A DNA stretch of 64,000 nucleotides from Dacryopinax spathularia (lineage: Eukaryota > Basidiomycota > Dacrymycetes > Dacrymycetales > Dacrymycetaceae): assembly GCA_037974965.1 (NCBI GenBank), contig JBBPFI010000003.1, positions 2,294,001 to 2,358,000 on the forward strand, written 5' to 3'. Numbering within the stretch: the first letter of the stretch is position 1; each line of letters begins with the position of its first letter. Positions 1 to 64,000 of this stretch are shown one piece after another. A program made the translations under genes and the position numbers. The notes beneath the pieces were generated by a model that made no database searches, was not told the origin of the DNA, and worked only from the letters and a program-made list of their open reading frames with translations.

Positions 1-1197
1 CGTCGTGCCATGGCCACGCTAGCTGTCCAATGCCACTGCAAGATCTGCGATCGAGCCTCGCAACCGGACGTGATCTGCAAACTTCTCATGGTTGTCTTCA
101 TTTGCCACCTGGTTTCAACGCTCTCTCGCGTATGGATGCCAACTCGATTGGATCCCAAGAAAGAAGGCTTGGAGGGAATCTATCGAAACCTACGACGTTC
201 GCACTCTCGTGCTCGTGATTGGGTCGTCTACCTTGACCCGGACGACCTCCATCCCTTGACTGAAGCAGCCCGTCTATTTATCCTCCCTGCTATCCAGAGC
301 ACAGCGCTATCTGCAGGTGGTCGAAAAGACTGCAGTGCGTTCTCTGCACAGGGTCTTTGTTTGTACATGCACGCCCTTTGCAAGGTGACGGACGACCCGC
401 TCGAAATCTCCCGCATCTACGTCATGCCTGGATGCCTGGAATATAACGACATGATCTATGAAAAGGTGGTCGATTGGACTCAAGTTGATAAAACTGTTCC
501 GCTTGCCACATCTGTGCCAACTCCGGTTGATCTGAGCAAGCCCCTTGACGACACATGCTCCAGCGACATAACTTGCACGATGGAGGTGATGCAACGGATG
601 GGAAACACCAACCTGGAATGCCGTTACAAGGTGGACATACCCAGCCTGAAACGCCAAGTTTTCATCTCGCCCGCTAAAATCACCGGCGACGTCCTAGCGT
701 CCTCTTTCCCCGTGGGATGCATGGGACCCGGCTGGTGTCCCTCGTGGGATGCCTCATGCGTCCGCGACAACCTTTGTCTGCTTCCCACAGAGGCATATTG
801 CTCATTCATCAAGCCACCCAGGAGTCGAGCAATCATAGACGTTCGCCCGTTGTCAAGATATCCCCTTTCACGTTGGGTGGCGCTGCGAGATATCACTGAA
901 GCACCTCCTTGGCGGCTTGGCTCTATTCGTCTTAGAGCCGGGTCTGATGATAGATCGACGAGGGCATTCGCCTTTCTTCAATCAAACCAATGTTGGGCTT
1001 GCTGCTACCAAGCAGTAAAAACGCTGAGCGGTGGTCTCAAGGCAGATGGGGGACTGAAGGGCGTGATTATAGTTAGAGACCTCGAAGCCTTCTGCTGTCC
1101 TTCGAACGCCCACCAACTCCTCGTACAGGGAGCCCAGACTGTCGCGACCTTACCCCGTAAGTTCTGTGTAAATACCAGCCATGACGATCTGAAGTAA
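1..1197 (+). CDS. C-terminal part of an uncharacterised fungal membrane protein (5' end outside window)
   Basis: The reading frame is open to the left edge, so the first Met (position 10) is probably internal and the gene is truncated by the window. The protein aligns along its length with the C-terminal half of the 814-residue protein at 52173-54617. Shared landmarks are a C-x-C-x2-C motif near the start (CHCKIC here, CRCPGC there), a hydrophobic segment ending in LSRV, the block KVTDDPLEISRIYVMPG, and the tail motif FLQSNQC followed by paired Cys. I do not recognise a catalytic domain. It converges on NOC3, whose stop lies 230 bp away. Certain: the paralogy. Unknown: the function. Confidence 0.7.
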   Translation, partial: RRAMATLAVQCHCKICDRASQPDVICKLLMVVFICHLVSTLSRVWMPTRLDPKKEGLEGIYRNLRRSHSRARDWVVYLDPDDLHPLTEAARLFILPAIQSTALSAGGRKDCSAFSAQGLCLYMHALCKVTDDPLEISRIYVMPGCLEYNDMIYEKVVDWTQVDKTVPLATSVPTPVDLSKPLDDTCSSDITCTMEVMQRMGNTNLECRYKVDIPSLKRQVFISPAKITGDVLASSFPVGCMGPGWCPSWDASCVRDNLCLLPTEAYCSFIKPPRSRAIIDVRPLSRYPLSRWVALRDITEAPPWRLGSIRLRAGSDDRSTRAFAFLQSNQCWACCYQAVKTLSGGLKADGGLKGVIIVRDLEAFCCPSNAHQLLVQGAQTVATLPRKFCVNTSHDDLK

Positions 1198-1427
1198 CAA
1201 GCAGTTCAGCTGAAGACTTGCCCACTTGCGAGGAAGCAGAGAGCCCAGAAGCTGGAGCGAGCAGGATACGGCCCAAGGGAGCGCCTGAGATATAGGCATT
1301 CGCGTAACTATGTATGGATCACCAGTAAAGGGATGCGATTCGTCAGCACAGGATCGGGGTGTGTTCGAACCATCGTGGGGGGTTCCAGCACGTCGTAATC
1401 GTGTGCAATCAATCAAGTCTCTCGTCG

Positions 1428-4354
1428 TCAACTCCTAGTCCACTTCAGTAGCGCATCCGCCACGTCTCGCACCTTCCCCTCCCCCACCCTCGGCAACACG
1501 CCCGCCTCCCACGCCCTAGCCTGCGCCCCATTCGCAAGCCCCGGGTCATCCACCTCCCCTCTCCAAATCCCATCCCCCCCTCCCCCCTCCGCAGAACTCT
1601 CAAACAAGACATCCAACTTCGGTTCCCTCGCCCGTAATTGCGCCACAAACTCCAGTGTCCTCACCTGCCCCGAAGGCGGGAGGAAAAGGGCGAGCGTCAG
1701 GAGCCGTTTTGTGTACGCTTGGAGTCGGCTGGCCGGGTGAGCGCGGGCTGTCCCGGCTGTGAGGTGCTTAGGGAGGAAGAGGAGGCTGAGAGCGCGGAAG
1801 AGGATCGTTGTGAGGGATTGTTGTTGGTCGTGTGTTTGGATGGGTCGTGCGGGCCCGTTGGCGGGCTTGGAGGAAGTAGGTGGGAAGTCTGGCTCGAGCG
1901 GGATGATGTATGCTAGGAGGGGTAGGAGCGCATATAATGCATTGATGAACTCTGTCAGGTCGATATTGAGTGCCTCGCCTGTCCCGTTGCGCGTTAGTTC
2001 CCCTCCTTGTCCGAATAAGGCAATCAACGCACCCTGGCCTGTGAGCAGCTGGAAAGCCGTCAAAATACAAAGCAGCTTCGTCCTGCACGCTCTAGCCAGC
2101 TCGCTCTCCTCGCCCACGACCTCCTCACCCTCTTCCCCATCTTCGCCATCCACGGTACGCATGATAGTCTTCAGCGTCTCGAGTAAGTCGCGGAAGAAGT
2201 CGAGGTTGATTAGATGGGCGAAGGATGAGACGCCTGCAAGGGCTGCTGGTAGGAGGCGGTTTCCGTGGGGTGGGGACTTGAGGATCGAGAAGTATAGGAC
2301 GAAGAGCAGTTTGAGTGTTTCGGTGTGCTGTACCAGGAGAAACAAGTCAGCCACTGCTCTCGGTCGTCGCGATACAGGAACGCGTAAAGGGGTCCGGAGA
2401 AAGTGCGAGAGAAAGGGAAAGCGAACGAACCGTCTTAGTCCGCTCCTCTACGTCCACGGCCGCCTCAGCCTCCGCCATCTCCCTCTCGATCTCCCTCGTC
2501 TCCCTCAACGCCTTCCTCTGCTTCTTGCTCAAATGCACCTTCTCCTTCTTTCCCTTCTTCCCCTCCTTCTCCCTTTCCTTATCCTTCCCCTTGCCCTTCC
2601 ATTTGCCCTTGCGCTTATCGTCCTCCGCCGGCCGGCCGAGCTCGGTCTTGAGCCGGAGAGAGAGCAGGGGAATGAGCACGTTGGGGTGCACGCGGAACTT
2701 GCGCTCTTTTATCATCCGGTTCAGGAGGCGAACGAGCTCGAGCGAGGCTTGGCCGGTCCTGTCCTCTCGGAAAACGCGCGTAATGGCCTCCCTGCACATC
2801 TCCGAGTTCTGCGCCCCAATGATCAGCTGTGCTCTCAGACCCGAGTAAGATGATGAGAAAGGAGAAGGGAGGACGCACCTCATCCCACGACTTCCTGCTA
2901 ATCCTCCCCACCACAACACTCATAATATTCGTTCGAAAATTAAAGTGCGTCAGATCCGTCAACAACACACACAAACACCTGAGCGCCACATCCCCCAACT
3001 CCGACCTCTCCTTCACCTCTCTCTCCAGTTCCGCCAGATAGCTCTTGTAGACGGCCACGAGGCCCTGCTCGTACTCACGCGTACGGGCGACCATCTGCGA
3101 CACGCGCTCGGCTTGTTCTTTTTCGGTGAGGGCGCGGATCCGGTAGGAGGGGACGATGTCTTTGAATACGGCGAGGAGGGAGAGGAGGGCGAGTTTGCGC
3201 ACTAGGGGGTCGTTGGGTACGGGAGGGTGGGTAGGGTCGGGGGAGGGGAGGAGGGGGAGGGTGAAGGTGTGGAGTCGGCGGAGGAGACCCAACTACGCAT
3301 ACGGCGGATCAGCATCACTCTCTTCATCGGAAGGCAGGTAAACAGCGGGGACGCACGCTATTCTCCGGATCGGCCATAACATCCTGACACAAACCCGCGA
3401 TCTGCTCTTTCGCCCGCTGAACCCTCTCAGCCCTCGACGGCAAACTGAGCACCGCGGCAGGCGCAGGCCTGCCAAACCTGTTTCCCGTAGCAACTCCATT
3501 CGTCCTTTCCTCCTCCCTCTCCTCCTCCTGCTCTTCCTCCTCTGACTCTGATTCTTCCTCTTCGGCGTCGGAGGTCTGTAAGGGCGCAGGTATTGGGCGA
3601 CCTTCGACGTCTTTCAGCCGTTTTATCTGCCCGGAGGGGAGCTTGATTGGTAGCCGGCCGGGCGGTTTGGGGGCGTCGTCTTCTTCCCACTCTCGACGCC
3701 TCTTTCGGCCCTTCAGCTCATAGGCTTGCTCGAGATCCGATTCCGAAGGCTCGGAAGCCGAACCCTCTGCTTCATCTTGGGACTGCTCTTCCGTAGAGAG
3801 ATCGTCGTCCTCCAGTGATTCGGCCCCGGAATCGTCCTCGTCCTCGTCCTCGTCCGTTCCCGAGACGGCACCGTCCACCCCTTCCCAAGGCGATTCGTCG
3901 TCCGTATGCTCATGCACGCTCGGAAGATCGTCCTCCACCGTCTTCCTAACAGGTTTGCTAAGCTTATGAAGCCTCTCGATCTCCTTCTTGCTCCTACACA
4001 ACATCCGCAATCAGCCTCACTCCCTCCAACCCACAACAACGAAGAAGCAAAGACGCACTTGGCGATCCCTTTCGTATCCAGACTCGTCAGAAACCCCACA
4101 TTTCCCTCCTGGAGGACGTCCAATTCCTGCTCGGAAAGATCGACGTCGACGTCCGACTCGTCTGATCCTGCTGTTTTGGGTTGGGGGATTGGGATGGTAG
4201 GTCGGTCATATGCATGCTGTTTTTTCGTCTTGGGCTGGTCAGCATTCTGCTCGTTCCGTCAGCTCACTGCCCACCCAATGTAGATAACGATACTACACAC
4301 CTTCTTATTAGCCTTTCCCTTCTGCTGCGACCGCTTTCCCTTGACCGGTGCCAT
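1428..4354 (-). CDS. NOC3: Noc3-like nucleolar complex protein (ribosome biogenesis / replication licensing)
   Basis: Six exons: 4354-4301, 4234-4059, 3993-3357, 3292-2879, 2808-2431, 2327-1428; all phases agree, giving 852 residues. Family features in order: a basic N-terminus (MAPVKGKRSQQKGK), a long acidic Asp/Glu/Ser region, the signature RLPIKLPSGQIKRLKD, the conserved NOC3 core (RKLALLSLLAVFKDIVPSYRIR, LTHFNFRTNIM), a Lys-rich stretch (KKEKVHLSKKQRKALRE), and a CBF/Mak21-type helical C-terminus starting HTETLKLLFVLYFSILK. Noc3 proteins act with Noc2 in maturation and export of pre-60S particles in the nucleolus; in yeast Noc3 also takes part in pre-replicative complex formation. It is divergent from the gene at 4610, sharing a 255-bp intergenic region. 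The start is the first ATG of exon 1 that gives the typical basic N-terminus. Confidence 0.9.
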
Positions 4355-4609
4355 CCCTTCTCCACTTCGTGAGGTAGTAGTAATTTCGCCCCAGCCCACA
4401 AAGATAGGGTTCACCCAAATTCTGCAAAGCCTCCGCTCAAACTGAGCATTCACGTGAATTTCATTATATCGCGACCCTGACTTCGAGTAACGTGACTCCC
4501 CGCTTTCCTCATTGTGACCGCCATTCGGACGCCGCCCATTTCCCCTCATAACAGTTCATCAGCCCACATCCTCGCGAGTCAGGAGAATAGTAGCGGAAAG
4601 GAAGGAAGG

Positions 4610-5471
4610 ATGTGGTCCACCAATACTTTCGTCCCCCCCGTCAGAGGCTACGCCGACCCTACCAAGCCCGCTCCCAACTTGCCCACGGTCGAAGACCAAA
4701 AAGCGGACGACCTCCTTCTCTTCTCCCTCCTAGGTCACAAGCCTCCCACGTACGTCCTTTCTTCCCCTTTCCCAACCTCTCAACTGACAGAATCCCGGTG
4801 GTGGGTGTGTAGGAAAGACGAGCTGCTGAAATATAAGCCAAGAGACTGGAACAAGCTTGAACACTTGGAGTCATTCGTCACGATGCGTCAATCCCAGCTC
4901 AGCTCCGAGCTCGAGAGACTCCGTTCTGCCCGTGCGCGCGCCCTGCTCGAGCTCGAAAAACGGCTCTTCCTCGCCTGCCCCACCCGAACAGAGCTCGAGT
5001 CCAACCCAGACCTGGCCTCCGCCTTCGAGGCCGAGAAGGAGCGCGAGCACGAGATCTTCACCAGGAGGTGGAACAGGATGGAGCAGCTCGTCACCGAACT
5101 AGCGTGGCGCGAGATCCTGGAGAAGAAGCGGCAGATCAAGCGGATCATCGCTGATCCCCAGCCGAAGAACTACCCGTCTGTGAGGGTGCCAAGGGGGTGG
5201 GAGGAGCTGAGGGCGTATCCGGAGTATATGCAGCTGGATTTCGTGAGGCTGTTGTTGAGACATGTGGATGGGCAGCTGTTTAAGAGCGTTTTGAGGGATA
5301 GTAGGTGGCATAAGGATAAGGAGGTGGCGGATTTTAATCCGGCGAGGGAGGAGTATCAGAAGGATGTGCGTCGCTCCCTCTGCCTATGCGGATACTTTCC
5401 GGCTAACCTTCCTGCAGAGGCTCTTCCGAGAATACCTCAATCGAAACTTCCAAGTCGTCCGAGATTGGTAA
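4610..5471 (+). CDS. Conserved-looking coiled-coil protein of unknown function
   Basis: Three exons (4610-4749, 4813-5365, 5418-5471) give 248 residues. The last exon is only 54 nt and ends in the basic sequence RLFREYLNRNFQVVRDW. I do not recognise a named domain. The N-terminus has MWSTNTFVPPVRGYADPTKP; the middle (about residues 65-140) is a charged heptad-like helix rich in Leu, Glu and Arg (SELERLRSARARALLELEKR), then a Trp-containing region. No signal peptide or membrane segment is seen. The start at 4610 is preferred over an in-frame ATG at 4514 because the latter lies close to the divergent NOC3 start and would add a low-information leader. The exon structure is well supported by phase; function is open. 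Confidence 0.75.
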
Positions 5472-5727
5472 CCGCCCCCCTCCGTCCAGACGTCCACAGG
5501 CAAGCATAGGTACAGGTATAGGTATACCAACTCATCTTGATATCACATCCTCTCCTAGTTATATCGATGTATACTACCCCAAACCCGTCTAGGGCCATCC
5601 AGGGCCATCTACCAGCTACCAGCTAATTGTACATTCCACCCCTTCTTTCCCTTCTTGCCCTGACCTCCACTACTCGCTCAATATTGAGAGATATTAGGAG
5701 ATCTTGAGCATCGAGTGGTTGAGCAGG

Positions 5728-8168
5728 TCAGTCAGTGTGAACCCTCCATTTTTGCGCTGGCACTGCTTGCAGCCTGCGCGCTGCGGGGCCGATGTAGGCG
5801 AGGAAGATTATTACGCCGAGGGTCATGCATATCCACGATACTATCGTTGGTCAGTTGGGTGTCCTGTACACGAGAATGAGGGTGACCGACGCACCGGTAT
5901 AGAAACCGTCTTTTTCTGTTACGCACGTCCCGCCGAGGTCCTTACATTGGGCTTTACCGTGCTCGGAGACGCATTCGCTCGCTAAAGACCGCATTAGCCG
6001 CTGAAGAGCGTATATGCGAGATCTTGCTCACCTTGTAAGGCGATGTTGTCCCCTTCTCCGGTTGGGATAGAGCATGTCGCGACGGAGAAGAGGTCGACGC
6101 CTTTCAGTACAAAATAGCGAGGCCAGGTCCCTCCCAAGTTTGCAATCTACATCAAACGAATCAGCAAAGCCCCTCCACGCTCTCCCAATCCGGACGTACG
6201 GTGTTCAAGAGCTAAAAACCTCAGTCAGCCTGGATGATTTTGTGGGAGGACCGAAGTACGCACCGTCATGTACGTCCCCCCAATGACAGGATCCGCAATC
6301 TGCGTATGGAACGCCGACACGCCCACAAACTGTATCGTCCCCGCAAACGACGAGAGCACGCTCATAACCACAAGGAACGCAAAGAAGCCCATCGTAAGCG
6401 GAGGGGCAGGCCACCAATAAACGATCCCCAAAAACACCAAACAAAAGCCCAGCCGGACCCAGTACGCATACAGCCAAGGGCGGAGCGCGTGGTCTCCTAT
6501 TGACCAGCGGGCGGCGAGCCAGCCGCCGACGATTTGACAGGGGAAGTCGATGAGGACTGCTATGGCTAGATCTTCCTTCTGGAGCCCTTTTTCGACCATT
6601 TTGAGGGATGAGACGGCGTCGTTGGCTTGGAAACCGATTTTGGAGATGAGGTGGATGAGGCAGAGGGATTGGACGTCTGCATGCGGGAATTAGCTTATAA
6701 CCCACAGAGCTGCCGACCGGGGCTAGGGCGGACTCACGCTTCAACTGGCAGATCCGCCACATAATCTTGTACACCTTGGTCAGGTTCAGGTCCGCACTGT
6801 CCTCATGCGGCGGTTCCTCTTTCTTGAGGAATAAAAGACCAAGCGTAACACAAAAACAGACGATCCCCCAGAACTGGAGGTATGCGCCGAGCGAAAGAAG
6901 AGGGTATTCAAGCGGCTCTTTCCGCCAGTATTTGTTCCTAGTACAGTGTCAGAGGTCGGCATATAGCTGTGAGGGGAAGGTCGGGCTTACGCAAATTCGA
7001 CGCTGTTCAGGGCTAGGAAGACGGTGAAGGAGAGGAAGTAGCCTGAGTTCAGGCCGATGGTCTGACATGTCGATGCGTAGGAGAGGTTCTCTTTCGAGAG
7101 GAGCGTGAGCGCCCAGCCTGCCCATCATATCAGTATTGACGGCAACGAGAGCAGCTGAAATCACATACCATCAACAGCGATATCCTGCGTCGCAGCAAAG
7201 AACACGAGGGTCGTAAAGATGACCGTGAGCCGCGTAACGTCCGGCACGGGCTGTATACCCCATAATAAGCCCACGTTTAGCCTTCGGAATAAGCGCAATC
7301 CTTACCGCATCCAACAAAGCAGGCGCATTCGCCCCCATCCAGATCATCAAACACCCCATAATAGTCTGAATCGGCACAATCCAGCTCTTCCGCCTCCCCA
7401 GCTTGGGCGAGAAGACAGAGTCGACGATGGGCGACCAGAAGAGCTTGAGCGAGTAGGGGTAGGTGCAGAGCGTGAACACGCCTATCTCGGAGTAGGACAG
7501 GCGGGATTTGAGCAGGAAGGGGATGGAGCCGAATGCGAGGCCGATGGGGATCCCTTGGATGAGGTCTGGGCAGCGTAAGCGTAAGCGTACGCTGCATCAG
7601 CATTGCGTTGCTCAAGTTGAGAGAAGGGCGAGGCAGACGCACATAGAATGATCAGCAGCCCAACAGCGTACTTATCCTCCCTAGTCAGCGGCGCCCTCCT
7701 CTCCTTCTCATGCTCGTCCATCTCCCTTATCGTCTCCAGCCCCGTCCGCCTATCCACTCCCTGCTCCGCATGATCCAGCAGGGCCATCTGCACCTCCTCG
7801 CCCCCACCGCCTGTACCATCAGGACCATACCCGTCATCCGAGCCGCTGCTGAAAGAAGCGCGTTTGCCCGCTATGGCCTGCGCTACTTTTATAGCGGTAG
7901 TTTGGAGCGCGTCCGGCTGGGTATGCTCGATCGATATGCTCGCCATCTTTCCTGTCCCTTTCCCGTTCGCTAATGAGGTGGATCTCGAATTCGTCCGCGT
8001 CTCGTCAGACGACCCCTCGTCCCCCTCGTTCTCGTCCTTGATTTCCTGTTCGTCCCCAGCAGCAGAAGACGCGCGCGAAGCCCTGCTCCGATGCCTCTGC
8101 CGAGGCTTGGCACTACTACCAGTCCCGTTCGACAGTACGGATGTTGCTCGAGGCGAATTTTCGGTCAT
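5728..8168 (-). CDS. Acetyl-CoA transporter, AT-1/SLC33 family (ER membrane)
   Basis: Ten exons: 8168-7643, 7565-7306, 7250-7169, 7117-6991, 6937-6738, 6676-6264, 6211-6200, 6146-6032, 5981-5895, 5840-5728; 644 residues. About 170 N-terminal residues are Ser/Thr-rich and cytosolic-like. A multi-span transporter follows, with family signatures LIQGIPIGLAFGSIPFLL, YSLKLFWSPIVDS, ATQDIAVDGWALTLL and DPVIGGTYMTLLNTIANLGG. Near the end is a Cys-containing loop (ASECVSEHGKAQCKDLGGTC) and a last membrane span. Members import acetyl-CoA into the ER lumen for protein and glycan acetylation. Exon 7 is a 12-nt micro-exon encoding LLNT, required to restore this conserved motif. The start is the ATG giving MTENSPRATS. 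Confidence 0.92.
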
Positions 8169-8944
8169 GAAGGTATCAAGCAGCGGTCCAAACGCAAGTG
8201 CCAAAGTGAGCCATGCGATGCGCGTGTGCGCACGACTCCTTTTGAATCTCGCTGCACTAGTACGGGGCTTTCAAACGCAGAGAAGCGGAAAAGCTTCCGG
8301 TGACCACGTCCCTTGCGAGAACTGCCACGTCGCGCTGTCCGTCGCGCGAGCTGAGCAAGCTAAAAAGTCTAATTTCGCGCGCTCATTCCGGACGGAATCA
8401 TGATGCTAGAGGGACGCCACACGCGCATATATCTAGTGAACTTGGAAAAACGAGGTTGGGATTGAGCAGTGGGAAGTAGGGAGTAGGGGAGTAGGATCTC
8501 GACTACTGACAGCAGGACAGCACAGCACAGGGAATGTGTGAGGACGAGGACAGTACAGGAGAGAGGGACAATTTCGGTTTCGAAAAAGAACTCAAAAGAG
8601 GGAGTTAGGAGGAACGAAAACACGCTGAGGTGAGGAGCGTAAAGACCGACATGACGGCTTGGTGAGGACAAGGGGGGTAAGCAGACTCTTTGGGAAAAAC
8701 AGGGAAACAGAGAGAGAACGGACGTTGAGGAGAACGAGGACGTTGGACGCTGGAACCCCATAAAACCCGGTGGAAAGGAAGGGTCGACACACGGACACGT
8801 TTTGAGCAGCCGAATGAAGGGAAGAGATGTGGATAGACAGGAGGATCGAGGTTGAGCGGTTTACTGGCCCACGGGTCGCGATTTATATACTTGACACCCT
8901 TTATACTTTTCGTTTCGGCAGCTCTATCCCTTGAAGCATCGGAT
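8169..8944. other. Intergenic: upstream region of the acetyl-CoA transporter gene
   Basis: No supported coding sequence. On the minus strand the stretch 8400-8850 is rich in pyrimidines and lies directly upstream of the transporter start, consistent with promoter and 5' leader. Open frames here are short and without recognisable features. Confidence 0.5.
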
Positions 8945-10805
8945 TTACGCGCCCTGCTGCGGGTTCTGGCCGTTATTAGCCCCCGCAGCAGGCTGCTGCC
9001 CCGGCTGGCCATAGTACCCTACCGACCAAATCCTATCAGCCAAGTCCCAAAACCCGCATATATGCGCCTGTGTACGTACCGCCCCAGTACTGGTTATAGA
9101 ACACGTTCGGGTCCGAGCCCCACGTCGCCGCTCCCACCGCGTTCATCCCGGACGTCGCTCCCCCCGCCGCACCCGCCGCTGCTGCCGCCGCCGCAGCTGC
9201 AGCGTCGGGCGAGCCGGCACCGGGTTGCGCTGCGCCGGGTGTTCCGGCGCCCGGGGCACCTTGCTGCCCTGGGACGCTGGGCATCGTTGGGAATCCTGGG
9301 TAGCCGGCGAAGTTGTATTGGCTGTAGTTGGGGTTCATGCCGTACATTGCCTGCTGTTGGTCGTCGGGTTTGAAGGGGTCGAAGAAAGTGTCACCGGTTG
9401 GGTCGTCGGGGTTATACAGGGTATGGGATTTGAGGGATATGGACGCGGTTGGGTTAATGTTAGTGAACAGGGTATTCGGGTCGATGTCAGAGAGCGGTTG
9501 CGATTGCGGCATGTGCGGGTATTCAAGATGCGGCGACGAGGATGTGTGCATGTGCAAATTGTGCGGATATGGAGAGAAATGAGAATGGAAGGAATTGGTA
9601 AGCATATCATCACTCGGCGAGCCATACAAGGCGGGGAAAGGAATGCTGACCATGTTGCCGTAGGGGTTCGCGGCGCCCGCGGGAGACCCGCCCGGTGCGG
9701 CCGGTTGCTGTTGGGCAGAGCCATCTCCAGCATTACGGTCCTTGCCCCATGAGACCTTGATCGGGCGGCCGTGGACCATCTGGCCCTGGAGCTGCACGAT
9801 CGCCTGGGCGGCGTTCTCGTGCGAGTCGAGCTTGACGAACGCGAAGCCGCGGTCGGCTTGCATCCTGATCTCGCTGAGGTAGCCGATGGACTGGAAGAGC
9901 GGGATGAGGTCGGCCTGGGTGGCGAAGGGCACGAGGTTGCCAACGTAGACGGTCGTGTTCGTCGCGGGGGACTGAGCGACGACCTGCTCGTACGTGAGGG
10001 GCGGGCCCTGGAAGTTGACGGGCTGGGGCATTCCCATAGGGCGCGCGGCACCCATAGGGGACATGGCGGGCATGCCGCCCATTGGCATGCCGAGGGGCAT
10101 CCCACCGCCCATACCGCCACCCATGCCCATCCCACCGCCCATACCGCCGCCCATCCCTCCTCCGCCACCGCCAGGAGCGCCCTGGGTCTTCTGGTTCGCC
10201 CAGTTGACACGGATCGCACGGCTGCCGAGCCATTCACCGTTCATGGTCGCGATGGCCTGCTCCGCGTCGGTCTTATCGCGGAAAGCGAGGAAACCGTAGC
10301 CCCTGCTCTTGCCCGAGTTCATGTCCCACATAACACGGGCATCGCTCATGGACGGGAAGGCCGCAAAGGCCTTAGCGAGGACCTCGTCGTTGACCTCGGG
10401 ACTGAGATCGCCCACGAAGACATGATAGTGGTTGGACGTGTCCTCCTTGTTCTGCTGGCCCTGGTACGCCCAATTGACGCGGATCTCAGTGTCGAAGATC
10501 TTGCGCCCGTTCAGCGTCTGCAGCGCCGTCTCGGCCGACCGCATGTCCGTGTACTCGACAAAGCCGTAGTTCAGCCCGCCGTGCTGGTAGTTCCGGTCAG
10601 GGATGATCTTGACGTGCTGGACGGGGCCCGCGACGGCAAAGATCTCAGTGAGCATGTACTCGGTCACGCGGGGCGACAGGTTGCCGACGTAGAGATGCGC
10701 CCGACGCTGTGAATGGGGAAACGTAATCCCATGTCAGCTATCACGTACTTTGAGCGAGGGAAGTGGAGGTGTGCGCACGGGAGCCTGAGCAGGAGGAAGA
10801 GCCAT
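8945..10805 (-). CDS. PUB1: PUB1/TIA1-like RNA-binding protein with three RRMs
   Basis: Exons 10805-10779, 10706-9080, 9018-8945; 575 residues. Exon 1 encodes only nine residues. RRM1 begins RRAHLYVGNL and contains YGFVEYTD; RRM2 begins HYHVFVGDLSPEV with RGYGFLAF; RRM3 begins TTVYVGNLVPF with RGFAFVKLD. A Gly/Met-rich linker separates RRM2 and RRM3; the C-terminus is rich in Gln, Pro, Ala and Gly. This layout is that of yeast Pub1 and animal TIA-1, poly(U)- and poly(A)-binding proteins acting in mRNA stability, translation and stress granules. A 300-nt in-frame segment, 9650-9351, has GT/AG ends and could be spliced out (see findings). The leader upstream carries several short repeats. Confidence 0.92.
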
Positions 10806-11807
10806 TATTTATGACGAAAAGCTGATAATAACAACAGGTTAGTTAGCTGCGGGAGAGTGGTGGAGATGAGGGACGCACTGAGACTGATAACGGAGTCTTG
10901 AGGGATGGATGGAATGTAAGGATTTAGGTTGACTTGTCAAAGCCCGGCGTGACCAGAGAGAGAGTGCTGGAGATGATGATGATGACTTAGGTGATGAAAA
11001 CAGCAACAGCAACAGCAACAGGAGTAGGTGAGACTGAGATCAGAGCAGAGCAGAGCAGAGCAGAGCCGAGGAGGAGAGGAGAGGAAGAGAGGAAAGAGAC
11101 AGAGAAGGAGGAGAAGGGAGACGGGGAGAAGGAAGATCTGTCTGTTTGAGCGAGGAGTGGGATGGTGGTCGGTGAAAGAGATGAATACGAGGTGTGAACG
11201 AGTGGTTAAAGGGGGTTCGGGCGACGCGTAACGACACACACAGCACCCTCCTCGCAGTACTAACTATACTACCCTTGCACTACTCTCTGTGTATGCTTAT
11301 GCTACCCTTCCCACTGATTCGCTGTGCTGTATTCCCCCCGGCCACTCGGATCGTATCCTCCGTTTCGCACGTAAGGAACTGAAAAGATTCTCCGACCATA
11401 ATGCAATTTGCTTCCGACGTGCTTCTTCGCCCGCCGCCCACCAAGCACAGTCCGAGTCCCTGCCCTGCCCGAATGCCGAACCCTCCGAGCACACACTCTA
11501 CTGATGATCAAAGGGTATTGCTGTGCCGTGCTTCTCATTAGGTTAGTCCGATGATTGATGTGCTGGCTAATGGGTGTCCGCAGCAGGGAGAAGGCGTGAG
11601 GCATGAGGTGACCCGGGACCGCGGACTTGGGATAAGTGGGTGTGCGAAGGCCCGCCGCAAAGGAATAGAAGCGCGATTAGCTACCTAGGGCTCTATGCCA
11701 ATCAGTACGGCATGTATGCACCTCCACCTCACATCCCCACATTTTGCAGTTTAGTAGGCCAAATGATCATTGCATTGCATCACAGTACCACACCCTCTCA
11801 TAGTAGA
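10806..11807. other. Intergenic between PUB1 (5' side) and PHB1 (3' side)
   Basis: No supported gene. The PUB1-proximal half contains simple repeats (next entry). The PHB1-proximal half (11230-11807) shows no recognisable feature; the PHB1 stop is at 11808-11810. Confidence 0.5.
10972..11100. repeat. Cluster of simple repeats in the PUB1 upstream region
   Basis: Seen directly: a GAT run around 10972-10985, a CAGCAA run at about 11001-11020, a CAGAG pentanucleotide run at 11041-11065, then a purine-rich AG tract to about 11130. On the PUB1 sense strand these read as pyrimidine-rich runs in the promoter or 5' leader. Confidence 0.85.
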
Positions 11808-13234
11808 TCACTGATTAGACGTCGGCACATTCAGCAACACCCCCGTCCCGTTCCCGCCTCCCGGGATCCACGTCACGTCCCTCTTCGCCGCTAGCGCCTG
11901 GACGATCGCCTTGCTCGCCTCGATCTTGCGGAACGTGACGAACGCCTCGCCGGCTTTGTTGAGCGCATTGGAGATGGTTGCGGCGGCCTCGGCTTCGCCC
12001 TCGGCGCGGATGACGGCGGCTTGACGTTCTTGTTCGGCCTAGAGGTGTCCAGGGTTAGGTTTGTTTGGTGTGAGTGCATATAGGGAGGGGAACGCACCTT
12101 CTCGACGATGAACTTGGCCCGCTCGGCGTCTATTGCACGTAGTCAACCCTCTCATACTACGGAAGGAGGACGAAGGGCGACTACGCACCCTGCTGCGCAA
12201 TCTGCTTCTGCTCGACAGCAGTCGTGAACTCTTTCCCGAACCTATTCTTGCATCAGTCCCTCCGTCTATTCGCAGAACTAGCAACGGCAGCTCACGTCAT
12301 ATGTGTCTATTATAAGCCCGGTTAGCTTTAGTGGGGCGAGGGAGACGGGACAGGGACGTACGATGGAGACATCCTCCAGAAGGATATGAAACTCCCCCGC
12401 ACGCTTAAGGAGGTCTTCCCTAATCCTGCTCGACACCTATCCACCGCCCATCAGCATCCAGACCCACCCTTCACCTCACAACCCAAAAATGAAACAGGAC
12501 ATACGACTTCACGCAGCGTAACTGTTCTAACTTCAGCACCTGTTTCGGAGTAGGAGCAGGAAGAGGACGCACTCAGCTCAGACGCATCATACGTCGCCAC
12601 CACGGCCTTCAACACTTCATTCACAATACTAGGCAAGACACGCTCATCGTAGTCCAAGCCCAAATTCTGGTAAATCTTCGGGAGGTGCTCCACGTCCGGC
12701 CTCGACAGTACACGCAGGGTGAGAGAAACCATCTGCAGGTCTGTTCCTCTAGTCAGCGGCTGCTCGGGCAGAGAAGGCAAGTGAAAGGAGGAGGAGAAGG
12801 GGGAGAGGAAGGAGGGATGGGGCCGCACCCTTCGAGCCCGTGGTGGTGGATACGTTCCGCGGCTTGATCCGGACGTCGTACAAGATCGCCCGCTGCAGCC
12901 AAGGGACAAGGAAATGCGTCCCTTCGCCGGTCGCCTACCAATGCTCCAGCATCAGCACCCTCCTTCATCTCCTCGCTCTCACCCTGCAGCCAAGGCCGAC
13001 TTGGACGAGAGGTGGAGGGAGGGGAGAGAGAGGCGCACCGTATCCTTCACACCGGAAAACCGGTCGAACATCACGGCCCTATACCCGCCAGGAACGTCGT
13101 AGAGCGCCGCTTGGCCAACGCCGAGCGCGATGAGCGCAGGCACTGTTCCCCGCACAAAGTGAGCATCCTCCTTCCACTGTCTCCATGAGCAAAACTGCGC
13201 ACGCACCCGTAAGCCGACTGAGTAGATTTGCCAT
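11808..13234 (-). CDS. PHB1: Prohibitin 1 (mitochondrial inner membrane)
   Basis: Ten exons: 13234-13207, 13142-13039, 12934-12829, 12740-12573, 12521-12505, 12436-12362, 12306-12296, 12241-12189, 12129-12098, 12038-11808; 274 residues, the usual prohibitin size. Diagnostic blocks: [88 protein letters not shown] and [13 protein letters not shown]. The spacing matches Phb1 rather than Phb2. Phb1/Phb2 rings in the inner membrane act in protein quality control and cristae organisation. Two very small exons, 17 nt (12521-12505) and 11 nt (12306-12296), are needed to keep the conserved motif ITLREV..THMTFG. A broken copy of exons 8-10 lies at 15960-16280. Confidence 0.95.
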
Positions 13235-13668
13235 CCCTACTTGTAGACTTGTAGGATGAGGAAGACGGGGCCTGGGACGAGGAGGGTCGGTGAGCGATGA
13301 GCGCCAACGGCAGAGGCGTACGAAATCGGCAGGACTGTAAAATGCTTCCGCGTGGGCCGTGTCATGTGAAGGTTCATCAGCGGTGCGACTCGATCTGGCA
13401 CGGCAGTGGTCGCGATCACCGTTTGGTCTATTACGATATCTCTACTACAGTATGTGGTTTACTTGTTCTTTCTGGGATCTTGGACTGAATGCTTGTGAAC
13501 TTGGACGACTGAGAATTGTTGGCTTGGCTGGCTGGTGACCCGTAACAGATGCTCATTCCCTTACTGTACTCGAAGCCTAGGCGAGCCTCCTTGGCGTCCC
13601 CAGCACGTATACCCGCCGCCATCGCCTTCTTCTCCGCCTTTCGCTCCTCAGTCTTGAGTTCCTTCCGC

Positions 13669-14502
13669 TCACTGGCACCTTCTCCCGCGCCATCGGCGTT
13701 CTACACAGAGGCGAGCGCGCGCGCCATCTCCGAAAAACCATCGGGCAGCAATCTGCACGGCAAAATCGTCATCCTTGAGCGAGCGCTGTCGCAGCTCCTT
13801 GCGCTCCTTGTGCTCGCCCCGTCGCTCGCCCTCGCGGAAGGCCTTCTGCTCTGCAGCCTTCAGTTGACCGGAAGTAAGGGGTGAGCGGGCGTTCAGATCA
13901 ATGTCCTCTAGTGAGCGACGCCACCCTGGGATGCTGTTTTGACGGATCTCGTCCCGATTCTTCAATACCACCTTCTCGGGAGCTCCATAGCATTCCCCGG
14001 GCCGGCATGGCGAGTGAATCTGCATGTCTTCCGCGTAGTCATTGTCGAAAGACCGGAATTGAAGCTCCTGATCGTTTGCCAGGCTGCGACCCGCCTGGGA
14101 ATACTCAGGAGCTCGGCTCAACCGCGGGCTCAAGACGCCAAGGTCGCGGTGGAACAACCCCATGGGTCTGGGACGCTTTAGCGACGAGTGCCCCCGAGCT
14201 TCCAGCTCCATGTCCTCATCGTCAAGGGAGCGCTGCCTCCGACTGGGCACGCGCATTCCGCCGACCTTCGTCGCCTCCTTCTGCTCGCCGATCCGCTCAC
14301 CGGCGCGGAACGCTTTCTCCTCGGCCTCCTTCTCCGCCTTAGCAGCTCCAGACGTGCCAGGCCCCAGGGGTGCACGCCGGTCAAGATCTGCATCCGAGAC
14401 GTCTAGCGTCAGGTAACGCGCTTTTAGCGCAGCATCCCCGGTTGGGAACGCGGCAATGCTGATAGCGAGCGTAGCGAGCACGATAGTTGATGTGAGCTTC
14501 AT
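13669..14502 (-). CDS. Secreted Arg-flanked repeat protein, copy A (3' end frameshifted and truncated)
   Basis: One exon, 277 residues in the current frame. The start gives a clear signal peptide (MKLTSTIVLATLAISIAAFP). The first 250 or so residues match copy B (16528-17481) closely, including RRQRSLDDEDMELEAR, the segment with Cys pair CRPGEC, WRRSLEDIDLNAR and RQRSLKDDD. After AVQIAAR the frame departs from copy B: a short GC-rich difference near 13710-13725 shifts it, and about 126 bp holding the family C-terminus and stop are deleted just beyond. The predicted tail WFFGDGARARLCVERRW is therefore an artefact of decay. It may still be secreted, but it has lost the third repeat unit and the terminal RS-x-x-DLD motif. 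Confidence 0.7.
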   Translation of the reverse strand: MKLTSTIVLATLAISIAAFPTGDAALKARYLTLDVSDADLDRRAPLGPGTSGAAKAEKEAEEKAFRAGERIGEQKEATKVGGMRVPSRRQRSLDDEDMELEARGHSSLKRPRPMGLFHRDLGVLSPRLSRAPEYSQAGRSLANDQELQFRSFDNDYAEDMQIHSPCRPGECYGAPEKVVLKNRDEIRQNSIPGWRRSLEDIDLNARSPLTSGQLKAAEQKAFREGERRGEHKERKELRQRSLKDDDFAVQIAARWFFGDGARARLCVERRWRGRRCQ

Positions 14503-14704
14503 CTCGTTTGTCTTCAGGCCTTGAAATTATGGAATCAAGCGAAGGGTTACTGGCGCGTAGGTAGAGTAGTGAGTGTGGATGTGGCGACCTGACCTGCAGG
14601 TGGGCGTGAACGAAAAGAGCGAGCCTTGACAGTAAGGGACTCGGTGGACCTGCACCGGGGCGGACTGGCTGTTGGGTGAGGCTTGCAGATCAGTCTGCAC
14701 GAGG

Positions 14705-14711
14705 TTTTATA
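14705..14711 (-). promoter_or_regulatory. TATA element upstream of secreted-protein copy A
   Basis: Minus-strand TATAAAA about 203 bp upstream of the ATG at 14502; the same element occurs at the same distance in copy B, implying a 5' leader of roughly 170 nt. Confidence 0.5.
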
Positions 14712-15474
14712 GGTAAGCAGAAGACTTGACCCCGGATTTTGCTTTCCAAAGATAGCAACACTGCCTCGCTCTTGTATGTATTAGTCAGTCTCGTCAGCAT
14801 GCCGTAAGAGCATGCGTGGTCAGCCCACTTACAAGAGAGCGCAACGCTCCAGCTTCACTCATTGGAAGGTTTCATCGGCAGCCCACTGTACCGGGAATGG
14901 GATTCAGGCCCGCGGAACATAGTTACGCTCCCGTCCCTTATCTACACGGCAACGGCCCGATGCGACGTGCATTCAACCAGGCGGCTCAAGTTGTCACATC
15001 CCGTCCCTCATTCTCTCATGAGACAGTTGCGCACACTCTGATGAAATAGCTTTGGATGAGCGCGTATCAGCCTCAGTGATGTTGCGGAGCACTGCCCAAA
15101 AGAGGTAGGTCGCGTCAACCGCATTTAGCGAGCAAAGGGTTCTGAACAGGCACGGCAGGACTCGGACGTAAGCCTGCGACGCTCTTCCACAGACACCGAC
15201 GCGGACGTGCAACTCCTGTAGTGCCGGAGCAGAGCCGATCTCGTGATGTACCGCGACGTGGTCATCTTTCAATGTTTGAATCGGTATATAGCATTCAAAG
15301 ACGGAAGCACCACAGAGACGAGGACCGTGCAGTGTTGAAGCTCTACGCGAATCGAGGGAGTGAGACTGATCCTTTGAGAGTACATTGCCAAGAACATGAC
15401 TCCTGGAAATAGTGCGAGACCACCCGAGCGAGAGATGGGCAATCAAAGGGAGAGAAGGGCACCAAATCACCATC
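14712..15474. other. Intergenic: far upstream of copy A, downstream of PPR fragment
   Basis: Sequence nearly identical to 17690-18442 because of the segmental duplication. Short open frames on both strands are shared by both copies, but recent duplication alone explains that; no coding features are visible. Confidence 0.5.
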
Positions 15475-15959
15475 TTACATCTCTCCCAGCGCGCCCCGAG
15501 GACTCGCCTTGAGGCTGTGATCATCGCGTGCTCGACGTTCACCATATGCCTCTAGTTCCTCGTAGACTTGAGGCAGATGGTATCTCGGGGCTGTGACGGT
15601 TTCCTCGGTCGCATTATAGTGTGTTGCGAAGGGTAACAGAACCCGAGCCAGTTCGGCACTCGCCGCTGGTACATCGACCTCCCTCTCCTGTCCCATCTCG
15701 TGCGGCAGAATATCCCTTGCGCGAAAGAACGACTGTTCCGACAGTCGACTTAGGCACTCGAGCCAAGTGGCCCAGTGCTTCGGCGCAACAACGCCTCGTG
15801 CTCGAGCGTTGTTCCAAACATCCTCAGCGACATTGACTTGCTGGTGACGGTCGCAGGCATCCAGCACGTGATGAAGTGCTCCAGCGCTGTATTTGCATTG
15901 GACCGGCAACCCACGCCAAAGGTCCATACCATCCTGGAAAAGGCGCGCGTGGAAGTAGA
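15475..15959 (-). pseudogene. Truncated copy of the PPR-like gene (C-terminal about 160 codons)
   Basis: Matches the C-terminal end of the 846-residue protein at 18443-20983, including DVWNNARARGVVAPKHWATW and the same stop context GALGEM. It has no 5' part: at 15959 it abuts a PHB1 fragment, and the open frame continues into PHB1 antisense sequence, giving a chimeric 176-codon frame. The frame itself is not interrupted. Substitutions are concentrated around 15840-15900, where the protein differs strongly from the intact copy while flanking sequence is nearly identical. Read as a duplication remnant; no start signal of its own is seen. Confidence 0.8.
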
Positions 15960-16280
15960 GTCTCGCGGAACGCGACGAACGCCTCGCCGGCCTTGTCCAA
16001 CGCATTGGAGATCGTCGGGGCGGCTTCGGCTTCGCTTCGACGCGGATGACGGCGGCTTGACGTTCTTGCTCGGCCCGCGAGTGTACAGCGTGAGTTTTGT
16101 TTGGTGTATGTGCATGTATTGAGGGCAGGCGCCCTCATACGACGATGAACTTGGCCCGCTCGGCATCTGTACCACGTAGTCAGCCGTCTGTTCCGGCGCA
16201 AGGGGGATGACAGGTGACTACGCAGCCTGCTACGCAATCTGCTTCTACTCAACAGCAGTCGTGAATTCGGTTTCCCAACC
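15960..16280 (-). pseudogene. PHB1: Broken PHB1 fragment (exons 8-10 region)
   Basis: Plus-strand sequence 15960-16280 matches 11924-12245 of PHB1: part of exon 10, the intron, exon 9 and part of exon 8, with substitutions and small indels that break the frame. Beyond 16280 the match stops, and PHB1-upstream sequence resumes about 50 bp later (16325 onward matches 13460 onward), so about 1.2 kb of PHB1 was deleted from this copy. It cannot make prohibitin. Confidence 0.85.
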
Positions 16281-16527
16281 TGCGCCCACTTGAGGTCCCC
16301 ATTACTATCCGGTCTACTTTTTTTCTGGGACCTTGGACTTGAATGCTTATGAACTTGGACGACTGAGATTGTTGGCTTGGCTGGCTGGTGACCCGTAACA
16401 GACGCTCATTCCCCTACTGTACTCGAAGCTGAGGCGCGGATGCCGGAACAGCTACACGCATCCTAACGAGGACTATGGACAAGCTACAACACCTCACGGG
16501 TGAGGAATTACCCTGCCAGCTCAATCC

Positions 16528-17481
16528 TTAGTCCAGGTCTTTAATGCTGCGACCACGGAGCTTCTTGGCCTCCTTGGCCTCCCCAGCACGTATACCCGCT
16601 GCCATCGCCTTCTTCTCCGCCTTTCGCTCCTCAGTCTTGAGTTCCTTCCGCTCACCGGCACGTTCACCGGCACGTTCGGCGTTCTGAACAGCGGCGATTG
16701 CGCCATGTCCGAGAGGCGATCGGGCAACCATTTGCACGGCAAAATCGTCATCCTCGAGCGAACGCTGTCGCAGCTCCTTGCGCTCCTTGTGCTCGCCCCG
16801 TCGCTCGCCCTCGCGGAAGGCCTTCTGCTCTGCAGCCTTCAGTTGACCGGAAGTAAGGGGTGAGCGGGCGTCCAGATCAATGTCCTCTAGTGAGCGACGC
16901 CACCCTCGGATGCTGTTTTGACGGATCTCGTCCCGATTCTTCAATACCACCTTCTCGGGAGCTCCATAGCATTCCCCGGGCCGGCATGGCGAGTGAAGCT
17001 GGATGTCTTCCGCGTAGTCATTGTCGAAAGACCGGAATTGAAGCGCCTGATCGTTTGCCAGGCTGCGACCCGCCTGGGAATTCTCAGGAGCTGCGCTCAA
17101 CCGCGGGCTCAAGACGCCAAGGTCCCGGGAAAACACCCGTTTGGGTCTGGGACGCTTTAGCCACCAGTACTTCCGGGCTTCCAGTTCCATGTCCTCATTT
17201 TCAAGGGAGCGCTGCCTCCGACTGGGCACGCGCATTTCGCCAACCTTCTTCGCCTCCTTCTGCTCGCCGATCCGCTCACCCGCGCGGAACGCTTTCTCCT
17301 CGGCCTCCTTCTCCGCCTTAGCAGCTCCAGACGTGCCAGGCCCCAGGGGTGCACGCCGGTCAAGATCTGCATCCGAGACGTCTAGCGTCAGGTAACGCGC
17401 TTTTAGCGCAGCATCCCGGGTTGGGAACGCGGCAATGCCGACAGCGAGCGTAGCGAGCACGATAGTTGATGTGAACTTCAT
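16528..17481 (-). CDS. Secreted Arg-flanked repeat protein, copy B (intact)
   Basis: One exon, 317 residues. Signal peptide MKFTSTIVLATLAVGIAAFP (residues 1-20). Three units follow, each an Ala/Glu/Lys/Arg-rich helix opening with (A)R-[A/S]-P-L (about residues 43, 206 and 254) and leading to an Arg-flanked acidic segment: RRQRSLENEDMELEAR (88-103), RRSLEDIDLDAR (195-206), RQRSLEDDDF (238-247), and the terminal RGRSIKDLD (309-317). Between the first two units is a 90-residue stretch with RSFDNDYAEDIQ and the only two Cys of the mature region (CRPGEC). No known enzyme domain is seen. Two-Arg and RxxR contexts before the acidic segments suggest kexin- or furin-like processing in the secretory pathway; this is inference. 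Copy A is its damaged tandem duplicate; 42886-44262 and 24867-25382 are more distant relatives. Confidence 0.8.
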   Translation of the reverse strand: MKFTSTIVLATLAVGIAAFPTRDAALKARYLTLDVSDADLDRRAPLGPGTSGAAKAEKEAEEKAFRAGERIGEQKEAKKVGEMRVPSRRQRSLENEDMELEARKYWWLKRPRPKRVFSRDLGVLSPRLSAAPENSQAGRSLANDQALQFRSFDNDYAEDIQLHSPCRPGECYGAPEKVVLKNRDEIRQNSIRGWRRSLEDIDLDARSPLTSGQLKAAEQKAFREGERRGEHKERKELRQRSLEDDDFAVQMVARSPLGHGAIAAVQNAERAGERAGERKELKTEERKAEKKAMAAGIRAGEAKEAKKLRGRSIKDLD

Positions 17482-17684
17482 CTCGTTTGTCTTCAGGCCT
17501 TGAAATTATGGAATCCAGCAAAGGGTTACTGGCGCGTAGGTAGAATAGTGAGTGTGGATGTGGCGACCTGACCTGCAGGTGGGCGTGAACGAAAAGAGTG
17601 AGCGTTGACAGTAAGGGGACTCGGTGGACCTGCACCGGAGTGGACTGGCTGTTGGGTGAGGCTTGCAGATCAGTCTGCACGCGG

Positions 17685-17691
17685 TTTTATA
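17685..17691 (-). promoter_or_regulatory. TATA element upstream of secreted-protein copy B
   Basis: Minus-strand TATAAAA, 204 bp upstream of the ATG at 17481, conserved with copy A. Confidence 0.5.
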
Positions 17692-18442
17692 GGTAGGCAG
17701 AAGACGAGACCCCGGATTTTGCTTTCCACAGATAGCAACACTGCCTCGCTCTTGTCAGTCTCGTCAGCATGCCGTAAGAGCGTGCGTGGTCAGCCCACTT
17801 ACAAGAGAGCGCAACGCTCCAGCTTCACTCATTGGAAGGTTTCATCGGCAGCCCGCTGTACCGGGAATGGGATTCAGGCCCGCGGAACATAGTTACGCTC
17901 CCGTCCCTTGTCTACCCGGCAACGGCCCGATGCGACGTGCATTCAACCAGGCGGCTCAAGTTGTCACATCCCGTCCCTCATTCTCTCATGAGACAGTTGC
18001 GCACACTCTGATGAAATAGCTTTGGAGGAGCGCGTATCAGCCTCAGTGATGTTCCGGAGCACTGCCCAAAAGAGGTAGGTCGCGTCAACCGCATTTAGCG
18101 AGCGAAGGGGTCTGAATAGGCGCGGCAGGACTCGGACATAAGCCTGCGACGCTCTTCCACAGACACCGAAGCGGACGTGCAAATCCTGTAGTGCCGGAGC
18201 AGAGCCGATCTCGTGATGTACCGCGACGTGGTCATCTTTTAATGTTTGAATCGGTATATAGCATTCAAAGACGGAAGTACCACAGAGACGAGAGCCGTGC
18301 AGGGTTGAAGCTCTACGCGAATCGAGGGAGTGAGACTGATCCTTTGAGAGTACATGGCCCAGAACATGAGCTGGAAATAGTGGGAGACCACCCGAGCGAG
18401 AGATGGGTAATCAAAGGGAGAGAAGTGCACCAAATTACCATC
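17692..18442. other. Intergenic: upstream of copy B, downstream of PPR-like gene
   Basis: Right-hand duplicate of 14712-15474. No gene supported. Confidence 0.5.
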
Positions 18443-20983
18443 TCACATCTCTCCCAGCGCGCCCCGAGAACTCGCCTTGAGGCTGTGATCATCGCGTGCT
18501 CGACGTTCACCATAAGCCTCTAGTTCTTCGTAGACTTGAGGCAGATGGTATCTCAGGGCTGTGACGGTTTCCTCGGTCGCATTATAGTGTGTTGCGAAGG
18601 GTAACAGAACCCGAGCGAGTTCGGCACTCGCCGCTGGTACATCTATCTCCCTGTCCTGTCCCATCTCGTACAGCAGAATATCCCTCGCGCGAAAGAACGA
18701 CTGTTCCGACAGTCGGCTTAGGCACTCGAGCCAAGTGGCCCAGTGCTTCGGCGCAACAACGCCTCGTGCTCGAGCGTTGTTCCAAACGTCCTCAGCGACG
18801 GCGCCTTGCAGGTGACGGCCGCAGGCATCCAGCACGGTGCTAAGTGCTGCACCGCCATATCTCTCTCGGACCGGCAACCCGCGCCAAAGGTCCATGCCAT
18901 CCTGAAAAAGGCCCGCGTGGAAGTAGACGCTCATGAGCAACATCAGAGTTGGCCTGTCCATCTCACGTTGTGCACCGAGCTTGTTAATGACCCGTGTGTG
19001 CAAGTATCGCGCGTGGTCGCCTACGTTCATTGCCGTCGCTGGCAGGAGGTGACCAATTCCTGCTTCCGTTGTACGGGATCGAATGTGATCGCGATAGCGA
19101 GAAAGAAGTGCGTTGAGCGAGGTGAACGTGTCAGATCGGCTGCAGTCCTCCACTAATTTGGGAAAGAAGGTCGCTGGAGGGTAATCGTACCCGGACGGAT
19201 TTGGCAGGTACAGCAAGTACGTAAGCATGCGGATTGGCGACTCCCCCGGATGCAATAACCGGAGTCGATGATAGTATTCAGCCGCAATTTTCCAGTTGGT
19301 CTTGTTTGTCGGCGTAAGAAGTTTGAAGACACTGTGTACCAGCCTTTCCTCCACACGCACACGATGTATCCGTGCTTGTACGCATAGAGACGTAAGACGC
19401 TTTAGATCTCCCACCTTGCCCAGAAAGTAGGTAGCGTGTTTTGCGAAGGTCACTAATGCGAATATTTCGTCGTTTCCGGTGTCGCCGACGTCAGGCCATT
19501 CCACCATATCATAGGCAATGGCGATTTGTGCTGCATTTCGCGTCGATAGCCTCCCACCGAGGTCACCGAGGAATACGAAAATTAGTCCTACGATTGATGC
19601 GTTGCCAGCTCTGGAGATCTTGAGCCGACTCGCGCGGACGAGGTCGAGAGCGTCGTCGATTCGATCATCCACCAATCGAGCCTCGTCCGCTAAACAGGCG
19701 TAGACCTTTAGCCACAGTGCGAGTGAGGATAGCTTGCCTCGTTTCGGACCGTCCGTGTTGGATAGGTCAGGAAATGACGCGCATACAACTCTGTGTGTTT
19801 GCGGGTCCATCCGCCACCCTGCTGTTTTCATTCGGTGCAGATGTCCAAGGGCGCGGCCTCGATTGCCTTGCATGGTGTCGAACATCAGGAGAGCATCGAC
19901 CGCCAGCGGGGTCATAGGTCGTTCTTGCAAGCTGTTTTGAAGAGCGAGCCAGGCTTCATCCGAAGCGACACGTGTATCGTAGAGCAGGCGATATCGCAAG
20001 TGCAAAGCGCGCAAGTCAACACTCCATATCGTGGGCCTGCTGGACAGATGTTGGAAGGTATGATTCAATTCTTTTCTTGGAAGCGGGGTGCATTGGAGGA
20101 GATGGTGAATTAGGCGTTGGTAGAATTTTGCCGTAAGAGGTATCGACAGCGATTGCGCCACGGTCGTAATCTTCCACACGGCCATTCGGTCAGGGTTGTG
20201 TCGTCCACAGTGGATCAACAGCCTCGACCAGATCTCTCCATCTCGCGCCGACGTGTGCACCTCCTCCTCGTCCATAGAATCATTGTCTGGATCTGCAAGA
20301 CGCCTTAACAGCTCCAACGCATCGTCCCACCTCTGCAACATGGACATTCGTAGTAGCACGGCGTGAAGATGCGACACAGTGCCCAGGTGTGGCGTACGCA
20401 ACCATATCTGCTCGAGGTCCTCGTCAATGCGTGCCGCTAATTGGGCTGTCTTCAGATTTGATGAGCGACACCAGATTGCAGCTTCGAGGACCAATGCCAG
20501 CCGTGGCAGCCCAGCCAATAGTATGAACTGGGAGGGATCCTGCTCTCTGACAGATAGACCTCGAACATACGAATCTCGCAATGCATCATAGGCCTTCTCA
20601 ATTGAGGCCAGATCATCACCGGCGTCTAGCGCTATTCCGAGGTTACGGTATGTCGAGCGTTGGGCTCTGGAGTGTATAGGTGGACCCATTACACCGTCTA
20701 CCCATTCTGTGTAAGAAAGAGGTGCAGTCCCGTGTGGAGCTCGGTGGTAAGGCGAGGGGAGACTGCTGGAGGTCCTATTGAGGCTCGCATCGACATTTAT
20801 CACAGGTGGATCGGGGAAAGAGGGGGCGGTGGAGTTCCTTGAGACCGTCCATCTTGGAAAGTTCTTCGGGTAATTGGAGGTCTGCAATAATCGATATGGG
20901 CCATCAACCAACGCGCGCAGGTGGGCAAATATAAGACGTACGCTAGTCGAGCTTCTCACGCGCGACCTCCATGCTGCTATCAT
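18443..20983 (-). CDS. PPR-like helical-repeat protein, probably mitochondrial
   Basis: Uninterrupted 846-residue frame. The first 50 residues are rich in Arg, Ser and Leu with no acidic residues in the first 25 (MIAAWRSRVRSSTSVRLIF), as in a mitochondrial targeting sequence. The remainder is almost entirely helical with PPR-like spacing, for example WLKVYACLADEARLVDDRID, ALSTVLDACGRHLQGAVAED and WLECLSRLSEQSFFRARDIL. I cannot assign it to a named orthologue; fungal proteins of this type typically bind mitochondrial RNAs. It is the intact source of the truncated copy at 15475-15959 and contains the right breakpoint of the tandem duplication. It lacks introns, unlike most genes in the window. 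Confidence 0.65.
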   Translation of the reverse strand: MIAAWRSRVRSSTSVRLIFAHLRALVDGPYRLLQTSNYPKNFPRWTVSRNSTAPSFPDPPVINVDASLNRTSSSLPSPYHRAPHGTAPLSYTEWVDGVMGPPIHSRAQRSTYRNLGIALDAGDDLASIEKAYDALRDSYVRGLSVREQDPSQFILLAGLPRLALVLEAAIWCRSSNLKTAQLAARIDEDLEQIWLRTPHLGTVSHLHAVLLRMSMLQRWDDALELLRRLADPDNDSMDEEEVHTSARDGEIWSRLLIHCGRHNPDRMAVWKITTVAQSLSIPLTAKFYQRLIHHLLQCTPLPRKELNHTFQHLSSRPTIWSVDLRALHLRYRLLYDTRVASDEAWLALQNSLQERPMTPLAVDALLMFDTMQGNRGRALGHLHRMKTAGWRMDPQTHRVVCASFPDLSNTDGPKRGKLSSLALWLKVYACLADEARLVDDRIDDALDLVRASRLKISRAGNASIVGLIFVFLGDLGGRLSTRNAAQIAIAYDMVEWPDVGDTGNDEIFALVTFAKHATYFLGKVGDLKRLTSLCVQARIHRVRVEERLVHSVFKLLTPTNKTNWKIAAEYYHRLRLLHPGESPIRMLTYLLYLPNPSGYDYPPATFFPKLVEDCSRSDTFTSLNALLSRYRDHIRSRTTEAGIGHLLPATAMNVGDHARYLHTRVINKLGAQREMDRPTLMLLMSVYFHAGLFQDGMDLWRGLPVRERYGGAALSTVLDACGRHLQGAVAEDVWNNARARGVVAPKHWATWLECLSRLSEQSFFRARDILLYEMGQDREIDVPAASAELARVLLPFATHYNATEETVTALRYHLPQVYEELEAYGERRARDDHSLKASSRGALGEM

Positions 20984-21422
20984 AGTCCATACATCACGAT
21001 GGCACTACACTCTTCTTCTCCCACAAGTCTTGAGCAAGGAAATGCGGGGTAGCAGTATTTGTGGACAGTGTGCTGGTCAGATTGTCGTCTGGAAGGGAAG
21101 TGCTGAAGCTGAGTACTATGGGTCGCCTTTCAATTTGAGCCCGTTTTCGGATACGGGAAGCGGAAGCATCAGGACGATGATCATAAAAAGTGGTGAGTTA
21201 GTTGATATTATTGGACATCGCCGAAAGACGCCGATTGAACCTGTGCATTGAAACTACAATCACTGACGCTTGCTTTTGGCACCGATAGGCAACGGCCTGT
21301 GTTGCAGGGAATAACTCTCCATTCGAAGATTGATGTCGAAATTTACAGCAGCAGCATCCTGAAGCACAACCACCCACTGGCATGCCAATAATGGACGGGA
21401 GCTAGCGCCTTACAAAAATCAC
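20984..21422. other. Intergenic between PPR-like gene and dioxygenase
   Basis: Contains the PPR-like gene's promoter side and the dioxygenase 3' side; no supported coding sequence. Confidence 0.5.
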
Positions 21423-22570
21423 TCACAGCGTGCGGTCGCGCTCACCCTCGGTACCACGGCCCTTATCCCACTTGTCCGGCGTCCAGTTATCTGCTTTGTT
21501 CGCCAACCCACGCCTCAAGATCCACTCCTTGCTGCTGCTTCCCTCCTCTTCTCCTTCCACATGCGGCTGATCATCGATAATGCCTCCCTTGAGCCTCTTC
21601 AGCACGACGGTATCCTCGGGCCTGCTGAAATACACCAAGCTGTAGCGCTCGAGCTTGCACTGCTCTCCAGGCGGTGAGAGCACACGGTGGATATTACTCC
21701 TGAACAGGCCTGCGGTGAACTTGACCATCGCATCGCCCAAGTTGACAATCGCACAGCCAGGTACCGGGCGAACGTAGACCCACTCGCTGTTGCCAGGCAG
21801 CTGGAGCTGCAACCCGCCAAGCCAGTTGAAGAGGATCGTCAGACTTCCAAAGTCCGTGTGAGCTCCGCTATGCAGAGTGCCGGGCGGTTGAGCGGGCGAG
21901 CGCTTGAACCGCACATGGTCGCCCGACTCCGCGGTAAGTCGGTGCAGGTTCGCCAGAGTGCCGGGAGGCAGCCGGAGATGCGTGTTCAGGTGGTTGAGGA
22001 GATGAATGATGATTCCGTGTGCCGTGCGGACGTAGGTGTTGAGGAGAAGCATGTTGTCGTTGATCAACTTTGGCGCCGGGAGAGGAGGGACGTTCCCGAC
22101 AATATCGTCCTTCCTAATCTATCCATGATCATCAGCCTGACCTGCCGTGAGGGAGAAAAGGACCGAGGACACACATTATACGTCTCGTACCGGTCCAACG
22201 TCCCTTGACGATCCATGACCATCGTCCCCATCTTCTTCCACCCAAAGTATCCCGTCCCATCATTCTTCGCCTCCCGCGAGCAGACCGCACGCTCCTCCTC
22301 GCTCAAGTCAAAGAAACGTTTCTCGAGCTCATGCAGCCTCTCCGCACCGTCGAGGAGAGTCTCGCCCTCCGGCGAGCCGCGCATGTCGAGGTAGAAGAAC
22401 CCGAGTGACTTGGCGCAGTCGAACAGAGCTTGAGACTCCGGGTTGGAGTCAGCAGGCGCGGACTGCAGCTTGGCCAAGGAGAGGGTGATGAGCGGTGCGG
22501 TGGGGACGTCATCCGGGAAGGGAGGGAAGGTCGAGAATGTATGCTCTGGGGTGTACGGAACGTCGCCCAT
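21423..22570 (-). CDS. 2-oxoglutarate / Fe(II)-dependent dioxygenase
   Basis: Two exons (22570-22175 and 22118-21423) give 363 residues. N-terminal dioxygenase domain: PLITLSLAKL, then LFDCAKSLGFFYLDMRG and ELEKRFFDLSEEE. Catalytic jelly-roll: iron ligands H219 and D221 in AHTDFGSLTILF and H276 in SNIHRVLSPP; R290 in RYSLVYF is placed to bind 2-oxoglutarate. This is the isopenicillin-N-synthase-like / plant-type 2OG oxygenase fold. Substrate cannot be predicted; fungal members act in secondary metabolism, gibberellin-like or amino-acid oxidation and detoxification. No biosynthetic backbone gene is adjacent. The splice was chosen so that the conserved KDDIVGNVPPLPAP block follows in frame. Confidence 0.9.
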
Positions 22571-23209
22571 CTTGATTAAGTATTCGGCTTAGCTTGAGCC
22601 TTGTAGTGGACAGTGGCGAGGAGCTCGATATACGGACTGTCGTACCAATACGACCGGCAGTAGGTCGCAGCACCAACCTTGCTGTACCCGCCCGATGATG
22701 CCTTTATACGCCGAATGACGGTCGGCGCGACGGCGTTCCAGGCTGAGTGACGGCCGAACCAGTGGGCCCAAAGCTCGAGCTTGACAAAAGCAAGTCAGTC
22801 CCGTGGCCCATCAGCAACCACCCACAGGCCGTGTCAGGAAGGCGGAGGGCCGGTAAGGAAAGGTGGAGGTCGGCCGGGCTCGGCGGGAGAAGGAATGCGG
22901 GGTAATATTGCGGGGAAGGCTTCGGCGGCTCTTTTGGGCGAGAGCTGCGTCCACAAGTCGCGGGCGTTATTCAACCTCCTCCTGCCACCTTTTAACTCGG
23001 AAGTCTAATAATAGCTGTCGGCCGTCCTAGTTGTAGGGCTGCCGCCCATCGTCAAAGGACCTCCACATCCCTCCAGCAACCCCGCATGGTTGTACGTCCA
23101 AGAATAAAGCAGAATCCCATGAATGGTAACAATACAAAAATGATGATCTACATGCGATGGTACAACACTCCCCCTCCCTGCCACTCCGTCCCAACCCAGT
23201 CGGGGCAGA
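22571..23209. other. Intergenic between dioxygenase (5' side) and ATG15 (3' side)
   Basis: No coding sequence supported; 22571-22800 would hold the dioxygenase promoter. Confidence 0.5.
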
Positions 23210-24606
23210 TCACGAGCATCCGCCAACCAATGCTTCCCCAGATGTGTTCTTATAGTCTCCGAATTCCCATTTATAGCAGTCCTGATCTGCCGTCAGGGCG
23301 AAGTTTTCCAGGGTTAGGAGGAAGATGCAGACGTACCACACATTCTTCCTCCCATTGTCGGCTCGCGACTGGCACGGGCGTCCCGGGCTCCCAGTCCTCG
23401 CTCAGCACACGCTCGATGACAGCGCTTATCCGGTGCGTTCGCAGGTCGACGCTCCACCCTTTGTCCTCCACCGTATTGTACCGTATCACGAGGCCGTTAT
23501 GGCAGCGCGTTTCCATCGCGTATCCCGCTGCTGAGCAGGCGGAGATGCCGTTACACGTTCCCATTGCTATCGGGTCGGCAGTATGGTACACATGTACGAC
23601 ATGGTCGTCCGCAGGCGGGAGAGGTAGGTGCAACCTGCGAGATGCGAGCCGTTCGGCGGGAGCCTCGAACGCGACTACCGGTGCGCCGAAGGTCAGGCCC
23701 AGGAGAGCGGCGAGGCTCCCACCCAGGCTGTGTCCGACCACCCAGATGTTCGCATCCGGGTATAGGTAGGTCAGGTTATTGTACAGCTGCGTACCGAGGC
23801 TGTAGAACAGGCTTTCTTCTCGCAGAGCTTCGGAGAGGCAGGAGGCATCGCATTTCCATCCTCCCGAGAAGCAGTCACATACGGGTGTCCATGTTCGGCC
23901 AACCCGTGCGCAGCAGCATGAGAATAGGAGGTTGTCGTTAAGCTTGTCCTTCTTCCCGGTGGGACCGCTGTCCCAAATCCCGACGGAGGTGCCCTTAATG
24001 GAGAGGACAACGGTCGGTGGATCGTCGGATGAGACAAATATGTGGCCTCGGAAACCATCTGCGTCCGGTTCCCAGCCGAATGGCTCGGACTGTACATGAA
24101 TGAGCCCCTAGCCTTCTATAATCAGGAGAACAATAACGCACCTTGTTCCACCTCTTTCCTAGGTCGTACCATTCCTTATCCTCGGGAGTGGTGTAGGCAT
24201 TGCTCGTCATCTTCGCCAGCTCCAGAAGTGTCTCTCGATCACTAACATCAGGAGCAAGGATGATATCATCCTCCCACGGTACGTCCATTGACTGGCCGTA
24301 TAGCCTCGATCTTCGGCGTGCAGCATGGAATGTCTCTTGTGACCTTGGGCGGTAGATTCGCTTCGGTACAGCTCGCAGTCTCGGTGGGGTGGAAAGGGAA
24401 GAGGACAGAGAGGCGTCGTGGAAGAGTGTCATCGGACTGTCCGATGGGGCATGGTAGGCTGTTGCATGTGCATGTGCGAGGTTGAACGATAGCTCGAGGC
24501 CTGGCTGTGTTGTTGAAAGTGAACCTGCCCCAAGTGGCTGCTGAGACTGAGATGGAGTGAAAGGAAGAAGAGATGATATGATTGTTGGGAGTGAAGGTAA
24601 TCGCAT
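23210..24606 (-). CDS. ATG15: Atg15-like vacuolar phospholipase (lysis of autophagic bodies)
   Basis: Three exons (24606-24142, 24089-23337, 23281-23210) give 429 residues. The N-terminus (MRLPSLPTIISSLLPF) is a weak signal anchor. Signatures of the Atg15 class-3 lipase family in order: PFGWEPDADGFRGHIFVSSD, VLSIKGTSVGIWD, the Cys-rich block SCCCARVGRTWTPVCDCF, GHSLGGSLAALLGL with nucleophile S276, HVYHTADPIAMGTCNG with D327, WSVDLRTHRI with H374, and the C-terminal CVDCYKWEFG. The last splice joins CV to DCYKWEFG, exactly the family motif. Atg15 reaches the vacuole by the multivesicular-body route and degrades autophagic-body membranes. ATG16 and YPT7 lie 13-16 kb to the right. Confidence 0.93.
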
Positions 24607-24866
24607 GACCGCGATGAAGGAGAGCTGCAGTGGGAGACGATGGCCGTCCGGGTATGAAATGCTGCTGCACTAGGTGGTAAGGGGCGTGCGATAGGAGGAC
24701 GGGGAGATTAGACGCGCGTGAAAGTGGCGGGGGCTGACGTCGCCCCTTCTCGGCTCGGAGAGACGGACTCGGCGTTACGGTTCCGAGTCGGATAAATTGG
24801 CTCTTTTACGCAGGTTGGGCAAAGTCACAACGCATTTGTTCTCACTAATCCTGAGTGACAAGTGTT

Positions 24867-25382
24867 CTAGTCAAGTTCATCCAGCATACTACGCATCTCA
24901 TAGTCCACGCTATCATTGCCCTCCTCCAGAGATCGGAGTACGAATCCATCTTCATCCCGCACCTCGCGAGCCAGGCGGAACGGATGGGTGTGTCTCCAAT
25001 TATTCAGCGTATTCCGCAAGCGGTTGGCCAGGCCAGAAGAAAGTCTCCTGTTCGGTACTCGTGACGCAGCCTGATGGGCTGCAGCCGCGAGCTGCGCAGG
25101 AGAGAGAGGCTCGCGCGCGTCTAGGAGGAACCCGTCGTAGTCGTCCTCGATTGAGCGTCGGTATAGCTCCAGCTCAGGAAGATCGCGTGGGTCGAATTCC
25201 GATTCGATTCCTCGACCCAGATGATGTGGACCACGGCCGCCGGGCACCTGCTTGGGGCAGTGCGGGAGGTAGCATGGGAGATTAAGGTGTCGTCCCGCTT
25301 CCTCGATCTCAGCAGGCGTGATGGGAACCGCTGCTGTGGCTGTTATCAGAGCGCTAGCAAGGAGGACCGCGGCCAGCTGCAT
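24867..25382 (-). CDS. Small secreted protein with Arg-flanked acidic segments (diverged member of the copy A/B family)
   Basis: One exon, 171 residues. Signal peptide MQLAAVLLASALITATAAVP. It is short and lacks the long Lys/Glu repeats, but keeps the family grammar: RRSIEDDYDGFLLDAREPL (75-93) followed by an Ala/Gln helix (SPAQLAAAAHQAA), then LRSLEEGNDSVDYEM (149-163) and a C-terminal RSMLDELD. This compares with WRRSLEDIDLDARSPL followed by SGQLKAAEQ, and terminal RSIKDLD, in copy B. Two Cys occur in CYLPHC. No enzyme domain. Family membership rests on these short motifs and on the shared TATA placement, so it is less certain than for the other three. Confidence 0.7.
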   Translation of the reverse strand: MQLAAVLLASALITATAAVPITPAEIEEAGRHLNLPCYLPHCPKQVPGGRGPHHLGRGIESEFDPRDLPELELYRRSIEDDYDGFLLDAREPLSPAQLAAAAHQAASRVPNRRLSSGLANRLRNTLNNWRHTHPFRLAREVRDEDGFVLRSLEEGNDSVDYEMRSMLDELD

Positions 25383-26139
25383 TTTGATGTTATGTTCGAA
25401 GTTGAGCCGGCGGCGAGGGATGTGTAGAAGACGAGGAGCTGGATTGAGAGGGGGGGGGAGTGCGCAGATTGATTAGCGGGGTCCTGCCGGCGGGTGTGCT
25501 TGTCGAAAAAGTGAATGACGTGATATCGGGTGAGCCAGCACCTAATGCATGAGTAGGCATAGCCGATTATCCTTCTTATACCCCGTAGTTGGTTCGAGTA
25601 GTTCCAACATCAGAGCCAAAATCCAGCCATGAGAGCGTTTCGAGTGCAGCAGCGGTGGAGTGCATAGACATCAGCATTTTACCACGTGAATGTGACCTCG
25701 GTGTTTTGCTCGCGGTCGTCCCTTCTCTCGCCAACTTGCGAGTCGCCCTTTGGCATGTCAGGGAACAATCAGGGCATTCTCTGGCGCACCGTAACGTGTT
25801 ACCAAACAGCTCGACAGTGGCCGTTAAGGATTACTGGCGATCTGTATCACTCGCTGCCCCAGTCATTTCGCAGCGCCTATAACAGAACCAAGGAGACTCG
25901 ATGTGTGATGTGTCGACGGGGGATGAACGATGAGTCGAGGCAGTGCAGAAGTTGCCAGGACGACAAGAAGTGTCCCCTTTCCGACGTTTTCCCATCACTT
26001 CTGGAAGCAAGAAGAAATTATGCTGTTTTCGCGTGCGGGAGAAGAAGTGTGATAGACTGTTGCATTAGTTAATCTAGTAACTCAACTGTAGTTACTTAAC
26101 TAGTTGCGGTAAGTACGTAGGCGAGATGGATCACACGCC
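25383..26139. other. Intergenic: upstream of small secreted protein, downstream of carboxylesterase 1
   Basis: Contains a TATA-like element at 25575-25580 (below). No supported coding sequence. Confidence 0.5.
25575..25580 (-). promoter_or_regulatory. TATA-like element upstream of small secreted protein
   Basis: Minus-strand TATAAG about 198 bp upstream of the ATG at 25382, the same spacing as in the other three family members. Confidence 0.35.
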
Positions 26140-28482
26140 TCACATCTCAAAGCTAGGCATATGTTCGATGAACACATTCATCTGCGCGTTGGTGTAAGCA
26201 CACAACATCGGGTATACCTGAGTACATTCGCTCACCGGCTTCACACGGAAATCGTCCCGTCGGATAGTATTGTTGACAATCCCAAACTCCATCATACGCC
26301 CATCCTCGCCATACTGAGGCCAATAGGGCAGACCTACAGCACCAGTAAAGTTGCCGTAGTCGTTAGGGTCCAGCGTATTGGCGAAAGAGATCCAGGCGGC
26401 CATCATTTGCGTGGATAGAGGATCATCTGTCGCTCCGAAGACATAGGGCACTTCGGAGCCGTGGAAGGAGCCGAGGTAGGGAAGGTCGGAGAGGTGGGAG
26501 AAGTGGTACGCCCATACAGGCAGACCGTCGCGTGCTAGTGTTTGGGACACGAAGCGCCGGGGTGCCTGGAAACAGGATCAGACTACGATCTGGATAGGGA
26601 TAGAATGGAAGTCGAACGATAAAGATCGCATCTCCAAGTAGGGTGGAGATCTAGGTGAATTGCATTATGAGTACGGCTCTAGTATTCGGCGAAATCGCGC
26701 ACTCGCTTGCTTTCGGGAGTGTAGGAGTACACTTCAGATACCGTCAGGACAGCATTCACGTGATTGATAGCCTGGGACTTACGGTCTCCAGTTCCAAACG
26801 GACAGCCATCAGCCGGGTCGCTGGGATACTCCAGGAGCACTTCGTCATGGACTACCGGTCCGTCAGTATCACTTCTGCTCTGCAGGGAGATCTAGCGCAC
26901 CAGATGGCAACATCCAAGGCCAGACCGCTGATGTCCATTCGCCCTCAGTCTCTTGACATTGGGATTCTGAGGATGAACACACACCTTGAACGTAGGATGA
27001 GAAGTCTGCATCCGTGGTAACATTGAGCGAGCTGAAGCACCAGATACTCCCTTCGTCCTCATTTTCACCTATGAGGACGGGAATGTGGGTGAAACGACCC
27101 TCCCTGACTGCATGGAGTGGTCAGTTGAAGGTTGCGCAGACGGACGGCTAAATTAACGCACATAGCTTGTGTGGGAAATCCACAAGTGTCGAGTTGTCGA
27201 TCCTCGGTAAATAGGCTGCCGCAGGACCGCGGTATGCTGTCTCATAGTTCGGCGTCTCCTGCACTGCATTGTAGAACTGCTCGAATGGGAGTGAACGCAA
27301 GCAGTCGATTTTGTCTGGTGCTGAGGCACATCCGGTAGCATTGGTGAGTTCGTCGAAGATAGACTGCCCAATCGCCATTGGTCCAACTAAGCTGGGTCAG
27401 CTCCGCTTTTTCTTGGGGGAATATTAGGAGCGCACACGGGTAAACGGAACCGCTCTCCATAATCGCGGCCCGGAAGAGCCCGTTAGGGTTCCCGTCGTCC
27501 ATGATCATCTGCAAGGCAATGGAAATCGCGCCAGCGGATTCGCCCATAAGCTAACAGAGGCAGGTCATTTGAGTCTCCACACAAGCGGAGGATTTGAAAG
27601 ACTGACCGTGACCTTTGATGGGTCTCCTCCAAAGTTCGAGATGTATTTCTGAACCCACTGCAGGGCGGCTCGCTGCGTACACGTCAGCGACAAGTTGTAG
27701 GATCATTTGCAGTCCAACCTGATCCAGTAGTCCCAGATTGCCGAGCCCCTGGTCCTGTGCCTCTTGACCAGGAAGCCAGCCCCATGCAGACAAGCGATAA
27801 CTGACCACCATCAGTTGGGCTTTATTTCGGCTCGAACAGTACACTCACTTGCCAATCACTATTATTACGTCTTGTCCCATTTCTATAGATTGGCTAACCA
27901 GCCCAGTACCGTCGTATATCGACGTCCCGCTGGTCGCGAAACCGCTCTGTCGGCCTGTTAGAAGACCGTTGTCTGGTGATTCGATTCCAACGCACCCCGA
28001 AAACGTAGTATATGACTGGAAGCATGGAGGAAGGTGTAGCAGTGCTCGGACGATAGACGTTGAGATATCTTGTGAAAGATCAGGCTCAGACACGGTATAT
28101 GACAATAGACGACGTACAGGCAGTCCTCGTGGCCTGTCTCCACCGGACCGGAAAGCATGTTTAGAAGGCTGGTGTAGTTTGCCAACTGTGGTGGAAGTGA
28201 CATTCCTCCTACAGGATTCTGCTGTGGACAGTCGCTGGGTATCGTGGTAGCGTTCTGCACGACCGAACCATACTGCACGGTGATGGGCTGAGGCTGACGA
28301 AGGCGGTTTGTTCCAACAGGCGGAGCCGCAAAGGGAAGACCAAGAAATGAGTCTGTACCGGTCGTGGTATTGGTCAAACCCCGGAAGATACCAAAGTCGA
28401 GCGTGACGATAGGACCAGTCGGGTCAGAGATTGTCTGGCAGCACCCAAGGAGCGCAAAGGCGAGAGCGAAACAAACAAGCAT
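26140..28482 (-). CDS. Secreted type-B carboxylesterase/lipase 1
   Basis: Thirteen exons: 28482-28118, 28068-27996, 27946-27849, 27800-27719, 27672-27607, 27550-27436, 27386-27162, 27107-26985, 26927-26901, 26851-26783, 26731-26703, 26650-26618, 26565-26140; 576 residues. Signal peptide MLVCFALAFALLGCCQ. Family blocks: DSFLGLPFAAPPVGTNRL, DCPQQNPVGG, EDCLYLNVYRP, YRLSAWGWLPG, NLGLLDQRAALQWV, the nucleophile elbow LMGESAGAIS (S233), the acid region GENEDEGSIW and the His region SFHGSEVPYVFG. It hydrolyses esters outside the cell; substrate not predictable. The exon pattern is almost identical to that of carboxylesterase 2 downstream, so the two arose by duplication. Confidence 0.93.
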
Positions 28483-29506
28483 TTTGACCCGTTTGTATCC
28501 CGACTGTACTGACAACCCATTTTGGACTGTCCTGCATTTATACTCCAAGAGCAAGGTCAGGCGCTCCAGAACAGGATACGCCGGCCGCCGGAGGATCACA
28601 GCTAGATAGGCGCTCCGGTACTTGACGAAGTATCCAATCCTCGCGTACCCGCATTATCCAATGCCGCGGCATCTACCAGTTGCTAGAGCGCTGAGATCAA
28701 GCAATCGTCATTTGCGCGGCACAAGGATTCTTTGCTGAGAAACCGTAGTGATGGCCTTTGCTACCGGAGACTTTGGCTGACAGAATATCATTTGAATATT
28801 CAGAATGAGGTGGAGGACGGTTGACATCAGGCCGAACTCAAATCAGGCGGATAGCACCCGCCGCTCCATTCTTGCCACGCGTCCGAACCTCCTAAGAATG
28901 GGCTCACAAGAAAGACGGAATTGTCGCATGGAAAGACAAGGGGCGCGTGAGTATCCTAAGGCCGTAGGCGCCGGTGTTGAGAATGAAAGCCCATATTGAG
29001 CGAATGCCGGCAATCCGCGCAAAATTCACGTGTCGGGAGGCTCCGAAGGAACGGCGATCGGGTGATGGTCCGAACATTGTTGCTATTGCAGTTGAAGGCC
29101 GCCGTGGACAGCGAAACCACAGAAAGAGAGCGCAGCGCCAGGCACAAGAAGAGTGAATAATCGAGCAGGACGCCAAACCGAAGCTGCGTGCTGGACCGAA
29201 ATGGTGCGCATTAATAAACCCTGGCGGAACCAGCATCATTATCACATGTTAACCTATTTCCTAGTCGAGGGCGTGAAATGATGCGAAAATACCCGACGTC
29301 CGTTAGTTCCTGTGACAAGCATCCTCCCTCGATGTTCCTCGTCTATAACTGTATATGGAGGCCGACAGCATGAAAATCCAGCAACTGATCTCCTCTTGTC
29401 GACCCCGAGACTAGCACCCTCACCATCCCGCATCTGATAGTTTCATATGGTGAAGCTGTTCATATTTTGCATGTACAGATCCGTCTATAAATGGGATGTC
29501 AGGGCA
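28483..29506. other. Intergenic between the two carboxylesterase genes
   Basis: About 1 kb. A TATA element lies near the carboxylesterase 1 start. No gene recognised in the remainder. Confidence 0.5.
28537..28542 (-). promoter_or_regulatory. TATA element of carboxylesterase 1
   Basis: Minus-strand TATAAATG beginning at 28542, about 60 bp before the ATG at 28482. The paralogue has the same octamer at nearly the same distance. Confidence 0.55.
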
Positions 29507-31789
29507 CTACGGTCCACAGGTGGCGCAGAACGAATTTACCGGTTCAACGCGGAAGTTGTCCGAGATAATTGTGTTGTTCGTAATGCCGAATTCCATCAAA
29601 TTTCCTTGTGCTCCATATTGCGGCCAATAAGGCAGTCCTTCCGCGCCGGCGAAGCTCCCATAGTTGTTAGGATCCAGCGTATTCGCAAAAGAAATCCAGA
29701 GCGCCATCATCTGCACGGATAGAGGGTCGGTGGTTTCCCCAAAGACGTATGGTACTTCTGAGCCGTGGTACGACCCGAGGTAGGGAAGCTCGGAGACGTG
29801 CGAAAAGTGATACGCCCAGACAGGTGTCTCGTCCTTGGCGAGCTTTTGGGCGACAAATCGGCGGGGAGCCTAGAGAGGAGTCAGCTCGGGTTTAGTAGAT
29901 TGGTGCTGATGACTGACTATAAATATGGCATCCCCCAGTAATGCGGCGATCTACGGATAGTTATCAGGTACGATGTACACCATTACATCGGCTAACGCAC
30001 CCGCTTGCTTTCTGGTGTATATGAATATACTGATGAACTTCAGAATACAATCTTTCGTGGAGAAGCAAGGGAACTCACGATCCCCACTACCGTAGGGACA
30101 ACCATCGGCCGGATTGTCCGGATACTGCTCCAACACCTGGTTATGGACTACTTTCCGTCAGGATGTTTCCGGAAGAATGCAATGCCTAAGCCATACCAGA
30201 TGACGGCATCGAAGGCCAGAAAGCTGGAGACTAAGTCAACATACGGGTAAGACCCCTCGAGAGGGCTTGACCTACACTGAACGTAGGACGAAAACTCCGA
30301 GTCGTTCGTCACGTTTAAGGACGTAAAGCACCATATACTTCCTTCATCCTCGTTTTCACCGAGTAATACAGGTACTTTTGCAAACCGTCCTTCGTCGTCT
30401 GCCCAACTTCATCAGCTGAACAGCTCCAAAGATAACCGAGAACGACAAAAGATACTGACATAGATTCTGCGGCGAGTCGACGATCGTCGCGTAGTCCACC
30501 CTGGGAAGATAGGCTGCTGCCGGACCTCGGTACGCAGTAGCGGAGTTTGGCGAGTTCTGGACCGCGTTATAGAACGTCTCGAAGGGCAAAGCGCGGAGGC
30601 ACTCGATCTTGTCGTACGCTGTCGAGCAACCGGTGGAATTGACGATCCCGTCGAAGATATCTTGGCCGTTACTCATCGGTCCGACTGCACTTCTATCAGC
30701 TGGAACGTTTTTTCGGGAGAGATGGGTGGACTAACAGGGAAAGACAGAGCCGCTTTCCATGATTGCCGCGCGATAGAGGCCGCCGGGGCTTCCGCCATTC
30801 ATGATCATTTGCATGCCGATCGACATCGCACCCGCAGATTCTCCCATGAGCTTCAGTGTCCCATTAGCTTTTACTCAAACACAACAGAATCAGAGAGCGA
30901 CGAACAGTGACTTTTGATGGATCTCCTCCAAAGTTTCCGATGTACTTCTGGACCCATTCCAATGCAGCCCTCTGATGCAGCAATCAGCAAAGCTAACGCC
31001 TTAGCGGCAGATACAGTATGTATACCTGATCAAGCAACCCCAGATTCCCAATCCCCTCATTCTGCGCTTCCTGCCCTGGTAGCCATCCCCAAGCGGACAA
31101 TCGATAACTGCTACACCTCAGCCAATCTTCCAGCGAGCAAGGAGAGAGCACGTACTTGCCAATGACCATGATGATATCTTGATTCATGGCGATCGATTGG
31201 CTTACTAGGGCTGTTCCGTCGAAGTGGGATGCTCCGCTCGTGGCGAATCCGCTCTGCGCCTAAAGTCGGACGACACTCGAGGGAGTTGTGAGGTACGCAC
31301 CCCAAAGATGAAGTAAATCACCGGGAGCTTGGAGGAAGGCGTTGCCGAGCTCGGACGGTAGATATTCAGGTATCTGGCATATGTTCAACATTGTAAATCA
31401 TGATCTGTGGTAAAAGTAAGAACGTACAAACAGTCCTCATCACCCGTCTCGGGCGTATCAGTAATCATACTACTATAATTCGCCAACTGCGGCGGCAGGG
31501 TCATCCCCCCTACAGGATTCTGCTGCGGACAGTCATTAGGCTGCTTCGTCGCATCTTGCACCTCCTGGCCGTAATGAACGGTGATGGGCTGGGGCTGACG
31601 GAGCCGGTTTGTCCCTACTGGCGGGGAGGCGAACGGGAGACCGAGGAAGGAGTCGGTGAGGGTTTGGGCGTTGCTGGAGCCAAGGAAGGTGCCGAAGTCG
31701 AGGGTTACTGTCGGGCCGGTGGTGGTGGGGATGGATGCCGCTAGGGCGGAAATAAGGGTGGAGATGAGAAGAACGAAGTGGGAAAGCAT
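29507..31789 (-). CDS. Secreted type-B carboxylesterase/lipase 2
   Basis: Thirteen exons: 31789-31428, 31373-31301, 31253-31156, 31107-31026, 30971-30906, 30850-30736, 30684-30460, 30398-30276, 30223-30197, 30147-30079, 30029-30001, 29950-29918, 29869-29507; 554 residues. Signal peptide MLSHFVLLISTLISALAAS. Same motifs as carboxylesterase 1: DSFLGLPFASPPVGTNRL, EDCLYLNIYRP, YRLSAWGWLPG, LMGESAGAMS (S232), GENEDEGSIW and SYHGSEVPYVFG. Exons 2-12 have the same lengths in both genes. Exon 3 could also begin six bases earlier at 31259, adding two residues. The start is the Met directly before the hydrophobic signal; an upstream in-frame extension exists but lies at the TATA element. Confidence 0.92.
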
Positions 31790-33517
31790 CTTGATGGATA
31801 TTTGGATGCCGAAACCATGGCCATCAAGCGCTGAGAGTGGGAACATTTATACCCAGAGCAACCAGCTTGACAAGCAGTGCGCATATCCATGGGCGAATAG
31901 ACTTTCGTGACACAAAAGACGCGGTAGGTCGAGTCCGTCGTGACCTACAAGCCAAGTATAGAGCTCAAAGTGCATTTCCGGACATTCGCCTTCCAAGAAG
32001 GGCATATCAACATCCCATTCTCCTTCTTCTCTCCCGCCAGAATCCGGAGAAGAAGTATCGGCACCGCCGGGAGCCGGACGCCGCGGCACGGCTACGGGGA
32101 AGGACGACCGACGACCACCCTCCAGACTAACTGAGCATGAGGAGAGTAGAGCGCCGGGACTGACTCGTGCCGGTCTATTGAGGTCTCGACATCGGACGAC
32201 CAGGAATAAGGGACGGATGATGTCAGGCTATCTTTCGTCGTGCCTGGAAGAAAGGTACGACGGCCGGGGTTCCGTCTCCAAAGCCACTATGTAGGCCCAA
32301 GCAGGTGTAGCATCTCCAGAGAGTTCAAAGTCAAGAGAGGCGCCGAGAATCGCCCCGACGTCCTCCCAACTTCCTATATCTTCCAAATCTCCTGATTCTG
32401 AGCCATGGAGTCAGCAACCAATCTTCCGGAAGAGATCGCAAGCTTACGCGGAAGGAGCCGGGAATTGACTCACAGGTCCTTCTGAGCCTTCTGAGCCTTC
32501 TGCTCCGCATGTGCAGGGGCGGGACGCCAACTTCTTGCGCAGCGCAGGGCGGGAGCGAGGGTTTGAGATGCGGGTCCGGGGAAGTTGAAGACTCGTGGAG
32601 AAGGGGTAAGCGGGGTTGGTGCCACAGTAGGGAATCTAGCAGGCGGACAGGTATAATTAGATTCTGCAAAGACAGAGAGGAAGCAGTTCTGCGTGGTGGG
32701 CCTGCTCCACGTGTTCTTGAACTTTCAGCCAAGGGAATCGTCGTTATGTTGGATCGTCTACATCGTGCGAAGAAGTCGGCAGAAAGCAAGATGATCAGCG
32801 CTGAAAGACAGAAGAGGTTGAGATTGTTTATTGTCGCCCGAGGATCGTTCGCACGATCTGCGATCAGAGTAACTCATGTTCAGAAGAGGGAAATGTCGCA
32901 GAAGCAGATTGCCGAACAGGAAAAATCTCCAGTACGGCGGCAGAGTAGCCCAAGAACGAACTACCAGGTCCCAGTCAATATCAAGATTGCACGCTTATCG
33001 ATTAGCTGCACGAAGAGCAAGAGATCCAAGCGACATCGATATCGTTGTCCCAGTCCAATCAACAATCCGCCCCTCCTTTTCGCACGCTACCCTGACCAAC
33101 CCAACCGGGATCAAATCCCATCCGACGACGTCATCGGTTTAGGTCAGCCACGTTCATCGGTGAGCCAATGCGGCTGGAATGAGGGGACGCACAGCCAGCG
33201 AAGGGAGCAAGGCCAAGCCAGCGTCGTCCGCAGAGGAAAAGGACTCCCGAGGGCGAAAGCTACCGAACTGAAAGGGCGATAGGTTAATCGCTTGCCGCTG
33301 TTCTGCTGTTCAGCCGCTGCTGTTGCTTGTCGTCGTTGTCGTTGAGGCTTGATCTGTCTGCCACCTGCTACAAGCCTATTTCAGTTCAGCCGTGAAGCGC
33401 CGTCGTCAGCTTTTCTCTTCAACGCTCTCCATCTCTATCGCCTGCTCTGCACTACTTCTCGCTCTCTTTCTCCTCGACCTCAACTCGCTATCTTTCCACC
33501 CCGGCTCTAGCACCAAA
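31790..33517. other. Intergenic between carboxylesterase 2 and 6-phosphogluconolactonase
   Basis: About 1.7 kb with no gene I can support. Minus-strand sequence 32331-32800 contains open stretches (for example AEQKAQKAQKDL, and in another frame SWEDVGAILGASLDFELSGD) that could be exons of a small gene, but I could not join them in a consistent phase. A short GAGCCTTCT-type direct repeat lies near 32484-32505. Confidence 0.4.
31846..31851 (-). promoter_or_regulatory. TATA element of carboxylesterase 2
   Basis: Minus-strand TATAAATG beginning at 31851, about 62 bp before the ATG at 31789, matching the paralogue. Confidence 0.55.
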
Positions 33518-34365
33518 ATGCCACACGGACCCCCCGCCCCGCCCGTGCTCTATTCTTTTCCTACGCCGGACGACATCGTCCCCGCCCTCGCGGCGTTCGT
33601 GATCAAAGCGCAGAACGAGGCGATCCAGAAGCGGAACCGCTTTACTTTGGCTATTTCTGGTGGGAGCCTGGCTAAGCAGCTCCGGGGGTTGATTGGGAAT
33701 AAAGATGTCAAGTGGGATAAATGGTGCGTCTATCTCCACTTCTCTCTCGCTTGTGGGGCGAGGATCCAGGTATTGATGGATGTAATACGTGCAGGCACGT
33801 CTTCTTCGCTGATGAGCGCTGTGTGCCCCTGGACGACTCCGACTCGAACTATCACCTGATTCAGACCGAGCTCCTGTCCAAAGTGCCCATACCGCCCCAA
33901 CAAGTGCACACGATCGACACTTCCCTCCTCGACGACCTGGACGAGCTGGCGGACGCATACGAAGCCGAGCTGATCAAAGAGTTTGCCAACCGTGAAACGG
34001 CCCGTTTCCCCGTCTTCGACCTCATCTTGCTCGGTATGGGGCCAGACGGGCATACGGCCAGCCTGTTCCCCGGCCACCCGCTCCTGACGGAAGAAGACCG
34101 CTGGGTCGCATGGATCGACGACTCGCCCAAGCCGCCGCCGAGACGGATCACGCTTACTTATCCGGTGATCAACCATGCCCATAGAGCCGCGTTCGTCGCT
34201 TCGGGCGCGGAGAAACAGGATATCTTGCATGTTGTGATGGATAAGCCGGAAGAGGGACTGCCTAGCTCGCGCGTGAGGCTGGCCCAGCCGGGGACGCTGT
34301 ATTGGTTCGTCGATGAGGCCGCGGCGAAGAAGACAGAGTACCCGCGGACGGAGTTCAAGGTCTAG
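33518..34365 (+). CDS. 6-phosphogluconolactonase (pentose phosphate pathway)
   Basis: Two exons (33518-33723 and 33795-34365) give 258 residues, normal for the SOL/PGLS family. Motifs: [15 protein letters not shown], the splice-spanning [37 protein letters not shown], and ERITLTYP-like [11 protein letters not shown]. The enzyme hydrolyses 6-phospho-glucono-lactone to 6-phosphogluconate in the cytosol, the second step of the oxidative pentose phosphate pathway that supplies NADPH. The ATG lies in a good context (CACCAAAATG). An in-frame hydrophobic upstream extension exists but has no ATG and is treated as 5' leader. Confidence 0.94.
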
Positions 34366-34973
34366 CTTTGCTCTGGCTATGCAGAGTACGTTCCGTTATC
34401 CAATCCATCCTTATCTATCATTCTAATTCTGATCGATCCATAGCCCGCCCTTCTGCCCTATCTTGTGATCCGCCTTTCTCGTTGTTCTGAGCTCCTGGCA
34501 TACATGACCCCTTCTCCCCTCCCCCTCCTCTTGTGTCCCCATTTCCTCTTGATCTCAACCCGCTATAGACGCATACACGCCCGTGGTGCATGCGAAGGAT
34601 GTGTTCCCGCTGTATCGAAGTAATGAATGAATCGAGTGTTTGTCTGCAACTCGCTCTGCTTGTTGTCTTCCTGCTAAAATGATGTCCTCGAACATGATAT
34701 ATTATGGTTGTGATGTGCAGATGCCGCCCATCAGGATCGCCCGTTTCCTGATTGGCCAGCAACAAAAAGCGGCAAACGCCGACTTCTCCCGGAATCAAAT
34801 GCATTGATAATCCGTCCCGCTGCTCCGCGTTCCCTGTCGATTTCGCCACTCCTCCACCCGCCACTCTGCGCCCTTCCCCGCAAACGGTATACTACCCAAC
34901 ATTTACTACTTGCTTAACCTGCATATACCTTACTAGCTTGTGCTTGAGATCGAACGCTTGGATAGAACGGACG
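34366..34973. other. Intergenic between phosphogluconolactonase and WOPR regulator
   Basis: About 600 bp; no supported coding sequence. It holds the promoter and leader of the downstream gene. Confidence 0.5.
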
Positions 34974-36550
34974 ATGGGAAAAGAGAAGGGGGCGCCGAGT
35001 AACCCCACGCCGGCGGTGCAGGCCGCTATGGCCGCTGCGGCTGCTGCACCCGCCCACCCGGCGGACGACGACACCGGGCCCGTCACGCCCACCCACCCAT
35101 GTATTCGTGCGTCCTCCAGTGGTCCTCAGGATAGCGGTTGTTGACATCTTCGCGTTCGCAGGAGTCCGGAACGCGCACGACGCGCACGTGATCATGGAGG
35201 CCGTGCGGATGGAGTGCGTACGGCGCCTTTGTCCCCTTCCCTCCCTGTGAGGGCGAGGGGACAACGCCACCGTCTCTCGCCACTCCCCTCGCGCCCATAA
35301 ACTGACCCACCATTTCCCGCAGCCTCCTCCCGCTCGTTAATCGCCGCTTGACCCCCGCGCAACGCAAGGAACTGGGCGCGAATGGGTCGGTGTATGTCTG
35401 GGAACGGGTCGAGGGACACCCGAGGAATATCAAGCGCTGGGACGATAGTATCAAGTGGCGGCCTGGGCTGAATATCAACCCGTTTGAGATATTTGAGGAG
35501 AGGGGGGACTTGCCTGGGCAGGATCGGAAGAATGCCAAGACGTGCGTCTGTCCCTGCCTCCTCACCTCTTCAACATCGCTCTGACTGAGATATTGACCCG
35601 ATGCTCGCAGACGACCAGACAGGAACCTCGGCAGACCAAAAGGCACCTCCTACCTCCGCCCCTCCCGCAGACCAGACGTACCGATCAAAGCGAACGGCAT
35701 GACCCGGCAAGTCTACACTGCCGACGTGCAAGCCGCTACGGACCTCGCACCAAGGAGGTGGCACCTCGTCTGCTACTACCGCAAATCCGAGCTCGACATG
35801 GTCCCCACAGTCGAGCAAGATTCCACTCTCTCCCGCGTGCGCGTCCCAGCGGGCGTGTACAGATCAGTAACGAAGAATATCCGGAGCTTGAAGCATCCTA
35901 TTCCGTTATTGACGATCCCGGGCGAGACGGACACGCATGGTCATCCGCCCGTGCCGGCCGGTGCTATACCGATCAACATCGCGGGCTCGATACCGGTTAT
36001 GTTGCCTATGCCGCCGGGGGCACAGGAGTTCATAGCGGCGCATATGCAGGGGAGCGAGTTGCTGGCGGGAGGGGTGATGGCGCTCGCGGCTGCTGCATCA
36101 GCAGGAGGGATCTATCAACACCCACCACCGCCTCCGCCTCCCCCACCGCCAGTAGGGGTAGGGACGAACGGGTCGGGGGGTATGGAAGAGGACGAAGACG
36201 AGGAGATGGACGGAGAAGAAGATGAAGACGAGAGCGACGATGATACCGGACATGGGGGGTACGGACCTCGGACCGTAAAGTCCGTCAGCGCAAGTGGACC
36301 ACGACATCCTCCTCCACCTCCTATACCCATACCCATACCCGTTCCTGCTCCAGCGACAGCGGCAACTGCAGCAGCAGCAGCGGCCGCGGCGGGAGGAAGG
36401 GCAAGTCTGAGCTTTGCGAGAGGCGAGCCGCCGCTCGGGCCTTCCCCTCCCCGGGCCCAACTAGGAGGAGGGGGAGGAGGACCGCAGGGCCCACCGCCGC
36501 CGCCTCCGGCGCATGTGGCAGCGATGAACTATCCTGCGGGGAGGACATAG
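34974..36550 (+). CDS. Gti1/Pac2 (WOPR-domain) transcriptional regulator
   Basis: Four exons (34974-35106, 35162-35213, 35323-35541, 35611-36550) give 447 residues. The WOPR box spans roughly residues 40-220 in two parts: WOPRa with RVRNAHDAHVIMEAVRMDLL, VNRRLTPAQRKELGANGSVY, VWER and IKRWDDSIKW; and WOPRb with RPKGTSYL, KANGMTRQVYTADV and RRWHLVCYYRKSEL. The C-terminal half is low-complexity: a poly-Pro run, an acidic Glu/Asp block (about 36185-36245), Ala-rich and Gly-rich runs. WOPR proteins (Wor1, Ryp1, Sge1, Gti1, Pac2) are sequence-specific fungal DNA-binding proteins controlling morphology switches and, in several species, secreted effector expression. Whether this one regulates the secreted genes in the window is unknown. 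Confidence 0.88.
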
Positions 36551-37051
36551 CCTGCTCGTGAGTGTGACTTGGAAGTAGACCGAGTTGCACTTGTAGGTTC
36601 TGCATCTCGCGGGTTACAGGCCGGACTTTGTGTCGTGTGCGTGTTGTTGTTTTGCTTTTGCGTTCTTAGTTTTTTCTTCATTTGGGCTGAGAGTGGACTG
36701 TACGGTCTGAAAGTTAATGATAATGAGCATTATGTATGCGCCTGATTTGCCATCTGGACGCGAGCTGCGGTCGTTACCCGGGGGCAGGACGAGTTGAATG
36801 AGGAAACAACCGTGCTATTAACCACTAGTTATGCACACCAAGCAGTCCAAGACGAACAGAGGGAGAAGAAATGAAGGGGGATACAATGGAGTGGTATACG
36901 GCTCTCTACCAACCAGTCAAAAAAACGCAATTAAACAACAATCAGCGGTCGACTCAGACCAGAGCAAACTCTTCCTCCTCCCCTTCCCCATCTCCTTCCC
37001 GCTCAGCATCAGCAACAGCACCACTAGCCTCACCCTCGGAATCAACAACGA
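36551..37051. other. Convergent intergenic region between WOPR regulator and ATG16
   Basis: About 500 bp between two stop codons, T-rich after 36640; terminators and 3' leaders expected. No gene seen. Confidence 0.5.
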
Positions 37052-38349
37052 TCATCCACCCTCCTTCGTACTCGTTGTCCTCCTCGTCTGCCCCGGGGAG
37101 GTCGGGGGCTTGCGAAAACCCGGCAGCGGGCCTCCATTGCCACCTCTAGTACTCCCTCCAGTTCCTGCATTACTCCTCCCAGCAGCCCCGCTCCCGCCAG
37201 GCTCAGCGATCTCCGGCGGCGGCTGGAGGCCGTTCTTCCCCGGTGAAGCGGGCAGATCGCTTGGGAGAGAATTGGAGTTGGAGTTGGAGTTAGAGGGTGA
37301 CCCCACCCTCGCCCGCTGAACCTGCGACTGCATCTCCTCCCAAAACCCATTCGCCTCGTTCATCCTCTGCACTTCCTCATTCTTCGCATCCAGCCATCTC
37401 TGCAACAAACTCGCATTGTCCCTCTTCAAGCTATCGTTCCTAGCGGCCGTCTGGGTCAGCTCCAGCGACAGAGCAGTATTATCGTCCGACAATTCCTGGA
37501 TAAACCTCTCTTTCTCCCTCACATTAAGCCTTGCGGCCTCTAGCTCGCGTTGCACGCGAGCGAGCTCTTCCCGCGTGCGCCGCAGGTCCTCGGAAGTGGA
37601 CCGGAGTTGGTCGGATGTGAGGCGAGAGGTCTCGTGGAGTTCGAGAAGGCGCTGCGCGTTTTGTCCGTGTTTTTTGTACGCTTCGGAGAGCTCGTCGCGG
37701 AGGCGGGAGATTTGGGACTCGAGCGATTGGATGAGGGCGGTGCGGATTGCGTTTCTGCGAGTTGGGGGGAGGGGGGGTTAGTATATGCGTATGTAGAGGG
37801 GAATAGAGTGCAGGGAGGAGGGAGGGAGGGGAGGAGGGAGGGAGGGGAGGAGGAAAGGGGGGGAATGTGGGAAGGGGGAGGGGAGAGGTGGACGTACTCG
37901 TCTCCTGCTGCTCCGCTGGCTCGGGCGGTGTTTACGGCTCGCAATAGGGTTGTGTTCCTCTCTCTCAGGACTCGGGTGTGTTCTGCCAGTCGTCGATCTG
38001 CACCTAGGGGTTAGCATACATCGTTCATTTCACCCACCTCCTTCCCCTTCTCCATTCCCAGCCACCATGATGAAAGACAGGAGGGGGGGAGGGGGGGGGG
38101 ATACCACGAGGGAAGACGTAGGAGGAAGCAGAAGGGCAAGGACGCACACTGCTCAATCATCTCAGCATAAGCACCCTCCCTCGCATTCCTCTGCCTCAAC
38201 AACACCAGCAGCTGGTCCTGCCATTGCACCTGCCCCTGTTGCCCTTGCTGTCCTTGTGGGAGATGAGATGAGGATCCTGCCGCAGACGCCGAGGAGTAGG
38301 GCGGGAACGAGCTAGGTGGAGGGGGGATCTGGAGGTGTGGGGATGCCAT
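37052..38349 (-). CDS. ATG16: Atg16-like autophagy protein
   Basis: Three exons (38349-38148, 38003-37898, 37754-37052) give 336 residues. A Pro/Ser-rich start is followed by the Atg5-binding helix VQWQDQLLVLLRQRNAREGA. A long coiled coil runs from ADRRLAEHTRVLRERN through LESQISRLRDELSEAYKKHG to SLELTQTAARNDSLKRDN, ending in LLQRWLDAKNEEVQRMNEAN, which corresponds to the family motif L..RW..K..EA..MN.AN. A low-complexity Gly/Pro/Ser tail follows and there is no WD40 domain, as in fungal Atg16. Atg16 binds Atg12-Atg5 and localises the complex that lipidates Atg8. It is divergent from YPT7 across 713 bp. Confidence 0.88.
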
Positions 38350-39062
38350 TCTCGCCAGTAGTAGTGCTGCCTGCTTGACCGGGCGAGGGGCAGGCGCTTG
38401 GGGTTTAAGATGGCGCCTGTGGTTAGGCGGGGTTGGTAGTGCCAGATGAGGGATATATGAGTGCAAGACAGAGCAGATAGAAGGATATCGAGAGCGCTAG
38501 CCCAGAGCTCGTCAAGTAATAGCAGCAGCAACTTGTCGACAGTACACTTCAGTATGAATGCGCCCAACGCGTTCTCCTCACCCAACGCTCGAGGCGCTCA
38601 CCCTTCTTCAGCGTCATGCCCAATCTGAGTGGCACTGCCCGGCATCAATCCCATCAATGACCGGAAGCATACTCGCCACTCTCCCAGAAGGAAGGCCGCG
38701 GAAGCCGGTCATCGGCCGGGCCTTGAGACGAGTCGAGACGAGACGAGTCTGGGCGGGGTGATCTCGTCACTCGCTTTGGAACGTCGGTCCTTGTCGTCCT
38801 CGTCCTCTTTCATCCGCAGTCGTCGTCCTCGTCCTCGTCACTCATCTGCTTCCACTCACTCCTCTACTACACTAGCTGCCTGCTATCACGCGGAGTTGCT
38901 GCTCTGGTTTATCATCGTCTAGACGCTTAAGCCTGCAGACCTATTCGTATCCAACGGACCAGGCGTGCGCACGACCTCCTATTTCGCCCTATCTCTCCTC
39001 AACCCTCCCCGCTCTATACAACTTCCCCTGCCAACTGCTACCTTCAAGTCGACTGAACAACC
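38350..39062. promoter_or_regulatory. Shared upstream region of the divergent ATG16 and YPT7 genes
   Basis: 713 bp between the two start codons with no supported coding sequence. A GACGAGTCGAGACGAGACGAG-type direct repeat lies near 38727-38750 and GTCCTCGTC-type repeats near 38790-38840. A bidirectional promoter is plausible but not demonstrated. Confidence 0.45.
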
Positions 39063-40279
<1,217 letters not shown>

Positions 40280-40323
40280 GTTTGTGCGAGCGACGAGGGT
40301 CGAGTTGCCGGGTGGAAGTTGCT

Positions 40324-40353
40324 GGTGCTCGTGCTCGTGCTCGTGCTCGTGCT
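40324..40353. repeat. GTGCTC hexanucleotide repeat, five copies
   Basis: Five perfect tandem GTGCTC units in the YPT7 3' region. Confidence 0.9.
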
Positions 40354-40528
40354 CTTTTACATCCGATCCTGGTCTCCTCTTCCTTTCCCTCCTCACGTAT
40401 CTATCCTCCGTTCTTTCCTCCTTCCTTCCTTCCTTACGTCCACATATGAACACAGTCTTTCTGTTCCTTCCTTCATTACACTTCTTTGGCGCGGAGCGGT
40501 CTGGTGTTAGTGAGCTACATCCCGCCTT

Positions 40529-40560
40529 CTCCATGCTCTCCATGCTCTCCATGCTCTCCA
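40529..40560. repeat. CTCCATGCT 9-bp tandem repeat
   Basis: Three and a half perfect copies of the 9-mer CTCCATGCT. Confidence 0.9.
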
Positions 40561-42666
40561 CTCGTGCTCTCCTCATCCTGACGACAAGTATGCTCGTGGC
40601 TGGCAGTGGATAGAAGAGGAGGATGGGAGCGAACGACGCTGGGCAGAAGGCGGTTAATGACATATTCTCCTTTCATTCCCCGTACTCCGCTATAAATTCC
40701 CACACCCTCTCGCAGACACCCACTCTCCCCCAACCCCTCAGGCATCCCATCCATTCCCATAGAAACCGATATCCAAACCCGCCAGAAACGCCCCAGCGCG
40801 GAACCCGAAACGCGCATTCCCGGTGTATCTCATGGCTTCCGAGATCATCTTCCTGATTCCCGAGTTGGCCGTGATGGCCGAGGACCCTGGCGGTGCCCCA
40901 TCAGAAGAAGGCGGAAGAAGGCGGTGCAATCTACATACGCGGGGTCGGGTCGGGCATCGGATCGGATCAGATGCCAAGCCCGTGCATGAAAACCGATGCT
41001 GCTGCCTGGGCCGAGCCTGCCGGAGTAGGGAGTCCCACTGGTGAGCGAACGTGTGCGGTCCACTGGAAATGGGTTCCGGTCGTTACTCAGTGCGCTAGTC
41101 ATAACTAGAAGGTGGGGATCAGTGCTTCACATAGTTAACCCACTTCTTCTGTTCTGTCGACGGGCGGTGTGTGGCTGCCTGCTCTGCCCTGGCTTATCTC
41201 ACTGCCGAGCCCAAACCCGACGACGATGGGAGTTGGAGGCAGGCAATTGAGATCTGGGCTGATGCGCGGTCGTAGACAGTGACACTCGAGTTTGCAGTTC
41301 GGCAGGCTGATTCAGCGTGAGATGCACTGATGCGCCTGATCCGTACAGGATCGCATTTTTCTGCCGTAGAGACGACAAGCGACGTCCCAGGTCTCGGGGT
41401 GAGCATGTTGGTCCGGGTGGGCTGGAGTGAAGTGTACGACGGCCTAGGGATGGAATGGCAAGCGAGAGGCAAGATGAGTGGGGCTGGTCAAAACAGAGAT
41501 ACAGCGCGTCTCCTCTGCTGTTTGGTCGGTAGGCAACACGACAAGACTAGTACTTTCTTGCGTTGTAGTTCTCGAACGTGCAAGTGCGGAGAGTCGAGCT
41601 GAGTCGTGCGAAAGACAGTAGCGTAGCCCCAATATGGAGCGGACCCCGGCTCGGCCGAGTATACTGGTGCGCAGTGTGCCAAGCTGATATTGATATTGTT
41701 CAAACATCGTTTCTGCTTGTGCGGTGCGGACAGTACTGCTCCAACAGATCACAGTGTATTGCTGCGAACCCAGCGACGAGAAAAGCAGGCAGACATGGGA
41801 AGTAGGTCTCAGCACTGAATGGCGCAGACGCTGCCAAATCCAAGCATATCGGAAGAGAACAGATTACATCCAAACTTCCGTTTCTTCCTGTTTGTAAGGC
41901 AGTAGTCAGCGTAACAGATAGCAGTGCGCTTGCCGAGCGTACGATGGGAATCGAGGGCAGTTCACTGGAACAGTGTCTTGCACCAGGAAGGAAGGTCTGT
42001 GCGCGGGAATGACAGCAATGCGAGCTCGGCACGTCATGGCGCCGAATTTTCATGTGTCGAGCCGAGTTATGCGCTGCTGATCCCAAACGCCGGCATATTT
42101 CTCGCAAGATGCTGTTAGACAACGTACGTTTGCGGCGACAAGCTGGATCCTGGACCGGATTTCGCACGCTAGTCAAGTCTCAGGGGAAGCCGCGGATGAT
42201 CATGAAACGCTTCCGTACCCGCACAATTACTTGCTTTCGTAACAGGTTACTCAACACAGGGACCTTTCGCGCCGGGATCAGACCGCGCCTCCACATTCGT
42301 CTCCGGTCAACGCTACCTTCTTTGTACTATGATAATATCCACAAGCTCTGTGAGACTGCAGCGCTTTGCTCCACTTCTTATCGTGAAACTGTGTTGGCTG
42401 GATTGAAACGATCGTCCGGGGTACTTGCATTGGAAGTCGTACTGGCTGGATGACTACCGCGCCTCCCGCCGGTTCTGTTGAGCAAGAGAAGCCCGCACAC
42501 CGCAAGTGCCGATTCGGCACGAGCGCCTTGGCAGTTGTTCTGGGTTGAAACTGTCGTACTACCGTGTATTGCGTATCAGATGGCTACACCTCATTGTATG
42601 CATTGTGAATCCGACCTACCGGCCGCTCACTCGGTCAACACCGCATGTCTGCCTCTGCTCGTCAAG

Positions 42667-42673
42667 TATAAAG
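42667..42673 (+). promoter_or_regulatory. TATA element upstream of repeat-rich secreted protein
   Basis: TATAAAG, 219 bp upstream of the ATG at 42886, a spacing close to that in the two tandem relatives. Confidence 0.5.
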
Positions 42674-42885
42674 GTGAGCGTAGATCCATGCTCTAATCCT
42701 CACCCAACAGTCACTCAACTCCGGTGCCGGTTCACCGAGTTCTCTCACTCCCCTCAACTACTCTTCTTCTCATTCACGCCCACCTGCCGGTCAGGACTTA
42801 CGACACACTCACGCTCACTACTCTATCTACAAACTAACGACCTCTTCTATTACACTACACTTTCAACGCAATCAATACAATCAAG

Positions 42886-44262
42886 ATGCAGCTCACCTCC
42901 GTCGTTGTCCTCGCAACCCTCGCTGCCGGCATTGCCGCGTTCCCCGCTCAGGACGCTGCTCCCAAGGCGCGCTCGCTGACCCTTGACATCGTCGACTCCA
43001 ACCTGGCGGCTCGCGCCCCTACTCGAGACGGCGTGTCGGGTTCCGTCGAGGCCGAGAAAAAGGCAGAAAGGAAGGCGTTCCTCGCTGGCGAGCGGGCCGG
43101 TGAAAGGAAGGAGGCCAAAAAGGTCGGCGGAATGCGCGTCACCGGCCGCAGGCAGCGGTCACTTGACGATGATGACATGGAGCTCGAGACTCGCGCAAGG
43201 CACCACCACAAGCACGGGCACAAGCATGGCCACAAGCATGGCCACAAGCACGGCAAGCATGGCCACAAGCACGGTCACAAGCACCACAAGCAGGCATCTG
43301 CTAACTCTGACTCCACCCCCGCTACCCCCGCTACCCCTGCTACCCCTGCTACCCCCGCTACCCCTGCTACCCCCGCTACCCTCGCCACCGAAGCTGCGGC
43401 CGGTAACGAGTCTTCCCCTGCTACCCTCGCGTCTCCTCCTGCAGCACGCAGCTTCAGCGATGAGTACGAGCTCGACGTCCGTTCTCCAGTGCGTGAGGGC
43501 TCCAGCACCGTCGCTGAGGAAGAGAGGAAGGCTTTCCTTGCGGGTCAGAGGGCAGGCGAGCGCAAGGAGTTCCGCAGGCTCGAGGGAGGTCGGGGCCGCC
43601 GCCAGGGTCGCTCCCTCGAGGTCCGCTCCCCAGTGCGTGAGGGCTCAAGTACCGTCGCCCAGGAAGAGAGGAAGGCGTTCCTTGCGGGTCAGCGGGCGGG
43701 CGAGCGCAAGGAGTTCCGCAAGCTCGAGGGAGGTCGGGGCCGCCGCCAGGGCCGCTCCCTCGAGGTCCGCTCCCCAGTGCGTGAGGGCTCCAGCACCGTC
43801 GCCCAGGAAGAGAGGAAGGCGTTCCTTGCGGGTCAGCGGGCGGGCGAGCGCAAGGAGTTCCGCAAGCTCGAGGGAGGTCGGGGCCGCCGCCAGGGCCGCT
43901 CCCTCGAGGTCCGCTCTCCGGTGCGTGAGGGCTCCAGCACCGTCGCCCAGGAAGAGAGGAAGGCTTTCCTTGCGGGTCAGAGGGCAGGCGAGCGCAAGGA
44001 GTTCCGCAAGCTCGAGGGAGGTCGGGGCCGCCGCCAGGGTCGCTCCCTTGAGGAGCTGGAGAGCGCTCCCGTTGCGCGCAGCTTCGGCGATGAGTACGAG
44101 CTCGAGATCCGCTCTCCGGTGCGTGAGGGCTCCAGCACCGTCGCCCAGGAAGAGAGGAAGGCTTTCCTTGCGGGTCAGAGGGCAGGCGAGCGCAAGGAGT
44201 TCCGCAAGCTCGAGGGAGGTCGGGGCCGCCGCCAGGGTCGCTCCCTGGAGGATCTTGACTGA
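42886..44262 (+). CDS. Secreted repeat protein with His-rich, Thr-Pro-Ala and five 48-residue Arg-flanked repeats
   Basis: One exon, 458 residues. Signal peptide MQLTSVVVLATLAAGIAAFP. Residues 20-105 match the N-terminal unit of copies A/B (DAAPKARSLTLDI, GRRQRSLDDDDMELETR). Next is a His/Lys/Gly tract (about 106-135, repeats of KHGH), then a Thr-Pro-Ala tract (about 145-167). Five 48-residue units follow from about residue 198, each running VRSPVREGSSTV, EERKAFLAGQRAGERKEF, LEGGRGRRQGRSLE. The fifth is separated by a spacer with ARSFGDEYELE, and the protein ends RSLEDLD. The repeated GRRQGRS and RRQRS contexts would suit kexin/furin-type cleavage, releasing many near-identical peptides; this is inference. 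The His tract could bind divalent metals. No enzyme domain is seen. Confidence 0.85.
   Translation: MQLTSVVVLATLAAGIAAFPAQDAAPKARSLTLDIVDSNLAARAPTRDGVSGSVEAEKKAERKAFLAGERAGERKEAKKVGGMRVTGRRQRSLDDDDMELETRARHHHKHGHKHGHKHGHKHGKHGHKHGHKHHKQASANSDSTPATPATPATPATPATPATPATLATEAAAGNESSPATLASPPAARSFSDEYELDVRSPVREGSSTVAEEERKAFLAGQRAGERKEFRRLEGGRGRRQGRSLEVRSPVREGSSTVAQEERKAFLAGQRAGERKEFRKLEGGRGRRQGRSLEVRSPVREGSSTVAQEERKAFLAGQRAGERKEFRKLEGGRGRRQGRSLEVRSPVREGSSTVAQEERKAFLAGQRAGERKEFRKLEGGRGRRQGRSLEELESAPVARSFGDEYELEIRSPVREGSSTVAQEERKAFLAGQRAGERKEFRKLEGGRGRRQGRSLEDLD
43201..43290 (+). repeat. CAC-AAG-rich tract encoding His/Lys/Gly
   Basis: Imperfect 12-bp repeats of the type CACAAGCATGGC, inside the secreted-protein gene. 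Confidence 0.9.
43318..43383 (+). repeat. 9-bp minisatellite encoding Thr-Pro-Ala
   Basis: About seven copies of ACCCC[C/T]GCT in the same gene, varying only at the Pro codon third base. Confidence 0.9.
43477..44248 (+). repeat. Five 144-bp coding repeats
   Basis: Unit starts at 43477, 43621, 43765 and 43909 (exact 144-bp period), then a 54-bp spacer and a fifth unit at 44107. The units are near-identical including synonymous positions. Confidence 0.95.
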
Positions 44263-45144
44263 GCGAGGTGGCGCCTTGAATTCTGTATCTGAAAGTTAGT
44301 GTAACTTTAGTATCGTAGAACCGTGTTGTGTACCAGCCCTGGCCTAGAGAAGAAGAGCAGGAATGAGAGTGGTTCATGGGTCAAATGCTCTGCGAGACGT
44401 CCTTCGATTTAGCCGGCGTTCAGCCAGCGCGGCCCCTCGGGACACAGCACGAAGGACACTCAGGAGTTACATTCGATCTACCAACTGAACTTCCTTGGCG
44501 GGACAAGTACGGGGTACTGTATAATTCAAGCCGCTGGAAATGACAAGCGCGCTACTTCGACACGAGAAGCCAGGCGTTATCGGTTCGACGGAGGCCGCAC
44601 TCATGTATCTGGCGATTCTGGCCCCGACTGCGCACGGCTTCGGTTTAGAGTCGCAAGAAGTTGCCACCTTGGTTTGAGCTAACAGTGACAATCTAACCAA
44701 CGGGAAGAGTTTCAATCATGAACCTGTTAAACTCCCTCAGCGCCAAGACCTTCGGAGTCAGTAATGGTTTCATACTTTATCTGGGGTTGGACGACGTGCT
44801 TGAAGATTCCTCTGTTCAATTCGCCCATAGCATTGCGGGAGGTATGGTCGTGGTTTTCGCCCCATATGTGGAATTGTACAGTGGTATGACTATCACAAGT
44901 TATTGCAATGAGAATGAAGATTCTGACATCGTGTGCCTGTGAATTTGCTTCATCCTCCATGCGAACCCTTTTCCTCGCCGTTGGCAACGAGCAAACGTTT
45001 GCCCTCAGTTTCGGAATATGAACTCTCGCAACATACTGAATGCCACATATCCAACTCGGTGACACGGCTTACGCTCAGAGACCAACGTCTAGTCAATTGC
45101 TCAGGAGTTGAGGAAGGCAGAAGACGCATCAATTTCGTGATGCG
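44263..45144. other. Intergenic downstream of the secreted repeat protein
   Basis: About 880 bp. Open frames are short and without recognisable domains; nothing supported. Confidence 0.5.
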
Positions 45145-46688
45145 ATGTGCGCCCAGCGACCTGCCTCCCTCCAGAGCTCCCCGCCGGTGTACAACTCGGT
45201 GCCCATCTCCACCCTTCCGCTGTATCGCCGTCTCCTCTTTCCTTTACTCCCTCCATCAAGCCCCACTCCTCCCCTCTTCCGCCACGGTACGCCCGAGCTC
45301 GACGTCGTCACGTACGAGCTCATCGCGGTCATCCTACGCTCCCATGTCTCGCCATGGTATACGAGGCTCACCCGCGACAAGACGTTCGTTCCTCAAGTAT
45401 CGGTCATTATCGCCCACCTCTTGCGCGAGGTCGAGCGACGCATTCTTGCCGCTGATCTTGCCCTTCTCGCCTATACGATCATCCCTGCGCTGCTTACCCA
45501 GCATTATCGCGACTACCGAGCCGCTGCTAGCCATCATGCACTATGTGCCTCGACCTCGATCTGCCAAAGCTTCAACGCTCTCCAGCCGCATGTCTCCGTA
45601 GCGCCAGGATTACCCACCGTGAATGAAGAATACCTCAGGCAAATGGTCGAGCGGGTGTTGAACTCTTGTCTGCCCAAGGAAGACTGGGATGCGGAGACCG
45701 AGCGGACGATTGTGAGGGAGGTGTTGGTCGGGCCGGTGCTGGGCAACGTGCTCCCTAGGCTGAGCCAGCCATGGTTTCTGTTCAATCTGATGCTGGGTGT
45801 CTTGGGATCAAAGAGAAGGTCGGGTATCCGGGTGCGTTTTGTACAAGATCTGGATAAGAAACGTTCTGCTCATATCGATTGTAGGGTCAGCCAACCGCCA
45901 AACCGGCCGTCACCTCGACGAGACAGCTACTGGTTCTCCTCATTGGCGTCTTGCACGCTATTACATCCACCTTACATTTTGCTGTCACTTTGCTGCAGTC
46001 ATTGTCACGATTTCTCGCATCTTTGCCTGCGAACAACCAGGAGGAACGCAAGCCTCGGTATTACGCCTCCAATCTGCTCGTTCTGCTCGCAACCGTCTTC
46101 GACTTGCCCTCACGCCTCGTTTCTGAGCTCCTCTTATCTTTATTTTCCATCATTCTCGCTCTCCTCCAACCTCTCCTGGATCGGTGCGCATACATGCCCT
46201 TCATGAGAAACGGCGCTTAACATTGTCACAGCATCCTCTACCATATCCTACACGCGCATATACTGACGGCAAATAACGCCGCTTCTGTTGTGAGACGTGC
46301 AAGCTCGATCCTCTATCCGAATGGCGCTCCTGCTCCGCCGACAGTCGAACCTCCCGCAGAAGAGCAGCTCCGGACCCGCGAGCAGCTGGAAACACGGCTG
46401 AGGGATCTGCTGCCCTATGGCATCGACGCTCTACTCATGGGTCCTACCCCAGAAGCTCGGACCAGCATAGCGAAGGAGATCCTTGCACCGCTCAGCGACG
46501 CGAACTGTAACCTTCACCTCATTATGCGCCTGCTCGACGCTATCCTGCTTACTTTGTTTCCGGAAATCGCCGCTAACGTTCCGACCGTTCCCACCTTCAG
46601 CATTACTGGACCCATCGCCGACGCGACTAAATATGACAGCGACTCGGAGTCGAACAGGGAGGGATTCTCGACGCCGCTTTCGCATTGA
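45145..46688 (+). CDS. PXA-domain membrane protein
   Basis: Three exons (45145-45831, 45885-46183, 46232-46688) give 480 residues. The first 230 residues fit a PXA domain: LDVVTYELIAVILRSHVSPW, IIAHLLREVERRI, IIPALLTQHYRDYR, YLRQMVERVLNSCLPKEDWD and REVLVGPVLGNVLPRLSQPWF. A hydrophobic region (LLVLLIGVLHAITSTLHFAV, then a second segment ending LLALLQPLLD-like) suggests membrane anchoring, and the rest is helical. No PX or RGS domain follows, so it resembles the short fungal PXA proteins rather than sorting nexins 13/14/19 or Mdm1. PXA proteins act in endosome and vacuole organisation and lipid-droplet contacts. Start taken at the first ATG of the frame. Confidence 0.8.
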
Positions 46689-47346
46689 TCGTTCATCTTC
46701 CCTTCCGGCTTTCGTTGTGATACCTTGCATTCTCTTACCCGCAAGTCCGACTGGTTGACTCATTTAATTTGGAGGCTTATACCTTTGCGACCGGATGTAA
46801 TACCATTCTGTGCTATACGACGAAATCGGAATGCACCAATTGAAAAGAAAGATCGGTCTCCGATTCCGCACGACCGGGCAGCTTCCAAATTCCAATCCAA
46901 AGGACGCTATACAGCGCGCGCGGGCCAATCGAAGAAGCCCTCGAGCGCTCGTAGAAACTTCCCACTGAGGCGAAATGTCGAAAAAGTGAGGGGTCTAAAC
47001 AGCGCTATGAGAGCTCGGTGTTGGTGGAGAAGGAAGTGAGAAGTCCTGTAATGAGGGCATAATGACCAGCAGGTCGCTCTCAGTAGTGCATACAACTTCA
47101 TTGAATAATGACTTTTGGAGAACACGGAGTTGTTGTTTTGATTGCTTCATTGCGGCTGACGTCATATGCTCTTCTGCCTCCGGCGTCCTCCTACGCCAAT
47201 CGTCCAAATCTTGTACCGTTCCCCGCCCTGCACCCCGCACAGAACTATACCACACCACCACCACTACCACCACCACCATTGACCCACTGTCTGCTAACTC
47301 GATACATAAAAGAAAGACCAGCCAAAGAAGAAGAAGAAGAAGAGTA
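46689..47346. other. Intergenic upstream of F-box gene
   Basis: No supported gene. An ACC/CCA repeat (about 47250-47278) and a GAA run (about 47325-47343) immediately precede the F-box start codon and probably lie in its leader. Confidence 0.5.
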
Positions 47347-48416
47347 ATGTCCGACTTGCTACACGATGTCTTCCGCCCACCTGTTGGCGAACTAGAGGCG
47401 CTCGGGCTCGCTTCCCCGCCTAGAGCCTCCACTGGCAGCAGCGGCAGTTCCAGCAACGGAAACGGGAGCACGAGCGCGAGTGCTGGTGATGCTACGGGAG
47501 GAGGGCAACCGGTCAACGGGACTGTGCGGTCGCCTAGGAGTGGCTCGCCAGAACGAGCGGACGAGGGCGCGAGCAGCGAAGATGAGGAGGTTGGCGTTGT
47601 GCGTCTTCTCCAATCCCTCGCTGTGCGCCGTATGACTCAATCTGGCCTACTACCCCTGTTTACAGGTCTCAGGATCCGCCACACCCGTCCGCCTGAGCCG
47701 GCCAGGAAGCCCAACACGCCTACCAGGCGCATCGTCCCGCCGCGCTCCTGGTCCTCTGATCCTCTCCCAAGCGAGCAAGACGGACCCCTTTAGACGACTC
47801 AACACCGAGCTGGTCATTCGGATCCTTATGCTCCTCCCGCCGGAAGACCTCGCGCGGTGTAGCAGAGTGTGCAAGAAATGGTGTAATTCGCAGGCTGCGA
47901 ACTTCGGTCCGTCATTTTCCTGCTTAGTGCTATGCGGAACTGGTTGCTAATCGCGGTTCTTTTTCTGTGGTGGGGTGTACAGTCTGGTTCAGACATACGA
48001 GAAACGCTGCACTGCCGGATTCTGCGCCGCCCCCGACGGCGCTGGGGAGTACGACGCCAACATGGACCAAGCGCGAGTCGAAGCAGAACTGGCGGAGGGA
48101 GTACGCTGCCCAAATAGCAAAACAGCGGGACGACCCTCCGCCCACGCTCCCTCCCTTCTCGCGCGGCTCGTCTCGGCCTTCGTCCCGCGCTGGCACGCCT
48201 TCGGGGTACAAGACACCCCGGGAGATCAAAGAGGAAGAATGGGCAAAAGAGGAGGAACAGAAGGAGAGACCGAGTAAGGTGGAGATGCGGGAGGCGTATA
48301 AGGAGCTCGGGGGGCGGAAAGCCCGGGTGAAGGGCAGCGGCGGGTGGGAGAAGAGCGCAGGGAGGGATAGGACGGCGTATGGCGATGACTCGAGCGGGTT
48401 TGGGGAGGAATATTGA
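47347..48416 (+). CDS. F-box protein
   Basis: Three exons (47347-47598, 47666-47906, 47983-48416) give 308 residues. The first 85 residues are Ser/Gly-rich and disordered. The F-box lies at about 124-160: DPFRRLNTELVIRILMLLPP, EDLARCSRVCKKW. The C-terminal part contains NWRREYAAQIAKQRDD and a charged tail (REIKEEEWAKEEEQKERPSK), with no WD40, LRR or other substrate domain recognisable. F-box proteins bind Skp1 and recruit substrates to SCF ubiquitin ligases. The first intron (47599-47665) keeps phase and brings the F-box into frame; without splicing the frame runs into stops. Confidence 0.82.
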
Positions 48417-49340
48417 TGGGCGGTGAATCCGGATTGTATGAAAATGCGAGGTTTGGCTAGGAGGCGCTTGTATAAAATGTAGATAGAAGAGCCAGGAAGG
48501 AAGGCTATGACATGACCTGTTTTTTATGATGATGTCTTCGCACTTTTTCACTAGCCTGACCGACATGAGCGATAGGGCGACAATGGTTGTCAGGTCCCAG
48601 CTAGTGCCGTTTTGCCCCCGAAACAAAAGGTCGCGTTCTCTGACTGTTCTCTCCTTCCTTGAACCACCAAGTGGTCCCAGGAACTTATGTGGGCGCTGTG
48701 TTCGCGTCTCTTGTTAAGTCGTGACCTGCGCTCACAGCGCCCTCAATCCGTCCACCAGAAGCACATACATTTTACGAATAAAGTCCAATTCATTGAAAGA
48801 TGCTCCCAAGTATTGATGCCCTCTTACCGAAGCTGCACTTACCGGTCTATGAGTCAACCCTGACCCTAACGTAACCAACAATACCCAGCATATGAGACAC
48901 AAACACACACACGCACAAAATCCCTACGATCTTCACCCCAAAATCAAAACACCCTCCATCTTCTCAGCTGGTACATACTCGGCTTAAAGCCTAGCCCCAT
49001 GAGCTGTTTAGAAGTCTGTTACGAATGTGGCGGTTGGAATGTGGGATAAGGTTCTGTCTAAGTTGCAAATGGGCGAATGGAAGCAATTAATGGTTTAGCT
49101 GAGCTTAGCGCTGTGCTTCCGCTCCGTTCGCGGGCCAACATCATTTCGTCGGTTGACTCCTTCCGTCCCCCGCGCCGCCCCCTCCGAACCAACACTTCCC
49201 ATCCCTATCCCTGTTCAGTTGGGAAACAACAACGGGTGTGTGTCGACCCCCTCCTTTACTCTCTACAACTACTACCGTCTTATTACCCACCGCGCTCAAC
49301 GTACAACGACTAGGCGAGCTAGGGACTACGAGAAGCAAGC
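48417..49340. other. Intergenic between F-box and PHD-finger genes
   Basis: About 920 bp; CA-rich stretch near 48898-48916. No supported gene. Confidence 0.5.
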
Positions 49341-51590
49341 ATGGACATGGAGGTCGATGTGGATGGTGGAGACGGCGGCTCGGGAACATGGACAGCGCTA
49401 GAAGACCTCAAACAGCGGATGAGGGAGAAAGCGGGCTGGGTGGCGACCGCACCCGTCCATCCGCTCGCGAGAGTCGACCCCGTTTGGCTGCCCGGTCCCG
49501 CTGTCGGTCCTGGTGGGAGACCGCTCGACCCGAAGGAGGTGGAGAGACGACGATTGTGGCAGCGGTGGTTGGAGAGTGAGGGGAGTGATGCTGATGTTGA
49601 CGACGACGACGAGGAGGATGAGAAGGAGGGTGTGGGCGTGGTTGAGGGTGAGGAGGAGATGGAGGCTAGAGGGCGGGCGAGGGCAGGAAAGTGGGCACTG
49701 GGGAGGGGGAAAAACGTCCCTTTCCCTTCGGCTACCGCTGCGGGTGGCGAGGAAATGCGGCTTTGGGCACCCCGGTCGGCGGACGCATTGCTCGCACTCT
49801 TCTCCGCCACTCGTGCTCGCCGGCGTAGGGCTCTTCGGGCCCTTCGGGCACGGGAAGACTCGCTCAACCTCTCGTCCGCCGCTTCCTCCGAAGATGAAGA
49901 CTCGCACACGAGCGCCGCTGCGACCGAGACGGTCAACTGCGTCTGCGGCAGCGGCGTGGACGACGGGACAAGTATGGTTCAATGCGATAGCTGCGAGTAC
50001 TGGAGTCATATGCAGTGCGTAGGCATGGATCAGGACGAGCTGCCGAACACGTGGTTCTGTCGAGCCTGCGCACGGGCAAGGAAAGGCAAAGGTCGTGCTC
50101 GGGCAGCAAATGCCGTTTCAGCCACTGTCAGCGCTGCTGCTGCTACTCGGTCTACAGGAGGAGCGGTACGAAAGGGCAAGAGCGGCAAGCTGCCCAGGCT
50201 ACGGTCGACGAAGAAGACCACCTCGAGCGGTAAGCACGGCCTCCTTTCTCCCCCTCCAACAGGACTTTCGACAACCCGCACACTCGCACTCCAAGAACCC
50301 AGCACTCCCACTCGCGCCCCGCTGCAACCAGAGCCGACCTTCGTCCCCGCGGACGACAGCGGGATCCACGGTCGTGCCGCCCTGCGCATGAAGGGCGCTG
50401 AGATCCTAGTACCCAGGACGCCAACGCCAAGTATGGGCGGGCCAACACCATGGCTGCATCAGACGCCGACATTCGCTCGCCCAGGCGAACAACCGTATCC
50501 TGGTACTATGGATAGCGCCGGGCACGCTCAGAGGCAAGGGCAGCCGTACGGACCTGGGCGGGGACAGCCACAGGGGTATGGATATGGAGTGTATACGCCG
50601 CAGTCGGATCGGAAAGCGCATATTTACTCCTACGACAACCCCTATACATCGCCGTACGCCGTCCCACCCCCGCTTTCTCCACTCAAGTTCTCCCGCCCTG
50701 GCGACCCCGTGCAACCCAACAGCCGCACATACTACCAAACATCAAAACCACCGCACCCTTCCGAACTGCTCAACTCCCCCGATCCGTCCTCCCGGCGGGA
50801 CGCCTCGCACCCTTACCCGCCCTCCGCAGGCTTAGGACCAGGACAGTACGATTTCGGGAGCACTCCATCCCGTGGACTCAAGTTCGGAGCACCCTTCGAC
50901 GGCCAGGCGGGGCTGATGACCCCACTCGGTTTCTCCGCAGGCCCTGGGTTCGGCTCCAACTCCAACTCGCTGCACGGTCACTCGTATTCCCATTCGTACA
51001 GTAACAGCATCACGAGCTTCTCCGGCTTCTCCGGCCCCCCTCCGACAAAGGGCGCAGGCGCGGGAGGGGAAAAACGCAGGAGCTGGGAGTTCCCGCCCGC
51101 GGCTGGGATTGCCGGCAAGCCGCCGCCTTCCTGGGGCTTGCTTACGCCTGTGGTTGGGGACGACTCGCCCCGGCGGGATCGGGATCGGTCGCCATCTCAT
51201 TCTCCAACTCGTTCGCCTGTGCGAGAAGGCCGACAGGGTGGGAAGGGCCACGCAAGATTACCAAGTTATGGCTTCTCGAACTGGATAATCACCTCGCCCG
51301 AACTGCCGAACCGCACCGCCCCTGTATCAGCAACAGCACCCGCAGCTCCTGGCCAGGCGCCAAATGCATCAAGCATGTCAGAGTCGAAGAAAACTCTGGG
51401 ACTCGGGATACCCCTCTCCATGCCCGGCAGCCTGGGGGCGCCGTTCTCGCTAAGCTCCGAACGGGTGGACCCCTCTGACCGGAATGAACGCGCTGGGGCG
51501 AGGCTGACGAAGGCGGAGAGCGATGAGGAGGGGGATGTGAGACGTGAGTTTGCTCTCGTTTTGCGCGTTTGGAAGGGGGACTGGGACTGA
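49341..51590 (+). CDS. PHD-finger protein (chromatin reader)
   Basis: One long exon encodes 749 residues. The start (MDMEVDVDGG) is the first ATG. An acidic stretch occurs near residues 85-115. A PHD finger lies at about 200-245, with the Cys4-His-Cys3 pattern in CVCGSG, MVQCDSCEYWSHMQC and WFCRAC. A basic region (KGKGRARAANAVS, KKTTSSGK) and a long Pro/Ser/Gly-rich disordered tail follow. PHD fingers of this kind read histone H3 tails, as in Set3/Cti6-like subunits, but I cannot name an orthologue. The last codons may be intronic: a consensus donor at 51544 and acceptor at 51603 would replace the final 15 residues with HMIEQM, ending at 51623 (740 residues). Confidence 0.85.
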   Translation: MDMEVDVDGGDGGSGTWTALEDLKQRMREKAGWVATAPVHPLARVDPVWLPGPAVGPGGRPLDPKEVERRRLWQRWLESEGSDADVDDDDEEDEKEGVGVVEGEEEMEARGRARAGKWALGRGKNVPFPSATAAGGEEMRLWAPRSADALLALFSATRARRRRALRALRAREDSLNLSSAASSEDEDSHTSAAATETVNCVCGSGVDDGTSMVQCDSCEYWSHMQCVGMDQDELPNTWFCRACARARKGKGRARAANAVSATVSAAAATRSTGGAVRKGKSGKLPRLRSTKKTTSSGKHGLLSPPPTGLSTTRTLALQEPSTPTRAPLQPEPTFVPADDSGIHGRAALRMKGAEILVPRTPTPSMGGPTPWLHQTPTFARPGEQPYPGTMDSAGHAQRQGQPYGPGRGQPQGYGYGVYTPQSDRKAHIYSYDNPYTSPYAVPPPLSPLKFSRPGDPVQPNSRTYYQTSKPPHPSELLNSPDPSSRRDASHPYPPSAGLGPGQYDFGSTPSRGLKFGAPFDGQAGLMTPLGFSAGPGFGSNSNSLHGHSYSHSYSNSITSFSGFSGPPPTKGAGAGGEKRRSWEFPPAAGIAGKPPPSWGLLTPVVGDDSPRRDRDRSPSHSPTRSPVREGRQGGKGHARLPSYGFSNWIITSPELPNRTAPVSATAPAAPGQAPNASSMSESKKTLGLGIPLSMPGSLGAPFSLSSERVDPSDRNERAGARLTKAESDEEGDVRREFALVLRVWKGDWD

Positions 51591-51623
51591 TAAGATGTCA
51601 CAGATATGATTGAGCAGATGTGA

Positions 51624-52172
51624 TGCCCTGTCTGGATCCGATTCCATGCTCGGTCGCTCGCTCGCCTCGCTGCGTTCCCCCTTCCAGTTTCTATTTACTT
51701 CCTTACAGTATCGATTTCAGTTCAACGTGCTCTCGACGGTCTCTTTCTCTCTCGCCCACTCTGGTCCCGATTCACTCACTCTCTTTCGACTCATCGTAAC
51801 TTACATCCCAACCCATCATTACTGCTGTTGTTTCCATATTCCACCGTCCGACGCGTCATATCCTGTCGCTCTCGTTCCAAACCAGCATGCAAAAGGAGCG
51901 AGAGAAGGCGAAATGCCCAGGAACTCGTTCCTGTTACTGCGTTGACCCTCGGCCCACATGCCGGGCCCTCACCATGCGCTCTTTGTGTAGCTCTCTCGTT
52001 TCTTTTCTCTTTTCCCTACCGTTGTACTCTCCCCAAAGAAGAAATATAGTAGAATGTAGCTTAAGAAGTGTAATGCCAATAAGTCGAATCATGTTGAAAC
52101 GTTCAAGCTTACATTCCGCCGTCAAGTGTGAATACAAGAATGACCAGCTATTAATAACTAAAACCGTTCGAG
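51624..52172. other. Convergent intergenic region
   Basis: Between the PHD-finger gene and the membrane-family gene; pyrimidine-rich on the plus strand, no gene supported. Confidence 0.5.
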
Positions 52173-54617
52173 TTACTTCGGCGCCTGAAGAAAAGGAGTG
52201 AGGCTTTGACCACGTCCACCCTGCAGCGCGTCGATGTCCCGGGCGATAATGAGTGGTACACAACCGGGCGCACGATCGTCAAATGCCTCCTTTTGGGACT
52301 TGTACCATGCCCTCAAATGGTTGACACAGCAGCAGAGGCATTGATTTGACTGAAGAAAGGGGATGAATTTCCCGGTACTTTGCGTCTGCTGCGGTCGTCT
52401 TGATGACCCCACTCTGAAAGCCGAGAAGCGCGGTGATGGTGGGCTTGGCGGGTCAAATGCGTCCCATAGTACCACCCAACGAGAAAGAACGTTTTTTGAG
52501 AGCAAGCGAACGCCCACTGGTGGTAGGATCACTGTAGGGGTCTGATGATAGCTGGCGATTGGTCTGTCTGGTGACCAAAAGCCTTCGCTCTCGAGAAGGT
52601 AGATCCCATCCATGCGCATGCCGGGACAACGGGACCTGCCAGCGCAAGGCAGTGGGAATGAAGACAATAAGACCATATCCGTGATACTCCGTGGGCATAT
52701 GTAGACTCGGCGCTTCAAGGACAGAATGTCGACTATGTATCGAATGCCAAGAAAGGGCTGTTGCTGTTCAATCACCTCCATGGTGTACACTATCTCCTTG
52801 GAACAGGTATCGCTTAGAGCCGCTCTTGGATTGTATTCACGCATTTGACGTTTGTCAGAGGAGCTGCGGTTATCGACTGGCCAGTGATCCACCAGCATGT
52901 CGTAAAGAACATCGTCGTATTCGATACCGCCAGGCATGAGATAAATACGCGAGATTTCAATCGGATCATCCGTTACATTGCACAACGCATGCGCATGGAT
53001 ACACAAGCCTTGGCTGACGAGCGCGATGATATCCGAGCGTTCCTCATTTCCCGTGGAGGGTGAAGTAGCAATGAAGAGACGCACGGCCTCGTTGAAATAG
53101 TCAAAGTTCATCACATGCTCCAAGGCCCTATGAAATGGAACTTCAGCAGTGCGCACGCTAGTCAAAGCAGACAAGCTCTGTCGATATAAGCGTTCCAGGG
53201 CAGCTCTCTTAGGCCCCAGCACAATGTGAAGGTATACTCTCGAGAGAATCGCAGTGAGCGCCGAAAGCATGAGAACCAAGGCAGGCAGGCAGATTGCTGC
53301 TTCAGAGCGGACGAGAGCGGTGGACCCAGTTTCCGTCACAATGTGACATCCTGGACACCGGCACTCGAGAGTGACCATGGTCATGGCATCATCAAAACGC
53401 GACACAGCTTCCTTGAATGAGGTGTTTTGATAGAGTGTTTCCGTCAAGACAAGCATAAGAGATTCTGACCGAGTCAATTCAGGTAGCCACTGCTTGACAG
53501 TCTCAACGAAGTTTAGGCCATATCCAAGATTACCACCGCAAGCCAACCTGACCGAATCAGGTAAGTGTAGCTGCTGGCCATACAGCCCGAACATGCAGAA
53601 CGCATAGCCCATTGCCTTCCCACAGATGGCGGCGAACGGCCCGGATAAGAGAGCTTCAACGTGGGGACCAAACGTGCTAGTCAGCGCAGCATCCCACATG
53701 ACACGTCCATAATCGAGTATGAGACTCTCGCTGCTTCCCATTGATGTGCGCGGCCGAAGGAGCGCCCAGCCGTTGGGAATGATGTGACAACGTTGAGCCA
53801 CTCTTAGTCCATCAGGATTAGCAAGGTCATGGTATGTGACCTGCAATGTGTGTTTTGAGCTCCCGCGACTGCCGAGGACTACCACGGAGTCGTCCGTAGT
53901 CGTACGCATTTGGATCGCGAAGTCCATTAGCCAGTGAGCTACGGCAGCCAGCCATCCACAGTCGATCCCACCTGCGAGTTGGATGATCCCTTCCTTTGAG
54001 CTTGCTGAAAGCTTGATAAGGTCTTGAAGAGCCGCGACCAACTCCTTGACGGGTACCTCTCGTTTGCCTCGGTTGGTCGTCGACTTGTACGCCTGGAAAG
54101 TGGTCTGACCCAAGAGAATGCCGAAATGGGACGACGCTAGTGCACCGGATAGCGCCCCTACGAGGCGCGTCCACTGATCGATAGACGGTGTAAGTTGTGT
54201 CGACACCGGCGCTGTTGCCCATAGCTGCTCGAGTATTCTTGCCGACGTCTCGGGTTGATAACACTCTGACAAGCAGCCAATGAGGCCGACCAGAGCCAGC
54301 CCTTCCTTGGATTCGACCAGCCGGCGGATGATGTGTTTGATACCGAAGCCAAACCACAGAGATGTGTGATACGCTCTGGACACTTTCATGTTCCGTACAG
54401 AGCTCATGATGTTATCGGCGGCCAGGCGGCCCACCGCGAGGCGTGCACCTATCGCATAGCCCGCCGAGAGGGTATGAGGTTCGATTCCTCGGTGGACGGC
54501 GCGTTCGAGGAGAGCCTTTGCAGCAGTGTAGGAGAGGGGTCCGATGGAGGGGATGTCCACCTGTCCTTGAACTTGAAAGGCATTACTACCAGCTGAGGAA
54601 TCCGCGCCGGCAGACAT
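52173..54617 (-). CDS. Uncharacterised fungal membrane-associated protein (full-length paralogue of the gene at 1-1197)
   Basis: Uninterrupted 814-residue frame. The N-terminal half has fungal-family-like blocks such as LVGALSGALASSHFGILLG and LAGGIDCGWLAAVAHWLMD, followed by LQVTYHDL. The middle has the Cys motif ECRCPGCHIV, then one clear hydrophobic segment (ICLPALVLMLSALTAILSRV). The C-terminal half contains NVTDDPIEISRIYLMPGGIE and FLQSNQCLCCC. I know of uncharacterised fungal proteins with comparable GxDCGWLAA blocks but no assigned function. The partial gene at the left edge shares the whole C-terminal half from the Cys motif onward, well diverged. No introns are needed. Confidence 0.75.
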   Translation of the reverse strand: MSAGADSSAGSNAFQVQGQVDIPSIGPLSYTAAKALLERAVHRGIEPHTLSAGYAIGARLAVGRLAADNIMSSVRNMKVSRAYHTSLWFGFGIKHIIRRLVESKEGLALVGLIGCLSECYQPETSARILEQLWATAPVSTQLTPSIDQWTRLVGALSGALASSHFGILLGQTTFQAYKSTTNRGKREVPVKELVAALQDLIKLSASSKEGIIQLAGGIDCGWLAAVAHWLMDFAIQMRTTTDDSVVVLGSRGSSKHTLQVTYHDLANPDGLRVAQRCHIIPNGWALLRPRTSMGSSESLILDYGRVMWDAALTSTFGPHVEALLSGPFAAICGKAMGYAFCMFGLYGQQLHLPDSVRLACGGNLGYGLNFVETVKQWLPELTRSESLMLVLTETLYQNTSFKEAVSRFDDAMTMVTLECRCPGCHIVTETGSTALVRSEAAICLPALVLMLSALTAILSRVYLHIVLGPKRAALERLYRQSLSALTSVRTAEVPFHRALEHVMNFDYFNEAVRLFIATSPSTGNEERSDIIALVSQGLCIHAHALCNVTDDPIEISRIYLMPGGIEYDDVLYDMLVDHWPVDNRSSSDKRQMREYNPRAALSDTCSKEIVYTMEVIEQQQPFLGIRYIVDILSLKRRVYICPRSITDMVLLSSFPLPCAGRSRCPGMRMDGIYLLESEGFWSPDRPIASYHQTPTVILPPVGVRLLSKNVLSRWVVLWDAFDPPSPPSPRFSAFRVGSSRRPQQTQSTGKFIPFLQSNQCLCCCVNHLRAWYKSQKEAFDDRAPGCVPLIIARDIDALQGGRGQSLTPFLQAPK

Positions 54618-55766
54618 GTTGATGAACGAGGCTGTATTCGGTATTGCTTAAGTGTCGACTGGATTGCAGGTTTAGTCAAGATCAGGAAGGCGAGAGAAAC
54701 GCGTACGTACATCGGCAATGGAGAGCCAGCAAACAGTGCTATGGTCCGATTTTTCAGCTCAAGAGAGTCGGTCGAGGGGTATACAGGAGTAGGTGGAGAT
54801 GATTTTGGTGGTAGACACAGGAGGGATCGTTTGGGATCAAGTCGTGCTTGCAGTGAGACAAAGCATGTTGTTATCGAACAGAGCGTGGCAGTGCGTTCAC
54901 ATCAGGTGTTCAGAAGGATTGAGAAGACACCCACGCGCCTCGTGAACGCACAAAGGCGAACCTCCCTCCAAGTGACAAAACGGCCGCTTAGCTCGTTGCT
55001 AGCAGAATCAAGAAGCGTGTGAATGGGGAAGTATCCTGCTTGGACAAAATTCTTGTCATGCGCGTTGTTGCCAAAGCGCGACCATCGAGAACAAAGGTAT
55101 GACGCTTGTCGCGGCTGACCAGTCTCATCAGGAAGGAAGCTAGAAATGATGCGGGGCCCTTGATGGCGTATACGCCGGATTTTGCGGTCGCTTTAGCTCC
55201 TCAACAAGTTAGTCCACGGGCGACAATAGCCGGGCCGAGAACAGAGTGATTGTCGACCAAGTAAGACTAAGAATGGTAGTGGTTGCTCGACGTCAATTGT
55301 TCGCGATCATCCAGCGTCATACCGCAAGTGTTAGGTGGTGCTGAAGCAGGATGACAGCGTTACCGTGAGAACATGATCGGATTAGGTGCAGGTCATTGTT
55401 GTAAAAGTCTATGAATCGGAGCCGCTGATGGCAGAGCGTATAAGTTGTTAGTGTTGTAGGGTGTGGGGTTGCCCAATCGAGTCACGGTAGCGCCAAGATC
55501 GGCTCCTAAGAAGCGCCCGTTCCTGCAGGGCGCCCGGAGCTTTTCCAACCCAACACCCCTCCTTAAATTTGTTTCTCTCATTTAAACCGGTTCCGCTTCT
55601 CTCCCGACAATCGTTTCACCCCACCGCGTAATCTCCTAGATATCGCTTGTTCCTGCTCCTTAAATCTGCTAATTCTTCTCGCGTTATTACTGCTCGGCCA
55701 ACCGACGATTTCACTATAAAACCCTTGATCAAGAGCGCAAAGCGTGAAATCGAGATCGACACCAAC
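54618..55766. other. Intergenic, divergent promoters of membrane-family gene and aminotransferase
   Basis: About 1.15 kb. A TATAAA at 55715-55720 is 47 bp before the aminotransferase ATG. No coding sequence supported. Confidence 0.5.
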
Positions 55767-57191
55767 ATGGCACCTGTCGCTATCGAAACGCCTGTACACG
55801 CCAATGGGAAGCACGCCAATGGCGCGTCGCTGCCCGACTCGATCAACAAGAAGGTCCAGTCCTTCGACCCGGCAGCGAAGCAGCTGCCAGACATCGACGT
55901 GAGTAGATCGTATCGGTCGTTGGTAGGAACGAGACTAACCACCCACACGATAGCCTTCCAAACTCACCGTCAACCTGAAGCCGGAGTCGGAGCTGGCTTC
56001 TGTACCGGCGCCGGAAACGCTGACCTTTGGCACGATTCACACCGACCACATGCTGCTCCTGGAGTACTCTCCAGAGGCAGGTTGGTCTGCGCCTTCCAGT
56101 GAGTACAAGACTGTATTGTTCCAGAGAATGACACTGACATGCTCATCCAGTCCAACCGTACGGACCTCTCCTCATCGACCCGATGATGTCCTGCATCCAG
56201 TATGCAACCAATATTTTTGAGGGTATGAAGGCGTACATGGGTGCGGATGGGCGGCCCCGTCTGTTCAGGCCGGATCTGAACATGGCTCGCATGCAGAGGA
56301 GTGGTGACAGGCTGGCTCTTCCTGTACGTGGACCCGCGTCTTCCCTTGTGGTCAATGCTTACCTCTTTTCAGCCATTCGACGCTCAAGCTCTTCTCAAGC
56401 TGATCAAGAAGCTTGTTATGGTCGAGAAGCGTTGGATCCCCACTGCACCTGGTTGCAGCCTCTATATCCGACCGACCATGTTCGGCACTCGCGTCGGATT
56501 CGGCGTAGCTCCATCGACGCATGCTACTCTCGTCGTCATCCTCTCCCCGAGTGGACCATACTTTCCCGGTCCCGTTCGCCCTATCTCCCTCTATGCCGAA
56601 TCTCGTATTCGCCGCGCATGGCCTGGCGGTACCGGCGGTTACAAGCTTGCGCTCAACTATGCGCCGACGCTCAAGCCGACGCGCGAGGCGTCACAGCAGG
56701 GCTACAACCAGATCCTCTGGCTGTTCGGCGAGGATGACCACCTCGGCGAGGTGGGGCAGATGAACGCATTCGTGGTGCTGAAGCGGGATGACGGCTCGCT
56801 CGATGTCATCACACCACCGCTGGACGGGACGATCCTGCCCGGCGTGACTCGGCAGTCCGTGCTCGACCTTACTCGTGCTCATTCTCGCGAGTCCCCTATC
56901 CCCGGTCTCTCGGGCGATGTTGTCCTACACGTCCACGAGCGGCACATTCCGCTCGCTGAGCTGATCGAGCACTCCCAGGCCGGCCGGCTCGTAGAAGTCT
57001 TCGGTGTCGGGACCGCTGCCGTGCTGGTACCGATTAATAGGATTGGGTACGGCGAGGAGGGAAAGGAGATCACGGTCGAGACCGGTGCGGACGGGTTCGG
57101 GCCCGTCGCAAAGGCCGTCAGGGAGGAGATCATGGCTATCCAGGAGGCGAGGCGGCCTCATGTCTGGAGCGTGCCGTGCGACGAAGAGTAG
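55767..57191 (+). CDS. Branched-chain amino acid aminotransferase
   Basis: Four exons (55767-55898, 55954-56098, 56151-56323, 56373-57191) give 422 residues. Class IV PLP aminotransferase features: LTFGTIHTDHMLLLEYSPE, the conserved YATNIFEGMKAYMGADGRPR, LFRPDLNMARMQRSGDRLAL, YIRPTMFGTRVGFGV, the PLP lysine K241 in GGYKLALNYAP, and GVTRQSVLDLTR. It interconverts Leu, Ile and Val with their 2-oxo acids using glutamate/2-oxoglutarate. The N-terminus lacks an obvious mitochondrial presequence, suggesting a cytosolic form, though this is weak evidence. The frame extends upstream only through non-ATG codons, so 55767 is the start. Confidence 0.94.
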
Positions 57192-57439
57192 AAAACAAAA
57201 CTCGCTAGCGAGAATATGGCGCAGCTTCGGGCACACTCGCTCGTTCGACTGCGACTTTCGGAATTCATAGACAAATGGACCGATCTTCGTGTAATAGGGG
57301 TATACCGCGTATCTAATGAGAACATGTATTGAGACTGCATTTGGTCAACTCCGTAGTTTGCTCGTTTCCGAGTCCATCGTGGTTCCTTTGCTTGCCCCGA
57401 TCACCTCATGCTCGACACACCCTGACCACCGCTCACCTC

Positions 57440-58020
57440 ATGGCTGAACCAAACACGTAATTTCTCCCTCACTCTCGCACATCTCGACTGGTATTGACAG
57501 GGGTACAGCCAGAAGCCACCAAATGGACCGCCGCGCAAGCTCCTGACATTGTTCATGCTATCCGCCATTGTGGTGCCTGGTGCGCGGCGTCCCATCAGCA
57601 CGGACTGCATATGGCTCACGCTCCCGCTTTGACTAGTATGCTTCTACGCTGGCGCGAAGCTCGACGCATGGGTCAAGGGAGATAGGGAACTGCTTGAGAG
57701 CCCATCGGGACCGGCTCCAGCTCTGCCGCCATCGAGCAACCCGAAGGAGAGAGAGAAAAGGCGCAGCCTGTGCGTCCCCTATTTTGAGAGCGAGAACCTG
57801 ACGTCTCCTGACATTACCCCTTTCTGCATCGCTATTCTAATCGGCCTATCCTATTCTGGACTACTATTGAACCTGGCCACATCCGAATTGAAGCCTACTC
57901 GAAGAGGCACGAGTGCTGGAGGCTGAGCGGTTGGCGCTGGACGACCGGCTCGAGCGCGTGAAACGGAGAATGGCGGAAAAGGGCACTCAGGCGTCCCAAC
58001 CCGGAGGGCAGAATCAGTGA
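57440..58020 (+). CDS. Small single-span membrane protein with coiled-coil tail, unknown function
   Basis: Too fragmented for simple ORF finding: four exons, 57440-57456 (17 nt), 57509-57579, 57637-57769 and 57894-58020, give 115 residues with consistent phases. Sequence order: MAEPNTQKPPNGPPRK, one hydrophobic helix (LLTLFMLSAIVVPVCFYAGA) created only by splicing exons 2 and 3, DAWVKGDRELLES, a Pro/Ser linker, then a charged coiled coil (EEARVLEAERLALDDRLERV) and a short polar tail. No known domain recognised; the size and layout resemble small mitochondrial or ER membrane proteins. The third intron (124 nt) is the least certain; another acceptor would change two or three residues at its junction. 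Confidence 0.65.
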
Positions 58021-58256
58021 GAAGGTGGCGGCGGCCAAGGTCAGGATGTAGGTGGCGGCAGATGGTGCCTCAGGAGCAGCAAGGAGGTTATTGTTGGTTG
58101 AGCCTATACGGATGGCGTGAGGTGGTGCATATATGCGGCGAGGGAGCGAGTCGCGTGCTGCTTGCTTGCTGGCGACCATCTTGCGCTCTTTCCCGCTAGT
58201 CAGCATCAACCAGACCAGTCATTCAGCTTTGATATCCTTCTGCTCATGCGCTGAGA

Positions 58257-59144
58257 ATGGACGCGGCTGTCGCAGATGGGGCGACATACCTTCTAGATAG
58301 GCTAGCCAGGTTCATACGCTCTTCCATATGCGACATCGAACGAATGACTGATCCGCGCAAAGGTTGCCTGATGATCAGCGGCTACTTGTTGGCATCTGTG
58401 GTCGACCCGCCAGCGGGAAGACCACGTTCGCGCTTGCCCTTACAGAGGCTGTTAACGGCCTTTATCGCGCTCGACAGCAACAGCAACGGTCGGCAGCGGG
58501 CGCATCGGCGGTACCTGATGTCCAGGGGACAGGTACGAACGCTGACATTGCCATTTGTATACCGCAAGATGGGTTCCACCACACACGAGCCACGCTCGAT
58601 ACGTTTCCTAACGTAAAGGAAGCTTACGACAGACGTGGTGCGGCATTCACATTCGACGAGGAGGGCTACTACAAGCTGGTTTATCAACTGCGGCAACCCA
58701 TACAAGCTGGTCCTGACCCCGTCATAATTACGGCCCCTTCCTTCGAACATGCGATCAAAGACCCAGTCATGGACAGCATAATTATCCTTCCGACCGCCAG
58801 AATTGTCATCATCGAAGGGCTGTATACCTTCCTCGCCGTGGACGGATGGAGGAAGGCCAGCGAACTCCTCGATGAACGCTGGTTTGTGTCAGCTGATCCG
58901 GAGACGGCCACGAAGAGGATCATCCTTCGCCATGTCGCTACCGGAGTTGCTAAAGATATGGATGAGGCGATCTGGCGGGCCAAGAATAACGACATGCCAA
59001 GTGAGCAAGCCGATCGTGTGGTGATGACCTGTTGCTGAATACGTAATAGACGGAGATTTCCTCGAGGCGAACATGATGCCTCCCACTAGGATCATCAAAA
59101 GCGTCGACGATCCGCGACTTTCAACTATGCCGCTGGGAGACTGA
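58257..59144 (+). CDS. P-loop kinase of the YFH7 / uridine-kinase-like family
   Basis: Three exons (58257-58309, 58363-59000, 59050-59144) give 261 residues. Exon 1 encodes LLDRLAR and joins to LPDDQRLLVGICGRPASGKTT, placing the Walker A loop GRPASGKT at about residues 31-38. Later motifs: CIPQDGFHHTRATLDTF, RRGAAFTFD, APSFEHAIKDPV, IVIIEGLYTFL (Walker B-like), RWFVSADPETATKRIILRHV, and EAIWRAKNNDMPNGDFLEAN, completed only by splicing exon 3. These match fungal Yfh7-type ATP-dependent kinases related to uridine and pantothenate kinases; the substrate is unknown. The 53-nt first intron is inferred to bring the start into frame. Confidence 0.88.
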
Positions 59145-59302
59145 GGATGCAGTGGCGCTGGACAACGCTCGCCCACTCTTCAACCGGCCGCCGCCGCAGG
59201 AAGCATATTTCGCTTCGCGGGATGATAGTTGAGAGACGTAGGATCAAGGGTGAAACCGAGAGCCGCTGATCAGACGGATTTCGGGGCGAGGGTCTAGTCG
59301 CC

Positions 59303-60573
59303 TCATGTCCCGCCAGACTCCTTGACAAGCTGTATGCGCTCCAGAATGCTGTCCGCAAGAGATTCCCGCCATGCACTGCCATTTCCCGCGAATATATCGG
59401 ATGCTGAGTCCTTTGTCTGGATGACAATGCTCGGATGAAAGGAGAACGCGTTGATTCTCTTGCGTCGGATGAGATACATGTAAGCCTGATCGAGAGCCCG
59501 GCTATACGCGAATGCAGGAGCCCGAAGATGCCGTATAAGTCGGTATGCGCCACGGCGTGACACAGCGTACGCATGAGTACATTTGGGCGTATACGATGGG
59601 TGAATCGCTGGGGCGCCGGGGAGAGAAGGATGTGTGTGTTCCGCGGACCAGCAGTGTCCTGTACGGGAGAAGTCAGTACAGATAACTTCGACGCGCACCC
59701 ACGATACATGCCAAGGTACACTACATCCCAGTCCTCGGGCAAGAAGGGCCATGTGCGGTGGAGCCGGGACTCGAGGTCAATCTCCACATCCACGTCATCT
59801 TCAAGAATCAAGATAGCGTCGTCTTTGGATTCGGCAAAGTTCCGTAGCAGACGGAGGTGCGAGTGCCAGCAGGCCACCATACCGCGGGAAAGAATGCGCC
59901 ACGCTGGGAGTTGGCTGATATCCTGCGGCGATTCAGGCACGTAGACCGCATCGTCTGGACCGGCACAGGGTATTGGACTTTGATCCTCTGTGTCCACAAC
60001 GCTGGAAACGGGTTGGGTGACAATGGTCGATTGCGGATCCGAATCTGGCAGTTCCCACAAATCGGCGAACTTTAGGCCGAGCGGAGAAGCGGTGGGATTC
60101 TCTTGATTGGCAAGCACATCAGACGGCCAGATAGCGTTAGCCTTTCTGGACGAGTTCTTGGTCTTGTCAGAATCGTGGAGCCTGTCAGCGTCGAGCTGTA
60201 TGCGCTGCCTTCTTCGGTCCATCAGCACCGTGACAACAGGCGCATTCTTGTCTGTCGCATTCCAGTACTCCACGTCGATATCGAGTGCGTCCGCAACTTC
60301 TCGCATTCGCTGTCTCCTGTCTGTCCGAGACGGAAGATTGACGACATATATGCGCGAGAAGACACCCAGCGTGCGGGAGTGTTTGTACCTATCGGAGGTC
60401 CGGATCGACGCCACGCGTTCGCGAAAGGTACGATGACGAAATATAGGAGACCAGCGGCCGGACAACCCCTTTCCGGGTAGATTGTCCCATGTCAGCCGCA
60501 GTAAAAGAAGAGAAAGCGTTCCAAGGACTATACCAACCGCGAAAAGACGCAGTCGTGATTTGAGGAGGAGCAT
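59303..60573 (-). CDS. Glycosyltransferase family 25 (LPS-type) membrane protein
   Basis: Two exons (60573-59703 and 59658-59303) give 408 residues. A type II membrane anchor near the N-terminus (LFAVGIVLGTLSLLLL) is followed by SRIYVVNLPSRTDRRQRM, the GT25 signature; ALDIDVEYWNATDK; a poorly conserved insert of about 110 residues; GMVACWHSHLRLLRNF; the acidic motif LILEDDVDVEIDL that would bind metal and nucleotide sugar; DWDVVYLGMYR; and THAYAVSRRGAYRLIRHL. GT25 enzymes transfer galactose or related sugars in the Golgi; the fungal substrate is not known. The start was placed at the Met just before the membrane segment; in-frame Met codons upstream (to 60726) are less likely. The splice at TAT-C/GTGGGT is inferred from phase. 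Confidence 0.82.
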
Positions 60574-61582
60574 GACATGGAGAGAAAGATGGAGTGACGC
60601 CCCCGTTGTCTGAGAAGCGACCCTTTTCTCGGCGTCTAGGTATCGGCACGTGATAACCACACAGCGATGGGATGCATTCCACAACAGCGACATGCATTCA
60701 TGCGTGTCGCCCGACATCCAGAACAATCATGCACTTTCATCCTCATGTATGTGTCTTGCGCCTGCAAGTCTTTGCAGCTTCCCTTACATCGGAAGTGCCT
60801 TCCTTCCAAGGCAGCAGGAAATCCTCGACTGTGTCTGGGCACGTACCCGGCGATTATCATGTCATCCCATGCTGTACGACTTTTTCGCTTCTCCCTTCCA
60901 TCAAGCACGAGCGCATCTGTGTGGGAAGATGAGCTCAATTCACCCCGAGCTAACGAGAAGCTTGGAAGCAGGATCAGAAATTAGGCACTTGGCCTGACCC
61001 AGATATATATCGTCTTCGCATTGGCGTCCGCTTTCCGTGGAAAGCGTCCCAACGCTCGAAGAACAAGGATGATCGGGTGTTCATCAGATTTAGAAAGTTC
61101 GAAGCGGAATGTGCGAACGAACCGAACACGTCCGAGCAGAGCCTGTCCTCTCTCCTAGTCAGTTGGCAGTAGGAATAAAGCATTCGCGCCCGTGCAAAAG
61201 CGCTACCTAGAGAGAAGGGATCGTAATGGGCGTTGTTCATTCCGCCACAGATTTGTAGGCCGTGGAGAGTATTGTTAGGCTTCAGATGACCTTGCATAAT
61301 GTTTTCCTGCAAATACGTCCCAAATTCAACAGATGGTGGTTCAGGAGTGACGCGCTGGCCGGACGCAGAGTGGCGCACGTGCTGTGCTGCCAACCGGAGG
61401 CTATTCACTCAGACCATCACTTCACCCAAAGCGCCGTCCTCATCGTCCTCGTCGTCCAGCTCGACGCCTCTAACGTCTTTCTCTGTGCCACCATCGTCTG
61501 CTTTACTCATTTAATACCGCTCGCTTGATCCTTCTCTACTTCCAGGCTTCGTCCTTATCTGCTTCTCTCTTTCTAACTTGGC
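60574..61582. other. Intergenic between GT25 gene and CHS7 (divergent)
   Basis: About 1 kb with the two promoters. A 144-codon minus-strand frame at 60974-61408 shows no domain, signal peptide or repeat and is not called. Confidence 0.45.
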
Positions 61583-62845
61583 ATGGTCGCGTTCGGTTCA
61601 TTCGACGACATATGTGGGGCCGCCGCGCTGGTGATATGCCCGCTCGTAGGGAGCGCGCAGGGAACCGAGCCGACGTGCTATAGTCGAAATGTTGAGGTTG
61701 CAGGGAATCTGATCTTTCAACCTGGTGCGTCTGTCGCGATCGGTGCTAAGCTACGCGATGCTGACCTGTCTGCAGCAACATGCTTCATCCACATCGTTGC
61801 CATCCTAATGACCGCCATCATGATCTACCATATTCGAGTAAAATACACCGCTGTCGGTACGTAGCCTCTTCCGCCCTCCGCTCCGAGACGCACCATTGAT
61901 AATGTTACACAGGTCGCAAGGAGATCGTCACTTTCTTCTACATGTACATTCTGATCGAGTTCCTTGCGATGTTCCTCGACTCGGGCATCATACCAACAGC
62001 GAGCGTAGTGTACCCGGTATGCGGCCCTTCAGACGCGTAAGGAGCAAAATACTGATTTCGGATCCAATAGTGGTTTGCCGGCATTTACACCGGGCTGATT
62101 TCTGCCACCTACTGGTGTCTTCTCGTCAACGGCTTCGTTGGCTTCCAATTCGCCGAAGATGGGACACCATTGTCATTATGGGTAAGCGGCAACTGGACTT
62201 CTCCATTTAGGCGTGACCTTACCTGCTGTCTAGTTCCTCCGCTTGAGCTGCCTGGTCGTCTTCGGCGTTTCGTTCTTCATCGCGATCGCAACATTCCTAC
62301 AGTTTGCCAGCTTCAGCTACTATCACCCCGCGGCCTTATGGGTTGTCTACCTCATCTGGCCGGCAATCTGCGTCATCATTTACATTGTTGCCCAACTCAT
62401 CCTGGTCATTCGAACGCTGGAAGACCGCTGGCCCGTTGGCGACATTCTTTTCGGCACCGCTTTCTTCGCTGTCGCTCAAGTGGTTCTCTTCGCTTTCAGC
62501 ATCCAAATTTGCGACGCGGTTAGCCACTACATCGACGGTGTTTTCATCTTTACGCTCTGCATGCTCCTCAGCGTGATGATGGTTTACAAATACTGGGATT
62601 CGATTACGAAGGAGGATCTCGAGTTCAGTGTCGGAAACAAGGCGGCTGTGTGGGAAGTGAAGGATCCATTGCTGGCCGGATCTTCACCGAGTGGAGGTGT
62701 GGGGCTGGATTACCCCGAGGAGGACCTCCAGAGCAACTACCGCGGTGCTCCAGCGAGCCTCGTGGGCGGGGTCAGCGGCCAGCAATACTACCAGGGATAC
62801 GGATCCCATTATCCGCCACAAGGAGGATATTCAGATCGGTACTGA
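61583..62845 (+). CDS. CHS7: Chs7-like chitin synthase export chaperone
   Basis: Five exons (61583-61724, 61776-61856, 61913-62016, 62071-62181, 62234-62845) give 349 residues, the normal Chs7 length. Family features: [98 protein letters not shown] and [15 protein letters not shown], with about seven membrane spans and a Gly/Tyr/Gln-rich cytosolic tail. Chs7 in the ER membrane is needed for exit of chitin synthase III (Chs3 class) to the Golgi and plasma membrane, hence for cell-wall chitin. Confidence 0.95.
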
Positions 62846-64000
62846 GGGAGGAGCTACATTGGACTCGCATACCTTACTGACTCTGTATCCTTCTCCCCTT
62901 CCTTTCACACCGCATCGATGACGCCCAGGACGGCACCGCACACTAGGAAGGCTCCTGACTATTTTGCACATGTGTAGTACTTATAGAAGTTTTCCTAGTT
63001 CCACTCAGCCGGACTTCTATCGCATACCATTCTTACGCCCGCAAGCACAGCTTCTCATCCATTTGCAAATCGGTTAGATTATCGACCGAGCCGCTAGACC
63101 ATTATCTTTCCGTGCAGCTCTCATACCAATCGTTCTTGTACAAGCCCTTTTCAATCGTAGTTGTCCGGAGGTGCGCTCCAGGCTGCCTTGGTCGATCCCG
63201 GCAAGTCGGCTCCGGCCTCCGCCCGCATATGATGCAAAATCCCTAATTCGTGTATAATCTCCGCCGCGTACATCACTGATTACTGTATCAGGTTGCGGAG
63301 GGGATAACGACACTTTGATGCGCCTGTTTTGCTCCGTGTCAGATCTTCACCTGCCCAACGTTCCTTGGCACAAATATGCCGGTTGTGTCAGTCGCGCACA
63401 TTCTCACAGATTCGGGTAGGCAAATATCAACGCCGGGAGACACGGTCGGTTCTGTTGAGGCTAAAAAAGCTGTGACTAGGTGCTGCGCGCAACGCATGAT
63501 GAGCTTCCCGGAACGACTGATCCGTTCCTGGCATGTCAATACCTTCCTTTCAAAGACTAGACGGCTTCCCCGGGCGGTGGAGGTACAGCATGGTCCTCCA
63601 ATGAAGGGCGATAAGCGGTGATCACAGTAGGGCGATCAGGTTGGACGACAATGATCGTTGATGATTACACAAGAGCAAGTACAAGAACGTGAGGCCATTC
63701 GGCTACGCAGCCATAGGCCTTCGTAGGCGAAATGGGTGAATTGGGTCGAAAAGTCCCAAGCCGAACTTCTTGCGCAGACAACCTGGCGTGAGGGTTGATC
63801 AAGCCGGGCAGAAGCGTCCAGGAGAGGGGCATTGATTTTCCGTCGGTCGTGTTGGCCTCGCACCCGGTACAGCCGATAGTTGCGGAAGGATCCAGGTGGG
63901 GACGGCAGTCACCGCATTTAGGGTGCGAATTACCTGATTTGGTTCAGGTGCAAAAAGGTCACCTGACCGTGGGAAGGAAAGATCTTCCCCTCCTTTTCCA
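62846..64000. other. Right-edge intergenic region
   Basis: CHS7 3' region and about 1 kb further. Only short frames without features; nothing called. Confidence 0.5.

Follow-up and report, generated by a model that had tools for sequence, protein, structure and literature searches.

A putative secreted multi-peptide precursor of Dacryopinax spathularia with Arg-Ser borders and acidic spacers, and its gene family

We describe a gene of Dacryopinax spathularia whose product is, in our judgement, probably a peptide precursor cut at Arg-Ser borders, presumably by kexin, with a short acidic unit of the form RSLxELD acting as a processing spacer. The gene lies in a stretch of 64,000 nucleotides, analysed as a whole and called the window below, in which a preliminary description had proposed a secreted precursor of several peptides. 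That proposal is the best-supported one, and it gains weight from the existence of a gene family, from signs of selection on the repeat and from the retention of the border Arg; the processing is what we infer. Missing from the preliminary description were the acidic spacers that separate the modules, the gene family, and the likeness of spacer and tail to the motif RSIDELD.

Results

The gene occupies 42886-44262 on the forward strand, as do all of its parts given below, and forms a single open frame of 458 aa from the ATG at 42886 to the TGA stop at 44260-44262, exactly the locus first proposed. A TATA box (TATAAA, 42667-42672) was located 219 bases upstream of the ATG by a TATAWA scan and alignment, and DNA searches and alignment showed partial conservation of the 5' leader (42695-42885) with both window paralogs and with genes on contig 9. 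The putative signal peptide (residues 1-18, 42886-42939) is a signal-like N-terminus, MQLTSVVVLATLAAGIAAFP, judged by eye and by its identity to relatives, with a helix at residues 4-17 in the AlphaFold2 model. Further on lie a first spacer-like segment, SLTLDIVDSNLAAR (42973-43014), evident in the sequence and missed by the motif used for counting, and module A0 (43015-43158, residues 44-91), identified by its core pattern, KAFLAGERAGERKE, and containing a predicted helix at 51-80. This diverged sixth copy, which shares the GERxGERKE core, was absent from the preliminary description, as was module B (43195-43449, residues 104-188), a His/Lys/Gly-rich stretch followed by PATP repeats for which no confident structure was obtained. 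Acidic spacers stand on either side of module B, namely SLDDDDMELETR after RRQR (43159-43194) and SFSDEYELDVR (43450-43482).

The five near-identical repeats proposed at the outset were recovered by copy comparison as 43-aa modules starting at residues 200, 248, 296, 344 and 410. Module A1 (43483-43611) is followed by A2 (43627-43755), A3 (43771-43899) and A4 (43915-44043), each preceded by the short spacer SLEVR (43612-43626, 43756-43770 and 43900-43914), so that the 48-residue unit described earlier corresponds to SLEVR plus one module. Two back-to-back spacers, SLEELESAPVAR and SFGDEYELEIR (44044-44112), lie between A4 and A5 (44113-44241). Tandem Repeats Finder reported a period of 144 with 4.0 copies and 95% matches at 43471-44053, an array from which A5 is separated by this spacer pair. 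A comparison of family tails delimited the C-terminal tail SLEDLD (44242-44259; RSLEDLD with the preceding Arg). The protein has no cysteine and no Pfam family over its cut-off, in agreement with the absence of an enzyme domain noted before.

Searches of the organism's own genome (29.2 Mb, 24 contigs) with the target returned the paralogs W17 and W14 in the window together with a weak signal-peptide match on contig 9 (E 0.05), which led to C9b and then to C9a, C9c, C9d and C9e, five relatives on that contig. W17 (317 aa, 16528-17481, reverse strand) has the same type of signal, four GER-core matches, spacers and the tail RSIKDLD, and carries no near-identical repeat array. W14 (13669-14502, reverse strand), found in the same own-genome search, is a recent W17 duplicate with a broken C-terminal part, the two sharing 93.8% DNA identity over 2377 bases. 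Both are carried by a recent 2.4-kb duplication (window 13585-15959 and 16568-18927), and a diverged tandem duplicate was seen at window 26264-28407 and 29568-31708, with 65% DNA identity over 2.2 kb.

Among public proteins, searches with the target and with a four-sequence alignment gave E values below 0.001 only for P0001 of Calocera cornea, P0002 of Calocera viscosa and the partial P0006 of Dacryopinax primogenitus. Because the contig 9 alignment gave no match with an E value of 10 or lower in the 8000 protein candidates scored, the contig 9 genes may be confined to this species, or the word filter of the search may have concealed their relatives. A Pfam scan of nine family proteins yielded no model over its cut-off, and sequence searches of the PDB with the target, P0002, C9b, one P0002 module and the C9c tail gave weak-E matches at most. 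Most family proteins are 317-599 aa long and have many modules; C9d and C9e, by comparison, have only 189 aa and a single spacer motif each. The GER core is present in the target, W17, P0001 and P0002. C9a and C9b hold five and four copies, respectively, of long Ala-rich modules dissimilar to those of the target, the modules of P0002 are His/Ala-rich predicted helices, and P0006 has Arg/Gly/Lys-rich stretches.

The 18-residue signal peptide of the target is identical at 18 of 18 positions to that of C. viscosa P0002, 72-78% identical to those of C9a-C9c and 56-61% identical to those of C9d and C9e, whereas the bodies of the target and C9a-C9c match merely at E 0.003-0.64. TATAWA was found at -186 to -219 in all six family genes scanned, and the upstream DNA of the target and C9a is 85% identical over 52 bases. 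Leader DNA searched against the own genome matched four places for the target and five for C9a, self included, among the best candidates scored, and all of these places lie upstream of family genes. Since leader, TATA box and signal are related while the bodies barely align, the control region and signal have been kept and the cargo differs. The motif CCTGCCGGTCAGG or a close variant (window 42783-42795 in the target) occurs in all six aligned 5' leaders and, with its short self-complementary ends, is possibly a shared regulatory site. A leader hairpin was considered and rejected, as the target leader folds no better than its shuffles (z -0.32, with 70 of the 200 shuffles doing as well).

A candidate distant member of the family was seen on contig 11 near 304 kb (L056:3800-4770, reverse strand), a His-rich, secreted-like gene with PATP repeats and the tail ESLEALD, which by eye probably has one intron. 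Weak genome matches on C5, C14, C3 (near 107 kb) and C9 (near 842 kb) were inspected and dropped; further weak matches fall on C6, C16, C2 (near 746 kb), C3 (near 2401 kb) and C9 (near 1214 kb).

Selection was assessed on the repeat copies, bearing in mind that target copies and paralogs are non-independent units in these statistics. Copies 2-5 (A2-A5) are identical as protein, and copy 1 deviates at two residues. At the DNA level there is no difference between copies 4 and 5, and the 8 variable sites among copies 2-5 are all synonymous (dN 0, dS 0 to 0.29). With 26% of single-base changes and 33% of transitions expected to be synonymous, the probability of 8 of 8 is 2e-5 (all changes) or 1.5e-4 (transitions), to be read with the observation that six of these sites form one block that sets copies 2-3 apart from copies 4-5, and are possibly non-independent. 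The repeated peptide appears to be under selection. Over the first 103 codons, the target and W17 differ with dN 0.22 and dS 1.9; between W17 and W14 a dN of 0.051-0.055 stands against a dS of 0.038-0.049.

The spacers and their borders were counted in eight proteins (the target, W17, C9a-C9c, P0001, P0002 and P0006), a set that does not include W14, C9d, C9e or the candidate on contig 11. Acidic tracts were defined as K/R-free runs of five or more residues with a net charge of -4 or below. The left neighbour of the 53 tracts found is Arg in 51 cases and Lys in 2, and the right neighbour is Arg in 53 and Lys in none, against an expected 56% Arg from the background of these proteins (344 Arg and 274 Lys among 618 basic residues). 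When unique tracts alone are taken, Arg stands on the left of 43 of 45 and on the right of 45 of 45. All but six of the tracts (47/53) start spacer-like, and one of those six sits within a target module.

The spacer motif, R-[SDAG][LFMI][ADEGS] plus a K/R-free stretch, with the hyphen at the putative cut, was derived from the same proteins in which it was counted and occurs 60 times; 51 occurrences span 10-15 residues, and six are tails of 6 residues. The target contains five, compared with a shuffle mean of 0.43, and five were reached in 1 of 2000 shuffles. The motif count was above shuffles in seven of the eight proteins; the partial P0006 has two motifs, a number reached by 61 of 2000 shuffles. 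At the 60 junctions P1' is Ser in 47 and acidic in 7, P3' is acidic in 47 and P4' in 48, where P1'-P3' are limited by the motif itself (P1' to S, D, A or G, and P2' to hydrophobic residues) and P4' merely excludes K and R. Of these junctions, spacer-spacer borders included, 29 have a dibasic pair somewhere in P6-P1, 10 have one at P2-P1, and 24 have a basic P4. The other 31 junctions keep Arg without a dibasic pair within P6-P1, many of these being spacer-spacer or PATP-linker borders. The short spacer SLEVR is weakly acidic. Thus the RxxR and single-Arg sites noted at first in the target hold family-wide across these 60 junctions in eight proteins, although GRRQGR still includes a classical RR.

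The C-terminus follows the same pattern, in that seven of nine complete family genes end in RS[LI]x[DE]LD, a count that leaves out the partial P0006 and the broken W14, while C9d ends in SLELE and C9e in SLELN. The target tail RSLEDLD fits this pattern and differs from the exact RSIDELD, to which RSLDELD in C9c is the closest. A genome scan with the tail pattern gave six matches, against two in a reversed control, and two of the six are the target and C9b; the other four, on C2, C8 and C17, have no family-like ORF and were discarded. As the pattern allows TAA and TGA stops alone, C9a and C9c (TAG) were missed. The scan also missed W17.

The AlphaFold2 model of the target (mean pLDDT 52, pTM 0.20), like the others based on a shallow alignment, here of four sequences, contains six separate module helices, one per A module, with the borders in low-confidence coil. 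The model of P0002 (mean pLDDT 57) shows three helices, each 54-60 residues long, whose block means reach up to 90, and Foldseek of this model against the PDB gave no match at E 10.

Discussion

In the reading that we favour, the target gene would give rise to a secreted prepro-protein in which cationic modules (the helical A and the His-rich B) alternate with acidic spacers carrying Arg at both ends. In the late Golgi a kexin-type protease would cut after Arg, for instance at RRQGR-SLE or KKQR-SLED (cuts at the hyphen), and a second cut would follow the closing xxR of each spacer. The predicted products would be a helical peptide some 43 residues long, in five copies, together with a related peptide and a His-rich peptide; judging by composition alone, the His-rich peptide most likely binds metal. 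Until cutting takes place, the cationic cargo may be neutralised by the acidic spacers, and the released peptides probably act extracellularly. Yapsins are monobasic aspartyl proteases and offer an alternative cutting enzyme to kexin. The own genome gave one match to a P-domain convertase.

According to one study, yeast and fungal kexins favour negative residues at P1', P2' and P4' (PMC2515848); the acidic P4' at 48 of the 60 junctions is in line with the P4' preference stated there, whereas an acidic P1' is seen at only 7 of 60, and the motif itself confines P2' to hydrophobic residues. The preliminary description called for a furin-like specificity. Such a specificity appears dispensable, because cleavage after a single basic residue is reported in two papers: Coprinopsis KEPs made in Pichia gave peptides apparently cut in this way (PMC9769878), and monobasic sites are reported for killer toxins (PMC13211469). 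The target modules do hold further Arg and RK sites besides the borders, and the modules of C9a and C9b hold dibasic pairs (e.g. AAKRVADEEQRR), which count against cutting limited to the borders; judging from these pairs, kexin might also cut inside the C9a and C9b modules.

A rather unlikely explanation is that the protein stays intact, as a wall-associated, metal-binding or polyampholyte coat protein of tandem modules in which the alternation of Arg and acidic residues amounts to charge balance. The His-rich and PATP stretches do resemble structural linkers, and the predicted models contain helices without a globular fold; yet charge balance leaves unexplained both the choice of Arg over Lys at 104 of 106 tract flanks and the Ser at 47 of 60 P1' positions, where the motif allowed S, D, A or G, and the Pfam scan of nine proteins likewise speaks against it. 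We regard as improbable that the family consists of classical Kex2-processed repeat proteins cut at dibasic sites alone, with fragments made of module plus spacer. Cutting the target at KR/RR gives four similar 48-aa fragments, and a four-pair rule gives three or more similar fragments of 8-100 aa in four of the eight proteins (the target, C9a, C9b and P0001). However, KR/RR alone catches two of the eight, four fail every version tried, the conserved GER core of the target is itself split by the four-pair rule, and the 31 junctions without a nearby dibasic pair would keep their Arg for no reason of this kind. The rules applied are a simplified form of those in PMC7329392 and PMC6339444, with a simplified similarity measure in place of the authors' scripts. 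The Arg-Ser rule covers more of the family than the dibasic rules do. Very improbable, finally, is that the acidic RSLxELD unit serves as a signal for uptake or sorting and is no cut site at all. A translocation or signalling role is speculated on for the DELD motif in PMC4620400; a unit found repeatedly between modules and also in adjacent pairs, in most cases directly behind a basic border or a further spacer, fits better with a spacer.

Read as a precursor cut at Arg-Ser borders, the target belongs, broadly speaking, among the Kex2-processed repeat proteins (KEPs), from which its border grammar and its acidic spacers set it apart. With the KEPs of Le Marquer 2019, Umemura 2020 and Vogt 2022 it shares a putative signal peptide, three or more repeats, basic borders and the lack of an enzyme domain, and under the simplified rules it yields 4 similar fragments (KR/RR) or 6 (all four pairs). 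It differs from them in that the family has Arg-Ser borders, about half of them without a nearby dibasic pair, as well as module-separating acidic spacers and differing module types per precursor, and in that four of the eight relatives escape the dibasic rules tried. The main texts of these three papers contain no Dacry-, spacer or acidic wording. In animal skin and venom peptide precursors a conserved signal and acidic spacer are combined with a variable peptide, and in those of the skin the acidic spacers neutralise the cationic cargo until cutting. The present family would work alike, with leader, signal and spacer kept and the cargo diversified, and no homology is claimed.

The tail and spacers also recall the DELD proteins of Serendipita (Piriformospora) indica. 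As described in PMC3192844, RSIDELD is the C-terminal motif of 25-29 such proteins, which are 101-135 aa long, His/Ala-rich and free of cysteine, with one body and one motif, and similar tails occur elsewhere in fungi (43 putative motifs in a reference set, and two Laccaria proteins). The function of RSIDELD is called unknown in PMC3708536 and PMC4620400, and a DELD structure entry, 5LOS, is named in PMC8657640. Like these effectors the target is, by its signal-like N-terminus, putatively secreted, and it lacks both Pfam domains and cysteine, their helical His/Ala-rich body has a counterpart in the His/Ala-rich predicted helices of P0002, and the family tail in seven of nine complete genes resembles RSIDELD. 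In contrast, the family proteins are mostly 317-599 aa long with many modules and repeat the motif between them, and the target, with 458 aa, has GER-core modules and one His-rich module instead of a single His/Ala body of about 100 aa. The PDB sequence searches with the target, P0002, C9b, the P0002 module and the C9c tail returned no DELD match, although 5LOS was expected there, and the likeness rests on the printed motif and composition.

Since RSLEDLD at the C-terminus resembles one half of a spacer, DELD effectors may likewise carry their RSIDELD as a processing tag, which suggests a possible cut at R-SIDELD (at the hyphen) and hence a trimmed DELD tail. A wider proposal, which we put forward tentatively and hold to be possible though doubtful, is that of a dacrymycete superfamily in which promoter, leader, signal, Arg-bounded spacer and usually the tail would be kept while unrelated cationic modules are swapped, and in which the RSIDELD of the DELD proteins would be the end copy of such a spacer, lost from the mature effectors. 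A literature search, with most subscription journals outside its scope, found no paper with the forms RSLDELD or RSLEELD and none on such proteins in Dacrymycetes or Calocera. If true, the reading would extend fungal peptide precursors to an Arg-Ser-border, acidic-spacer design that dibasic-based genome mining partly misses, and would reduce the role of RSIDELD in root-colonisation effectors to a question that mass spectrometry can readily address, namely whether the tail is cut off after Arg.

Near the target, ORFs at 37055-37777 (reverse strand), 45112-46203 (forward) and 49323-51587 (forward) had ATG16, PXA and PHD-finger matches. The remaining seven of the ten ORFs scanned matched nothing in Pfam at E 0.001, so the surroundings of the target show no evident biosynthetic cluster. 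The precursors of dikaritin (ustiloxin-type) RiPPs likewise have a signal peptide, repeated cores and basic borders, but their cores are short and cyclisable, while the target modules are 43-aa predicted helices. A dikaritin reading was ruled out because no UstYa (DUF3328) gene on contig 3 was among the matches listed, which included at least one on contig 2 and at least four on contig 6. Those on contig 6 are clustered at 1456-1474 kb, two of them with a stop codon inside the matched stretch in what was an intron-blind search, and this group is a possible RiPP cluster.
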